From the NCBI GenBank assembly GCA_014871385.1, contig CM026424.1, positions 4,033,131-4,097,130 on the forward strand: a stretch of 64,000 bases of DNA, given 5' to 3'. Source of the DNA: Ceratodon purpureus (lineage: Eukaryota; Streptophyta; Bryopsida; Pseudoditrichales; Ditrichaceae). Shown in pieces: positions 1 to 64,000 of the stretch. The notes under the pieces were generated by a model, which saw only the letters and a list, made by a program, of their open reading frames with translations, did no database searches and was not told the origin of the DNA. The first letter of the stretch is position 1; every line of letters starts with the position of its first letter. The position numbers and the translations under genes were made by a program.

Positions 1-264
1 CACCTCATCGTCAACCTCCGGCTCTGTAATCTCCAAGCATGTCCCGTGGATGTTCTTTCCCAGCACGAAGTCCTGGGTTTGCTCCACCACCACGTCGTCC
101 CCCGCTTCCCCATCCTGCCCATTCACCAACGCCGGAAGCACTGTCTGCAAGCTCTCAAACGGGATCTCTTCTGGCAGTGGCTCCACTGGCTGCGACGTCG
201 GTGCCCACTTCTTCGAGAAGCTCCTCTCCACTACCGCCGACGCGGCTTCCACAGTCCTCGTCAT
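1..264 (-). CDS. SDC: L-serine decarboxylase (SDC), N-terminal 88 residues, runs off the left edge
   Basis: The minus-strand frame opens with ATG at 264-262 and stays open to base 1, so 88 codons of a longer gene are visible. Residues 67-86 read FVLGKNIHGTCLEITEPEVD, which matches from memory the stretch [20 protein letters not shown] that begins the conserved part of plant serine decarboxylase, just before its pyridoxal-phosphate fold. The family belongs to group II PLP decarboxylases and makes ethanolamine from serine, which feeds phosphatidylethanolamine and choline synthesis. The catalytic lysine and PLP-binding residues lie outside the window. The first 66 residues are variable and low in complexity, as expected for this family. 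Its product lies in the same lipid pathway as PSS1 at 4.3-8.5 kb, although such proximity is usually accidental in plants. Confidence 0.85.
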   Translation of the reverse strand, partial: MTRTVEAASAVVERSFSKKWAPTSQPVEPLPEEIPFESLQTVLPALVNGQDGEAGDDVVVEQTQDFVLGKNIHGTCLEITEPEVDDEV

Positions 265-2326
265 GTCTAACTCTCACAACCGAGTCTATGCCGAGATCAC
301 ACCTCTTCTTACAACACACCCCACTTCAGAAATCCCCAAACGATCAGTGCGAGACGAATCGGATCGGCTCCAGATTCATCAGCGACGTCACTGTAACCAC
401 TCCCGAATCCGACCTTCCGATATGCTGCACTATGAATATATATTGGCAAAGATATTCCTGGGCTGCGGACGGAGTCGGAAGCTAAAGCGAAGATTCTTCG
501 CAACAATTTCGCGAACGTTTCGAAGTTTTACCTGTGGAATCTCGGTAACAAAAGCAGGTTACTCTTGCCTGATTCAGCTTAAGTTGAATAAGACAGAGTT
601 TATTGTGAAACCGAGGCAATTATTGCTCGTTAATGTTGGCGTACTGTACGCTCGGAATTATGATCCTTGATACAACCCAAGCATGTCAGTTGATTCAGCA
701 GCCACTCTCCCAATAGTAAATAAGCTGTTTTGGTAATAACTGTACATCTCATGTACCAGAAGACGTCAAATTCATTGCAGATTCATCAAGTTCACGGGAC
801 AGCATTGAAAGAACAGCTCCTTTTTTCCAGATGGCACTGATTGAACTCACGACTCACATGTGAATCATCGCAAACGGAGGACCACTGAAAACCATCGTTG
901 AGAAGACTGCTGTGATGGAGGAACAGTAACATGTTTGTGCAGGTGGGGTACCTGATTCCACCGTGACTGGGAAAAGTATTGCGGAGCCATCTGGAGAGCT
1001 CAATTTCACGCCACGAAGCCAACCTCGTGAGGACGTGGCTGGAGACTCGCGGAGTAGATCAGACACCTCCACTAGACAGTTACCTCCGTAACTGCAACCA
1101 GTTCACATGACTCTTCGTCACCGAGCCTATCACCTGCTACGTCTTCGGAGTTTGCACCTTGAGATTCACCTTTTGAAGAACATTCACTGGCTTCGCCATT
1201 TCTGCGCGGGTGTGCACCGGCCAATCGGTCGTGAGATTGGTGGGATTCTGTGCAGTGGGACCCAAGCTCGGTTGGAGCATTCCAAGGATTCCTGCACCAT
1301 CCATCTGCAAGCGACCAATTCTACGTCGAGCTTTTCCGGGTACTTGTCCCTTGTGCCGCGCGCAGGGGTCAAGATGTGCACCAGCCAAGGTTTTCGAGGA
1401 GGCAGCTGCCTTGAATGTCGTTACTTAATCCATTGGATCTGTGCACCGCGACTGCTTCTGGCATCGAGCAATGGGGTGCAGCGGGTGAAGTTGTGAACTT
1501 TCATTCGATAACCTTCAGCAGTAATTGTTTGGAAGGAAACACCATTTTGTGCAACTTGGGAGTCGGAACTTCTGGCTTTATTATATACTGGTGACAGAAC
1601 CTATGTATGGAAGAGGCCAACAAAAAACCCTCATGTGATATCTGGGGCATCGAAAAATAAATTAAAACAAAGGAAAAGAGCTCTAAGTTCTGAGCCTGGG
1701 AGATCACCAAAAGTACAACTACATTGGAGCCGTCTCTATTGTTACATGGAAATGCTACTACTCCCATGAAAATCGCATGCGTAACGTACACATGGGCAAC
1801 GGATTGTTCCTCTTGCTGAGCTACAGAGAATGAAATGCCAATCGTCTCACTCACACAAGTAGAAAATCCCATAGATTCACGCCAAATCGTATTCTGCCGG
1901 AAACCTTCACATTCGAGTGAAGAAATTCTCAAAATTGAGATACTTGTAGAAACAGCTTCATAGATAGTTGAATCCCCCAACATGCCCGAACATCTCTGCT
2001 GCGGTTGGAGACATCTTGTTCACATCAATATGGACACATTCCACTCTCAAAACTATTGGAGGAATTTTGTCCAAATCGTAGGCAAGAAGATAGTCACTGC
2101 AAAAGCTTGATCTCAAGTTCTCACCTTCCATGCACATGAGACGGAGAGAAGAACAGATCTTTGTCTCCTCACACACGATTCGCAGTGACTTTACCCCGAG
2201 TAAAACCCAAAAATCTGCAGTGATTTCCTTTAGGAACCCACAGGATGGTCTTCCACTTCACACGAGTCTCCTCTCATCTGCAGCAGCCCCAGCAGTCTGC
2301 ACACTCACTTCACAAATGTCCTCTCA
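265..2326. other. Intergenic: SDC upstream region and NHL downstream region
   Basis: This lies between two minus-strand genes. It should contain the SDC promoter and 5' UTR next to 264 and the NHL 3' UTR next to 2327. Open frames of 129 aa (1107-1496, plus) and 160 aa (1501-1983, minus) occur, but neither shows a recognisable domain or coding-like composition. No tRNA, tandem array or transposon end was seen. Confidence 0.5.
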
Positions 2327-3151
2327 TCACTTCACCCACTTGCACGATTTCGACAGCAGTTTGGCACCCTGAGGAGCCGTGGGGGGGCTGACCCGCACAT
2401 CGCACACGACTTGGACATGGCCAGGAGGCAACACCCACGAGCCAATCTCCAGCGCTGCCCCCACATTGATCCGGACGAGGAGCGGCACGTCGTTCTGGCT
2501 AATGGCGACCTGGAGCTCCTTCCCTTGGCTCTCAGACAGAGGTGCGCTGGTGACCTTCATTTCAACCACGACATTGGAAGAGCTCTTCCTCCCTTGATAG
2601 AAGGGCGCCACGAAGCTGTGGGCAAACTCTGAGCCCTGATAGAACACAAACACGCTCACATCCTTGTAGTGGATCCCCACCTTCTCGTTAGGGTTCTCCA
2701 CCAGGATTGTGAAGGCAATGTCGGCGTTCAGAACCGGCTTTTGCAACTCGGCTAACGATGAGATGGGTCCGCCGGCTCGGTTCGTCACGGCCAGCTGCGT
2801 GATCGCAACGTCCTGTAAGCTGTACTTGGGCAGCTGGGGTAGGAACACCACGTAGATTATCAACGCAGTGATGCCTATGAGGATGATGAGGATGATGAGG
2901 AACGAGAAGAAGCACCATAGGCAGTGGCAGGGGGAGCAAGACGAGGAGGAGTTCCGGCGTGGTCTGACGTTGGGAGCGGGCAGAGGCAGCGGGACTCCAC
3001 CCATGGGCGCCAATGCATGCTTGTTTCTCCCAGCTGGTGCTCCTTTCGAAGGTACCCCAGGCCGTGAGTCGTCGAGAGTGGCAGGGTAAACCCTGTCTGC
3101 TTTCTGGTACCTCATGGCGCGGGTTTCCTTAAACGGATCGAGTAACCCCAT
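2327..3151 (-). CDS. NDR1/HIN1-like (NHL) LEA_2-domain membrane protein, 274 aa
   Basis: Single-exon gene with ATG at 3151-3149 and TGA at 2329-2327. A Pro/Arg-rich cytosolic N-terminus of about 75 residues carries KADRVYPAT near residues 18-26, resembling the start of many seed-free-plant NHL proteins. A Cys-rich juxtamembrane stretch (CSPCHCLWC) is followed by one membrane segment at about residues 80-104, rich in I and L. The LEA_2 domain fills the rest and keeps two family marks: NPN followed by an aromatic/Tyr patch (VENPNEKVGIHYKDVSV) and FYQGRK. NHL proteins are single-pass plasma-membrane proteins linked to defence and abiotic stress; the role of this member is not known. The second Met, at residue 13, would remove only a charged leader and cannot be excluded as the start. 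Length is usual for the family. Confidence 0.85.
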   Translation of the reverse strand: MGLLDPFKETRAMRYQKADRVYPATLDDSRPGVPSKGAPAGRNKHALAPMGGVPLPLPAPNVRPRRNSSSSCSPCHCLWCFFSFLIILIILIGITALIIYVVFLPQLPKYSLQDVAITQLAVTNRAGGPISSLAELQKPVLNADIAFTILVENPNEKVGIHYKDVSVFVFYQGSEFAHSFVAPFYQGRKSSSNVVVEMKVTSAPLSESQGKELQVAISQNDVPLLVRINVGAALEIGSWVLPPGHVQVVCDVRVSPPTAPQGAKLLSKSCKWVK

Positions 3152-4320
3152 TGGAACTCTGGTACAAATCCATTGCGCAAGTGGAATGAGAAACGAGCAT
3201 TATCAACAATGACACAAGCACGGCATAGACGCTCACAACACGATCATACCAACAACCCCTCTTACTAGAACAATAGCGATGAAACTGAGAACGGAAATGC
3301 TTGCGAGAATCGTGATTTTCCAACTCGAAAATGTGACGGATTCTTTCAGGAGACAGAAGGATGATCACATTCCAGAACCAAAGACTCATGGTTCGCAGAT
3401 GTGATGACCCATCTTCAAAACTGATTGCTGTCTGTCCTCGTGCGGTTCAGAAATCCTAAACCTTGAGATGCATGAGCAGCATATATAATTGTGAGACTTT
3501 TGACACGCTACCAGCATTAAGACAAGGTAACGTCCACAACAGTTAACGACAAGGATTGAATTCCATACCGAACTCAATGAATCAGGCCCCACGGATCAGA
3601 AGTGAGATGCACGTCCTCACAGATCAAAGCAGGCCCACCGATCGCCCGCTCGGCAACCAGATCAGCGTCACTTGCACTGGTGAACCCGTACCCACATTGA
3701 TGAAGACCAAGGAATCAGGATATTACATTTCGATTTACGCTGCTAATTCTCATCGATCGATCGGTTGCTTGCGAGTGAGGAGAACGAGATCGGTAGTTTG
3801 TATTCGATCCATGTTTTGGGATCGTGAAATGAGGAGTCCAGCTGCGGAAGTCAGGGCAGGTAATATATCCAACATAGCTGTGAGACGCCTACAACGCCGC
3901 CCTCGCCACGAGCTCCGTAGCCTGTCGTCACTCCGAAGGTAAAGGACGAAATTATCGGAACGCGTTCAAAGTTCACTATAGAAAATTTTATCAGGAAAAT
4001 TTTATTCTGGCATATTTTGTAATTTCTGCGGAAGCCAATTGTAAAAGAAACGCAGCAGCCATGAGTTCAAACATAGTACATTGGTTTTCAATTTTGGGAA
4101 CTTCTCGCTGTGCAAGTGCCGACGGTGAAGGCACATGTGCATCAGATTTCATTGAAATAAGGAATGTTCACAACAAAAACTGTACACTGAGTTAGTTTGA
4201 GGATCTCTAAATTCTAAACCAGCAGCTCATAGTAATCACTAGTAATCACTGCAAGTGGAGATTAGGTGAACAAGCAGGCTGCATCCGACGGTAATACTGA
4301 TGCTATCCTACAGCTGTTCT
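3152..4320. other. Intergenic between NHL and PSS1
   Basis: This contains the NHL upstream region and the PSS1 3' flank. A 128-aa plus-strand frame (3556-3942) shows no domain. No repeats or RNA genes were recognised. Confidence 0.5.
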
Positions 4321-7300
4321 CTATGACAACTTTTTGGTGGATACGTCTGGCTTTAATATCGTTTCTTTGCGGGCTTTGTAGTTTCTGTATGTCCAAGTAC
4401 ACAGAAACAACACAAGGCCAAGAATAACTATTGACCAGAACCAGATTACATGAGGTGGAACAGGAGCAGGGAAGAGACCTGAACACAATACACACAACAC
4501 CCCAGTCAGCTTTGATACGTAAAACAAATCATAAATTGTCTCATTTCCGAAAACACATGAGTGAGTTGTTTAAGGCGACTTTAATGAATTTAGTGATTTG
4601 CAAAAAACAGCAACATGTCGAAGATGCTATACCTCGTCCAAATTTCACACAAATAAGAGCCTCCATGATGCTAATAGAAATACCCAGCCAGCAGAATGCA
4701 CCGAGCTTCTTCGACCCAAGAAAGCCGCTGCAACAAGCCAAGAAAGAACAGTTCCATCACCTCAAATTAAGTTCAAACAGGTTGATTTTGCCGTAACTTG
4801 TTTCATTCACAACTATCCCAGTGAAGAGTTCTGGTATCCATTTGTTATGACAGGAAAAATAAATTATCGATGAGATTTGTTGGTACAATTATATACATTC
4901 AAGTCCCGAAAAAAGAAAACAATATTTCACAATGCGGTTACCATACCCTGATTGTAAAAAATTGTGGTACTCTCGAATGGCAGGATTTGCTATTAACCAC
5001 CATACTGCAAGGCGGTATGAGTTGAGAGGATTCAGTGGTGGCATCCACAGAATAAATTTGAGAAAAAATCCCATGACCTCGACCGAAAGAATCACTAGCC
5101 CACACGCAAGGACTTCAAGAAACCGCCATGGACCATCAAGCGCATTCCATTCATCCTTGTCCCAAAAAGCTGGAGTGAATTGCCCAAGCGTCCTCCGTGC
5201 CTGTATACAAATTCAAAAACTTCAATGCTTGACTTTCTTTCTAAGCTGATGAGAACTTCCTAAAAAGACATTAGTGCTTACTCTGAAAATATATCAATTG
5301 TAGACATACTAAGCCAAGAGACTCTCCACTCAGCATGCTTTGAATGGCAAATTTCCATAGATACAACCGTATACAAGGACGAAAATGCAAAATTATGTTC
5401 GAAAACATGTCTTCGCCTTGAAATCAGTATGACTGTGAAACAGTTGAATTGTGGCATCAAATGAAAAGGTAGAAGTGATAAGGACTACATACCTTATCAT
5501 AAAATGACTTCTGCTGACTCACCCCAACCCAATTGTACGTCTTTCCGTCAAAATATCTCACTGTCTTCATTCCAGCCCAGATCCCTGAGCAGTTCAAAGA
5601 AGTTCTCTTAGTTTCCCTAATCACCAATACAGTCGTATTCTTTCTATATCAATAGCTACAGACTTGAAATCATACTATCACTAAGGAGATAATCATCCAA
5701 GAATTAAGTATATCAAAAGGTTGCGAGGTTTAAAAATATCAATTCAAATGCTTGTATCATCAGAAGAAAATCAGTAAAGTCAATTCAAAGTTCAGGAAGA
5801 AGGATCACATTCAAGGGAACGAGATATGACGTACCAAACCAGTTGCAAATCAATACATCGAGAACAAAACTGTCCCACCAGCACTCGTTGAAGTTTGGGA
5901 GCATATGAATGAAACTTCTCTGCAGACGCCAATGCAAGATATAAGGTACTCTTTTCGCAGTTATGTGATGTGTTCATAGAATCCACGTCAGGTGTATATC
6001 CAAACCTATTTAATTAAAAGATGTTCTCGAAAAATAAAAGTCTACTGCAGACAAGTGCAACCTATACCGAACTCTTCCTTCCACAGCAGTGTGAGGATGC
6101 CAAAACAATAGAATTATTATACTTTGACAGACTTACTTCACAAAACTCGAAAGTGATGGAGAGAAACCACAAAAACGGTTGATTTCGAATCATGATAGCT
6201 TTGCACCACCATCCGATAGTGTGAGCTATTACATACTCATCAAATAATGTATCCTGCAATAAAGGAAATGCACGTGCCAGATCAGAAATTTCGGACAAAC
6301 CACTTCCCCAGAAATTATATGGTCAGAATAAGAATAAGCATTCCTGAAACTAGATGTGGGCACAAATTCAGTGCTTGAATAAACATAAGCGACCTACTAG
6401 AATGGTTATTTTGCAATACATTGCAGGTTCTGTACTCACATAGACATTGGAAAACTTGTTCGATTTTTCTGGAGTATAGATCCTGCAGTCAGTTCCATAT
6501 GACCTCTCATTCAGCTCTGCACACAGAAGACTATGGTAAGTCCCTACTAATTGAATAGCATAAGTGTTGCTATGGCTTAGCACCAGTTTAATATCATACA
6601 AAGTTTTCTCTTGGTGTTGCTAACTCAGCCCATACGGATTTGCAGAACAAAAAAATGGCTACAGTTAAGGAACCTGATGGCTGGTGTCTGATATGAAGGC
6701 CACTAGTTTCAAAATAAAGGAGATTGTGATCCCAATCTATACATTCTGATGACTTAAAGAGCTTGTGCAGTACTCTCCCAGGTTTATGTAGGGATATGAA
6801 CTTTGAAACAATGATGCAGGTAAGTATACAAGTGATTACCGACGCCAAGATCTGGATGCAAATTCTTCAAGAATTGCCGAGCACCATCACGGCTCTGGTA
6901 CAAACGAAAAAGCAAACCGTTCAAGAAGCTGTACATCTCCATTAAAGCGTAGCCAAATTCACATTATCACTCAAAAAAAAAACCAGATACCAGAGAGTTC
7001 TCAAAGCATTAACAAGTACACATTAGTGTAAGAAAATCTAAATGATGGATAGTATGTAACTGCTTTAAAAAAGCAACACGAAACATAGTGAGTTGACAGC
7101 AAAAAGACTATACACGCACCTGGAACAAGAGATATGTGAGGAATGTGAGATAAACCACTGCCATTCCATGAACAAAGCGCCAACATGCTGGATGAGGTCG
7201 TACCAAAATCCTGCAGATTACAATCATCACTATTTAATGAAGCAAAATTTTCAACCATCAGGACAGCCGCACAAGCGTAGAGTACTACAACCCAATAACT

Positions 7301-8525
7301 ATTCAAAAGAGGACAGCCCCAGGAGGATGCCATCACAACAGAGCATACAGTCTAAAATCATTCAAGAACAAATTAGCCGCGCTTAGGAAGGCTTTACTTA
7401 CGTTGGGGGTGCTTGTAGCAAACAATAGCCCAAGAAAACTGCAATCACTGCCCAGACACCCCTGAACAATAGTTTAGAGTATTTGAGACCAAAATAGTCA
7501 TGTCACCAACTGTAAACAGAAATGACGATGTGCTTACAAATTTGAAGAAGAGTTACTGTCAAAATTCCAAACCCAGAGCTAAACCAAATTAATCAGAAAT
7601 GCCTCAGCGATCAACTGACCGTTTCGTGTGTGCGGCAGGGTCTAAATTCTGGTCCTCTGCCTGCAAAGCTCCGCTCGCCCAGCTGCACAACGGTAGAATA
7701 TTGCAAATGCAAATTTCAAATTAATGCATTTCGCCAGCATTCTATAAAATACCAGAAGAAGCTCCGGTCTCAAGTGTACATAAAGCATACATGGATTAGA
7801 AAGTACGGCGTAGCGCAGATTAGTGTAGGATTTCAATTAACCAAAGGGGCCTTTTTTTATAGCTCAGCTAGTGTTTATGTGCTCAACTTAATGTCATGAT
7901 CCAAGAGTTAATTAATAAGCTAGCTCAACGCTGATAATCAAACGCTGATAATCAGTTGCTGATTAACAAAGAATCAACCCTACAAATACAGTTCTCTCAA
8001 CAAGATTGACACAAAACTAAACTTTGACCGCGATCAACACACTAACAAGAGTAATACAATGTCTCCACTTAACTAAAAAGGCACCAAAATCAGGGGACAC
8101 GAATTTTGAACACATCGGCTAGGTTCTAACAAACACTCATAAATTGCTAAAACACCCTCAAGTCATCTCCCCAAGAATTGCACCCAATAAATCGAATCAA
8201 CTTCGCCGACAACCTAAGACCACAAATGAGGAATTGAATAACGAAAACCGAGGACAAAAATCACAGAGCAGTTCCGATCCACGTACACAACAAGAGCCGC
8301 TCCAAAGAGAGTCACAACAAGCGTGTGCGGCTTATACATCCACGCCGTCCAGGGATCCACATCTCTCAAAATGCTCTGCACCTTGTTCTCACTCTCGGTG
8401 CGCACCAAATCCGCCCCTCCCCCGCCGCCGGACAGACGATGCTTCTCATCGCCACCGTACTTCCAATCCTTCACAGCCCCTTCCTCCCTCCCAGACGCCC
8501 CCTTCTCTCCCCCCCTGGAGCTCAT
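4321..8525 (-). CDS. PSS1: Phosphatidylserine synthase, base-exchange type (PSS1), 12 coding exons, 455 aa
   Basis: Spliced by hand, with every junction GT..AG and in phase: 8525-8283, 7578-7538, 7461-7402, 7210-7120, 6894-6840, 6516-6440, 6253-6137, 5919-5835, 5584-5493, 5200-4947, 4727-4633, 4478-4321 (1368 nt, ending in TAG). The product follows plant PSS1 throughout: [12 protein letters not shown] in exon 1, [17 protein letters not shown] in exon 4, [12 protein letters not shown] in exon 6, [16 protein letters not shown] and IRNQP in exon 7, [13 protein letters not shown] in exon 8, [18 protein letters not shown] in exon 9, RRTLGQFTP in exon 10 and KKLGAFCWL in exon 11. It is a multi-pass ER membrane enzyme that exchanges the head group of phosphatidylethanolamine for serine. 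The N-terminus is Gly-rich and somewhat longer than in Arabidopsis (about 425 aa). ATG 8525 is the first Met in frame. The gene looks intact. Confidence 0.95.
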
Positions 8526-10283
8526 CCTGCCACTCCTCAAACCTCCACACCCCAAACAAAAATCCTCACCACACCACTACCACTCCCCAAAACCCACTTC
8601 CAAAAACTCCCCACTAAACCCACTAATCACATCTGATATCACAACACCCCCATCCCTCGAAACCCACTTCCAATAACTGGCCCCTGAACCCAGTCTTCAC
8701 ATCCGAATTCACAAAACCACGCCTCTGAGTGCCTGGTCTTCGATTCAAGCGTTGGTTGATGCAACCGAGTTCTAGGAACGAGGTGAAATTGCGACACAGC
8801 ATGGGGAATCCATGGAAACGAGATGGAAATGATGAGATCTTTCGGTGGAGGTGCCGATCATCATCACCGAGACCTGGCAGTGAGGTTGGAGCTTGGGCCC
8901 AACTGAGTTGAGTCACATCCGTGAGCTGGACGATTCCTCAGTCATCCGGGTGGCGTAACGTAGCGCGCTGGCGATCATCAGCGACACCGGCTGAGTCTGG
9001 CATGGCCCGCAAATCCTTCGGTCTCTCGCCATGGCGACGACGCCGCCGCCGCTGCGTCCTGGCGTGGCGTCATCCGGGCCTCACGCAACGCCGCATCGGA
9101 CGACGCCCATCTCCAGTCTCGGAATATGCGAACTGGACTTCCTGTTCCTAGTTTTATCCTCATCTTCACTCTAGTGTTTTACATGTTATTCTGTTCTTTA
9201 GATACCGAATTCTATGTTAGAAAGTGTTGGTCCATGTGTCACAAAGGTGTAAGATGGATTTGGTGAGGCGGAGGAAGTGAGGTTGATGGGTAGGGGTTCT
9301 ACTAGTGAAGGATGTTGAGGAGAGATGCTGTCAGGAGTGATACCGGGTAGGTTCTCTCATACTGTACTGCATGACGGTGGCACAAAAGATCAGCTCCGAA
9401 GTAGGTTGGAAGGTTGGGAGCTATGAATAAACAAATTGTTTCTGAGTGGGAAGCTGTGGGTCGATGTACCTATACTAGGTACAGTGGTTTTCGAGGGAAG
9501 GGAAGGATGATGGAATTTCAGAGTTAGTTGGGTAGGTTGGGTTTTGTTGGAGGTCTTCTGCGGGAGGGACTCGAGGGGGTTGAACATAGAGTTCAGAACC
9601 ATCTCGCAGATTGTTAGAGAGCAGGTGCTGGACGAAAACGAGCATGCAGCATGGATGTGAAATGATTTGCTCAAGTTGAACTCTCGAGGCGCTGCTTTAA
9701 TTCCAAAGCTTAGGGTCTTGTGGGTACCGGTATCAAGTTGTTCAGCAACATTGGATCTGCAATTCCAGAGACTAGAATATGGCGGCACCAATGTGGATCA
9801 CTAACTGATCCACTAGTATCAGTTCCGGCAGCTTCAGCTGTTACAGAAGGCAAGATATACAGCCGTAGTGCATATCGCGAAGTCGGATCATTGAAAGAAC
9901 TCATTGCTTTCACAGAACTACAAGTCTCCTACTTTGAACTACAGAAAAGCAACACCAAAGAGCAAGAATGCCAAAAACTGAAAGTAAATGGGAGATAAAT
10001 TACAAAAACTGGCGCCTCTGCTGCTGGTATGATCGGAAAATGCTACAACGCCTCCATCAAAATCTCGTTGAAAGAGAGCTTTGATACTCACGAGGCTGGC
10101 CCAAAGAATACCCAAATACCCACTACTTTCCCTTTCTTTGGAATAGGTGGTGCTCGGTAAGGCACGTTCCTGCTCTATCATCTATGTACATCGTGGAACC
10201 AAGTTCTCCCAAACGGCTCTTTGACCAATCCAGTCTTCCGCTTGAGGCAAAGAGTGAGATCTATCCCAAGTTCCTCTTCATAA
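8526..10283. other. Intergenic: PSS1 upstream and CTR9 downstream region
   Basis: This holds the PSS1 promoter/5' UTR side and the CTR9 3' flank, both for the minus strand. Several frames of 60-133 aa exist, including 9720-9998 plus (92 aa), but none shows a domain. No repeat family was recognised. Confidence 0.45.
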
Positions 10284-13200
10284 TTAAACTGATTCTTCAG
10301 GCTCAGAAGGCTGGTCGACATACTGAACAGGACTACCTGCCGGAGTCATCTCACCCTCCTCTTCAGAGTCGTATACAGCCTGCTTCCGCCTCTTGTTCTT
10401 TCTCTGAGACTTGACAGGAACATCTTCATCTTCATCAGAAACTGGCCGCGGACTATAGCGACCCTCCTCTCCATCTGAATCTTGGGAGGCTGACTTCTTC
10501 TCCTTCTTCTTCCTCTTCTTCCTCTCCTTCTTTCCTGGCCCATCGTCTCCCTCGTCAGCGTCCCGTTTTTTAATGTTCCAGGTAGCCTTTTTCTCCTGCA
10601 GCGCATTTTCTAACCGCTCTGCAAGCCTCTGCTCTGCATCCCGTTGCCTCCTCTCCAACTGGAGTTGGCGTTCATCCTCAGCTCTACGGCGTGCCTCCTC
10701 TGCCATAGCAACCTGACGAGCCACTTCCTGCTTCTGCCGCAGCTGTTGCTCTTCCCGTTCAGCTGCTTCAAGGTGCACTTTCGCAGCATCAAGAAGGTGC
10801 TTGCAGTACTCATTATGCATATCCAACTTCTTCTCATCAAATCCATGTACATGCTGATCTTTGACTCCTGCCAATTGGCTGAAAAGGCGCAATGCATTTT
10901 TCAACTCAAACACTGCCTGTCGCACTTCATCAGCAGTGCGCTTGGCCTTCTGTAGAGTGGCTGTCGAAAATTTCTGCATAGCAATTGCAGCATCAAATCG
11001 TAACATATAGTTCGAAGGAGCCAGATGGATGGCTCTCAGCAGCACGCGCTTGCACTCTTGCCACTGTTCTGCTTCATAGTGCGTACGAGCCAGATAAAGA
11101 AGGATCTGATGATCAGTGTTGTGATAGAACCTCTTCAGACAGTTGAGATACATTTTCACAGCAAGACCGAAGTGGCCCTGAGCAAGATAGATGTGCCCCA
11201 AATTGATCCAAACATCAGGCATGTCCACAGCAAGATTGCCTGTGGCTGCCTCCTGCACTTGGGTGAAAATGTCCTTGGATATATCGAACATTCCCTTCTC
11301 TGCTAGGACGACTCCAATGCCATTGGCTGCATACATGTTGTTGGGTTGCAGTCCCAACACCTTCTGATAAAGATCACGTGCCTTTTCTAGATGAGTAGCC
11401 TCCAATTTAGGCACCTTCTTCTCTCCTCGTGTTGCCGCATAGTAATTCCAGTTCCCAAGCGCCAACATGGCATAGTTATCGTGGCCATCTTTAATCTCAA
11501 GTATGCCTTTGAATGTGTCCTTCGCTTTGAGCCAATCATCGGTTTTCACTTCCAGGTTCCCACGCACGGACAATGCTTCCACATTCTTGTCATTGGCGTT
11601 CAATGCCTTGTTTACTAATTCTAAGCTTGTATTGATGTTATTTCGAGCCAGAGACAAAGCTCCAAGACGCAGGTATGCATCCTCATACTGAGGATGCTTG
11701 TAAAGAATGAGGCGATATAAGACAGAAGCCTTGCCAGTCTCATGTAGCTGCTCATGCAGTCTCGCCAGGTTGAATAAAACCGTCACTTTCTCAGCTGGGA
11801 CATCCAATGAAACCCCGTCTTCCTCTAGACTGCGGAACAGCTCGTCATCTTCAATGGGGGATACAACATCCACGCTCCGATGGCCTTCACTGTATTCAAT
11901 CCAAATGCCTTCCCCAAGGGCCTGCTTGTATGCTTTCCTTGCAGCCTCCAGTTCGCCCTTTTCAAAATGAAGGACACCAATGTTGTTCAGAAGCCCTAGT
12001 GGGACCACGTCTTGGCTTTTCGTCAGCAGATTATGAGCCGTCTGGAACGACTCTAATGCTGCTGCAAAATCAGACGAGACAAGGAGCTCACCCATCTCCA
12101 GCCAAGCATCAACATCCCTCGGATTCATCCTGGTTGCTTTCCTTAAGTGTTCCAGAGCCTTCTCTTTCCGCCCCTGTTGCCCCAGAATGTGCCCTATAGC
12201 CTTCAACGTCTCACAGTTATCCGGGTAGAGCTCCAACACCTTCTCAAAGCTCGCCAATGCCGCTTTCCAGTCTCCGAGCTTCAAATGCACCTGCCCTAAT
12301 CCGTAGTAAGGCAAAATAAAGTCCTTCGGATTCTTCAGCTCTGCAGTGGATGCCCTGTAATACCGAGCCGCCATTTCATAATCCTCTTTCGTGTGACAAG
12401 ATCGTGCAAGATTGTAATAAGACTGGGCTTTCATAAGGATGTGATCCGTCGCAGCCAACGCTGCCTCTGTCAGCTGCTCGACCATAAAATGCTGATCCGT
12501 GAAAAAATAGTGGCTAGACAGATGATTCAACGCCATGGAGCAATACGGGTAAATCTCATAAGCCGCCTGCATCTTCTCCAGCCCCGTATGCACCCGGTCC
12601 TCCTCACCTGAATTCAAGTCCAAAATCCCAGACGCAACCAGAGCCTCAACATTATTCCCATCCAGCTGCAGCACGCGATCAAACGCCTGCTGCGCCTTCT
12701 TAAACTCCCCCATCCTCACACGACACAGCCCCAACCCTAACCTCACCGACGCCGGGCATTGCGGATGAATCTGCAAAGCTCTCTTATACAACTTCAGAGC
12801 GTCCTGAAACCGGCCACTATTAAACTGCACACATGCCTGACCCAACAACGCCGCCACATTATCTCGCTGCCCATCCAGCACAATTTTAAACACCTCCTGC
12901 GCCTGCTCAAGCTCCCCCTTCGCCACCAACAACTGCCCTTTCCCCACCCAAGTACTCGCCTCATCCTGATCAATCCTCGACGCCTTGTTATAATACTGCG
13001 TCGCCCGAATGAAATGCTCGTCCTTCTCCCTCTGCTTCGACTCCACCCTCCCCAAATTCGTATAATAAGCTCCCAGCGCATTCAAAATCGCAATCCGATC
13101 ATACTTCACATCGCTATAATACTCATCAATCTCAGGACTCGACCCTTCCTCCAAAATCTGCAGAAACTCCGCAACTTTCCCCTGCTTGAAGTACTCCCGC

Positions 13201-13340
13201 GCAAAAGTCAGCCACAAATTCAGTGGCGCCTGCTCCGCTTTCAAAATATCCAAAATATCCGTCGCGTCCGCTGGCAGCTGTTCCAACGCAACGCGCACCT
13301 CCTCCGAGGTGTTCTGCACCGGAATGTACACACACGCCAT
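10284..13340 (-). CDS. CTR9: CTR9 (VIP6/ELF8), TPR subunit of the Paf1 transcription-elongation complex, 1018 aa
   Basis: One uninterrupted frame from ATG 13340-13338 to TAA 10286-10284. It begins MACVYIPVQN, very close to plant CTR9 (MASVYIPVQN), and continues with DILDILKAEQAPL, REYFKQGK, ILEEGSS and STWVGKGQLL in the expected order. TPR helices fill roughly residues 120-800. Residues of about 830-905 form a Glu/Arg/Gln-rich coiled coil. The last 100 residues alternate Lys-rich and Asp/Glu/Ser-rich patches, as in other CTR9 tails. CTR9 is the scaffold of the nuclear Paf1 complex, which travels with RNA polymerase II and promotes histone H2B ubiquitination and H3K4/K36 methylation; in plants it is needed for FLC expression. 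The coding sequence has no intron, in contrast to the 12-exon PSS1 next door. Telo-box sequence lies just upstream. Confidence 0.96.
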   Translation of the reverse strand: MACVYIPVQNTSEEVRVALEQLPADATDILDILKAEQAPLNLWLTFAREYFKQGKVAEFLQILEEGSSPEIDEYYSDVKYDRIAILNALGAYYTNLGRVESKQREKDEHFIRATQYYNKASRIDQDEASTWVGKGQLLVAKGELEQAQEVFKIVLDGQRDNVAALLGQACVQFNSGRFQDALKLYKRALQIHPQCPASVRLGLGLCRVRMGEFKKAQQAFDRVLQLDGNNVEALVASGILDLNSGEEDRVHTGLEKMQAAYEIYPYCSMALNHLSSHYFFTDQHFMVEQLTEAALAATDHILMKAQSYYNLARSCHTKEDYEMAARYYRASTAELKNPKDFILPYYGLGQVHLKLGDWKAALASFEKVLELYPDNCETLKAIGHILGQQGRKEKALEHLRKATRMNPRDVDAWLEMGELLVSSDFAAALESFQTAHNLLTKSQDVVPLGLLNNIGVLHFEKGELEAARKAYKQALGEGIWIEYSEGHRSVDVVSPIEDDELFRSLEEDGVSLDVPAEKVTVLFNLARLHEQLHETGKASVLYRLILYKHPQYEDAYLRLGALSLARNNINTSLELVNKALNANDKNVEALSVRGNLEVKTDDWLKAKDTFKGILEIKDGHDNYAMLALGNWNYYAATRGEKKVPKLEATHLEKARDLYQKVLGLQPNNMYAANGIGVVLAEKGMFDISKDIFTQVQEAATGNLAVDMPDVWINLGHIYLAQGHFGLAVKMYLNCLKRFYHNTDHQILLYLARTHYEAEQWQECKRVLLRAIHLAPSNYMLRFDAAIAMQKFSTATLQKAKRTADEVRQAVFELKNALRLFSQLAGVKDQHVHGFDEKKLDMHNEYCKHLLDAAKVHLEAAEREEQQLRQKQEVARQVAMAEEARRRAEDERQLQLERRQRDAEQRLAERLENALQEKKATWNIKKRDADEGDDGPGKKERKKRKKKEKKSASQDSDGEEGRYSPRPVSDEDEDVPVKSQRKNKRRKQAVYDSEEEGEMTPAGSPVQYVDQPSEPEESV

Positions 13341-13361
13341 CGCAACCAAACCCCAATCCCC

Positions 13362-13390
13362 CCCTAAACCCTAAACCCTCAAACCCTAAA
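13362..13390 (-). promoter_or_regulatory. Telo-box cluster upstream of CTR9
   Basis: Plus strand CCCTAAACCCTAAACCCT (13362-13379), then AAACCCTAAA (13381-13390), begins 22 bases upstream of the CTR9 ATG. Read with the gene this is TTTAGGG repeated. Telo-boxes are common in 5' regions of plant growth and translation genes and bind TRB/Myb-type factors. Function here is inferred from position only. A very short interstitial telomeric repeat is the alternative. Confidence 0.6.
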
Positions 13391-16300
13391 AACTCCAAAA
13401 AGCTCTAAATCCTCCGGAATCGCCTCACCCGCCGTGGCGCCGTCGACGCCATGGATTCCACGGCACCAGTGGCGAACTACCGCACCACGAGCATCGCTCC
13501 TCGCTCCTCGCTCCTCGATCTCCACAAAGACGAAGCTCTCGACTGATTAATTGCGTTGGCTTCTAGATAAATTGCGTTGGCTTCTAGATAAATTGCGTTA
13601 CGTCCTCCGGGTTAAACTCTGAAGTGGCTGGAGTGATTTGAGATTTGGTGTATTGAGGGAGAGTGGGAGGAGAGCGTGGTGATGGTTTCCGGAGTTGTGG
13701 TGGAGTGGAGAGGCAATGGTGTGAGGGGCGACGGAGAGTGATTTGATTGCGAGGGTACGTGAGAGTTTTGGGTTTCGGAGAGGATGGACCACGGTTAGAG
13801 TGAGTCGGTAGGGCTTGGGCACGGTCATGGGTCGTTGGTGAGGGTCTTTACCGTGTTGCTCGCCTTCTACTTACACTAACTCAGTATGACCTCCTATTTA
13901 CCTATTTTTTTAAATCAATAACATTTTCTATAATTTAAATAAGAATCCGACATGACTGTAAAACTTGGAAGTTGCGTTTTCAGAATTCGTTGTTTTAATG
14001 AATATGCTCGAAGAGAATTCCCAAAAAACTTATTAAAATTTGTGTTTGTGGGTTGGCTCAAGGCATAATGGAACTTAACTTTTGTTTTTCCAAATCTTTT
14101 AAAATTACTGCAGAATCTAAAATCTCAAATATGGTAGAATGCTCTAAAATGGAGCAGTGCCGAAAATGGAGCTCTAGTCATCTTCCCTCAGAGGTACATA
14201 GTAGCTTCCCCACCAAACAGTACCATGTACTGATGGAAAACATTATAGGGTGTCATTTTAGGGCACCATTTTAGAAACACCTATGAATCCATCTTCCAAA
14301 ATTCTTAACTAATTGTAGAAGAATCCAAAAATGATGATTCCACTTGCTCCAACTTTTTAACCTCTAATTGGCCAAAGTCCTAGAATGCATTTTTGAAATT
14401 TAGGCAGGTTCCTAAAAATTCAAATTTACTTGAAATTTTTTGAAATTTTTTGTAGAAAAAGGTTTTTCAAAAGGTTTATGGGGATATTTTTTTATTTTTT
14501 TTGGATGAAGTGAGCAAAAGTTATGCTCCTCTGAGCATAAAACGCCCTTCCACAGGCATGCTCTCAGCCACTGTGATTGTAGCAATTTCTGCCCGAAACT
14601 GCCCAAAACTGCCAAAATCTGCCAAAATCTGCCTAAAGACGAACCTTTGAAATTCCACCAAAAATCACGATTTTATTTTTTTCCAAAAATAAAAATTCTT
14701 GTATGTAGAAGAGCCACTAGAGCATGTTTCCACCGTTTGGATTTTCAATCCAAGAATTTTTTATATGCTATTTTTATTGTAAAAAAACAGCCTTTGCATG
14801 TGAATTTCAGCATACCCCCTTGTGGAAATTGATGATTTTCTCAAGGTTCTACACCTTGCATGGGTATGAGATTTTGTGGACATGTACCTAACTCACGTAG
14901 GAACAATAATCTAAAAAAAGCCATCCAAATCTACTAAAAAAAATGTTTTTTTTGGACCCCAAAATACTGCTGTCCTCTTTTTGCAGGGTAAAAAAAACTT
15001 TTTTTCCAACTTTGAATGTTATGATCTCTCAAATGGTAAGGATTGAAAGTGTGAGATTTGGTATGCATATAGACATAGTAGTCAGATACAAGATCTTACG
15101 GTTGGAAATACCAAAATTGCTTCCAATTTTTAACTATTTGGCTTGCTTTCAAAAGGGACTATTTGGTGGCAGTTTTGAGCAAAAACATCCTTGGCCAATT
15201 AGGGGTTAATTAGTTTCCCCATGCATGAAAATTATTTGCACTGTTAATTTCGCAGTAAATTCACTAGGCTGAAATTTGCGCCATTATTGGACGCTTTACC
15301 ATACCTGTAATTTGTGAGACCTGAAGAGATGTTGGAGGAATCCAACCGTATAACTTAAGAATATTGTTATGTTTGACAAGTTCGATGAGTTTGCCGGGCA
15401 GATGTAACTTGCTTAGCTTTGATATTGTGAATCCTATCCTAACGATTGCTGAATTTTATTTGAGGTCACCATGGAACAATCAAAATCCCCCCATCGAAGA
15501 GCTCTCAGAAGGTGAGAGGGGTAAGGTAATTCTCTGCCGCTGTTATTATGTTCTGCCACCCGTTATTATGTTCTGCCACCCGTTATTATGTTAAACGGGC
15601 TCCCTCGGGACAATGGCACTACAAATGGACACTTTATTCACACAGGCTTTGTCAAAGGGTTGGTGTTTCTATCTATCTTGAACAGGCTCCTTCTTCATCT
15701 CAATAAGACCTTCACAGAGTAATTTAGGGCCAAAGGCTTTGAATGTAGCAAAAACAACTACCAAAAAAAACTTGGGCACCTCAAGATAGGGAAGAACAAA
15801 AAAATGGAGCTAAGAGTCTGGCATCAAGTGTTTTTTTAGCAAATGAAATTTAGCCAAAAGGCGAAATAAAAACAATGATTGGTTACATATGGCTTCAAAG
15901 TCCTAAAATCACTAATTGGTTGAAGCTAGAAGTTATCCAATAGGTAATTTAGGTGGAGCCATCATATCCTCAACAAGTTGACTTTGTCGCCCACATTCAA
16001 GTCATCTTATTACATAATGCCCAAAATTGATGGAAAAAAACATAAATCACCAAAGAACTTCTCCATAAAAAAATTTAATGAAGCCAAAAATTTGCTCCCA
16101 ATGTATTCTTTGTGGCCACCCTAGCACCAAATCTAAAATCCTAGAATTTACACTGCTGCATCCGAGCCACCGTAAGGAGAAATAAGGAGACCCAGTCACT
16201 GGAAAGAAGACAAGCATGCACTAGGTAATCATGAATATTATCATTTTTTTATGAGGCCATCATAATCAACTACCGGGGCGATGAAGGAAGATGCGCTCTC

Positions 16301-16450
16301 CACCTCAAAGTTTGATTAGCTTGCATTTGCTACATGTTCTATGCAGCAGGTTAATCGTTGATGTGGAGTTAGGTTTCAGTGCACATTTTATTGTCCACAA
16401 GCTTCTTTTGAATGTACAGTCTTTGGTTCCTACCTCGGCTGTTTTTGTGA
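13391..16450. other. Gene-poor AT-rich stretch
   Basis: From about 13.85 kb the sequence turns AT-rich with homopolymer runs. Two short direct repeats are visible: a 22-bp unit (TTGCGTTGGCTTCTAGATAA) at 13550-13600 and a 20-bp unit (ATTATGTTCTGCCACCCGTT) at 15545-15595. No coding frame of substance was found. Confidence 0.5.
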
Positions 16451-16881
16451 GAGCATCGCCATCGGTGGCTCCCAACGCCACCGGTGGCGACCTCACTGGC
16501 GGGGCTGTTTTCAGCCCTTGTGGCACTTGGCCCGCCCACTCCCCCACTCAGCCCCGGCCCTCCCTCCCGCCCTCACTAACTTCTAGTACCATTTTAAGCC
16601 CATGCTTCCATTGCACATACCTCGGAATTGCCCTTCTCTGTACTTCACCTCTCCCATTTGAACTTCAATACAAGAAGGAAACACAAAACAATGATTACTT
16701 GCAGAAAATGAGGCGCCCTATGAGGAGAGGAGAGGCACGGCAGCCTGCCGAGTTGGAGCACTTGAGGGTTGTGGCCGGAGAGGCAGGGACCGGTGAACGG
16801 GGAACAGTGGGGAACATGGAGGCTCCGGCCCCGGCGCTGGTGCCGTTAGGCAGAGCGGCCTGCGAGCTGGTGGAGATGCTC
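16451..16881. mobile_element. GC-rich MITE with GAGCATC..GATGCTC termini and TGA target duplication
   Basis: The left end reads GAGCATCGCCATCGGTGG and the right end, reverse-complemented, GAGCATCTCCACCAGCTC. A TGA triplet flanks both sides (16448-16450 and 16882-16884). GAGCATCTCCA-type termini are common in plant MITEs. The 431-bp body is GC-rich in an AT-rich surrounding. A 197-aa plus frame (16291-16884) covers it, crosses the left end and is probably not a gene. Confidence 0.6.
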
Positions 16882-16992
16882 TGAAGCAGTTGCCCACGCT
16901 GCTAGCAAAGCTATCGCTTCTCATTGTAAATCACCTGTGATTGCAACAGAAATGAGCATGATGGCTTATTTCTTTTCAGAGACGAGACTGAC

Positions 16993-17152
16993 ACACTATA
17001 TCAACGAAGATAGTGCCTGAAAATACACTCTATCAACGAAGATAGTGCCTGAAAATACACTCTATCAACGAAGATAGTGCCTGAAAATACACTCTATCAA
17101 CGAAGATAGTGCCTGAAAATACACTCTATCAACGAAGATAGTGCCTGAAAAT
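16993..17152. repeat. Five tandem copies of a 32-bp hairpin unit
   Basis: The 32-bp unit starts ACACTCTATCAACGAAGATA and is repeated exactly five times, the first copy with one substitution. Each unit holds the short inverted repeat CTATC..GATAG. Confidence 0.95.
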
Positions 17153-20100
17153 ATGGGCTGAAGACAGAACAGTCGAGAACCAAATAACCATTTCTGAGAA
17201 TTGCTCACCAAATAATTGTCTGGAATTAGCTACACACGTCTGCCACTGCCATGAGTGTTGATCACGAGCTTTCAGCACGCAGTACAAGCTCTCAGGTACA
17301 GACAGGGCTTTCCCAATTTCTACACTTTCATAAACTCTCTCAGGCCACTCAGGACTAGCAAACCAACGCTTCTCACTGCAAATTCGTTGCTTCTCACCGA
17401 CTCATGCAGAAAAGATAGCATTTTCTTACTTATAGTGTGTCAATTTTCACTCATTAGCCGCTGGTATAGCTCAAAATAGGAAAGAAGAATGAAAAACGAC
17501 GAAGTTTGTTACCGGTGAGCCAAAAGAGAAGGCATAGGAGCGGCATGGGGCAAAAGACAGAGTGAGGATATCCCATAACGTTTGTATTCCGCAGAGACTT
17601 CTCATATATAATAAGAAGATTACAACGATATACCAGTGACCCGGGTTCCCTGAGCATCTCTACGGCTGTGAGTACGACCTGCCTTGTCGTCGTTCCCACG
17701 ACCGTAGTGATGTGAGGGGACAAAGGGCACGCCCTTTTTGCCCACGTATATTATCTCAATTTTATCGGTTTTGATTTTATAAGTCTCCTCGACCTACCCT
17801 AAATGCCTGAGCCTATGACCACGGAAATAGACTTTGACTTTGGATGCTCTATTTTGCTACTATAAATAATGTAAAACATGAATTTTAAACTATTATTAGC
17901 TAGAATCATACACATGTTATCTACAAGAAATAATTTTATCAAAATTAAATGTTTCAAAATGTAATTAATATAAATTTTCAAATAAAAACAAACAAAGAAA
18001 ATTCATATCAAATATAGGTTATACTAAAAAATTATGAAATATTTACCATAGATGAATATGACAACCAAAAACCTTATATTAGTTACCGTGTTCAAAAATT
18101 ATGTTTTAATTCAAAAATATGATGAAAAAACCTACATCTTATACTAGCTATAAATCACCCAATTTTAGGTATTTTTTTAAAAATTTTAAATTGGACTGGA
18201 AAATAGATTTTCCAAACTACATTTCATTAGTTTACTTCAACTGCAATAAAGATCATCCCGATAGTCAAAATTGTGTTTCAGCTGTCTGTATCATGAATTT
18301 TTTAATATGCACACGGTATTGATCTTTTTGACTTTAAGGAGGCACCAAAATTCGTGAAATTATTATTTTGAGAATTTTTTAATGAGATTAGATAGATTTC
18401 TCACAACTTTACCTCATGAAAAAAAAATGGATGAAAAATTGTCATTTGGATGACAGTTATGGAACTTTGAAAAATGAAAACGAATAGTTTTTGGTCGTTT
18501 AGGCGTTTAGGGGTTAAACCAGGTGTCTGGGTATACAAGGCAAGGACATACTCTCAACCATTTGGAACCCTATTCCTGTGAGGTCTCTCCACCTCTCGCG
18601 GAGATCTCAGAAAAGGGAAAAAATTAAAAATTAAAAAAAAAATTAAAAAAAAATGCTAAATTTATTTCAAAAAAAGAAATGGGAAAAAATTAAAAATTAA
18701 AAAAAAAATTAAAAAAAAAATGCTAAATTTATTTCAAAAAAAGAAATGGGAAAAAAAACCAAAACTAGGTGGAAAAAAAACCAAAACTAGGTGGAAATAA
18801 ACTCTCAAGGAGGGCTTTTTTGGATTCACAAAGAGAGTATTTTTTCACATCTACTTTTGAAAATAAAATTCCAAAAGAATATAACATTCAAAGGTGGATC
18901 TGACAGTCGATTACATTTGGTATTAAAACTAAAATTTTTGTTTTTAGTAAACCTTTTTATGATTTACTATAGAATATTGTATAATTGAAGGGGCTTAGTA
19001 GATATGATCTTTATTTATAGAAGGTAAGTTCAAATACAAATTATGCATAAATTTAAATTAAAAACGTTTAGTTGAAAATATGAGCCACAAAGTAAAAACT
19101 TCTTTAGCAATTGCAATTAGTTCCAAAGAAACTTCCAAAGGAATCTATCAAGTGTAGTAAGTTCTAAAAAGCGCATAACCTTGTTGAAACTAACTCGATG
19201 AAAGTAGCCACTTTGTAATCCATCTTTTGGAAATTGCAAAAAATCTTGTTAATGTGTTTGCAGTACTTTTATTGTCCTATCTTTCTAAGGGTCTATGATA
19301 TCATCTTTATGAAATTTAAGAATGTACATTGCGGTTAATTGATGATAGTAATGGAATACACCTTCCCCTTTCTACCATCTATAGAAATAACATATCAATA
19401 ACTACATCATGGTATAAATTAACACTTATCATACAACAATTGTTTATAAGACCTCAACCACTTCACTAATTTAAAAAAACCATATGATCAAGTATGACGT
19501 CTCTAAATTCCAAAAAATGTACTGATATTTAGACTATGGTATAAAGACTACACATGGAAATTTTCTTCAAATATTTATTAAGATACTTTGATGATAAACC
19601 CCTGAAGAGAGATTTCCAAAAACATGTGACAAGTATTATTTCCAAAAACATGTGACAAGTATTATTTCCAAAAACACGTGACAAGTATTATTTCCCAAAA
19701 CAAATGATCTTGTAATTTTCCATCAAAACTATCAAATATATCTCAAAATTAAACCACTTCATGGATAGACCAAGCTGCCTTCTCAGCAGCCCTAAGTTTT
19801 ATTTCAATCATCCAAGCTTTATCCTTATCATGAACATGGAGGTGAAAGTAACATATGATTTCCATGAAATTGAGTGTTTTATGTCTTCTTTTGTGGCATT
19901 TAGAGGATGAAGTAGTCGCTCAATTCACACAGATAGTGGAAGAGGTGGTCAATCCAAACGAAGGGCCTAAATGTACCAATTGACAATATTGGAGCTTGGA
20001 TTGCTTCTCATTCAATCACGTTGAGGGGTAAGGCCTTTGAGGATTTCTTCCCAAAGGCTGGAACGTTCACGAAGAAGATGCCCAAGGTTTCTCTCGCAAG

Positions 20101-20158
20101 CAGGAGCTGAAAATGCCATGAAGCGAGCGATTCTAAGGTACTTCTGAGGGAGCTCGAA
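17153..20158. other. AT-rich, no gene; small tandem duplications
   Basis: An A/T-rich duplication of about 67 bp occurs at 18616-18750. A 22-bp unit beginning CCAAAACTAGGTGGAAA is doubled at about 18760-18795. A 26-bp unit TTTCCAAAAACATGTGACAA.. occurs three times at 19613-19695. Nothing else was recognised. Confidence 0.55.
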
Positions 20159-21060
20159 GCACTACAACAAATCCAACCCAATGTGACTAGGTTTTATGAC
20201 TCGAATAGGACATAAACCAAAATGTGACTAGAACTATTTGTAGTCATTTCGACTTAGTCGCTTCGGACAATCTGACTAGCAATCATATCGAACATTTTTG
20301 TTTCCCATACTGCGTTCCCATAGTGTTTTGGTACCTCAAATAGGGACCTACTCTAGGACTTGGGAAAATATGACTCTGTAGAGTCGTATATTGTTGACTA
20401 TACTTAGTCACCAATCGGGTATAGGTGACTAAGTATACTCAACCATATATGACTCTACAGAGTCACCAATACGAAAATATCTTTTGATTGGCATGACTAA
20501 TTGTAGTGATGTATCAATCAACACATGAATGGTTTTATCACTACGCATAGTAGTGTAATGGTGACTTACTTCAGCCATACATTGAGTAGAGAAAATACGA
20601 CTCATTAGAGTCACATCTAATCGACTACCCATAGTCACAAATACTGAAATAGCTTCTAACTGATATGACTAAGCATAGTAAAGTATTACTTAAAATATCA
20701 ACGATTTTATCATTACGCATAGTGCTATGGTGGTGATTGCATCAACTCATTCACTTCGAATGATATGACTCTGTAGAGCCATATAGTAGTGGCTATACAT
20801 AGTCTTCAATGCTGACATCATGAAGTGGACATGATTAATTTTAATGAGGTATCAGTTATGTGACTGATGGTTTTATCACTACGCATAATGATGTGGTTGT
20901 GATTGTATTGCGTCATATATAGACTTGAGATAATACGACTCTCTAGAGTCATATATACTTCACTACACATAGTCACCCATATCATCTGATGACTATGTGT
21001 GGTCCTTATATATTTGTATCTTTCACTACCAAGAGTCAAATTTCAATCCTAAATCAGTGT
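20159..21060. repeat. CACTA-like terminus followed by an array of GACTC..GAGTC palindromes
   Basis: The segment opens with CACTACAACAAATCC (20160), resembling the terminal repeats of plant CACTA (En/Spm) elements. Four degenerate copies of an inverted motif (GACTCTGTAGAGTC and variants) follow at about 20371, 20600, 20767 and 20938, each paired with TGACTA..TAGTCA and with TTATCACTACGCATA. Such dense palindromic subterminal repeats are usual in CACTA elements. No matching far end and no transposase were found. Confidence 0.45.
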
Positions 21061-21311
21061 TTCTATGACTAGAACTTGACTGACCGTACTCTAATTAAAA
21101 CATTTGCCACTCACTTAAATCTGCCATTTGCCGTTCTTACAGTTAAACCCATGACAAATCTAAAGGAATGTATGCATGACGTCATCATGACATCAGCCCT
21201 AATTTGTATCTTTGAGAACAAACGTAATAAATTCTTACCAGAGATAACCCTGATTTCCACGGTAATATACTCTTTTCCTAAAAAAAGTGTCAAAATCAAG
21301 CCTTAATTTAG

Positions 21312-22205
21312 TAATTTTCCACGGTTATAGGGTCTACTTTGCTTTTGAAAATTTTGCTAATTGTCAATTCTGTGCTCTCCATTCTGTGCTCTCCGCTCTC
21401 CGCTCTACGCTCTCCGCTCTACGCTCTCCGCTCACATACGAACTTTCCCCAATTGCTTACCCCCCGATCGTCCACAACAGTGTGCATTGAGTCTGATCCG
21501 CCGTTGACGAAAGTTAAAACCGAGCCAGGTCTTCAAACCATCTATGAGTTAAGTGATTCTGATAGTGAAAACGTAGTTGAGAGGACAGTAGTCCCTGAGA
21601 AGAAGGACACAACATTGCCAATTGCAGTTGAGATTCCTGAGGAAGTACTTGCCTCCGTGAAGTCATCCGTTCCATGTACTATTGCAGTCTCCCCTTCAGA
21701 AAGTGTCGTTAAGTGCCTCATAAAGCTTAGCGCTCGTAAGAGGTCAAAGAGTGTTCTGTCGCGCATCAATTTTAATGCAATTAGAATGCAGGAAGTTCAG
21801 TACCTTCCACCTCAGTACAACGACGATGTCATTTTTGAGTTCCCATCCCTAGGTGCTCACGGCCATCACTCCGCTGCAAAGCACTTATGGGGAATGGATA
21901 GGAAATACGATGGACACCCTTGGACTCGCACAGTGACTTCAAATATTCTGAACGACCTGAAGTTGGTCTTCCGTTATTCGTCGTGCCTTGGCCATCTCCG
22001 TTGTGACAATGTCAAATGTGAGTATCTAACACGTGAAAACAGGACTTCGGTAGTGAACGAGACTGAATGGGATGGAATACGCGCATTCTGGTGTGGCAGC
22101 GGCGAGCAGTGAGCAGTGAGCGGTGAGCAGCCAAAAAACGCACCGAGGGTCAAAAGTGAGCAAACAAAAAACGCACCGGGGACCCTATGACCGTGGAAAA
22201 AATTA
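21312..22205. mobile_element. 894-bp non-autonomous TIR element carrying a transposase fragment
   Basis: The left end TAATTTTCCACGGTTATAGG and the right end (reverse complement TAATTTTTTCCACGGTCATA) form a terminal inverted repeat of about 23-25 bp, differing by a 2-base T-run change and one substitution. Just inside lie GCTC-rich short repeats: GCTCTCCGCTCTACG at 21378-21430 and GAGCAGTGAGC at 22107-22130. The last 120 bp match in inverted orientation 60272-60425, the left end of the second SWIM-MULE copy, so both belong to one family. No clear target duplication was seen. Confidence 0.7.
21481..22112 (+). pseudogene. N-terminal fragment of the SWIM-MULE transposase
   Basis: The plus frame aligns with residues of about 115-285 of the transposase at 53.6 kb. 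Shared blocks are LSRINFNAIR with LSRLDFRALQ, GMDRKYDGHPW with GMDKKYDAHPW, FRYSSCLGHLRC with FRYSVCAGHLKC, and NETEWDG at the site where the other copy has a stop. The Cys/His pairs CxxH..C..C of the DNA-binding zinc region are kept. It then runs into subterminal repeat and stops at 22110-22112, so the catalytic and SWIM parts are absent. Confidence 0.7.
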
Positions 22206-22378
22206 CCGCCGAGGTTCCTATAAACCCATGAGCGAATGAAGTTGAAAAATGAAATTTAGACACCAAGATTCGAGAATCCGTAAAATATATATATTGAAAA
22301 AAAATTGTACATACTAAAAATGATTCTTAGAATCACCGGGGGGGGGCTGTCACTGTTCTCGGAATTGGAAGGCTTAGG

Positions 22379-22981
22379 CTACTCATTATCCTCTACCCAA
22401 TCAAAATCTTCCTCTAAGAAAGCCGATGGTCCGGGAGCTCCATTGCCAAAATCAACAACGTTGTCCGTAGACGTCCATGTTGATCTGAGTCTTGGAATGT
22501 AGTAATGAAACAGCTCGGGTTCTAGACATGATATCCCGGAAGCACTCTCAACACGCCTGAGTGTGCGAACGTCGTCCTCGGTCCAGTCTATCTGGCCTCG
22601 ATTTGATCGGATCACTTGACGAAGCTGCTGGATGTCAGAGAACATGTCCACCTCCTTACCAAGCCGTCGATCTTTGAACTTGTCGGTCACTCTCGAAACG
22701 AACTCCCTCAGCTCCCAATTATGCCATGGTAACCCGTCCTGCATCCAGTGGAAGAAGAAGGGTAAGTGAGGTACAGAATCTTGAAGAAAATGCAAACACC
22801 TAACTTAAACCAAAGGGAGTAAAGTAAATTCAAAGATATTCAAATCAACAAAAGAGGCAATGAATCGAACCCAGAGCATTTCTGAAGTTGGAGGCATCGA
22901 AGACTTGATCTCCTCTCGTAACGAGGTATGGCTAGTGGACGAGGATTGAACATGCTGGGCAGAGGAGGGAGACTGATCCAT
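22379..22981 (-). CDS. Orphan gene X, 2 exons, 156 aa
   Basis: Exon 1 is 22981-22871 (ATG..CTCTGG, donor gttcga) and exon 2 is 22738-22379 (acceptor ATGCAG), joined in phase 0. The N-terminus is Ser/Gln-rich (MDQSPSSAQHVQSSSTS). The second exon is a well-mixed sequence with Trp-rich motifs (DGLPWHNWELREF, GQIDWTEDDVRTLRRVESA), then SCLEPELFHYYIPRLRSTW, and an acidic end (FLEEDFDWVEDNE). I do not recognise a family. It is divergent from gene Y, and the palindrome TGTCGGATCCGACA lies between them. Confidence 0.55.
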
Positions 22982-23278
22982 GACCACAGTGATTGCAAGA
23001 GAATGAGAGAGAAGATGGAGTGAAGCTTTGGTGTGCAATGTAGGTCAGAAAATAATCAAGGGGGGTGTGAGAGACAAGGAGCAATGCGTTTGTATGAGGT
23101 ACCTCCTAGCAACTAATAAGAGGCTCAGCCAACGGTGGAGGAAACCAATCATAAATATTAGCTCTTAAGTGGAGGATAATTAAAACAATTTTGGCGGCCA
23201 TGGCACATTGAAATAAACACACACGTACGGATATACTGAATGCCTTACCCTTCAACATCTTAGTCTCCAAAAACATGA

Positions 23279-23292
23279 TGTCGGATCCGACA
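23279..23292. promoter_or_regulatory. Perfect 14-bp palindrome TGTCGGATCCGACA between divergent genes
   Basis: Exact palindrome placed between gene X (minus, start 22981) and gene Y (plus, start 23455). Near-identical copies occur at 28357, 39147, 44919 and 57689. Function unknown; see the findings on the CTGTCGGAT repeat family. Confidence 0.6.
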
Positions 23293-23454
23293 GTCAAAAA
23301 CGGGACTACAATGTTATTGAGGTACTGCGCATTAATGTGTGAGTTTAGGGTTAACTTGTTTGGATTTGGAGGATGTGATCTCAAGTTTGTCTCTCTTGTG
23401 TTATCACTTTTTTTTGTGCTTCGTTTTTAGCCTCCTTAGTTTGAGAATTGTAGA

Positions 23455-24078
23455 ATGGACTTCGCAGTGATCACCGACTTGTTCAGCCAGAGTTGGGTCA
23501 CGCCCGAGTCAGCGATGGCTGAGCTCTTTCCAGACCTCATGCCCGAGTTGCATCGAGAATACATTGAGAACTCGGACTGGTGCTATGACTACATGACGCT
23601 GCTTGAGAACCTGCGGCAAAGAGGTGATCGATGGGTGCTGCTGATTGATTCCATGTCAGCATGGTCGGCGTATGTGGTGGCTTTCAAAGAGTCGCGAGAT
23701 GCAAGGAAGCGAAAAGACGAGTGGGGTACAGGTATGGTTCATGCATACTGGACTGAGGCCCTCACGTTGTTTATGACAGACCGGGTTATCCCATTTGAGA
23801 TTGACGAGAAACTTGTAGAAATGGAGCTCCGGGATCTTTCATTGCAGCAGAAGGTACTTTTGCGTGACCACCTGCGAAATAGTTACACCATGGAGGTGAT
23901 GGGCCCTCCTACGGGCTACAGCATTGGCCAGTCCTCCATCTCTGGACCAGGGTCTTCATCCAACGAGAGGAAAGTATTTCCTAAGTATTGGGCACCACGA
24001 GCACTGCGTTGCGGTCTTCTCTCGTGGCCTTTGCGAAGGAAGGTGCATCTCAATGCCGTGCTTGGAAAGCGATCATGA
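23455..24078 (+). CDS. Orphan gene Y, 207 aa
   Basis: ATG at 23455, preceded by a pyrimidine-rich stretch ending ATTGTAG, which could be a 5' UTR intron acceptor. The sequence is protein-like with balanced composition: an acidic Trp/Tyr-rich N-terminal half (LHREYIENSDWCYDYMTLL, RWVLLIDSMSAWSAYV), then a basic helix and LSLQQKVLLRDHLRNSYTME. The last 45 residues become Ser/Gly- then Arg-rich and may be non-coding readthrough past an unannotated splice site. No family recognised. Confidence 0.5.
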   Translation: MDFAVITDLFSQSWVTPESAMAELFPDLMPELHREYIENSDWCYDYMTLLENLRQRGDRWVLLIDSMSAWSAYVVAFKESRDARKRKDEWGTGMVHAYWTEALTLFMTDRVIPFEIDEKLVEMELRDLSLQQKVLLRDHLRNSYTMEVMGPPTGYSIGQSSISGPGSSSNERKVFPKYWAPRALRCGLLSWPLRRKVHLNAVLGKRS

Positions 24079-24723
24079 AAACAAGGTTTGTGTATTCCCA
24101 TCTTTCAATTCTTTTGCGGTAGCAACACTGATGCTGTACCATAGATATTGTCATGGTCGACGTTGTTGGTAATTTAAAATGTCTAATTGATGTTTCAGTT
24201 GAGGCAGTAGTTTCAATTATCACTTAGTTTGATATATGCCAAGAATTTTAAATGAATTGCGTATTCAGTGGTGGGCAAATGGATTGTTGCATTTTAGGGA
24301 TTTACGCCAAAGTCGAGTTGATTACATCAAGGTGACATCCGTCTGTGGAAAGTGATTTCCACGGTTGACACACCGGAATACTAATTCCGGTAGAAAAATG
24401 ATAAAAAAATTAAAAATTTTATGTTAGAAATACGGAAGTACTAAGCCTATAAGTAAAACAACCGGTTAAGCCGGTCGGTTGGATAAATCAGTGACCGGAA
24501 GGTCAGCCGGGAGAGATCCGGTCGTCTGCGGTGGAGGAGAGACGGGTACAGCCCATATGTCAGAGCCCTGACCCGGCAGACTTAAGGATAGCCGCCAAAC
24601 GGTACAACGCACACGGGGATAATGGCTGCAACCATTAAAGCGCCGCCGGTCGCGACCGTCCAATGATGAGGGGCTACGACCGTCCGTCATGATGAGCTAC
24701 GAACGGGTGGGCGCGAGGGCAGG
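24079..24723. other. Left flank of the CCGG-rich element
   Basis: No gene. At 24334-24395 there are two nested inverted repeats, TGGAAAGTGATTTCCA and CCGGAATACTAATTCCGG, where composition changes abruptly from AT-rich to CCGG-rich. This may be near one end of the element encoding the 622-aa protein. Confidence 0.4.
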
Positions 24724-24730
24724 TATAAAA
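24724..24730 (+). promoter_or_regulatory. TATA box for the 622-aa gene
   Basis: TATAAAA lies in AGGTATAAAAGGAGG, about 205 bases upstream of the ATG at 24933. This leaves a 5' leader of about 175 bases that is rich in GACGG/GAGA. Confidence 0.55.
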
Positions 24731-24932
24731 GGAGGAAGAACCGCCATGCTCTTCCTTTCTCTTTGTCATTTTGTGGCACGACGGGTCCTTGCGCTCTAAG
24801 GCGGTGGGCGCAGTTAGGGTTAGACGGTAGGAGAGAGACGGTGAGACGGAAGTGTTTCCGTTAGGCGAGAGATTGTGGTGAGGATCGTGCGTGCAGGTGT
24901 TACCGGAGTGACGGAGAGGAGGATTTAGCAGG

Positions 24933-26801
24933 ATGGGTAGGAAAGGGAAGGAACCGGCGGCGGAAGGACAGTCGTTCAGGGTACAACGGGTGATGCCGTT
25001 GATACCGGCCGGAGAGAAGGAGAAGGAGCTCCTCCGGACCGCCTTAGAGTCTATGGGTTGTGAGGTCCTACTGGACAAGGCATGGGGTTGGAAGTTTGCC
25101 CTTCCGGCCCAGGAGATCCTCGTCAAAGATCCTGAGAATCGAGGAACCATCCGGGGAGAGCCGGATAAGTGGTCGGCACAACTCTGGAGGGAGACGTATG
25201 GTTTCAAGAACTCCGGCGGCGAGGTCTCGACGCCGGAACCCCGGGACTTCGTACATCAGTATCTCAAGGGGACCGGAGACCCGAGAGAAGGATGGGTGGT
25301 GGATGACATTGCGGATCCGGAGGCCCGGAGAGTAGTAGGGTTTATGAACCCTATCTTCCATCCGGAAAAGCCCAAACGGATCACCAACAAGTGGGCGTCC
25401 GTTTTCATTGGGGCCATGATCGGTGAATTCACGGTGGACTGGGGGGTCATGATGAAGACGATAGTCGACCGACAGGTGGCCAATCTCCGGAAGACCAAGA
25501 AGCAGGCCACCTGCCTTCCGTCTTTCCTCATTCACCTCTACCGTACTAAGGGACTGTTGACTGCTGAAGAGGTCCGGGAGTACGATATGCTCTTAAGCTA
25601 TCAGCAGTTCGCTGAGCCGGAAGAAGTGTCCGACCAGGACGACGAGGATGATGTTATTGAGGTCTCCCCCACGCCGGCTAAGAGACCCCGTCCTAGCCCG
25701 GAAAAAGGACAGCCATCCGGATCACCTCGGACTCCCGCACCGGCCAAGCGAACCCTGAACACGGAGATCCAACAGCCCACCGGACCACCGGAGCACACCG
25801 GAGATCCATACCAGGACTTAGTTAACCTATCGGAGCAGGCAACGACATATGCCCGGTTCTTACAGTCGACCAGGAAGGCGGAGGGCCGGTTGGCTAGGGA
25901 GGTAATGATCCTTACGGGTTCGGACCGGTTGGAGGATTGCCTGAACATTCTTCGCAAGCAGCGGGACTTGGCCGGTCTCCAGGAGAAGCACATGGACCGG
26001 CTGGCGAAGTACCGGGAGACGAATCGGAAGCTCGAGGAGGAGGTGCGTGATGCCCGGAAGGATTTCAATGACGCCCGTGAGCGGGCAGTTGAGGCCATCC
26101 GGTCGGTCGCCGAGATCAAGGCCACTTTAGCTCTTCCGGTAGATGTGGCCAATCAGTGCGCCGTTTACCAAGCTTTCCTGACCCGTCAACCGGATCCGAC
26201 TACGAAGAATATTATAAAGTTCATGCACGACCGGACGCAGGTGATGAGGGACACATGGACGATGATGAAGAACCTGGTGGAAATCCTCGGTTACGCAGAG
26301 GCCGGTCCGTCATCAGGGCCACCGGCAAATCAAGAGGATCCCAGACCACCGTCCCCAACCAGGGAACCGGCACCGGTGCCACCTCCAGCTTCTCCGATAC
26401 GGTCGGCCATCCGGCCCGCCCAACAGGAGATAGGACACCCGCTGGAGGATCCTATTCCGGACACCTTGAGCAGTCTGCACACTCTACCCAACTTGGATGG
26501 AGTCGAGACTGTTAACCCCGGAAACATTCCCTTGGAACCGGACCAGAGACCACCACCGTTAGATTTTATACCGGTACAGGGATCTCCGGAAACGCTCCAG
26601 GTGGATCTCAGCGCAGTTCCGGTGGCGGCACGATCTCCATCCCCGGCAGCTCAAACAGAACGATCCCGGAAGTCCAGTGAACCGTCAGCATCTGCGGCTC
26701 CGGAAGAAGACCCCCCGTTGAAGAAACTGAAGCGGGTACAGAGGAAGGAACGGTTGGACGGAACCCGGCACAGTCCCCGGCTCGATAAGCACAAGGAGTA
26801 G
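24933..26801 (+). CDS. 622-aa plant transposon-type protein (coiled coil, nuclear-type basic tail)
   Basis: A single long frame from ATG 24933 to TAG 26799-26801. Residues of about 30-220 form a mixed alpha/beta region with GFMNPIFHPEKPKRITNKW, FIGAMIGEFTVDW, VDRQVANLRK and CLPSFLIHLYRTKGLLT. This pattern recalls the putative plant transposon protein domain found in proteins of large plant retroelements; the assignment is by eye. Residues 232-285 are acidic then Pro/Lys-rich (PAKRPRPSPEKG). Residues 300-410 are heptad-like coiled coil (ARFLQSTRKAEGRLAREVM, LEEEVRDARKDFNDARERA). The remainder is Pro/Ser-rich and disordered and ends in KKLKRVQRKERLDGTRHSPR, a likely nuclear signal. Codon use strongly favours CCGG-containing codons, like the surrounding non-coding DNA and unlike the host genes. 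No reverse transcriptase or integrase is near, so it may be a LARD-like or non-autonomous element gene. Confidence 0.5.
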   Translation: MGRKGKEPAAEGQSFRVQRVMPLIPAGEKEKELLRTALESMGCEVLLDKAWGWKFALPAQEILVKDPENRGTIRGEPDKWSAQLWRETYGFKNSGGEVSTPEPRDFVHQYLKGTGDPREGWVVDDIADPEARRVVGFMNPIFHPEKPKRITNKWASVFIGAMIGEFTVDWGVMMKTIVDRQVANLRKTKKQATCLPSFLIHLYRTKGLLTAEEVREYDMLLSYQQFAEPEEVSDQDDEDDVIEVSPTPAKRPRPSPEKGQPSGSPRTPAPAKRTLNTEIQQPTGPPEHTGDPYQDLVNLSEQATTYARFLQSTRKAEGRLAREVMILTGSDRLEDCLNILRKQRDLAGLQEKHMDRLAKYRETNRKLEEEVRDARKDFNDARERAVEAIRSVAEIKATLALPVDVANQCAVYQAFLTRQPDPTTKNIIKFMHDRTQVMRDTWTMMKNLVEILGYAEAGPSSGPPANQEDPRPPSPTREPAPVPPPASPIRSAIRPAQQEIGHPLEDPIPDTLSSLHTLPNLDGVETVNPGNIPLEPDQRPPPLDFIPVQGSPETLQVDLSAVPVAARSPSPAAQTERSRKSSEPSASAAPEEDPPLKKLKRVQRKERLDGTRHSPRLDKHKE

Positions 26802-28436
26802 GGTTTAGGATAAGGACCGGATAAAATGGCAGCGACTAACGATGGGGCTCCAGTGCACCCGGCTGCCAATCCGAATAGATAACGGCAGTAACTAGGAATA
26901 GAAGGCGGCCACCGGTCCGGGATTCCCGGATCCAAGATCCGGAATTTCTGGATCTCGGTGGGCCACTTGGTCGCTTTAGGAACCGATAGGTTTTAGTATT
27001 TAAGATAGACGTTTTTCCAAGGCCGGGGCCTTGTTTTTGTACGCCGTTTTGTTGTTGCAATTTAGAATATACTTTTGGATTTGTTGTGTCAACCGGCTGC
27101 TGACGGGTCCGTTGCCGTATGGTTTGTGGTTCTATTGTCTTCAGTAGTGTTCCGGAGGAGTGTTGAACAGTAGGAAGGTCAGGAGAGCGCCCGGAGAGAC
27201 TGGGGAGGTGTCAAGCGTCGAGTGTTGACGGTTTCCAGTCCCGGAAGGAGCCCGTAGGGAAGGAGAGACGTATTGCAGCAGGGCTGGTAGTCTCAAGGAC
27301 ACGGAGAGTCGTGCGTACACCGGGATCCGGAAACGGACCGGTTGCTTCCTGTAGATGGGATAAAAGCCGGATGTCCTACTGCGAACCAATCCGGAAGGGA
27401 GATAGTATAGTAGAATACTGCGCAGCCGTAAGGTGATGTCATTGTAGTATGATTTCCGTATCCGTAACCGGCACTGAGTAGTTATCCGGACCGGTCCCTA
27501 GCCGTACGGAAGGATTATTACTCCACTTCTCGGGTGGTAGATAGGAACAGTGGGGTGTCCAGCCACTATAAGTTACGGGACGGTGGAAAATCCAGCCACT
27601 TGAAAGGATAGACGGATCAGTGGGAACCGGCCACTAGTCTAAAAAGCCGGAAAATAGGAACGAGGCAAAAACTACCGGATTCGTCCAACCGTCTGTAAGA
27701 CGGTGTACGGTCGGACACTGGTGGTGATTTCCGTTAAAGTCTAAAAGAAAGAAAACTATAGGTCTTCGTGGGAACGAACACGGAGTGGTTCACTTTGGAG
27801 GGTGTTTAGTGTCAATTGAGTGCCTTCCGGAGGAATACGTATACCACGTCGTGCTACACCGTCATCAACCTAAAGTTTAAAATAGGCATTTTGCAATGTA
27901 ACATTTTCTTAAATTTAGGCTGGTAGAACTAGAATGGGGAAATCGGAATATTCTCAAATTCTACTAATGCCGCTCGGCGCTCTTAAGTGGAGTACACTAA
28001 TACGTGTAAAGCTCTTTCGTTGATTGAGGATATGATTTACGACTAGTTAAAGGATGGAACCATACTTCAACAGTGGATAGGCTTCAAAAGGCATGTATGT
28101 CCTGAACTGCATTGGTAGTGAAGAATTGCACTTGTGAACTATGATTCATGAAAATGGCCATAGTGAAGAATTCTCATCATTCAGAAGGGATGCATCCAAA
28201 CATCTACTTTCATATACTGTAGACTAGATGAATGTGAATCACACAACTTTCAGAGTTTTGGTAGCAATCTGAAGATGACTTCCTACTTTAAAGTGGGGGT
28301 TACAAAGGGTGAGCTAAATTTGGGGTCAGCAAATTAGATAATGAGCTCTAACCGTGTGTCGGATCCGATAGAGAAAAATTGCCTCACCATGATTTCTCCG
28401 ATGTTGAGTTATAGTTGCCTCACAGCAGATACCAAT
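26802..28436. other. CCGG-rich 3' region of the element, then AT-rich flank of the hAT
   Basis: 26802-27850 keeps the same CCGGA/CCGGT-rich composition as the ORF and contains no frame of note; it is probably the long 3' part of the same element. Composition reverts to AT-rich at about 27.86 kb. TGTCGGATCCGATA, one mismatch from the 14-bp palindrome, lies at 28357-28370. No LTR pair could be seen by eye. Confidence 0.4.
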
Positions 28437-28444
28437 GTCCTTAG
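28437..28444. repeat. 8-bp target-site duplication, left copy (GTCCTTAG)
   Basis: GTCCTTAG directly abuts the left hAT terminus and is repeated exactly at 37269-37276. Confidence 0.95.
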
Positions 28445-28678
28445 CAGGGTTGTTCATGGGACAAAAGGACCGGTCCGTCCGTCCGGTCCGCTCGTCCGTC
28501 CGTTAGGGGTCAGGGGAGGTCCGTTTGACCAGGACTTACGGTTGACCACCCAAATGGTGAAATGGGAGTTACCTTGGCCACCTAGGATGCCACGCGTCTG
28601 TCATGTCACCAAATATTCCACATATATTGTTGACTCGGGGGATGACGTGGCTAAGAGGAAGGGCGCCAACGCCTTGAG

Positions 28679-28834
28679 TGAGGGGGGCGCGAGCGCCTGA
28701 GAGGGGGGGCGCGAGCGTCTTGGGAAGGGGGGCGCGAGCGAGGGGGCGCGAGCGACTGGGAGGGGCGCGGGCGCCTGCGAGGGGGGGGGGCGCGAGCGCC
28801 TTTGATGGTGGGGGGGCGCGAGCGCCTGCGATGG

Positions 28835-28869
<35 letters not shown>

Positions 28870-28958
28870 CGCGAGCGCCTGCGATTGCAGGGGGGCGCAA
28901 GCAAGGGGTTTAGGGTGGGGGCGCGAGCGCCTGCGAAGGGGGGGCGCGAGCTGGGAAC
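28679..28958. repeat. Left subterminal array of GGGGGCGCGAGCG motifs with a 34-G run
   Basis: About ten copies of GGGGGCGCGAGCGCCTG-like units in plus orientation, including an uninterrupted G run near 28836-28869. The same motif, reverse-complemented, forms the right subterminal array. Inverted subterminal repeats are where hAT transposases bind in well-studied elements; that role is inferred here. Confidence 0.85.
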
Positions 28959-29232
28959 AAGAATCAACCACTGAAGGAAATTAAGACACTACTGAATTTT
29001 TCATAGTGACATAAATGAGAGAAGTTTCAATTCATGTCGAAACAAAATTACATTCAATAGCCTTAGCTAATGTTTTATGGACATTGACTAAGGTTAACAT
29101 ATAAGTATCTACGTATAAAATTTAGATATATATATATATTATATTTTTTTGTGTTTTTTTAAAATTATTTTGGAGACATATATATTATACTTTCTCTATA
29201 TAACTTCTATATGTAATATGCTAATAGATGTA

Positions 29233-32200
29233 TCACTTTTTTTTGTTTTTTTTGGCGGTGCGCCGCTCTGGATTCCTTCGAGTACCGGGCTTACCCAATG
29301 GTACTCTTACAACAATGTCTTCATCATCAGGTGCTTCTTCACGGCTATCTTCTGATGAGTAATATCCTTCTGAGGATTTCGACCCCTCGTCATCTCCATC
29401 TCCCCCCTGATTAGGCACATACTCCTCCACCGTGGAATGAATGTTGCGCAATTCGTGGTCAATTGTACCATCCACCACTGTGGTCACAATTCTTTTGATC
29501 TTCCGTCTTTTGGTCTTATCGGTGATTCCGTCCACATTCATTACGGGTAATCTACGTTTACCCACAGCCACAGGTAAAGACGGGATAGTTCCAACAGTAT
29601 ATCCTGAAAAAAAAGGGCGAACGTTTGTTGGACCTTTCCGTGACCGTATCACTCCATGACGCGTCGTAGAAGGTCCAGCTGGTAGACTTCGTCCAGAAGA
29701 AGTGAGTGGAATGCTTGTATTCGGTGTTGGAGTTAATGAACCATGCCCAGTAGAAGTGCTTGAACGAGGTGGGGGGGGTCGACCCAACCCTGCAAGTACT
29801 GCTCCGATTGAAGGTGTACTCTGGGCCAGGGGTGTTTGAAACAATCGGCCAATAGGAATTTCATCTTCTTGTCCATTTCTGACTGTCTGTGATTGTTCAT
29901 TTCTTGGAGGGCTTTCATCCAAACCTCCAGACCTGATTGTTTCCTCAACATTTACTGGCAGAGTGCCCTGGAGTTGTTCAACTTCTTCTCCTCCCTCAAC
30001 GTCTTCTGGAATTGGAATTTGCTCTCCCATGTTGTTAACCCCTTCTTCATTGTCATTGTTCGAAACGCTACGAACGGGGTAAATGTCATCATTATTGCCA
30101 CCATCGTCGCTTTGATGCTGAGTCATTTCGACTTCAAATTCATCGTCAATGTCATCGTCTGCCCGATCGTATGCGACCTCGCCTCTAGTTTGTATTTCAT
30201 TGACAACGTGGTGAGGGGAAGTAGCTGCCTCTTCATCAAATCCTGCCCAGTCAAAAACTCCATTCGGCTGGTTAACGGGTTCAGTGCGTGGCATGTCACC
30301 ATCACCATTGTCCACGGGTAACTCTGGATACTCATCATCCATACTAGCAGGAGTGTAATGAACTCCACCGTCATCACCATCGCCTTCATTAACTTCAAGT
30401 CCGTCGTGGAATCCTTCATCTCCATCATCATCACATACGTCTTCATCGTACATGGCTGGCACTTCTTCATCCGAGTCTTCGGAGAACGGTTGGTTCTCGT
30501 ACCAAAGAACAGGATCCGCTCCACGTCGTTCTCGAAAGAGCTTACTGTTCGTGTAAATGTACACCAAGTCCTCTGCCTTCTTCACGGCCAATCGGTTGCG
30601 AACCTTACTGTGAACAAAGGAATACATGCTCCAATTTCGCTCACATGATGATGCCGAGCATGTTAACGAAAGGATGCGCTTTGCTATCAACGGTAACGCA
30701 TCGCCCCCAACCCGCTGCCACCATTGATGAGGTAGCATCTTAGTCTGTCGAATGTTTGGGGCCTCCAAAGGGCTGAATGGACCGGTGCGTTCCTCAAACT
30801 GTGTTAGCTCGAACAACATAGTACCGTGGTCCAGTTTAAGGGACTCACTCAAATGAATTAGCACTTGCAGGAGTGCACGCTTCGCAGCACTGTTAGTCAA
30901 TAGCTCGTGGCTCTCCGGGAAAATGTAGGGATTCAAAATGGCGCCTGCGTAATGGAGATCTGTCAACATCATCTTCCATCTCTTCGTAAAATGTTTCTCA
31001 AAGCGCCCTGCTATAGCGGGGTCTAGGAAAAAAGGATCACCCTGTAGACGGAACACATGCTTCTTCAAATTATTCATGGCCAACCATGCCCTCCCCATTG
31101 CCGGTGTTTGTCCATCAAATGTCTTCAAGGTCACAACAGCCGGCTTCATAACATGCACAAGATTCTCACAACGTAACCAAAATGTCTCATCGAGAATGGT
31201 ACTCCGTACTTGACATGCTAAGGTGTGAGCTCGATACCCGTTTGACCGATTGAATAAAGTACCCACATATTCGTCCCATTTCGGACTGGCTACCACCTGG
31301 ATTAGTGCCTCCCTCAGTTCAAGCAATCGAACAATCATCAAGTACTGGCATCCAAATCTTGTCTCCGCTGGTAACAACAGAGACAACTTCGGGCTGAATT
31401 GGCGAAACAAAGCCATGGTGACATGACGGCGACGTATAAAATTTGGTATGCGTTTTGCCAAGGCAATCAGCTCTTTGAAGGTTGCTTCCTTCCCCCAATC
31501 TTCTAGTAAGAGGTCCATGATGTGAGCTGCACAACCTTGCTTGTAAATGTGAGGATAAGCTTCAACCACCTGGTCCATGGCTCCCAACATCGCACTAGCA
31601 TTGTCGGAGCAAATCTGTACCACATTCTGCGGTCCAACTTCTTTGATGTACTCTTTCAATTTCCCAGCTATGTATGCCTTTGATTTCTTGTACCCCGTTG
31701 TATCAATGGAACCCAGGAATATATCTCCTGCTGGACACACAAGCATGACATTCATCAACGGCCGATGAACAACGTTGTCCCATCCATCCGAGCAAATAGT
31801 TGCCCCGTACAAGCTAATACACTGCTTCGTTTTCTCCTCTATTCTCAACTTCAGAAGCTGCTTTGTTGGCTGGATGTGCTTGGTTCGCATTGCGTTGTAT
31901 GCTGGTGGACGGTAGACAAAACCCGCTTTCGATGTTGCCTCCACAGCAGCGATAAAAGATGGATGTCTAACCACATTGAAAGGCACATTCGCTTCGTAAA
32001 AATAGGACGCCCATTTCTCATCCAATTCATTGCGCATCCCAATCTGATAGGCCTCGGTAAAACTTTGTTGCCGCATAGATCTTGGTGTACATGAATCGCC
32101 TCTGCTTATAGGCGGAGTTGACTGAGACGGTTGAACTTGGGAAATCCTCTCCTCTTGGACCTCCTCCGTTCTCTGAGGCACTTCCGTAGATTGCTCAGCA

Positions 32201-32331
32201 GGCATAGACTGGCTAGAACATGGTGCCAAGTGTGCCAAGTGTGCCTCGCCATCACAACCTCTCATGCAGCTCTCTTCCACTCCATGCTGTTGATTTAATT
32301 TTAAAACGTCTATCTCCCAAACCAATTGCAT
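29233..32331 (-). CDS. hAT-family transposase, 1032 aa, with long acidic C-terminal extension
   Basis: One frame from ATG 32331-32329; Met-23 at 32265 is an alternative start, because residues 1-22 lie inside a copy of the 211-bp tandem repeat. Residues of about 90-350 resemble the DUF659/RNase-H-like part: SDGWDNVVHRP (181), IDTTGYKKS (209), QICSDNASAML (239), GCAAHIMDLLLEDWG (266). The hAT dimerisation region follows at 536-600, with WWQRVGGDALPLIAKRIL, SASSCERNWSMYSFVHSK and VRNRL. The first two catalytic Asp are visible at 182 and 243. Residues 605-1032 form an unusual 430-residue acidic, low-complexity tail with two basic clusters near the end (TKRRKIKR and RRNPERRTAKKNKKK). No BED zinc finger is seen at the N-terminus; one may sit in an unrecognised upstream exon. 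The frame is intact, so the element could be autonomous. Confidence 0.88.
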   Translation of the reverse strand: MQLVWEIDVLKLNQQHGVEESCMRGCDGEAHLAHLAPCSSQSMPAEQSTEVPQRTEEVQEERISQVQPSQSTPPISRGDSCTPRSMRQQSFTEAYQIGMRNELDEKWASYFYEANVPFNVVRHPSFIAAVEATSKAGFVYRPPAYNAMRTKHIQPTKQLLKLRIEEKTKQCISLYGATICSDGWDNVVHRPLMNVMLVCPAGDIFLGSIDTTGYKKSKAYIAGKLKEYIKEVGPQNVVQICSDNASAMLGAMDQVVEAYPHIYKQGCAAHIMDLLLEDWGKEATFKELIALAKRIPNFIRRRHVTMALFRQFSPKLSLLLPAETRFGCQYLMIVRLLELREALIQVVASPKWDEYVGTLFNRSNGYRAHTLACQVRSTILDETFWLRCENLVHVMKPAVVTLKTFDGQTPAMGRAWLAMNNLKKHVFRLQGDPFFLDPAIAGRFEKHFTKRWKMMLTDLHYAGAILNPYIFPESHELLTNSAAKRALLQVLIHLSESLKLDHGTMLFELTQFEERTGPFSPLEAPNIRQTKMLPHQWWQRVGGDALPLIAKRILSLTCSASSCERNWSMYSFVHSKVRNRLAVKKAEDLVYIYTNSKLFRERRGADPVLWYENQPFSEDSDEEVPAMYDEDVCDDDGDEGFHDGLEVNEGDGDDGGVHYTPASMDDEYPELPVDNGDGDMPRTEPVNQPNGVFDWAGFDEEAATSPHHVVNEIQTRGEVAYDRADDDIDDEFEVEMTQHQSDDGGNNDDIYPVRSVSNNDNEEGVNNMGEQIPIPEDVEGGEEVEQLQGTLPVNVEETIRSGGLDESPPRNEQSQTVRNGQEDEIPIGRLFQTPLAQSTPSIGAVLAGLGRPPPPRSSTSTGHGSLTPTPNTSIPLTSSGRSLPAGPSTTRHGVIRSRKGPTNVRPFFSGYTVGTIPSLPVAVGKRRLPVMNVDGITDKTKRRKIKRIVTTVVDGTIDHELRNIHSTVEEYVPNQGGDGDDEGSKSSEGYYSSEDSREEAPDDEDIVVRVPLGKPGTRRNPERRTAKKNKKK

Positions 32332-33125
32332 CGATCCCTTCTTTATGATTCTTTATAATATGTTAGAGCATTGTAGGATCCGTATGTACAATGCATTATA
32401 TTTTTTATTTTTTTAAACTCTAATCCTGCGTATTTCCACACCATGCTATTCTTTTTATTTTATTCCTTTTATCTCTTCCACTCCATGCTATTGATTTAAT
32501 TTTATTCCGTTTATCAGCCAAACCAATTGCATCGAGCCCTTCTTTATGATTCTTTTTTTTTTTTAATTATATGTTAGAGCATTGTAGGATCCGTATGTAC
32601 AATGCATTATATTTTTTATTTTTTTAAACTCTAATCCAACTCTTTTCCACACCATGCTATTCTTTTACAATTATTCCTTTTATCTCTTCCACTCCATGCT
32701 ATTGATTTAATTTTATTCCGTTTATCAGCCAAACCAATTGCATCGAGCCCTTCTTTATGATTTTTTTTTTTTTTTAATTATATGTTAGAGCATTGTAGGA
32801 TCCGTATGTACAATGCATTATATTTTTTATTTTTTTAAACTCTAATCCAACTCTTTTCCACACCATGCTATTCTTTTACAATTTATTCCCTTTATCTCTT
32901 CCACTCCATGCTATTGATTTAATTTTATTCCGTTTATCTGCCAAACCAATTGCATCGAGCCCTTCTTTATGATTCTTTATATTTTTAATTATATGTTAGA
33001 GCATTGTAGGATCCGTATGTACAATGCATTATATTTTTTATTTTTTTAAACTCTAATCCTACGTATTTCCACACCATGCTGTTCTTTTTATTTTATTCCT
33101 TTTATCTCTTCCTCTCCATGATATT
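32267..33125. repeat. Four tandem copies of a 211-bp AT-rich unit
   Basis: The landmark TGTTAGAGCATTGTAGGATC starts at 32361, 32572, 32783 and 32994, a strict 211-bp period. CTCTTCCACTCCATGCT also recurs with the same spacing. The first unit overlaps the 5' end of the transposase frame. The array lies between the divergent transposase and RING ORFs. Confidence 0.93.
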
Positions 33126-33555
33126 GATTTTATTTTATTCCCTTCGTCTCTTCCAATGTTTTATCTTGTTTGGATTTCCACATCTGTTCTAATATTAATA
33201 CACTAATTTTCTTGTAGTCAACATTATATTATTCATGGTGCATTAGATTAGTATTCCGTTATGGGATAACTCAGTTTCTAACCACCATGAGATTTATTCA
33301 TCTTGATAACATCTTTCATCCCATGTTATTCATCCCTTTTTATCCCGAGTCCCTTATTATAGTCATGATTGTTTTTCTATAATTTGATTTCTCATCCCCA
33401 AATTATTCAAATCAGTATTCCTTATTTTAATATCCCTTTTTAATTTTTAATTTTATTTTAGAGAGAAATGGTGAAAAAATCCATTGCATTTGTTTTTATT
33501 ATTGTCTTCCAACCTTCTTCAATGGTACTCCTAAGGAAATGAGAGTTTGTTTTAA

Positions 33556-33842
33556 GGGGGGGACCCTCTCGCGCCCCCCCTTGATCCCGCTCGCGCCCCC
33601 CCATACCCGCTTGCGCACCTCCCCCTGAACCCGCTCGCGCCCCCCCCATATCCGCTCGCGCCCCCCTAACTCGCTCGCGCCCCCCCCGAGACCCGCTCGC
33701 GCCCCCCCCTAAACCCGCGCGCGCCCCCCCTTAATCCCGCTCGCGCCCCCCCCCTCAGCCGCTCGCGCCCCCCCCGACCCCGCTCGCGCCCCCCTTCCCC
33801 CCCCCCCCCCCCCCCCCGACTATATAAGTGAAGGGGGCGCCC

Positions 33843-33892
<50 letters not shown>

Positions 33893-33900
33893 ACCCCCAC
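33556..33900. repeat. Central CGCTCGCGCCCCCC array and poly-C tracts
   Basis: About ten copies of CCCGCTCGCGCCCCCCC, then C runs of about 15 and 45 bases. The orientation equals that of the right subterminal array. It lies upstream of both ORFs and may be promoter-proximal. Gly-rich frames across it are artefacts of the repeat. Confidence 0.85.
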
Positions 33901-34206
33901 TTTTTAAGCTCCACCTTGGCACTCAGGCCTTGAACTACCTCGCGGTGGCTTATTGCTGAGTACTTGGGTGGGGTCTACAGCATTTTGACAGCGCCACGTA
34001 CCTCGTTCTACCGTATTTTGTACGCTCATCCGGGAATTCGGGCCCTAAACTACCTCACGGTGGCTTATTGCTGAATACTTGGGTGGGCCACAAAGTATAG
34101 TTACAATACCATAATCAACCACGGAGGAAAATTGTAAAATCAATTGGGGGAAGTTTTGAGGAGTTGGTGTGTTTTTTTACACATAAAACTTTACCAGTAC
34201 ACCACG

Positions 34207-36588
34207 ATGGAGGGAAACCCAGATCCGGCGGAGGAAAGGCCACTCACCAAGGCCGAAAAGAAAAAAATCAGAGATCGTGAACGGAAGCGTGGTGGTAAGA
34301 AGATGAAGAAGCGGCTTCATGTGCTGAACAACCCGACAAAGTTGGCATTTAGAGGTTGGCAAGATGAGCCGGAACCGTGGAAATATTCCACATGCGAGGA
34401 ATTCATTGAGTGGTGCCACATCACAAAAATATTTCCACATGATCGGCACAGAAAACACAGGATCTCAGACAAGGCTAACCTCTATTATTGCTTGAATGCG
34501 GAGTTTGTTGAACGTTCTATACAAGTTTACCAGCATCTATACAAGCAACGATGTGTTGAACGGAATGAAGTACCATTGTTCATTTGCAGAATGGTGTATG
34601 CTGAGGTGGTGCTTCACAAAGTGGTGGATTGGTCCACCATCAAATCCACGCCGAGTGTTAGGGCGCCGACAGAGCGTGACATTCCCAAACAAAGGAAATA
34701 CGCAGATGGTGGCCTGGGGAAAAAAATGAAGGAAAAAACACAAGTGCGGGAGCCTGATACAGCAGAGTCTGAACCAGATTCTGATTCCGATGGTCGTCGT
34801 GGAGAAAGAGTGCTACGTAGAATTGCAGCACCAGCAAATATGGCTGTAGAGCCTCCAATGAACCATCCAGCGGACGTCATAGAACCTCACGACGATGCGA
34901 ACACCATCTTCGTGGAAAACGATCCAAATACGGCAGCTAATTTGGACGTGGTCGGAACTGAACCTACGATGGTTCTTGGCATGCCGGTTCTAGTTAGAAA
35001 TGACCAGTCTAACCAGACCGAGGAGGTCGGGGAGTTGCAATTACAGGTTATAGAAAAGGATGGCTTCATTGCAGAGTTACAAGAGACCATCCGAAAACTA
35101 CGATTGGAATCAGCAGCAAAAGATGCAGTAATATCAGATTTGCGCAATCAATTGCAAGAACGAGAAAGACCTTAGTCTTCTCAAGCCAATGATATACCTG
35201 TAGTTCAAGATCCAATGTTGGTGGATGAATCTTACATCAACAACACGGTTGATGTTGCGACGGCCGGTGTGTTGGAGAATATTTCCACTCCAGCAAAACG
35301 ACGACGAGTTGGAGTGATATTGCCTCCACCAGCCCCATACCCGCGACCCTATGTGGACATCGATGGACCATTAAGTCAAGATTCCTTGTCATTTCCACCC
35401 AATGCTCTAACGGGAGAAGTGGAGACATTGAAGAGAGCCAATAATGATTTGCGGCTCCTTGTTTCTAAGTTTGCTAAAGCATACTACGAGTGGAAAGTGG
35501 CAACCATTCTCAGCGTTGATCGCGGTCGCCAAATTGCATTAGAGTTCAAGAAGATCGACGAATCGTACTTGCAACACAACAGACGAAGGAATTTTGGCCT
35601 CACTTCATGGACTAACGCAGATGATATGTATCCAGATAACATGCCAAAGCAAGAATCGAATTTTGAACTCATAGATTGGGCCCAGTTGAATTTCGATGTG
35701 AAGAACGCAACTTCGTGCCATGATCTTCAAATGAAGGAAGGAGTTAATAGCAGAAAGCTTTGGCCAAATCCTCAACCGTGGGTGATGGATGGTTCAAAAG
35801 AATGTAGTGTGTGTATAAATACATTTGGTCCTGAGGGTGGATGGGCAGTTGGATCATGTACCCACATGTTCCATCCAATGTGTTTAATTAACATTTTTTT
35901 GGTAAGGAGATTTTGCCCGGTGTGCAAATCCCCGTTCCATGAACGCTTGTACGAGGTTTTTGGACTCACTCCATACATGCCACCAAGCCATGAGAGAAAT
36001 CCCGAAAACACACCAGGTGAACAGTACCGCAACATGTGGGGGGAAGATTTGATTTGGAGTTGGCGGGCCCAGACTCACTCGGTCTTCAAGAGCAATGTAA
36101 GTGACAAGTTGGGGTGGGAGGATGACCCCAATCAGATTGTGACGGTGGCAAAGAAGATAATTGGATCAAAGAAAGAGGACCAAGGGAAACGAAATTTCTT
36201 CTATCAGACTTTGAATGGATACTGGGATCCGAAGCATAGGAAGTTCCAACTTGATAATCACCCAAAAGGCCTCATATGGAACAAGGACGGGGAATTGGTT
36301 ACAGACCTCGAAGGTCAATTCATGTCTTTGACCGCCCGAGATGCAGTCCAAATGTCTCTTTCGGAGTGGAAGTTAATTTTCAAACATGAGGCTGTTGACT
36401 TTCTTCTGGAGGAACACTCTCCACAGACATTGCGTACATTGAGAGAATTGAGGAACTCGCAAATTCTGCGTTCTCTCAGTGAAAGTGATGGCCCATTCCG
36501 GCGGACACGGACGAGAGCCAGGCGCAGCTTGACGCTGGACGGTGGAGCGGGACCAAGTGGCACAGCGGGAGTAGATGCAGATGAATAG
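34207..36588 (+). pseudogene. hAT accessory ORF: coiled-coil/RING-H2 protein, split by one in-frame TAG
   Basis: ATG 34207 opens a frame that reaches TAG at 35173-35175 (codon 323). It then continues in the same frame without any other stop to TAG 36586-36588, about 793 codons in all. The N-terminus is Lys/Arg-rich (KAEKKKIRDRERKRGGKKMKK). A folded region follows (FRGWQDEPEPWKYSTCEEF, ISDKANLYYCLNAEFVERS), then an acidic linker, then a coiled coil at 285-320. After the stop come a second coiled region and a complete RING-H2 finger with the spacing C-X2-C-X14-C-X-H-X2-H-X2-C-X10-C-X2-C (codons 533-573, ending FCPVCKSPF). RING-H2 domains normally bind E2 enzymes in ubiquitin ligases; an E3 role here is inference. 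It could be a captured host gene or a genuine second transposon gene. The single stop suggests a recent nonsense mutation, readthrough or an assembly error. Confidence 0.75.
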
Positions 36589-36845
36589 GAATAGTTACAA
36601 CTTAGTACTAAGTGACTAGTTTTCATATACTACAGTTTTTGTAATGTTTTGGTTTGAATTGGTAATGAAATGCTTTTACTTTCATAAATGTATACAACAT
36701 TGCAAAGTCCATGTATTTTGGCTCACGAGTATTTGAATTTACACATTTGTCATTGCGCTTAGCCCCAATATATTATTCTAATGAAAATGTTAGGTTTTTT
36801 TGCATTGTCAAAAATTTACTATCTACAAAATGGGCTGCACGAGAA

Positions 36846-37040
36846 ACCCGCTCGCGCCCCCCCTGAACCCGCTCGCGCCCATTCCCCCTGAACCCGCTCG
36901 CGCCCCCCCTTGAACCCGCTCGCGCCCCCCCTGAACCCGCTCGCGCCCCCCCCCCTGAACCCGCTCGCGCCCCCCCCCTGAACCCGCTCGCGCCCCCCTG
37001 AACCCGCTCGCGCCCCCCCCTGTACCCGCTCTCGCCCCCT
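36846..37040. repeat. Right subterminal array of ACCCGCTCGCGCCCCCC units
   Basis: About nine units of TGAACCCGCTCGCGCCCCCC of 18-27 bp, in inverse orientation to the left array at 28679. It ends about 230 bp from the right terminus. Confidence 0.85.
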
Positions 37041-37268
37041 ACACATGCTGGCACCCCTTTTGCATATGTGGAATTCCCCGTCATCGTTCGTTGTCCATGT
37101 CATCAATATGTTTCCCCTATAGGTAAGTTGTAAAAAAAAAAACTAACTTAGTAATTTTCCTCCTCCCCTCAATGTCCGATTATGTCCGGGGACCGACCGG
37201 TCCGTCCGTCCGTCCGTCCGTCTATGTCCGGAAATTTTGCCCATGTCCGTCCGAATAGACAACCCTGG

Positions 37269-37276
37269 TCCTTAGG
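37269..37276. repeat. 8-bp target-site duplication, right copy (GTCCTTAG)
   Basis: Identical to 28437-28444 and directly adjacent to the right hAT terminus. Confidence 0.95.
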
Positions 37277-37648
37277 ATATTCATGAAGGTATTAATTCCT
37301 TCGCAAAATTGTAATCGTAATTTCCCTTTGCTGAGTTCTAGCATTTTCTAAGAGACCTTTTCTATTTTTCTATCATTGAATTCTATATCACTCTTTTGAT
37401 ATTCTACTGTCAGTTCACTGTAATAGCACATGACTGGTATACTGACTTTTAATTGATACATGCATGAAACTCACATAGATATGGCGCGAAATTGAGACAC
37501 ATTATGCATGACCATTATCTTCTTTACAAAGTTATAAAGCATAAGAGTAGCAAAGATCCGTCTCTATTAACATAGCCTAAGTAATGTTACTTCTCTAGTA
37601 GGTCAGAGTATATATGTGTAACTACAAAACCACAACTGAAGAGATTGA

Positions 37649-38089
37649 CTACTCATCGTTATCGCTGTCAGAGTCACTCAAGAGGATGAGAGAGAGCCCA
37701 GGGCCGGGAATTGCGCTAGTGCCATTCATCACACTCTCAACGCTAATTGCGGAGCTACTATCCTCAGATTCGCCTCCATCTTCACTCGGGCAGCAAATAG
37801 TCCTTGCGCAATCCGCAGCGTGTTTCTCCATCCACCTCTGAACCCAAGGGGGAAATTCATCATCGAAGCTGTCCACTTCAAAGTAAAGTGACCTCCCATG
37901 TCCCTGTACGCACATTACCTTCAGTGTATCTCCGTGGTCATTAATTCGGGCTGGGCTTACTCCATTTGAATCATGTGCTATCTTGGGTTCGGAGTGGAGA
38001 TTATCGATCGGAGTGGCAAGGCAGGAGCAAGCACCCCCTACCAAGCAGGACTTGCAAGGCATTGAAGAGGCCGTAGGAGAACTTGCCAT
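37649..38089 (-). CDS. Orphan protein A1, 146 aa, CX2CX5CXC and acidic tail
   Basis: The coding exon runs from ATG 38089 to the stop at 37649. The ATG is directly preceded by TTTTGCGTAG, a good intron acceptor. A TATA box sits at 38851-38859 and a donor-like GTAAGA at about 38794, so the transcript probably has a short 5' UTR exon and a 700-bp intron. The protein starts with a Cys motif (CKSCLVGGACSC) that may bind zinc. It continues with VMCVQGHGRSLYFEVDSFDD and PPWVQRWMEKHAADC, and ends in an acidic run (SDSDSDNDE). A paralogue, A2, lies at 41468-41932 with the same Cys spacing. No known family was recognised. It starts about 370 bp beyond the hAT right end. Confidence 0.6.
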   Translation of the reverse strand: MASSPTASSMPCKSCLVGGACSCLATPIDNLHSEPKIAHDSNGVSPARINDHGDTLKVMCVQGHGRSLYFEVDSFDDEFPPWVQRWMEKHAADCARTICCPSEDGGESEDSSSAISVESVMNGTSAIPGPGLSLILLSDSDSDNDE

Positions 38090-38850
38090 CTACGCAAAAA
38101 AAATAACTTGTAGTTAGTCTTGATTTAGAGTACATTATAATCTTGATTCCTATATTACAGTTATTGCATGTCAAACATTCTAAATAATTGGAAAAGGAAA
38201 AGGACCTATCTTGTCATTTATAAAGAAGCTGTGTTCTAATGAGGTAAAAACGGTACAATTTGTACCTTATAGAATGAAGCAGCTCACGGTAAACAAATGT
38301 GTTATAGGATGAAGCAGCTCTCGGTAAACAAATGTGTTATGGATGAAGCAGCTCTCGGTAAACAAATTTGTGCTTCCTACAATGAACACCAGCATAGAAG
38401 AGTTGGTAATTAAACTTTCAGCCGAGAATATAATAGCAAGCCGACAATTCATTTGGACATAAAGTGAGCTCAGTCACAAGCCATAGCTTAACAACAGTTG
38501 GTTTGCATGAGGCAAAAACTAACTCCTTCAGCCCAGAGAAAAGGTCAACCTTCCCGACAATATGAATAAGAGGCAACAAAATTGAAAACAACAATCCATC
38601 ATACCACAAGCAGAGCAAACAATAAGCTCAAGGTGCAATGTATTAATAACCATTAAACCCCACAAACAACTAAGAGTGCTGGTGAACTTGTCTAATGTAC
38701 GTACCACACAATGAGCATAGCACACCGGAAGCATGACAAATAGAACAGTAGCATAAGAGCAGCAAACAAGTTAGCAAAAGTCAAAAGGATCTTACAAAGA
38801 AACTGAAGAGGTGCAGAGGCCCACGAAGAGAAGATGTGGAAAGTATGTGA

Positions 38851-38859
38851 CTTATATAG
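38851..38859 (-). promoter_or_regulatory. TATA box of gene A1
   Basis: CTATATAAG in the minus-strand reading, followed within about 60 bases by a donor-like GTAAGA. The upstream side is rich in GGCGGC, as is the A2 promoter. Confidence 0.6.
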
Positions 38860-39030
38860 AAGTCGGAGGCGGCGCCAGGCGGGAGGCGGCGCAATATCAA
38901 AGGAGGCGGCACGAAATCCAAGGTGGCGGCGCGGAATTAGGCTTTCTACCCTAATCGAGCCGCGGATAACCAAGCAACGTGGCGGCCAAGGTCAAGACAA
39001 GATATCATGGCGGCCAGGGTTTTGGAAAAT

Positions 39031-39200
39031 GGGCCGGGTTCCCCTCATTACGGACCCTTCCCATACCCGGCTGTCGGATTTTGGCGCACCAATCGTTGCC
39101 CTCCCCCGGCGCGGTACCCTGGCAGATGCACATCCGCGAAATCATCAGTCGGATCCGACACTACGTTTTGGGTTCCAAGAAAAACCATGGGTGGCTCCCT
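39031..39200. repeat. Dispersed repeat R, copy 1
   Basis: A 170-bp segment aligning collinearly with 57574-57741. Shared landmarks are GGGCCGGGTTCCCCTCATTA, ACCCGGCTGTCGGATTTT, GGTACCCTGG, AAATCATCAGTCGGATCCGA, CACTACGTTTTGGGT and CCATGGGTGGC. It contains one near-perfect copy of the 14-bp palindrome (39147-39160). The 39201-39831 stretch to its right is AT-rich and without features. Confidence 0.8.
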
Positions 39201-39831
39201 TGATGAACCCCGGTGGGTTTGCTAACGAGCCCAAACCACCACAGAAATCCGAGAGATGGTTTCTGCGATACGCGAATGTCGCCGGGGTCGGGCCAGATGG
39301 TGCTCGGAAAATGTTAAGTCCATGACGCGTCGCAAACGGCGATAGGCGAGTTATAAACGGGGTTTTGAGAATATGCATAAGACATGATGTTTAGCTATTT
39401 ATAGAATTTAATTGTTGAAATAAAAAGCAATGATATGCAATTATCTATATTAGTACTCTTATTGTATTCAGTACCAGGAAATAGAACCATAAGAAATAAC
39501 TTGAAATTGTATACTCACTATGGATAGAACGTAAATATTATATGAAGTAAAACAATAAATATAAAAAATGATATACAAATGAAGCAGTCAATAATTATTT
39601 TTGAAAAATGAAAGCAAGGACGATTGTAATAGATGCTATTTCTACCTTTCATAATTCATATTGCTATTTCTACCTTCTATAGTTATTGTCAGATTTCATA
39701 TTAATACAATCTATTACTAAGTGTGTATTTTGTACAATTTTAAAATCAGAGGATTCAAAATAATATGAAGTGGATTACGGATTTTTTTAAGTTCAAAAAA
39801 TAAATTAGAAATGCCTCTTTTTCATAAAATT

Positions 39832-40864
39832 TCAAAGGTCCAAGTGCTCTAGTTTTGGACGCTTTGGTGGTTGATCTTCAATATCAGGTTCTCTTGTCCG
39901 CTTCCGTATTGGAACCGAGTCAAATCGTTTTTTCCATATTGATCCAGTTTGTCCACATCCAACTCGGTCCAGCCATATCCCTTCATTATCTGCTTTCCAT
40001 GCGCAATCTATACAGTCGATAGGCATTGAAACGTGGTTCACTAGAGGAGGTTTCCATATTTTAACATCTCTACGATATGCCATACTCCCCAGGTCTTTAA
40101 ATTTGCATATCCAAGGCGAACTGAGTAAACGCTCGTCGGTGCGTGGATTTAAGGATATGTAAAAAAAATCGTTCGGAAATGTGTGCTCGAAGTCGTCCAG
40201 GAATTTTCACAGTATCCATTGGGGCATCCTTAACTCCAAATGTAAGCAGTAATTCATCATCGAGATCATTGAAAATAGACACTCTATACTCCTTCAGAAA
40301 TTCGTGGTGGTCCTCGTCCTCCTTCCATTGCTTAAAAAGCTTGTACTGATGTCTCCCGCTAAAAGGATGGAACTGAGAAACATACAGACCATCTCGTTCA
40401 ATATTCCATCGGCACAAATATGTATCAGGGCTGGGACCTTGTTCACAGATTGGACAATGGTCATCGTTGAAATTTGCATCTTGGTGCCGCATAAGACGAG
40501 CATGTGGATGCTCCCAGATGCACATGTGATCTATCTCATACTTTATGGCACAATTCCATTCGCGGATTTCGTATTCAAAATCGCAAAACAAATTATCTTC
40601 AAAATCGAGAAGACCGCGGCCAACTTCGACAGATGCATGAGCTTTGATTTGATCAAAGACGACATTTTGCTTTATTGGCACACCACGATCATATTGCTTT
40701 TCGAAGCAATCTAGCCATACCTTCTTCGGAATATTATTTGTAATTTCAACTGGTGACAATACATTCTGTATAATTTCCTCATCAAATGATTGTACTTGTC
40801 GGAAAGGTGTCAGAATTAAGACATAGAATAGTGGAAAAACGCATTTAAGTTTATGATCTGCCAT
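39832..40864 (-). pseudogene. Orphan gene B, about 343 aa, with one frameshift in a T8 run
   Basis: ATG 40864 opens a 255-codon frame. At 40163-40170 the coding strand has eight T (CGATTTTTTTTACAT). Counting seven T would carry the reading into the frame FFYISLNPRTDERLLSSPW..MAYRRDVKIWKPP, which stays open to 39832. The product would be a Trp/Asp-rich protein with CDFEYEIREWNCAIKYEIDH, a Cys pair in DDHCPICEQGPSPDTYLC, RWNIERDGLYVSQFHPFSG and a basic end (PIRKRTREPDIEDQPPKRPK). No family was recognised. The break may be a real decay mutation or a sequencing homopolymer error. The first 25 residues are hydrophobic but not a clear signal peptide. Confidence 0.55.
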
Positions 40865-41467
40865 GCTATTAAGTAAATGTGAATTCTAATTGAAGATTAG
40901 GAAATTCAAAATTACGAGGACAGAACTTTTTTGTTTCAAATGTTGACAAAAAGAGTTGTGCATTAATTCCATCCTTCCATATCACTCATGATGCCTTATC
41001 AGTAAGAGATATACCCTTTGAATATAGAGAACGGTTTAGCATAATAGTTATTTAATTCAACTTCCTTCTTCATATCACTTTGGAAGCCATTTCAGTAACA
41101 GTTATACCCTTTGAATATAGAGAACGGTTAAAATAGCAGTTATTTAATTCAGAGATTACCAGTACTTATCCCGCACACTTCCCGAACACTTGCAGTTAAT
41201 GCTCATATTTAAAAACTTATAATTTAAATGTATGCGACAATACTAATGAAATCTGAGGAATAAAATGAATCGGAAAATGGACAGAATCATTCTGAAATGA
41301 ATAGGGCAAGCAAATAATATTTTTTTTAGCCGATATATGTACTTTAATAAAATTACAAAAATTTACAAAATGGAATGCTAATATAAGCGTCAGTAGCGGT
41401 ACAAGAAATGTACACAAGGAAGAAAATATACTATGCCGAAATTTCACGTAGATCTAAGGAAATACAT
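40865..41467. other. Intergenic between gene B and A2
   Basis: AT-rich. It contains two copies of an approximately 60-bp direct repeat around TTTGAATATAGAGAACGGTT (41015-41063 and 41108-41153). No gene was seen. Confidence 0.5.
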
Positions 41468-41932
41468 CTAGTCATCCGAGTCACTGTCATCGTCGCTAAG
41501 AACGATGACATAGGACTCCGGACCATCCACCGTCGCTTCGGTATCCTCCTCTGCGGCGTACTCTAGGAAATCAGAGTCTTCGCCTTCTGGAACATACCCG
41601 TCATCCTCCGGGCAGTACTCATTTCCGTCGCCGCCTGCAGCAACCGCATCCATCCACTTTTGCACCCACTAGGGGATGCCATCATCGGAACTCTTCACTT
41701 CGAAGCAAATGGAGCGCCCATGACCTTCCACACACATTAACCGCATCGTCTCTTTGGGCTGGGTTGGAGATGCACCTTGCAAGGCTTGGTGCTCGATGTC
41801 AGGCAGTGGAGTGACTCCTTCTGGATTTCGGGAATCAGGGACTAGACTGCTCCGGGATGTTGGACAGGTGCATGGTCCGAGCCCAATGCATGTCGTGCAA
41901 ACCATTGGAACTCTAGAAGAAAGATTCGCCAT
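41468..41932 (-). pseudogene. Orphan protein A2, paralogue of A1, one in-frame TAG
   Basis: ATG 41932 (preceded by TGTGAGCAG, an acceptor) runs to TAG at 41671-41669. The same frame then continues to 41468, giving about 154 codons. Alignment with A1 is clear: CTTCIGLGPCTC with CKSCLVGGACSC, LMCVEGHGRSICFEVKSSDD with VMCVQGHGRSLYFEVDSFDD, WVQKWMDAVAA with WVQRWMEKHAA, and an acidic SDDDSDSDD end. The TAG falls between Pro and Trp of the PPW motif. The TATA box at 42861 and the probable 0.9-kb 5' UTR intron repeat the A1 layout, so the two loci duplicated with their promoters. Confidence 0.6.
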
Positions 41933-42860
41933 CTGCTCACATGAAATATAAAGACGTTAATACGATTCATCGTAATGTCAGGCATACATGCATCGACCTT
42001 TTATCTTGTACGATTGGGCCCTTCCTTGGCAAGCCAAGTCAGATGTTTATGCTTGTAATAGCTCTTTAATTACGACAGTATGCCAAGAAGCATAACACTT
42101 AGCTTGGTGACCTCTTTCTGCGGTTGGATGAATGTGAAGAGTTCCGAGCCGCGAGCAACCAAGAACTAACGAGCCTAGAAAAACCAATACTCCCAGGGAA
42201 ACATGAAACCAACATTTCGTTACCCCCAATCAGATTGCAGAGTTCTGAGGCAATGATATTATTAAATTTGTATGACCCATCATCAAACTGTTTACAGTTT
42301 AGTGCGCAAAATAGCAAACAACCTGCCACACTCCCCAAAGCCGAACCATTCGACGACTCATCTGAACAGTTCGAAGGCGCTAGCCACCAGGAACAAACCC
42401 GCCCAAAAAAACCAACACTCATGGGAAAACATTACATTACATCGGATGTGCAAAGCAGACTTCGCTGATGGCTGCTAGACCAAACATGACAATAGAGCCA
42501 TACAGCCGAGGCAGAGATGGTCTATGTAAGTGACCTTTAGTTTACAGTTAGAGTGCACATCGACGTGCCCATTTGACCACCTAAACCCCATGGTACCAAG
42601 GTGTATGCAACGGAGCAAACAACCCGCCAAACTCTCCAAGTCCGAACCCATGGACGCATGCGTCCCCCTAATTCGGCGCTAGGCTTAATAAAACAGACAC
42701 TAAATTGGCTCAATTAGCACAAAGCAAAGAAACACATGGTGACGTCAATAGAATCATACCGACTGCGATCCAAAGACGAACCTTAAGAGATCAGAGAGAT
42801 GATAAAGAAACGCACCTTAAGAGATCGAAAAGAAGATGATGAACAGTGCATTTCAACTTG

Positions 42861-42870
42861 GTTTATATAG
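42861..42870 (-). promoter_or_regulatory. TATA box of A2
   Basis: CTATATAAAC on the minus strand, about 930 bases upstream of the A2 ATG. GGCGGC repeats follow upstream. Confidence 0.55.
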
Positions 42871-42933
42871 GCCTCTTGGTGGCCAGAAAAGGCGGCTTTG
42901 GCGGCTAGGTCAGTGAGAACCATGGAGCCAAGG

Positions 42934-42937
42934 ATAT

Positions 42938-42970
<33 letters not shown>
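42934..42970. repeat. (GGC)n trinucleotide repeat
   Basis: About ten consecutive GGC units, with further interrupted GGCGGC to 43010, upstream of the A2 TATA box. Confidence 0.9.
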
Positions 42971-42971
<1 letters not shown>

Positions 42972-43074
42972 ACCTTTAGGTCAGGGCATGCGCTAGCGGC
43001 GGCAACGGCAGCGGCAGCTAAGTCCGCGGCTGTGGAGACCCCGGCGGTGTTGGCGATAGGCCAAACCAACCTCT

Positions 43075-43095
43075 AAAATCCGACAGACGGATTTT
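43075..43095. promoter_or_regulatory. Inverted CTGTCGGATTTT-type motif between A2 and the 158-aa ORF
   Basis: AAAATCCG, five bases, then CGGATTTT: an inverted pair of the CGGATTTT core found in repeat R. It lies between divergent genes, like the palindrome at 23279. Confidence 0.5.
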
Positions 43096-43160
43096 GCCAA
43101 CAACTTGAGCCACCGGGGTCGATTGTTATGGTGAGTGTGATTGTGAGGGGGTGTTGGTGA

Positions 43161-43460
43161 GGCCGAGGCTGAGGGTGATGGTCAGGGTCAGAGCTGAGTA
43201 TCAAGGTGAAGGTGAGGGTTTGGACCGAAGATTATGGTGAGGGTGTGGGTGAGGTGAGGCCGAGGCTGTGCGAGATGGTCAAGATCAGAGCCGAGGATCA
43301 AGGTGAAGGTGAGGGTTAGGGCCGAAGATAATGGTGAGACTGTGGGTGAGGTGAGGCCGAGGCAGAGGGTGATGGTCAAGTCAGAGCCAAGAATCAAGCT
43401 AAGGGTGAGGGTGAGGGCCGAAGATTATGGTGAGGGTGTGGGTGAGGCGAGGGTGAGGTG
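43161..43460. repeat. 97-bp tandem repeat, about three copies
   Basis: GGCCGAGGC recurs at 43161, 43258 and 43355, a 97-bp period. The units are made of GGTGAGGGT/GATGGTCA-like blocks, highly purine-skewed on the plus strand. Confidence 0.88.
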
Positions 43461-43529
43461 AGGGTGAGGGTGACGCTCAGCGCCGAGGATCAGAGTGCGG
43501 GTCTGGAAGAGGGTAAAGGCTGAGGGTCG

Positions 43530-44006
43530 ATGGCATTGTCACGGCGCTCCGAGCTCCGTCGTGTAGAGCTCATTCGAAGATTTAAGCGCCAGATCGCCAA
43601 AGCCTCTTTGTACCTAGCTTCAGTAGATATTTCAACAGAAAAGTCAGGTTTAAAGCTTTCCCGAGAAGATGTCTACGATTGTGAGGACGTAATGGTTGAC
43701 CTAGAGGTCCAAAGACTTGAGTCTATTCTTGTGCAGCACGAGCGCGCCGAGCTTCGAATGGCGATGGCAGATCTTTCAAAGACAGTAGATATCTCTAATG
43801 GCGCAGAAGAGTATATGAGTATGATGGAGGAGGTCTTTGAGATTCTAATTTTACCTGGTTGTGTTCCTCCACGAGATATATTTGAGGGTGTTACTAGGCT
43901 CAGGCTCATCCCTGATGAGGAAGTATGTAATTGTCGCAAATCAGAGGCAATCCAGAAGGAGTATTTTGACATTAGTCTCGGTGCTTGGGTAGTGCAGTTG
44001 TTTTAA
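43530..44006 (+). CDS. Orphan ORF, 158 aa
   Basis: ATG 43530, directly downstream of the purine-rich repeat. The sequence has even composition and looks coding: basic N-terminus (RRSELRRVELIRRFKRQIAK), a helical middle (LEVQRLESILVQHERAELRM, MSMMEEVFEILILPGCVPP), then FEGVTRLRLIPDEEVCNC. No known domain. It is divergent from A2, with the inverted CGGATTTT pair between them. Confidence 0.45.
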   Translation: MALSRRSELRRVELIRRFKRQIAKASLYLASVDISTEKSGLKLSREDVYDCEDVMVDLEVQRLESILVQHERAELRMAMADLSKTVDISNGAEEYMSMMEEVFEILILPGCVPPRDIFEGVTRLRLIPDEEVCNCRKSEAIQKEYFDISLGAWVVQLF

Positions 44007-45584
44007 TGCATTGGGTATTTTCAGCAGTTGTATTAGCACATTGTAGAAGATGTACAATAAGGACTTTGTTGTTAGACTATGTACATAGAGTTTGGAATGA
44101 AGTACAAGAAAACATGCGTACAATGAAATTTCATCTATTTATATGATACCCATTCTCTGAGTTATCAGATTCTTGCATATGAGTTATACAGGTAAATTTG
44201 CACTATGGTGCACCCTGTTTATTAAAGTAGTTAAGTATGTCCTTGCATCGAAGAAAATTTGAATAAAAGACCGATTAAAGCAACCATAAAGCATCTAATA
44301 CCAAGACTTGAAACATGATACAAGACTTGAAACATTCTAACATGAATCATATATTATAGGCATCAAAAAATGAACGATATACATGGTATAAAGATGAAAG
44401 GACATTAAAATGATGAGAGATCAATTCATTTGACGATTAAGCAATTAAGAGAATGAATGTAAGAAAGAATGATAAAGGTGAGTCAGAAAAAAAAGATATC
44501 CAAAAAGGACTGATAAAAACAGAAGGAGAATGCACAAATGCAGGGATTATAGAATAGAAGAAAAATGCATATTAGAAGGACGGCAAGGTTGAATGATGAA
44601 TCGGGAATATAAAGCATCATTGATTGAATGATTAGAAGGTTCAATTAATGAATTCAATAGATTTGCAATTTATAATTAAATGGATTTTGTTTATGAATAG
44701 CTAGCTTTGATAATAAAAGAGGAAAATAAATAAAAGTGAAACGGATAAAAGAATGAGAGATTGATCGGATGAGCAGCAAAATATTGTAAGATCAATTGCA
44801 ATAGCAACCATGTGCCGAACCGAGCAGGATAAACCATGGTTTAAACCAAGCACTAGATAGGGCATGGAACGAAGCGAGTGATCGACCCCGGCGGTTCTTC
44901 AAGCAAGCCAAAAGCAACTGACGGATCCGACACAGGATTTTTGAGCTCCGAGAAAACCACCGGGGTCGGTGGTAGGTGTGGCCCGGCAATAGGATATCGA
45001 CTTGCGGTTATGGGCGTTTTCAAATGAACTGCATGCGATTATACATGACGGACAATTGGTAACCTACTCCTGGATCCGAATTCGATTGTATAAGAATTGT
45101 GCGCATAGCTTTATAAGAATTAAAATAGAAAAAGTTTACAAATCATTTAATTTTTATTTTCTTTCAAATAATAACTGTGATATTAACACGAGCTCGGTTG
45201 TATGAATTTTCTAATATTGTTACAATTGATTGAAAATGCAAGAGAGAGATAACTTACTATTGAAGATAGTAGAAACAGATTATCAGAAAAATAAGAGATA
45301 GTGTCCCAAAAATTAATAACAAAACAGCATATTAGCATATGAACAAATAAGATTGAGTCAGCTATTTCATTACTGGCATCAATTTGGAAAGAATAAAGAC
45401 GGTTTAATATAGAAGTATCTAATCATTGCAATGTGGGACTATTATGCATTCATTCAAATCAGTAACTATTAAGCATATTAAGTAAATAGGCCGTATTATT
45501 GAAATGAAGAACTGTAAAATTGAAAATCCGTAGTACATAAGGAATAACTGGAAATCCAAAATTCATTTACATGTAAAACTACGA
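44007..45584. other. AT-rich intergenic region with one R-like repeat
   Basis: Mostly A/T-rich with many GAATGA/AAGAAT words and no gene. 44884-44975 is a partial copy of repeat R, with TGACGGATCCGACA at 44919-44932 followed by a GAGAAAACCACCGGGG stretch resembling the right side of R. Confidence 0.5.
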
Positions 45585-48500
45585 TCACTCCGGATCAACT
45601 AAAATGCTATGAGAGACAACTTCGGCTTCAATATCCACAAAGTTTAGGACTCGACCATCGTATTTTCTACGCGTAAATTTCTTCAATGTGGGAGACTCCA
45701 CATTAGCTTGAAATTGAGCCCCTAGCTCGGCATACTCTGGAAGCCGCAGCATGTCAGGTGATAGTGCAATCTTCTTGATGCACTCGTTAATTATCCCCCC
45801 GGAACGCGGACTTAGCGGTCTGCAACCTCAACCGTATCAAAAAACAGATTCATTTTTAACAAAAAACCATGTCATTTCAAAATGTCACATTTAGAAAATG
45901 TTCATTGAAATACTCACTTACTCGTCGTCACTTTCCTCAGTCATCATGGCGATGAATTTATTCACCGGCTTAGGGGTGGCCAGCACTTCTTTTTCGATCA
46001 TCGGCTTGATCGGTACATGAGATGAATCCGCCTTCGGAAGAGGCAGTGGCGGCAGAGCCAACTTCTTAAGGACTTCTGTATACAGCTCGGGATCATCCTC
46101 AAGCGCAACTATGTTCCGTCCTGACTGCCGGCATGCTTTGATTGATGCACCTGATACAATTGAGTGCCTCTTTGTTAGATTTTAGTAGTTTCAAATTCCA
46201 AAAAAAAGGCCTTGTTCAAAGTTACCTCGCATGTGCAAAAACGACGAGACTTACCCGTTCCGGCGCCGATATCGACGACGACGTCACCAGGGTCGGTGGT
46301 GGCTCTGATTAAGCTCTCGATGAACATCACGTCTTTCTCCCTCGCTCCTCGCCATGGCACCTCCTTGCGCATCGTCTGTTGCTCCAACGTAACCCAATTT
46401 AGGATGACATCACGGTCAACGATGTCGATGCTCTTTTTCTTGTAATCCTCGGGTGTCGGTCTAAAGTCAAAGCTGTTATTCGAGGATAATGTAAGTTGCA
46501 CCTTAAAGAAGCATGTTGTCATGCCGCTTATTTTCGCGGAGCGAAGAAGCAATCTATTGATGCCTGTCCACGACCTCTCAGACTTCAATTCAACCACTTG
46601 ATGAAAATCACGAATCTCGTCCTCAATTTCGCCATTGTCATCCGGATGGATAATGATCACACACCCCTGGTCTTGGAGAACGAGTTTAACAAAGCCAAAG
46701 ACGGCTGCAAGGTAATTGTCGCCTCTGCTGTTCCAATCTGGAATCTCGTCCTCATCGGATATACCAGGGACCGGTAGACCCTCCGGAATATCAATGATAA
46801 TGAGATCTGCCAATCCACCCCCCCGAACACTCTTCCCGTCCTTCATCCGGACCCGTTGCGGGGTGACGCTCCGAATCCACTGGACCATATCGTTGAAAGC
46901 CTTTGGCATGCTTTTCAACCTCCTTTTAGGATTTGCCTTCTGCCACTCAGTTATTGATTCATTCAGAATCAACTCATGAACAGGGCATCTTGCTTGAGGT
47001 GCGCTGACGTCTGGCTTCTCAGCATGTCCAATCCTTGGAGAGAATGTCCCATTCTCCGCACCATTCGGCTCAACAGTCGCTGGGTCCGACTTCTTCCCCC
47101 TGCTCCTCTTCTTCACTGGTTCCTGGTGGGACTCCTTCGATGCCGACTTCGCTCCCCTCTTCCGTTTCTTTGTGTTTGCATCCCCGGCACCAGTGGATGT
47201 CGAAACGACTTGTGTATCCTGTTCTGGCTCTGCATCCTGAGCAGGAAGTGCTTCATCTGAAATATCATGGGTGTCGTCATCCCCATCTTTCCTCTTGGTA
47301 AACATCTCCCTTATAGCCTTCTCCTCAGCAGTTACAAATGACTTTGGGCACTCGATATACCAGCAGCACTCAATTAGATGGTTCAAATTGAACATCTTCC
47401 GCTGGTTGGTTGTGAAGATGAACTCGGAATTCGATGTCTCCGTCCAGCTGAACCACGGAGGTGGTATACTCTTTACTACACCAGCTGGGATGAACTCCCG
47501 CTTAAAGTACCGATACAGACATCGCTTCCAAGCCATATCAGTCCCTGGTTGGGAATTGAATGGTTGCGACTTCGAATACACATTAGCTCCAGTGAAGAAC
47601 GACAAGTATGCCTTCTCCCATAGAAGCACACGCCACTTCTCGATGTACTCGGCCATAGGAGTGCGCTTCGAGTTAATGTCTTCCTCTGCATCGGAACTGG
47701 TTGCCAACCAGTTGAGGCACTCTTTCTCGACTTCGTCTTCCAACTGATACAAAACCATCAACTTAAGAGTGAGACACAAATAACTAAAGAGGACGCCATC
47801 GGCTATAACCTCGAATCAGTGTAACAACCCAGAGTTCTAGAAATAATGAAATACACTTACGTTTGCCCAAAATGCAGCTTTTGTAATCCAGGGGTTAAGC
47901 ACTTCAATTGAGCAAGGTGATGATGGAAACTTCAATGTTTTCCTTGAACTCGCCGACCCGTTCCACCACCTCAGCAATTTCGCTTCCGTTTTGGCCGTCA
48001 CCTCAGATGTTGCAATTGCTTGGAGCTTGTCGATGGTCATTTCAACCTTGGTTTGGTGCCGATCATAATGTCTTTTGATCTGAAAATCAACAGCATCCCA
48101 AGTAATCAGACTAGTGAAGATTAGAATCCGAGAGACATCATTGCATCGAATACCATATTTCCTCATAACAGAGCATTAACTATCTATGTAAAATCATCAT
48201 TTTCTTCCATAGAAAGTGTGTTAGATAACCGCTAAAGGGTCCAACAGCTGATCTGTCATACGAATGCAACACAGTACCATGTAAAGAATACGGTATAGAT
48301 TTCACCTATCGGATGAGACGGATGATTTATCAATGCCAAGTTTCCGAGGTACCTTGGGGTATTCGACACATAAGAATCATCTCTTGGATTTCAGAGAATA
48401 TTTCTTGAGTCTTATAGTCCACAATACCTAGGTAGGTGAACACAAAATTATTCTCTGTCGGATTTCAGAGATGATTTTAGATCGCCAACTTGACAAGGTA

Positions 48501-51500
48501 CCTTGCGGAAGTCGACACATCAATATCTTCTGTCGGATTTTTGAGATTATTTCATGTGTCTAAGTTTCCTAGGTATCTAGGTAGATTGACACAAATAAAC
48601 CATCTGTAATAGATTTTAGATTGTTTACGATATCTAATTTCCTGACGTACCTTGAGGAATTGGCCACATTGAATTCAACTGTCTAATTTCAGAGATTATT
48701 TCTACTGTCTTACTTCCCACAGTACCAAGGTAATTTGACACAATCAAAACCATATGTCGGATTTCAGAGCTAATCTAAATTCTCCAACTTGACAGAGTAC
48801 CCTGCGGTAATCGACACATTAAAATCATCTGACGCATTTTAGAGATTATTTCTTCGGACAAACATTCCAGAGTACCCAGGTAAATGGAAACAATAAAATC
48901 ATCTGTCGGATTTCTAAACTTGTTTGCTATCACCAACTTGACAAGGTACCTTGAGATGATTGACACACGAAAATCATCTGTCGGATTTCAGAGATAATTT
49001 CTTGTGACTAGTTTCCCAGAGTACCTAGGTAAATGGACACAGAAAAACCATCTGTCGGATTCTAAAGATGATTTCTCGACTCAAACATTCCAGGGTACTT
49101 AGGTATTTTTCGCATTTTGAGGCACATTTTCCTTAAAATTATTAAAAAAACACATCATAGAGCAAATAATTGATCCAAATCATCAAAATGTATGTAAAAT
49201 CTCTGTGGTACCTTGCTACCATGAGTGTTATAAATCGATCTGTCGGATTTTTTAGAAAATTTCCGCGAGCTCATTGGGCACATCCCCTCGGAATTTGAAC
49301 GTCCGAAATTTCTCATAAAAATCCGACAGATCATTTTCGCGAGCTCAATGGGCACATCCCCTCGGAAATTGAACATCCAAGATTTCTCATAAAAATCCGA
49401 CAGATCATTTCTACGAACTTAATGGGCACATCCCCTCGGAATTTGAACGTCCGAAATTTCTCATAAAAATCCGACAGATCATTTTCGCGAGCTCAATGGG
49501 CACATCCCCTCGGAAATTGAACATCCAAAATTTCTCATAAAAATCCGACAGATCATTTCTACGAACTTAATGGGCACATCCCCTCGGAAATTGAACGTCC
49601 GAAATTTCTCATGTAAATCCGACAGATCATTTTTAAGGAGCTCAATGGGCACATCCCCTCGGAAATTATACATCCTAAATTTCTCATAAAAATATGACAG
49701 ATCATTTCTATGAACTTAATGGGCACATCCCCTCGGAATATGAACGTCCGAAATTTCTTACAAGAATCCGACAGATCATTTTAAAGGAGCTCAATGGGCA
49801 CATCCCCTTGGAAATTATACATCCTAAATTTCTCATAAAAATATGACAGATCATTTCTATGAACTTAATGGGCACATCCCCTCGGAATATGAACGTCCGA
49901 AATTTCTTACAAGAATCCGACAGATCATTTTAAAGGAGCTCAATGGGCACATCCCCTTGGAAATTATACATCCTAAATTTCTCATAAAAATCCGACAGAT
50001 CATTTCTACGAACTTAATTGGCACATCCCCTCGGAATATGAACGTCCGAAATTTCTCATAAAAATCCGACAGATCATTTCTACGAACTTAATGGGCACAT
50101 CCCCTCGGAATACGAACGTCCAAAGATTTAAAGAATAATCCGACAGACCATTTTTGAGATCAATTTCCACTCATCACCTCGAATTTTAACATCCTATATT
50201 CAAAGAATAACCCAATTGATCAACTCCAAAGTATTTACCTCGTTTTGAAATCCCTTGCCATGGATTGGATTTGCAACGCCCTGCTCTCTGTTGAACTTTG
50301 TTTGTAGCCTGTCCTTGGCTTCCTTCACGGCCTTGTCCACAACTGCCCTCATCTCGTGCCCTGAATCATCACCAGAGTGCTCGTTGATCCAAATTTGAGA
50401 AGCCTCCTCTGCGACTTGGGCCAATGTTGCCTGTTTCAGTCCACGTGCCATTAACATCTCGGGACTTGAATCATCCAATTACGAATTGACAGCACTGATT
50501 TCTTATAACACTTACGCTGTGTAAAAACGTCACAAATACTTCTTGAGGCATCGAGTGCCACGACTTCTTAGTTGAACTCTTCGTGCGCGCCAGAAGATCC
50601 GGCGTTAGAATTCCACTCCTTTCCAGCTCCTCCACAGACATTTGCCCGTACGTCTGTATCTTGTGTAGAGTGTGCGGCAGCCTTTCTTTGACGTAAGCAT
50701 CCTCATTGGCCCTGTGTCGAATTCAACACACACTTCTTTAATATCAAAGATTCTAATTTTCTATGTTATTATATCCAACATCAACATCCGGAGAAAACAC
50801 AATACTCTTGCACAGTTTAAGACTCACTTGTTGATGGCATGCATTGCTGTCACTAGAGCTTCACGGCTTCCCTTCACATCGAGCAGAATACAGTCCGGCC
50901 TTCCGTTTGCTTTAGCCCATTCAAGATCATCTGGGTATTCCACTTCGATGAACTCCCGCCATGCCCTTGTGCGGTGGTTACCATCAAAGACATAAAACAT
51001 CTTTCCTGTAAGATCTTTTGTCTCCCTGTGCTGCCTGATCTCATCCTCGAACGCAACGTTCAACACCTTCCAAGCGTTACACCATCCTGACTTCATCTCC
51101 TCGGTGACACTTGCGACGTCCCTCATGTGCGATGTATCTGCTACATAAAATGCCCCAGACCCGGGTCTTATGCCGTTGAAGAACTCAGCTTGCAACTTCT
51201 GTACATCACTCTACATTGCTGGACGCACGAAATCACATGGGATTAACCGGCATAAGGGAATCTTGATCATTGAATATTGGTGAGGTCTGCGGCGCATTTT
51301 GAGTAATGCAGCGTATGGGTCCGGTTTCAACTCCTCCCTGAATTGACGGAATGCTTGCCGAACATTCACAGGCTTTCGAGAAGGTTCAATCTCTTCCACC
51401 TGCCCACCAAGGCTCAATAGAGTATCAGCGCCGGCTTCGCCATCACCAACTTGGGTCTGATCCTCGGTGTGATCGTCATCCTCCTTGCTGTCCTTGTCCT

Positions 51501-51816
51501 TGCTGGGTTCTTGCTGAAACCAGTCCTCCTCCGGCTGCTCACGCGAGCCATCCTCCTGCTGCTCATGCGAGCCGTCCTCCTGCTGCTCACGCGAGCCCTC
51601 CTCCTGCTGCTCGCTCGAGAACCCCGCCTTGCCCACTTCAGCATCTCCTTCGAGCAAGGAGCCCATAAAGTTTACTTTTGGAGGGGCCCTGCCATTACGG
51701 ATGGGAGGTTGCGAACTACCCATATCCTTGTCCATGAAGTGACCTCTCGGAATATCGTCTATCACGCTCTTCACTGCCTCTGTGGCCGCGTCCACCATAT
51801 TGTGGGAAGTGCTCAT
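45585..51816 (-). CDS. ParB/sulfiredoxin-like domain fused to an N6/N4-type DNA-methyltransferase-like domain, 7 exons, 1188 codons, one in-frame TAG
   Basis: Exons by hand, all GT..AG and phase-compatible: 51816-50828, 50702-50516, 50457-50239, 48079-47861, 47743-46255, 46150-45922, 45819-45585. Residues 1-180 are disordered with 10-residue EQQEDGS repeats. Residues 186-329 resemble ParB: IPLCRLIP, later FYVFDGNHRTRAW (DGNHR at 278-282), then RPDCILLDVKGSREALV. The middle is helical. A Lys/Arg-rich linker (KKRKRGAKSASK; PVKKRSRGKK) is a likely nuclear signal. The C-terminal part has the order of beta-class amino-methyltransferases: ADLIIIDIPEG (856-860 in place of DPPY), FGFVKLVLQDQGCVIIIHP, EKDVMFIESLIRATTDPGD, VVDIGAGTG (1027-1035) and, across a splice, SGRNIVALEDDPELY. 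The changed DPPY raises doubt about catalysis. TAG at 51213-51211 (codon 202) interrupts the ParB part. The exon 6 acceptor and frame were confirmed by continuity of the motif. Confidence 0.72.
48330..49125. repeat. Degenerate tandem array with CTGTCGGATTT cores, inside the ParB-methyltransferase intron
   Basis: Roughly nine or ten units of about 80-90 bp. Each contains AAATCATCTGTCGGATTTCA or a close variant, and alternating GGTACCTTG..GACACA or GTACCTAGGTAAATGGACAC. The GGTACC..ATCATCTGTCGGAT order is that of repeat R at 39.0 and 57.6 kb. Confidence 0.8.
49226..50195. repeat. Tandem array of about twelve 75-bp units in the same intron
   Basis: The unit contains AATCCGACAGATCATTT, then AATGGGCACATCCCCTCGGA, then CGTCCGAAATTTCTCAT. 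Spacing varies 73-78 bp. Copies drift (CCTTGG for CCTCGG; ACATCC for CGTCCG) in an alternating pattern that suggests two-unit higher-order duplication. It lies wholly between exons 3 and 4 of the gene. Confidence 0.92.
51530..51620 (-). repeat. Coding 30-bp minisatellite in exon 1 of the ParB-methyltransferase gene
   Basis: Three 30-bp units encode GSREQQED-type decapeptides, with a fourth partial unit. It keeps the reading frame. Confidence 0.85.
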
Positions 51817-52771
51817 CGCGCCCTGCAAGGTAGAGGCACGTCACATGCAGGTCAATAGAAGGCCGCATTTTAGAGCACAACAAATACACCCAAATGCGAA
51901 GCATAACATCATAAACCCTAAAAAGTCACAAAAACCCTACGCAGCACTTACAGATGTAATGCGTATTATACGGCAATCCGTCACTAGTTGTTGTGCACTG
52001 CCAATGATTAAAGCCTTGAACACACGCCGCACTTGACACCCACAAACCCTTCTCGGCCACAATAATTCAGACCTCGCACTATCCACTTACACCTTGCAAT
52101 GGCAAACCAAATGGAGATGTGCTCTGAAGCCGCCCCTCTCAGACCCTCTCAAAACCTATACTTACACCATTTCAGCATACCCTCAACCTACAAAAGAACA
52201 TCACTCCAAACCCCCTCCATGCATCTCTGACCTCCAACACCACAACCCTCAGGAAACTGAAGAGGAAGGCTCGCCGTCTTTCAATTTATGCGTGCTTACT
52301 CCCTTGCCTCGAGTGGCTTCTAAGTCACACTTCTTGCTCACTCCCTTGCCACGATTAGCTTCTAAGCCACACTTCCTGCTCGCGGCGGCCCCCACTCTAC
52401 CCTAACCTCGACAACCATCACTTTCTACAGCTAACTACAATGATGACCGCACCAACTTCCTACGCAAAGATAAGTATGACAATGACTGTGATGCATGCCA
52501 AGAACCTTCAAACTTTTAAAACCCTCATAAGCCATTAGTACACACCGCGGCCGGCTTCAACCCGGTTGGATGATGACTACAACCACTCCCTCCTCTACGC
52601 CGAGCGTACCATGAAAATTGCGACAGCAAACTATTAAACCATAAAACATTTATCATGACGATCACACCACTCACTATTCTGAAGCCGCAAACCAGTCCTA
52701 CGAGTATTTGATCCCGACCTGGCACTGGCTAGCGAAAATCTCGCTGATCAATCATGATGCTACAGCTGCGT
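51817..52771. other. 5' region of the ParB-methyltransferase gene and intergenic
   Basis: CTTGCAG at 51823-51829 (minus reading) directly precedes GGCGCG-ATG, so a 5' UTR intron probably ends there. A direct repeat of about 41 bp (CACTCCCTTGCC..GCTTCTAAG) is doubled at 52298-52380. No other gene was seen. Confidence 0.4.
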
Positions 52772-53146
52772 CTAGAACGTACCAAGACATCGTGCTGACA
52801 AGCTTACATCAGAATGTCGCGGCTGAAGAATGGAACTGGCGTGTAGATCGCTGAACACCCTCCTTGAGACGGCCACCGTCATTTGCCCGTCGACGAAGTG
52901 ATTGCTGCTAACTTTCGTGGCCGATCCTCCAGTGTTGACGCTCGGACACCCTTCAATCTTGGATCTCGAGTCTCTGAGAATAGAGCTTACTGAACGAACA
53001 ACCTTGCTTTGACTCTTGCTCTGACTCTGATACTTCATGTCCGTCAAGCGCAACCCCGTCTTACTCTTTCTGCGCTTCTTCCCTGATCTCTCCTGGGTTT
53101 CTTCACTGGGGGAGCCTAACCCCCCACTCCGATGTGACTTGGGCAT
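52772..53146 (-). CDS. Small basic orphan ORF, 124 aa
   Basis: ATG 53146 is preceded by CCGTCACAG, an acceptor-like site as in A1 and A2. The protein is Ser/Lys/Arg-rich with a nuclear-signal-like KKRRKSKTGLR and no domain. It may be the first coding exon of a longer gene. Confidence 0.35.
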   Translation of the reverse strand: MPKSHRSGGLGSPSEETQERSGKKRRKSKTGLRLTDMKYQSQSKSQSKVVRSVSSILRDSRSKIEGCPSVNTGGSATKVSSNHFVDGQMTVAVSRRVFSDLHASSILQPRHSDVSLSARCLGTF

Positions 53147-53592
53147 CTGTGACGGTGAACGTAAAACTTACTTCGAAGACAAAACCAGCTCATAGTCTTA
53201 TCAGATCCTTGATGCATTGAGAGAGAAATGAACCTCAACCGTGCTATGTTGAAAATGACTAAGGCCAATGTGTGATGCACTACTTAAGGCTAAATGTCCC
53301 CCACCAAGCTCTGAGTTCGCCTATTAATTGAGGTTCCATAGGGCGTCATAGGCTTTGCCATGACGGTTTCTTCTCATAGACGATTTATTTTTGAATCTGT
53401 CACTCATTAATGCTGATTGTGTGCCCAAAATAAAAGCTGTTCAACAATATTCTGGGACATGATACTGGTCTTGAACCACGCTGCAATGGTGAACTATCAC
53501 CTACTTGGTTACAAAATTCTTAAACCACCCAATGCAACAGCCTTCCTGCTTCACTTCCGCTCTTCCACTCTGTACACATCATACCCGTAGAG
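53147..53592. other. Upstream region between the 124-aa ORF and the MULE transposase
   Basis: Short divergent intergenic stretch. No TATA box or repeat was recognised with confidence. Confidence 0.4.
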
Positions 53593-56500
53593 ATGGCTCG
53601 TATACGTGCTGAAGGTCACGATGTTCCATTCTGTGTCCCATGTAATTCGGAGGGTGTAGGGTCGATTACCGCTGGCTTGTTGAGCGTGAGATACAACCTT
53701 GTTCTTGAGTCCGTCCATCTTGAGGAAGAAATTGTTAACGACGACGGCGAATTGATTCAAACTGTATATCAGATGCCGATTAGAGCTAAGGATGGTAGGG
53801 AGTGGCTTCTTGAGGCCAGAAGATATGTCGTGAGGGGACTCACCGCGGATCGTTGGGCTGCATCCACTGAGATATTAACACCGGGCCGATCCATGACATC
53901 GACTGTCGATGTTGGAAACGAGCCAAATCCTCCTTTGAAACAACCCGTAGCTCAACGCATTCATGTCCTAAGTGAGTCAGATAAGGATGATTTCGTTACG
54001 CCGTCCCAAGCTCAGCCTGGTTCTTCGCAGAAACCAGTATCGGGTAGCTTCAGTGTCATCCCCGGCCTTATGCGTCTTTTTCCCAGACCCGGAGCGAGGA
54101 ATGCTTTGTCGAGGTTGGACTTTAGAGCACTTCAGAGGGATCGGGTGCCAGTTCTACCGACCGAGTTTAACGGGGACGTGCTCTTCGAGCTTCCACCAAT
54201 CCCTGATCGCGGCACTGCAGCGAGCGCAAAGTCGATGGCAGGGATGGATAAGAAGTACGACGCACATCCATGGTGCAAGACCATGACGACCAACATCACT
54301 AACGACCAAGGACTGACTTTCAGATATTCTGTATGTGCAGGTCATCTGAAATGCCAGAACGAGAAGTGCGACTTCTTGCTTCGAGGAGACAAACGGAAGA
54401 TGGAGGTGAACGAGTCTGAGTAGGACGGTGTCACGCTTACCCTGTTTGTCGTTGGTTGTGATCCTCCTCCGAAGTCCACACTTGTATGCAAGATCTGCAG
54501 ATATCCCCCGGAATGTATCGCCACGTGCCCTGCAAGGATGTACTACGTGCTCGGGAATCCTGCGATGTCACGTGCGTGTATCCATATCGGTACACATAAC
54601 CACCCTGTTGGATACGTTGAGTGCAGGGAGACCAAGCAGAAGGTTCTCGACCTACTCGAGTTGCATATGCAGAACAATCCGTACGCCAAGACATCGGCCC
54701 TAGCTCTAGAGGCGAGTAAGGATTTTCTGAGTGAGTACCTCCTAACAGCACCGGGGGAGAAGCGGACCATTCTGTCGGACGAAGAGTTGGATGAGTCGTT
54801 CAAGAAGTATTATACACTCAGCAAGCCCGGGCTTAAGAACGCCGTGACGACCTTCAGGGGGGTCGGTAACCTTGGCATTATCGACGGCATCGCTGCCTTG
54901 CGGGGCTGCAGCAAGTGGGAGTTTATTCACGACAATAAATTTCCCGGTCAGGGTTCTGAAGGGGACAAGGTTTTTATCTTTAAGATGTCCGAGAAAGGTC
55001 CCGGGTCGGGAGTGGACCTTGTAAAGCGAATGCAACCTGGCGGGGATCTCCAGGATTCCTGGATTATGTTTGATCACGTCAAGCGCACAAAGGGTTGGAC
55101 AACCATGGCATGTCATGTCTATGACTCTCAGTATTGCCGGGTCATGACTATCGCCATTTGTGATATGCAGTGAGAAGACGTGAGGGCCCAGACCGTGATG
55201 TGGCAGTTCCTGAACGGAATTATGGCAAAACATGGCTATCACGAAGTCAACTTCAAGGGCTTCATGGCGGACAGCGCCCAGGCCAACTGGAACTGTGTGC
55301 GGAAGATCTATGGAAGTGGCGACGCGACGGTTCCAATGCCAGACCGTGAGCGTACGTGCCAGTTTCATTGGGCAACCTCACTTAGGAAGCACACTGAGGC
55401 TCACATCATCGGATCAGATTTGCAGAGGCAGCATTACGTGCTTTGCAAGCAGTATCGTGATGCAAAGAACATGGAAGAAGCCGACATTCGTTTCCACGCG
55501 ATCCGAGCGTGGTGGACCTCCTCAGGCGCTACTACTGCCTCCTGTCTTCGTGACCTCAAACTTTGGCTCGTATTTTGGCACTTTAGATATCGGCAGTGGG
55601 GAGGCTTCATGCAATTGGTGAGTACAACATCTCTTTTTTTATCCAGTCACTTAATACACTTATTTGACGTAGAATTGATTGAATCAGCAATTTCTTTGAT
55701 TGCAGGACCTTACGGACGCCGAGAAGGACGAGATGCCCTCTTGCAACCTCTCGGAGACTGTGCACAATATATGGCTTCAGATGTCGGGCAATCGTGGCGA
55801 CAACATCTACTTTGCCACGGTGGACGATTATGTCAGGGGCTTCATGCAATGCACTAACTATAGCGCCTACCTGCGAGGTGAGACCCCGGGTAAGGGACCT
55901 TGCAAAGCCGAACTCCGTTTACGGCGAGCTCAAAAATCAGGGATTCCCAAGCGCCTTGCCGATGCCACTGAACACTTCCATGACGCTCCACAGTTGCTCT
56001 CCCGTGAGCCACATCGCGAAGGCGAGGAGCTCTTTGGGTCCACGAAACGGAAGCTGAATCAACCGATCGGATCCGAATATGACTCCCACAGGCCGGACAA
56101 GGTAAATTTTTCTCAACCTCGTCTGAGCACTAGGAATACGCGAGCACGCAAGGAGCCTGATCCTGAACCAGAGGATTCACCTCCACAAAGGGTCCAAGCG
56201 GCACCCCCATCGCCAGTCTCAAGCCCGGACGAGAACAGGAGTCGTCATCACGTAACCGCTGTGGAGGAGACGGATGTGGACGAGAGTATGTGGCACCTTG
56301 TCAGGCTTCCAAAGGGATCGGCGAAGGCGTGTTTTGCTCAACAGGCGAGGACGAATAAGAAGTGCACGGCGAGGCTCATACGGGGAAAGAAGGCTACAAT
56401 TGTGCCATGCTACTGGGGCATCTTCACCGACGTCAGGAAGGATCAGCAAAAATGGATGCAGTTCTGCTTCTGTAACGACGACATCCAGAGATGCGTCATG

Positions 56501-57154
56501 GGTACTAAGCGGAACTGGGTCTCCAGCATGCCCCCTCCCCCACTTATCTGGCCTGTCAAGCGTGGCTCTCGCCTTTCAAAGAGGGAGATACTTGACCTCG
56601 AGGGAGCGGGTTTCAGACTCCCTCAACGCCAAGAATTACCCGCTCACCAAGTTTTTCACGACGGTGCATCACTCCCACAGCGGCCACGGTTTGACCTCTC
56701 GCAGTGGAGTGTAACCCCAGCTCCAGGAATATATCCCACGGTGCGAGGAGGATTCAAGATTCGGCGCTGTAACCGGGTGCCACGAACAGAGCACGAGAAC
56801 AACTGGGCCTCATCTACTCTACTCACCATTCGAATCCAATCAGTCACACTCATACCTAACCCAGGTTTCGGGTGCATCATCAGCGTTGTCTCTGAGACCG
56901 TATCGGAGTCTAACGTCTACAAAATAACAATTGGCCCGGAGCCCGCCTGCACCTGCCCCAACTTCAAGGAAATGTCCATCAAGTCGCTGGGAAAACGACC
57001 TCCCTGGGTGCCTTGCAAGCATCTCTATTACATCTTCAATGCTATATGCAACCTTGATATTCACCAGGACTCCTACATCCATGCTCCAAGCCTCAGCTTT
57101 AACGAGGTCAAGGCTATTTTTCAGAGTGGCCTTCTTTCGCTTATCAATGTCTAG
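53593..57154 (+). pseudogene. MULE-type transposase with SWIM zinc finger, copy 1: 2 exons, two nonsense codons
   Basis: Exon 1 is 53593-55617 and exon 2 is 55706-57154, joined L|D in phase 0 with GT..AG; 1157 codons in all. TAG at 54421-54423 sits where the fragment at 22.06 kb has Trp (NETEWDG). TGA at 55171-55173 sits where copy 2 has Ser (CHMQSED). In order: variable N-terminus; Cys/His DNA-binding region (CAGHLKCQNEKC, then ICRYPPEC and HIGTHNHP, WRKY/GCM/FLYWCH-like); the MULE core with MTIAICDMQ, GFMADSAQANW and CQFHWATSLRKHTEAH; MPSCNLSETVHNIW; and a SWIM finger CTCPNF..VPCKHLYYIF (CxC..CxH) near residues 1088-1112. MULE enzymes cut and paste DNA by a D-D-E RNase-H fold. Terminal repeats of this copy were not found. 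Confidence 0.8.
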
Positions 57155-57573
57155 GTTTGCTTCTGATGTGTCTTTTTCCCCTACCTTCATCCTAGGGCGC
57201 TCGGTACGAACTCGGTGACATTTTTATTCCTATTACGTCACAGATTAAAGCGGTGGCAAAACAGCTCGTATTCATGTCGGATATTCAGATCATGTGTTGG
57301 CATGAGCATCGTTTAGTATACGGTTCAATCCAGACATTTTTGTATATTTGTATTTATTTCTATAAATATTCTAAGTTTTTCCAGAAATTGATCTACTTTA
57401 TGCGCCAACGATAGTAAAATTTCATATTATCAATGGTACCCAATCACACCGAAGACATAGAATGCACATGCTCTCACTTCTCTGCTATCTAACCGTTGCA
57501 TCCATCCAAACGCCGTCGCACTTCTCATCCCGAATAACGTTGTCGTCATGGCATAATGAAGAATTCTGATATT
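57155..57573. other. Downstream of the MULE copy 1
   Basis: AT-rich, nothing recognised. Confidence 0.4.
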
Positions 57574-57741
57574 GGGCCGGGTCCCCCTCATCACGGCCCC
57601 TTCCCAAACCCGGCTGACGGTTTTTTCGTCCATTTCGTTCCCTTCCCGCGGCAGGGTACCTTGGCTCAAGTCCGTCCCCGAAATCATCTGACGGATCCGG
57701 CACTACGTTCTGGGTCCGAACCAAAACCACGGGTGGCGCCC
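57574..57741. repeat. Dispersed repeat R, copy 2
   Basis: Aligns along its whole length with 39031-39200: GGGCCGGGTCCCCCTCATCA, ACCCGGCTGACGG, GGTACCTTGGCTCAAGTCC, GAAATCATCTGACGGATCCG, CACTACGTTCTGGGTCCGAA and CACGGGTGGC. It contains TGACGGATCCGGCA (57689-57702). It lies 455 bp upstream of the 224-aa ORF. Confidence 0.8.
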
Positions 57742-58145
57742 TTCCACCACTTCAGAGAACTACCCTACGGGTAACAAAATGACATCTCAGTAATTTAAGT
57801 CCGGTAAAATTCATGTTGATCTCCCGGATGACACAATATTGCAGGGATCCTACTGCCGGATTTTTTTGCAGGTATATATCCCGTTATATAATCATCCCGT
57901 TTGCTCCATTAAGAGAGATATATGTATTGTATTCTAAATGATGATTAGATAATGTTTTGGAGGTCATTGAAATGCACGCTTTCTTCATAACCAGAGTTCA
58001 AAAAATCTCTGTAAACTCACCTGAATCCTGCCAGACTGCTGCCGAATTCGTGAGAGTACGATACACCTCAATCGATAAAGCTGTATTCAATTACCAATGT
58101 TTCATTGCTGTTTCCGGCGCTCTGTGATTGCTTGTGGGATGATCT

Positions 58146-58153
58146 CTATATAT
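58146..58153 (+). promoter_or_regulatory. TATA box of the 224-aa gene
   Basis: CTATATAT lies 43 bases before the ATG at 58196, leaving a leader of about 15-20 bases. Confidence 0.55.
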
Positions 58154-58195
58154 GAGGTTGGTGGAGATCGCATAATCATTCTCAGCTGAAGCCTC

Positions 58196-58870
58196 ATGCC
58201 AATGGACCTCGCGATGAAACCAATCTATTTTAGCCTAGGTGAGAAATCGCGAATTATGTTAGACACCAGCTCCATGATGGATCCGCAGATCGGGGATATT
58301 GTATTTCGCAAACCCTCCGCCCAGGCCAAGATTGAGTTCTCACTCTACCAGTGCGCTGAGGATTGGTCTCAGAATTTTAAGACGTGGCTTTTGAAAGTGT
58401 TTACCTGCAGTGTGGTCTTTGATGATCAATTTCTCCATTCTGTTGACGCTCCAAAGATGATAAGGTGCATCATGCTTTTTGTCTGGGTACCTGGCCAAGG
58501 CTTTCAGGAAGCACCTTCCGGAGGAATCATGACACCTCATATTCCTCCGAGTGAGTCCACAACCTTTCATCGACTGAGTCAGGTGGGGTTCTTCCCGGAC
58601 GGCAATAGCGTGACGTTGTGTTTTGCGCAGCCCTCCCCACCCGACCCAGTCACGTTTCTGAGAGTCGATTTCTGGCGGGACACGTACCGCCAGGAAGCGT
58701 ATTCGGGGCTGCAGGTTCTTAACGTTGTTGACAACCCTTCCACGCAGTGCCCTACGCTGCGCATGATTTCTCTATGGAAACGAAATGGCGAAAGATGGAT
58801 TTGTGATAGTTCTGTGATAGGTCCAAGTCTGCAGTCTGTATCGGAGGTGGCAAAGGAAGTTCCCGTTTGA
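58196..58870 (+). CDS. Orphan protein, 224 aa
   Basis: ATG 58196 to TGA 58868-58870, with a TATA box at the right distance. The sequence looks genuinely coding and well folded: IYFSLGEKSRIMLDTSSMMD, FSLYQCAEDWSQNFKTWLLK, IMLFVWVPGQGF, FLRVDFWRDTYRQEAYSGL, ISLWKRNGERWIC. Alternating hydrophobic segments suggest beta strands. No signal peptide or membrane segment. No family was recognised. It follows repeat R copy 2. Confidence 0.5.
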   Translation: MPMDLAMKPIYFSLGEKSRIMLDTSSMMDPQIGDIVFRKPSAQAKIEFSLYQCAEDWSQNFKTWLLKVFTCSVVFDDQFLHSVDAPKMIRCIMLFVWVPGQGFQEAPSGGIMTPHIPPSESTTFHRLSQVGFFPDGNSVTLCFAQPSPPDPVTFLRVDFWRDTYRQEAYSGLQVLNVVDNPSTQCPTLRMISLWKRNGERWICDSSVIGPSLQSVSEVAKEVPV

Positions 58871-59663
58871 CATCTATGTTGACAGCATCCTGATATAGTC
58901 GCAATTTTGTAACAGGGTATAGTCGTTGTACTGCTTTTAACTTGCTCCTTTAATACATATGTAATCACTTTGATATCAGTCTATCTTTGCCAAGCTTACA
59001 TTTGCACATTGTTTGAATCACTACACTTTAGTTCTTGAACCAAATTGACAGCAAACTGTGCATCATCAAGCCCCGTTTCACAAACAAATTGTCTGTGTAT
59101 GTTGAGTTCTTTGTCACTAAACTGTCCCACAAACTATTTTCATTTCCTATCTCACCATAAGCCAGGTACCACCGGCTCCAGATGATGCAGTAGTCCGGCC
59201 GTCGGAGTCCCATGACACTCGGTCTTCCTTCCCTTCACCCTACTACCTTAGTACCTTACCCCTACCATTCTCCTGTATGTGGCTGACGGATTCTTCAGTA
59301 AGTTTAGTCTTGCCAACAATATCGAGGGTGCCCATCCGTTCAGAACTACCATTGGAATTGTAGAATTACGTCACGGTAACTTAAGATTTCATAATTAATA
59401 TAAAATTTCATAACGCCGGCCGCCCTTTGCACTACGTCCTTGTTACGGATCTTAATTGTACCCAGAATGGAGGTGAAACATCACATTAGATCGAGTAAAA
59501 TTGATATGCCAAAATTGAAATATTTTCTCGCCCCCCATGTCATTCTTTATTGTACCCAGGTTGGTTAAGATACATGATAACGACATTTAGATTTCCTAGG
59601 CTCGGACGATGCTACGGCTGCAACCACTAATGCAGTTTACACTTAAATATTTTGTTAGCCTTA
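58871..59663. other. Intergenic
   Basis: No gene was seen. CTGACGGATTCTTCAG occurs at 59283, a variant of the CTGTCGGATTTT core. Confidence 0.4.
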
Positions 59664-60164
59664 CTACTGCTCAACGGCAATACTATCTGCTCCATCAACA
59701 GAAAAGTCTAGCCTCTCCCATCCTTGGTTTTCTTCAAGATTGATTGCACTATCAGTCGCCGATATGGTTGGCGTTGTTGGTCTCTCTAAATGCTTGGGCA
59801 AGTGCGACACGTACATCTTTCCGTCCCCAACGGCACCAGCATATGGATTGGCCGCGCATCTCAACGTCCTTGTCACGATCGGTCTCATCATCTTTGGCTT
59901 CCAACACGGACTTGCGATCCTTGGAATGTTCCTCGAACCGCGAAGCTGAGAATATGGGCCTGCTCTTGGAGGAATCAAGTTCTCCATGTTTTCCGCTTTG
60001 TCGATCACAGCCACTTCCCTTCCAGACTGAATCGAATAGTCACCTAGGTTTGAGAGGATATGAATTACTTCGCACTCTTCCGCACTCGGAACCCAAACTT
60101 CACAGTCCTCTTTCACCATCCCCATGCCGCTAATCACTTGCGCACATCTGAGGTACCTCAACAT
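59664..60164 (-). CDS. Orphan ORF, 166 aa
   Basis: First ATG at 60164. CTGTCGGATTTT lies at 60186-60197, just upstream. The frame (WVPSAEECEVIHILSNLGDY, NLIPPRAGPYSQLRGSRNIP, GDGKMYVSHLPKHLERP) has mixed composition but no domain. It may be an exon or a gene fragment. Confidence 0.3.
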   Translation of the reverse strand: MLRYLRCAQVISGMGMVKEDCEVWVPSAEECEVIHILSNLGDYSIQSGREVAVIDKAENMENLIPPRAGPYSQLRGSRNIPRIASPCWKPKMMRPIVTRTLRCAANPYAGAVGDGKMYVSHLPKHLERPTTPTISATDSAINLEENQGWERLDFSVDGADSIAVEQ

Positions 60165-60271
60165 TCTATGGTCGCCCAAGAGCGTCTGTCGGATTTTACA
60201 GTCTTTCCGCTGCCAGTATTCGGGGGCGGTACCTCACAATTTCCACGATGATATGCCACACATGCTCGACA

Positions 60272-60425
60272 AATTTCCACGGTCATAGGTCGAACGCTGT
60301 CCCCGGTGCGTTTTTTGCACACAAAAATATTGGCCCCGGTGCGTTTTTTGTCTGCTCACTTTTGACCCCCGGTGCGATTTTTGGCTGCTCACCGCTCACT
60401 GCTCACTGCTCGCCGCTGCCACAGT
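60272..60425. mobile_element. Left terminal/subterminal region of the SWIM-MULE copy 2
   Basis: TTTCCACGGTCATAGG, then CCCCGGTGCGTTTTTT, TGCTCACTTTTGACC and GCTCACCGCTCACTGCTCAC. This is the inverse of 22085-22205, the right end of the 894-bp element. It marks the outer end of an element that extends rightward beyond the window. Confidence 0.7.
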
Positions 60426-60957
60426 AGCATCGCTGGGATGGATTATCTGAGAGACTGTTTGAAGTTGGATTGAACCCGCCGTAGAGTTTCACTATAGTAT
60501 GTAAATCTTGCAATACACCGCCGACCTGCATTAGGGGAAAAATCTGGTCTCCTATGGGCCTTGTAAGACAGCCCGGGTTAGGTGAGCTTCCTGCCCGCTG
60601 ACACTTCTCTTCGAAATCTCATTGGTCGATATCCTGCCCGCTAACAACAAAGTTCGCCTCGCTGACAACAGGATTCGCTGACAACAGGATCCGGTACTGT
60701 CCAATGGGGTGACAGCAGTGGGCACACGGTCGGTGACAGTGTCATTACTGCTTGTATTGTCCAATAGGGGGGTGGAGAAGGGAAGCGATTGGCTGGACCC
60801 CCCAAATGCCAACTGCTGGCACTGCTGGCAGCATTTGGCGACCTGCTGGCACAGTTGGTGCCAGCAGGTAAAGTGCACGGGCATGGCAAAAATTCAGGCA
60901 CAGAAAACATGGAAAAGGCCCATAGGAGACCCCAATCTTCCCCTAATGCGTTGCGCT
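60426..60957. other. Sequence replacing the transposase N-terminus in copy 2
   Basis: Homology to copy 1 begins only at about 60958 (GCCCTGCAAGGATATACTAC). The intervening 530 bp carries GCTGACA/CAACAGGATCC and TGCTGGCA short repeats and no conserved frame. Confidence 0.45.
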
Positions 60958-61780
60958 TTGCCCTGCAAGGATATACTACGTTAGTGCGGGACCTCACATG
61001 ACGAGAGCATGCGTTCACCTGGGAACTCACGATCATCGAGTGAAGTCCGGCGAGAACCGCGACTTCGTCGAACATACGGAGAACTTGATCAGGGAGCAGG
61101 TGAAGCGTACTCTGTGCGCCACTCCGTCTGCCATCGTCCTTGAAACTGCAAAGGAGCTGTTGGGCCCGTTACTTCTGCCCAAGGAAGGTGAACCGCAGAA
61201 GATTTTGGAATTGGAGGAGCTCGAACCAATATTCGACCGCTTGTAAGCACCTCTCTTCCCCAAACATTCAAAATTGCATTACATCGTTCAAGAATGTTAG
61301 GCGCTTTGGAACCATGGATGGCATCAGGATGCTGCGAGGCTTCAGCAACTGGAAGTTTATCCAAAACAACATGTTCCCGGGGCAAGGCGATGATGCGGCA
61401 AAGGTGTATGTCTTCAAGATGTCTGAGGTAGGGCCGGGTAGTGGAGTCGATTTAGTTAAGCGTATGCAGGCTGGCGGTGACTTGGAGAATGCGTGGATCA
61501 TGTTCGACCACGTGAGGCGAGTTAGGGACTGGGTAACGATGGCCTGCCACGTCTACGACCCCACGTACTGTCGGATAATGACAATCGCAACGTGCCACAT
61601 GCAGTCGGAGGACACGGCAGCCCAGTCCGTCCTATGGAAGAATTTGAATGCCATCATGGAGACTCACGTGGTCTTGAGAGTTAACTTTAAGGGCTTCATG
61701 GCGGACGGTGCCCAAGCGAACTAGAACGCAGTTCAAATTATCTATGGGAGCAGTAACTCCTCCGAGAGGATGGTTGATAG

Positions 61781-61911
61781 CACTAGTAGAAATATGGTCC
61801 ATAATGACTTGTCCGTAATGACTTAAATGGTCCAAATTGACTCAAATTGAGTCATTTTGGACCATTTAAGTCATTACGGACGAGTCATACAGGACCATAT
61901 TTCTACTAGTG
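61781..61911. mobile_element. 131-bp CACTA-like foldback MITE, copy 1
   Basis: CACTAGTAGAAATATGGTCC at the left and its complement at the right end. The whole element is a nearly perfect inverted repeat around TGACTCAAATTGAGTCA. Flanking triplets (TAG/AGA) do not match. Confidence 0.88.
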
Positions 61912-62234
61912 AGACCATATAGGGAGAGGAGATGCCTATTCTATTGGAGGCAGTCTTTGGAGCAACATACAAACGCTAACATTCAACAGGACCTCCGAGC
62001 GCAGCACATCAAACTCTGCCAGTAGTACAAGAACAAGACGACACTAGCCGAAGCTAAAACAAAATTCTTGGCAATCCGAGCATGGTGGATGTCATCCGGC
62101 GCTGCAACTGGAAAAGGGCTCTCCAACATGGAGACGTGGCTTTCGTTCTGGCACCAACGCTATCGCCAATTGGAAGGCTTCATGGAATTGGTAAGCTATC
62201 TCTCGGCCTTTCAGTCTCTGCCGCATCTAAAGTA

Positions 62235-62660
62235 ACTTGCTGGGGATAAAGAATCTGCTCTTTCCTGATGCTCCGTGCGATGACCTGACGCCCAATGTAG
62301 CAGCCTTGCGGCCCTTGACAATTTGCCTCGGTGCCGAGGACTCTTGCTGGGGTTACTCAGTCTGCTCTTTCCTAATGACCTAGCCCCCAATGCAGCAGCC
62401 TCGCAACCCCTGCCAATTTGCCTTGGTGCGAAGGACTCTTGCTAGTGGTACTCAGTCTGCTTTTGCCTGATGCTCGGTGCCATGACTTGGCGCCCAGTGC
62501 GCCAGCCTTGCAGCCCTTGGGAATTTGCCTCCATGCCGAGGACTCTTGCCGGGGGCACTGTGTCTGGTCTTTCCTGATGCTCCTTGCCACGAGCTAGCGC
62601 CCAATGCAGCAACCTTGCAGCCCTTGGCAATTTGCCTCGATGCCGAGGACTCTTGGTAGG
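62235..62660. repeat. 107-bp tandem repeat, four copies, in the intron of MULE copy 2
   Basis: GAGGACTCTTG-like landmarks end at 62345, 62440, 62547 and 62654 (95, 107, 107). Units share CAATTTGCCTCGRTGCCGAG and CTTTCCTGATGCTC. Confidence 0.85.
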
Positions 62661-62882
62661 GGCACTGTGTTTGCTTCACACTCAGTAATCGGACATAACT
62701 ATCTAACCTAATTTTTGATGTGTGCAGAAACACAGTGAGGAAGAGCTAGCGGAAATGCCGTCGTGCAATCTTGCTGAATCAATTCACAACAGGTGGAAGC
62801 AGCAGTCTGGAGATCGGGGCAGCGGCTTGTACGTTGCAGCTGTCGACGACTTTGTAAGGGCGTTCATGCAATGCGTTGCCTA

Positions 62883-63013
62883 CACTAGTAGAAATATGGT
62901 CCATAATGACTCGTCCGTAATGACTTAAATGGTCCAAATTGACTCAAATTGAGTCATTTTGGACCATTTAAGTCATTACGGACGAGTCATTAAGGACCAT
63001 ATTTCTACTAGTT
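62883..63013. mobile_element. 131-bp CACTA-like foldback MITE, copy 2, with CTA target duplication
   Basis: Same length and sequence as copy 1 apart from a few substitutions; the last base is T instead of G. CTA flanks both sides (62880-62882 and 63014-63016), the 3-bp duplication expected for CACTA elements. It interrupts the MULE frame after FMQCVAY. Confidence 0.9.
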
Positions 63014-64000
63014 CTACTTCCAGTTCCTGAAGGGGGAGCGTCTCGGGAAAGGTTCGTCAAAAGAAGAGCTCAACCTCCGACGTGCATAGAGATCTGCAGC
63101 GGGGACAGGGAACCCGAAAGTCCTACATGAAGCGATTATGAGCATGCCAGGAGCGGACGAGTGGTGCACAAGGGACCCGCATCTTAAAGGGGAGAAGGTC
63201 TGTGTCTCACTGAAACGAAAACCTGATGTTGCCTTCGGAGATGAACGGGAGTTTTATAGGCCAGACAAGATCACCGTGTCAAGACGTCGTGTCCAGACTA
63301 GAGCTGCACGCTGGAAGAGCGACTACCCTCCGACGGTGGTAATAGCAGACTCTCCTACAAGCAGTGAAGAAGACCAAGCCGACCTTCACCCTGAGCAGTC
63401 TCCACCTCCAGTCGACTACCATCACGTCACTTGAGTTGAGAAGACCGCTTGCAACCCTTCTGAGTGGCACATTGCACAACTTCCTAAGACGCCCGCTAAG
63501 GCTTGCTTCGCCCAACATGCTGTGGCAGGGATTGTGCACCACGAAAAGAGCACGGCTGCGCCAACATACAGAGGCCCCATGAAGAACTACCAGAAGGATA
63601 GAATAGAGATTCATCAGTTCTTTTTCTGCAATGACGACATTGATAGGTGCGTCAAGGGTAGCAAACGGAAGTGGGTCCTATCGGTGCCAAAGGTACCAGA
63701 GGTGTGGCCCGTGAAGCTTGGGACCAAGTTGACGAAGAAAGAGATCCTCTCTCTAGAGAATGCCGACTTCAGACTCCCGCAGCAGAAGGAAATGTCACCG
63801 AGAAGACTCTTTCAAGACCGGGCAGCGGCAGTGGACTTCTCAGCCTACCCTACGCCGGCATACCCGGATGAGTTCCCTACCCGGCAATCAGGAAAGCTCA
63901 TCCGACGGAACAAGAAGGCCCCGTCGACCAAGCATAGCAATAATTGTGCCTCTGCCTTATCGTTGAACGCGAAGGTGAGCAAGTTGTGCATGCTGCCTGC

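Follow-up and report, generated by a model that had tools for sequence, protein, structure and literature searches.

The window analysed here, a stretch of 64,000 nucleotides from the moss Ceratodon purpureus (contig CM026424.1, positions 4,033,131 to 4,097,130), carries on its minus strand a gene whose seven exons (51816–45585) can be spliced in frame into 1,182 codons and an end stop. The motifs and the seven phase-compatible exons that a preliminary description of this DNA had listed were all located. The predicted parts of the gene are as follows.

50828..51816, minus strand: exon 1, an acidic low-complexity N-terminus and then the ParB-like domain (IPLCRLIP ... FDGNHRTRAW ... CILLDV ... 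HAINK); relatives P0004–P0006
51211..51213, minus strand: in-frame TAG at codon 202, within the ParB-like domain; P0004 is open there
50863..51009, minus strand: core of the ParB-like match, residues 270–318, from TGKMFYVFDGNHRTRAW to CILLDVKGSR, the sole part that is statistically supported
50516..50711, minus strand: exon 2, downstream of the ParB-like domain, placed on splice phase alone and without a homologue in the searches
50239..50430, minus strand: exon 3, with a CAG acceptor and a preceding intron of 85 nt
48080..50238, minus strand: intron 3, 2,159 nt long and made up largely of two minisatellite arrays
47861..48079, minus strand: exon 4, without a codon-position signal; no homologue found
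46255..47743, minus strand: exon 5, a middle region without an assigned domain, basic stretches, and then the methylase domain up to motif I
46772..46801, minus strand: methylase motif IV, IIIDIPEGLP; the fourth motif residue, usually aromatic, is E
45922..46150, minus strand: exon 6, the remaining SAM-binding motifs, GASIKACRQSGRNIVALEDDPELY
45585..45819, minus strand: exon 7, a putative C-terminal tail; P0001 stops where the preceding intron would start

All six introns start with GT and end with CAG (with exon 3 taken from 50430) and, intron 3 excepted, are 85–117 nt long. Use of a weaker acceptor, the GAG immediately ahead of 50457, would lengthen exon 3 by nine codons. GTRAGT donors are found in five of the six introns and in about 1% of GT dinucleotides on the minus strand (37 of 3,695), a comparison that is descriptive, because the splice sites were chosen by the analyst; for the predicted gene model, conservation is better evidence than donor statistics. 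GC1 exceeds GC2 in all exons but exon 4. Two basic stretches of exon 5, KKRKRG (47170–47153) and KKRSRGKK (47113–47090), resemble a nuclear localisation signal. Protein searches found no homologues of exons 2, 3, 4 and 7, and Rfam and tRNA scans found nothing. In the seven-exon protein proposed earlier, the last exon (45819–45585) has no homology support.

Exon 1 is matched by three database relatives, P0004, P0005 and P0006, at 97, 55 and 53% overall, the last two reaching 72 and 73% over 56–57% of the query. All three keep the ParB-like domain and all stop exactly at ...HAINK, which is where the exon-1 donor (AA/GTGA) would give a stop, suggesting a shared intron position. Exons 5–6 are matched by P0001, which is KC19_N032100 of Ceratodon purpureus, a protein of 275 aa identical to them at 265 of 275 residues (96%); judged by sequence, it is another diverged copy or allele of the window gene. 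KC19_N032100 was among three proteins found at E≤0.01 in a protein search with the methylase piece (1,046 candidates), and none was found at this threshold with the whole-length product (7,995 candidates sharing most words scored). Two further relatives, P0002 and P0003, are alike, each being 33–38% identical to the moss methylase sequence, and the stretch DIPEGLPVPG is identical in the query, P0001, P0002 and P0003. The gene probably belongs to a little-known family of moss nuclear genes.

The TAG at codon 202 (51213–51211), inside the ParB-like part, was absent from the preliminary description. Because of this stop the window copy is probably a non-functional pseudogene, probably either a decaying paralogue or a null allele. 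In exon 1 it differs from P0004 at 10 of 330 positions, the stop included. At the nine substituted sites the window residue is never common to P0005 or P0006 (0/9), while the P0004 residue is so at five (5/9), which indicates that the window copy holds the derived states. As it is the only one in an otherwise open frame, the stop could also stem from an error in sequencing or mark a null allele that segregates. A short intron excising it was considered and rejected: the sole in-frame GT...AG pair nearby, searched for by eye, encloses 30 nt, which is below plant intron size. Since P0004 is open at this position, the function of the family is testable in moss.

The methylase homology of the C-terminal half is secure by sequence comparison. 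PF01555, proposed earlier as an HMM check, matched the spliced product at 30.5 bits (E 4.6e-7; cut-off 26.7) and P0001 at 35.0 bits (E 1.9e-8; profile positions 2–217 of 221). Exon 5 alone gave 15.0 bits, under the cut-off, because exon 6 holds part of the SAM site, and the P0002 and P0003 fragments had no PF01555 match. A profile of four family members, compared with eight phage methylases hand-picked from search matches (L001–L007 and L012), scored 108.9 (E 4.6e-16, 204 columns), the best of 100 column shuffles being 22.8. Both moss profiles are shallow, with three sequences (ParB-like) and two (methylase) after the hhalign filter and Neff of 1.27 and 1.19, respectively. When the whole product was compared with PDB sequences by phmmer, 13 weak matches came up, of which 11 were methyltransferases (best E 0.0022). 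PADLOC assigned P0001 to methylase models, mostly type II, with mad2, orphan and type III models among the others (25 of 27 matches listed), and found nothing in P0004 and exon 5. As DIPEG (motif IV) lies ahead of DIGAGTG (SAM motif I), the domain is of the permuted (beta-class) N6_N4 type.

The active site of this methylase is altered. An aromatic residue in motif IV usually stacks on the flipped base, and the catalytic pattern is (D/N/S)-x-P-(Y/F/W); all four family members, however, have DIPE, whereas the fourth position is Y or F in all eight phage methylases (DIPY in the best-scoring one, L007). The family retains SAM-binding motif I and, after it, the GRN...E...Y motif; an HPxxKP-like stretch ahead of motif I, as read from the alignment, is not. 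Decay of the window copy is ruled out as the source of DIPEG, because DIPEGLPVPG is the same in three relatives, two of them distant. The glutamate therefore predates the split of these lineages, and the active site changed long ago. The suggestion made earlier, that DIPEG may mean binding without methylation or an altered site, is modified here, as the motif is a trait of the family and not private to this copy. From these motifs, methyl transfer has probably been lost or strongly changed in the family.

For the N-terminal domain we favour homology to ParB, with good confidence that we keep well short of certainty because few distinct sequences stand behind the moss profiles. PF02195, the other HMM check proposed earlier, did not bear the idea out, giving no match at E≤10 in the query or three relatives (an alignment of four family members; HMMER filters drop most weak matches). 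This model matched seven of the ten phage ParB-type proteins scanned, five above its cut-off, and also missed L008, L012 and L013 (E≤1) and L006 (E≤0.01). The phage ParB set comprised 12 proteins hand-picked for diversity, L006 plus 11 of 60 listed from 337 records, with L018 outside the PF02195 scan. Against PHROGs, the moss ParB-like part matched phrog_1033, ‘ParB-like partition protein', over the GNHR segment at E 0.14, beside a family without assigned function at 0.22. A tblastn search of 50,697 phage records with the ParB-like piece gave three matches in two phages at E=1, RedWattleHog 206 and Stormageddon 207 (recorded twice), all of them in the ParB half of a ParB–methylase fusion; residue 202 of the query was supplied from a relative and lies outside the match, which spans residues 270–318. 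The annotation of the fusion gene names a DNA methylase or methyltransferase and nothing else. In the Stormageddon protein, PHROGs ParB families match the first 160 residues (E 1.9e-48 and 4.2e-47), and an N6_N4 methylase makes up the C-terminal half; the RedWattleHog protein does not differ from it at any of 165 compared residues.

Compared with the 12 phage ParB-type proteins, the moss ParB-like profile scored 23.2, a value reached by none of 200 column shuffles, though by a narrow margin (maximum 22.7). Controls gave 13.0 (reversed profile), 16.3 (against phage methylase) and 18.1 (moss methylase against phage ParB). The GNH box is in register between the two profiles; FDGNHRTRAW aligns with LAGNHT/IVGNHR (box II) of the phage proteins, with 0/200 shuffles as high, and the moss GNHR keeps, by eye, the arginine of box II. 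The signal comes from the C-terminal half of the domain (GNHR box to ILLDV), which alone scored 22.4 (0/200 shuffles), and was kept when the insert was removed (22.5, 0/200); the insert alone was equalled by 37 of 200 shuffles. The N-terminal half (box I) scored 8.1, with 173 of 200 shuffles equal or higher, so that its likeness is visual only. The supported core amounts to 36–63 columns around DGNHRTRAW. Profile searches of PDB sequences gave no ParB match and nothing relevant, and AlphaFold models had pLDDT of 32 and 35, the latter for the ParB-like part from a three-sequence alignment. Of the ParB-like domain in the preliminary description, these comparisons favour the narrow core around DGNHR.

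Taken together, the sequences make it somewhat probable that the moss family is a fusion of a ParB-like domain with a permuted N6_N4 methylase, of phage or bacterial origin and kept for DNA binding, and that the window copy is a broken member. The ancestor would most likely have been acquired from a phage or bacterium, and the captured gene would then have gained introns, the acidic stretch at its N-terminus and a basic one for nuclear targeting. The ParB-like domain may bind nucleotide via the GNHR box, and the methylase domain may bind SAM and DNA, so that the protein would be kept as a DNA-binder with methyl transfer lost or strongly changed. ParB-fold proteins are reported to bind CTP, ATP or GTP, and a change of the box-II arginine to abolish nucleotide binding (PMC12704722). 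We infer from the retained SAM site and the replaced catalytic aromatic residue that a nucleotide-gated DNA-binding protein is to be favoured over an active methylase. It is a more tentative proposal that the captured phage-type fusion turned into a nuclear nucleotide-gated DNA-binder, a pseudo-methylase reader or clamp, distinct from sulfiredoxin.

That the ParB-like and methylase exons form one transcript is suggested by splice phase, domain order and neighbourhood. They might instead belong to two adjacent genes, ParB-like (exons 1–3) and methylase-like (exons 4–7), split by the repeat-rich intron 3 of 2.2 kb. KC19_N032100 is indeed annotated as a methylase-only model of 275 aa, the protein searches found no relative covering both halves, and the joining intron is mostly minisatellite. 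However, both parts lie on one strand and in the order of the phage fusion, the GT–AG junctions are phase-compatible, and the unspliced frame closes 12 codons past exon 3; we regard two genes as unlikely. Slightly less unlikely is that the N-terminal part is a plant domain without kinship to ParB, its GNHR-like motif being coincidental, joined to a methylase-derived domain. This would agree with the lack of matches to PF02195 and to ParB among PDB sequences and with a first half that does no better than shuffles; it sits badly with phage tblastn matches that fall in the ParB half of a fusion, with the profile comparison and the C-terminal-half test (each 0/200 shuffles), and with a motif order that by eye fits ParB.

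It is also possible, though improbable to about the same degree as two separate genes, that intact members remain active enzymes which, targeted by the ParB-like domain, use DIPE to methylate some substrate, either DNA (4mC or 6mA) or another. The retention of motif I and of the GRN...E...Y motif, the D and P kept in motif IV (where L001 and L007 have DVPY or DIPY) and the strong conservation of DIPEGLPVPG would fit an enzyme, and both Marchantia and bdelloid rotifers are reported to have active 4mC methylases of bacterial origin (PMC8885841). Against this reading stand the invariable Y or F of the phage methylases at the fourth motif-IV position and the lost HPxxKP-like stretch. Least probable of all is that the gene is cargo or a gene of a transposable element, as the preliminary description had suggested. 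The window does hold many transposase-like remnants, among them MULE-like ones at 53524–57154 (by eye) and a hAT/DUF659 remnant at 29233–32352, and P0001, on a separate record of 47 kb, attests a further diverged copy or allele. Exact repeats flanking the gene are, however, not above chance: between 38000–45584 and 51817–60000 the longest inverted repeat is 13 nt (30 nulls gave maxima of 12–16) and the longest direct repeat 14 nt, an exact-repeat comparison that imperfect ends could escape. No inverted pair brackets the gene among the 25 listed of 40 in 36000–64000. These lengths leave the cargo idea unsupported.

As to where the preferred phage-type fusion came from, scans of IMG/VR viral contigs with both the ParB-like and methylase parts, and of GTDB genomes with the methylase part, gave pattern matches of which none was confirmed as a relative, and plasmids yielded no relative of the ParB-like part. 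The three best phage methylases among the eight compared, L007, L003 and L001, are stand-alone by length (238–271 aa), and the moss methylase scores lower with the fused phage methylases L006 and L012 than with the other six. As the best methylases are stand-alone and ParB was matched only within a fusion, the two halves are without one common best donor. The earlier view of a bacterial- or virus-derived gene that acquired introns in a plant keeps its introns and its methylase, with the ParB-like core favoured.

The pairing of ParB with an N6_N4 methylase in phages, which the preliminary description had mentioned, is indeed a known architecture, as in the Stormageddon protein (PMC12704722); the plant, intron-bearing, altered-site form is new. 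No plant ParB–methylase protein is described in titles or abstract starts among the matches listed from the open-licence literature. According to the 2025 ParB-fold survey, eukaryotic proteomes were searched with PF02195 at its gathering cut-off (PMC12704722); the moss family does not reach this cut-off, and such plant proteins would therefore be missed. If our reading is true, the family would place a DNA-binding switch derived from ParB in the nucleus of a eukaryote. It would also be a further case in which a eukaryote captured prokaryotic machinery for DNA modification, this time with an altered active site, beside the 4mC methylases of Marchantia (DN4MT1) and bdelloid rotifers.

Among known systems, the phage ParB–N6_N4 fusions (Gordonia phage Stormageddon gp207, phrog_498) share with the moss gene an N-terminal ParB and a C-terminal permuted methylase. 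The moss gene differs from them in its introns, its acidic N-terminus, a long middle region without an assigned domain, an insert of roughly 35–45 residues in the ParB-like part, and a motif IV that reads DIPE, not DPPY. Sulfiredoxin (Srx) has a catalytic Cys and is a small protein without a methylase, whereas the moss protein has a DGNHR motif and a methylase. Srx is given as the most common eukaryotic representative of the ParB fold, and N6_N4 methylase fusions of this fold as commoner in phages than in bacteria (PMC12704722). The bdelloid N4CMT is of the same permuted PF01555 type as the moss gene, a likeness drawn from its description and not from sequence; it has a chromodomain, while the Marchantia enzyme is described as being without an additional N- or C-terminal domain (PMC8885841). 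Both are, like the moss gene, bacterial-type amino-methylases in a eukaryotic nucleus, and both are reported to be active (PMC8885841).

The following features surround the candidate ParB-like/DNA-methylase fusion gene.

10284-13370, minus strand: one open frame, 1,028 aa long, that contains numerous TPR repeats
21315-22112, 53524-57154 and 61104-61724, all plus strand: transposase-like gene remnants with a SWIM-like C...C..H motif
28661-28954, 33562-33817 and 36845-37039: GC-rich arrays (CCCGCTCGCGCCCCCC) in the region of the hAT-like gene and two-ORF unit
29233-32352, minus strand: open frame of 1,039 aa with DUF659 and a hAT dimerisation domain
34138-36588: two-ORF unit, its second ORF having a RING-like match slightly below the cut-off
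61778-61911 and 62883-63016: inverted repeat pair, 134 nt per arm, 93% complementary

The DUF659-containing frame, which also carries a long acidic tail, is possibly an intact hAT-type transposase gene. The first GC-rich array runs in the opposite orientation to the second and third, and this may mark element ends. The three transposase-like remnants derive from related genes, which look MULE-like by eye; stretches 54872-55316 and 61306-61750 share 69% identity. A Pfam scan of four pieces of the remnants at 21315-22112 and 53524-57154 gave no match. Each arm of the inverted repeat is by itself almost palindromic, and the pair is perhaps a small foldback element.

Intron 3 of the fusion gene contains two minisatellite arrays (48347-50153), one with a period of 149 bp (4.9 copies) and the other of 74 bp (12.1 copies). 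Both have a core resembling ATCTGTCGGATTT, in opposite orientations, and a similar core occurs outside the intron, at ~43071-43095.

The TPR-repeat protein resembles CTR9 of the PAF1 complex.
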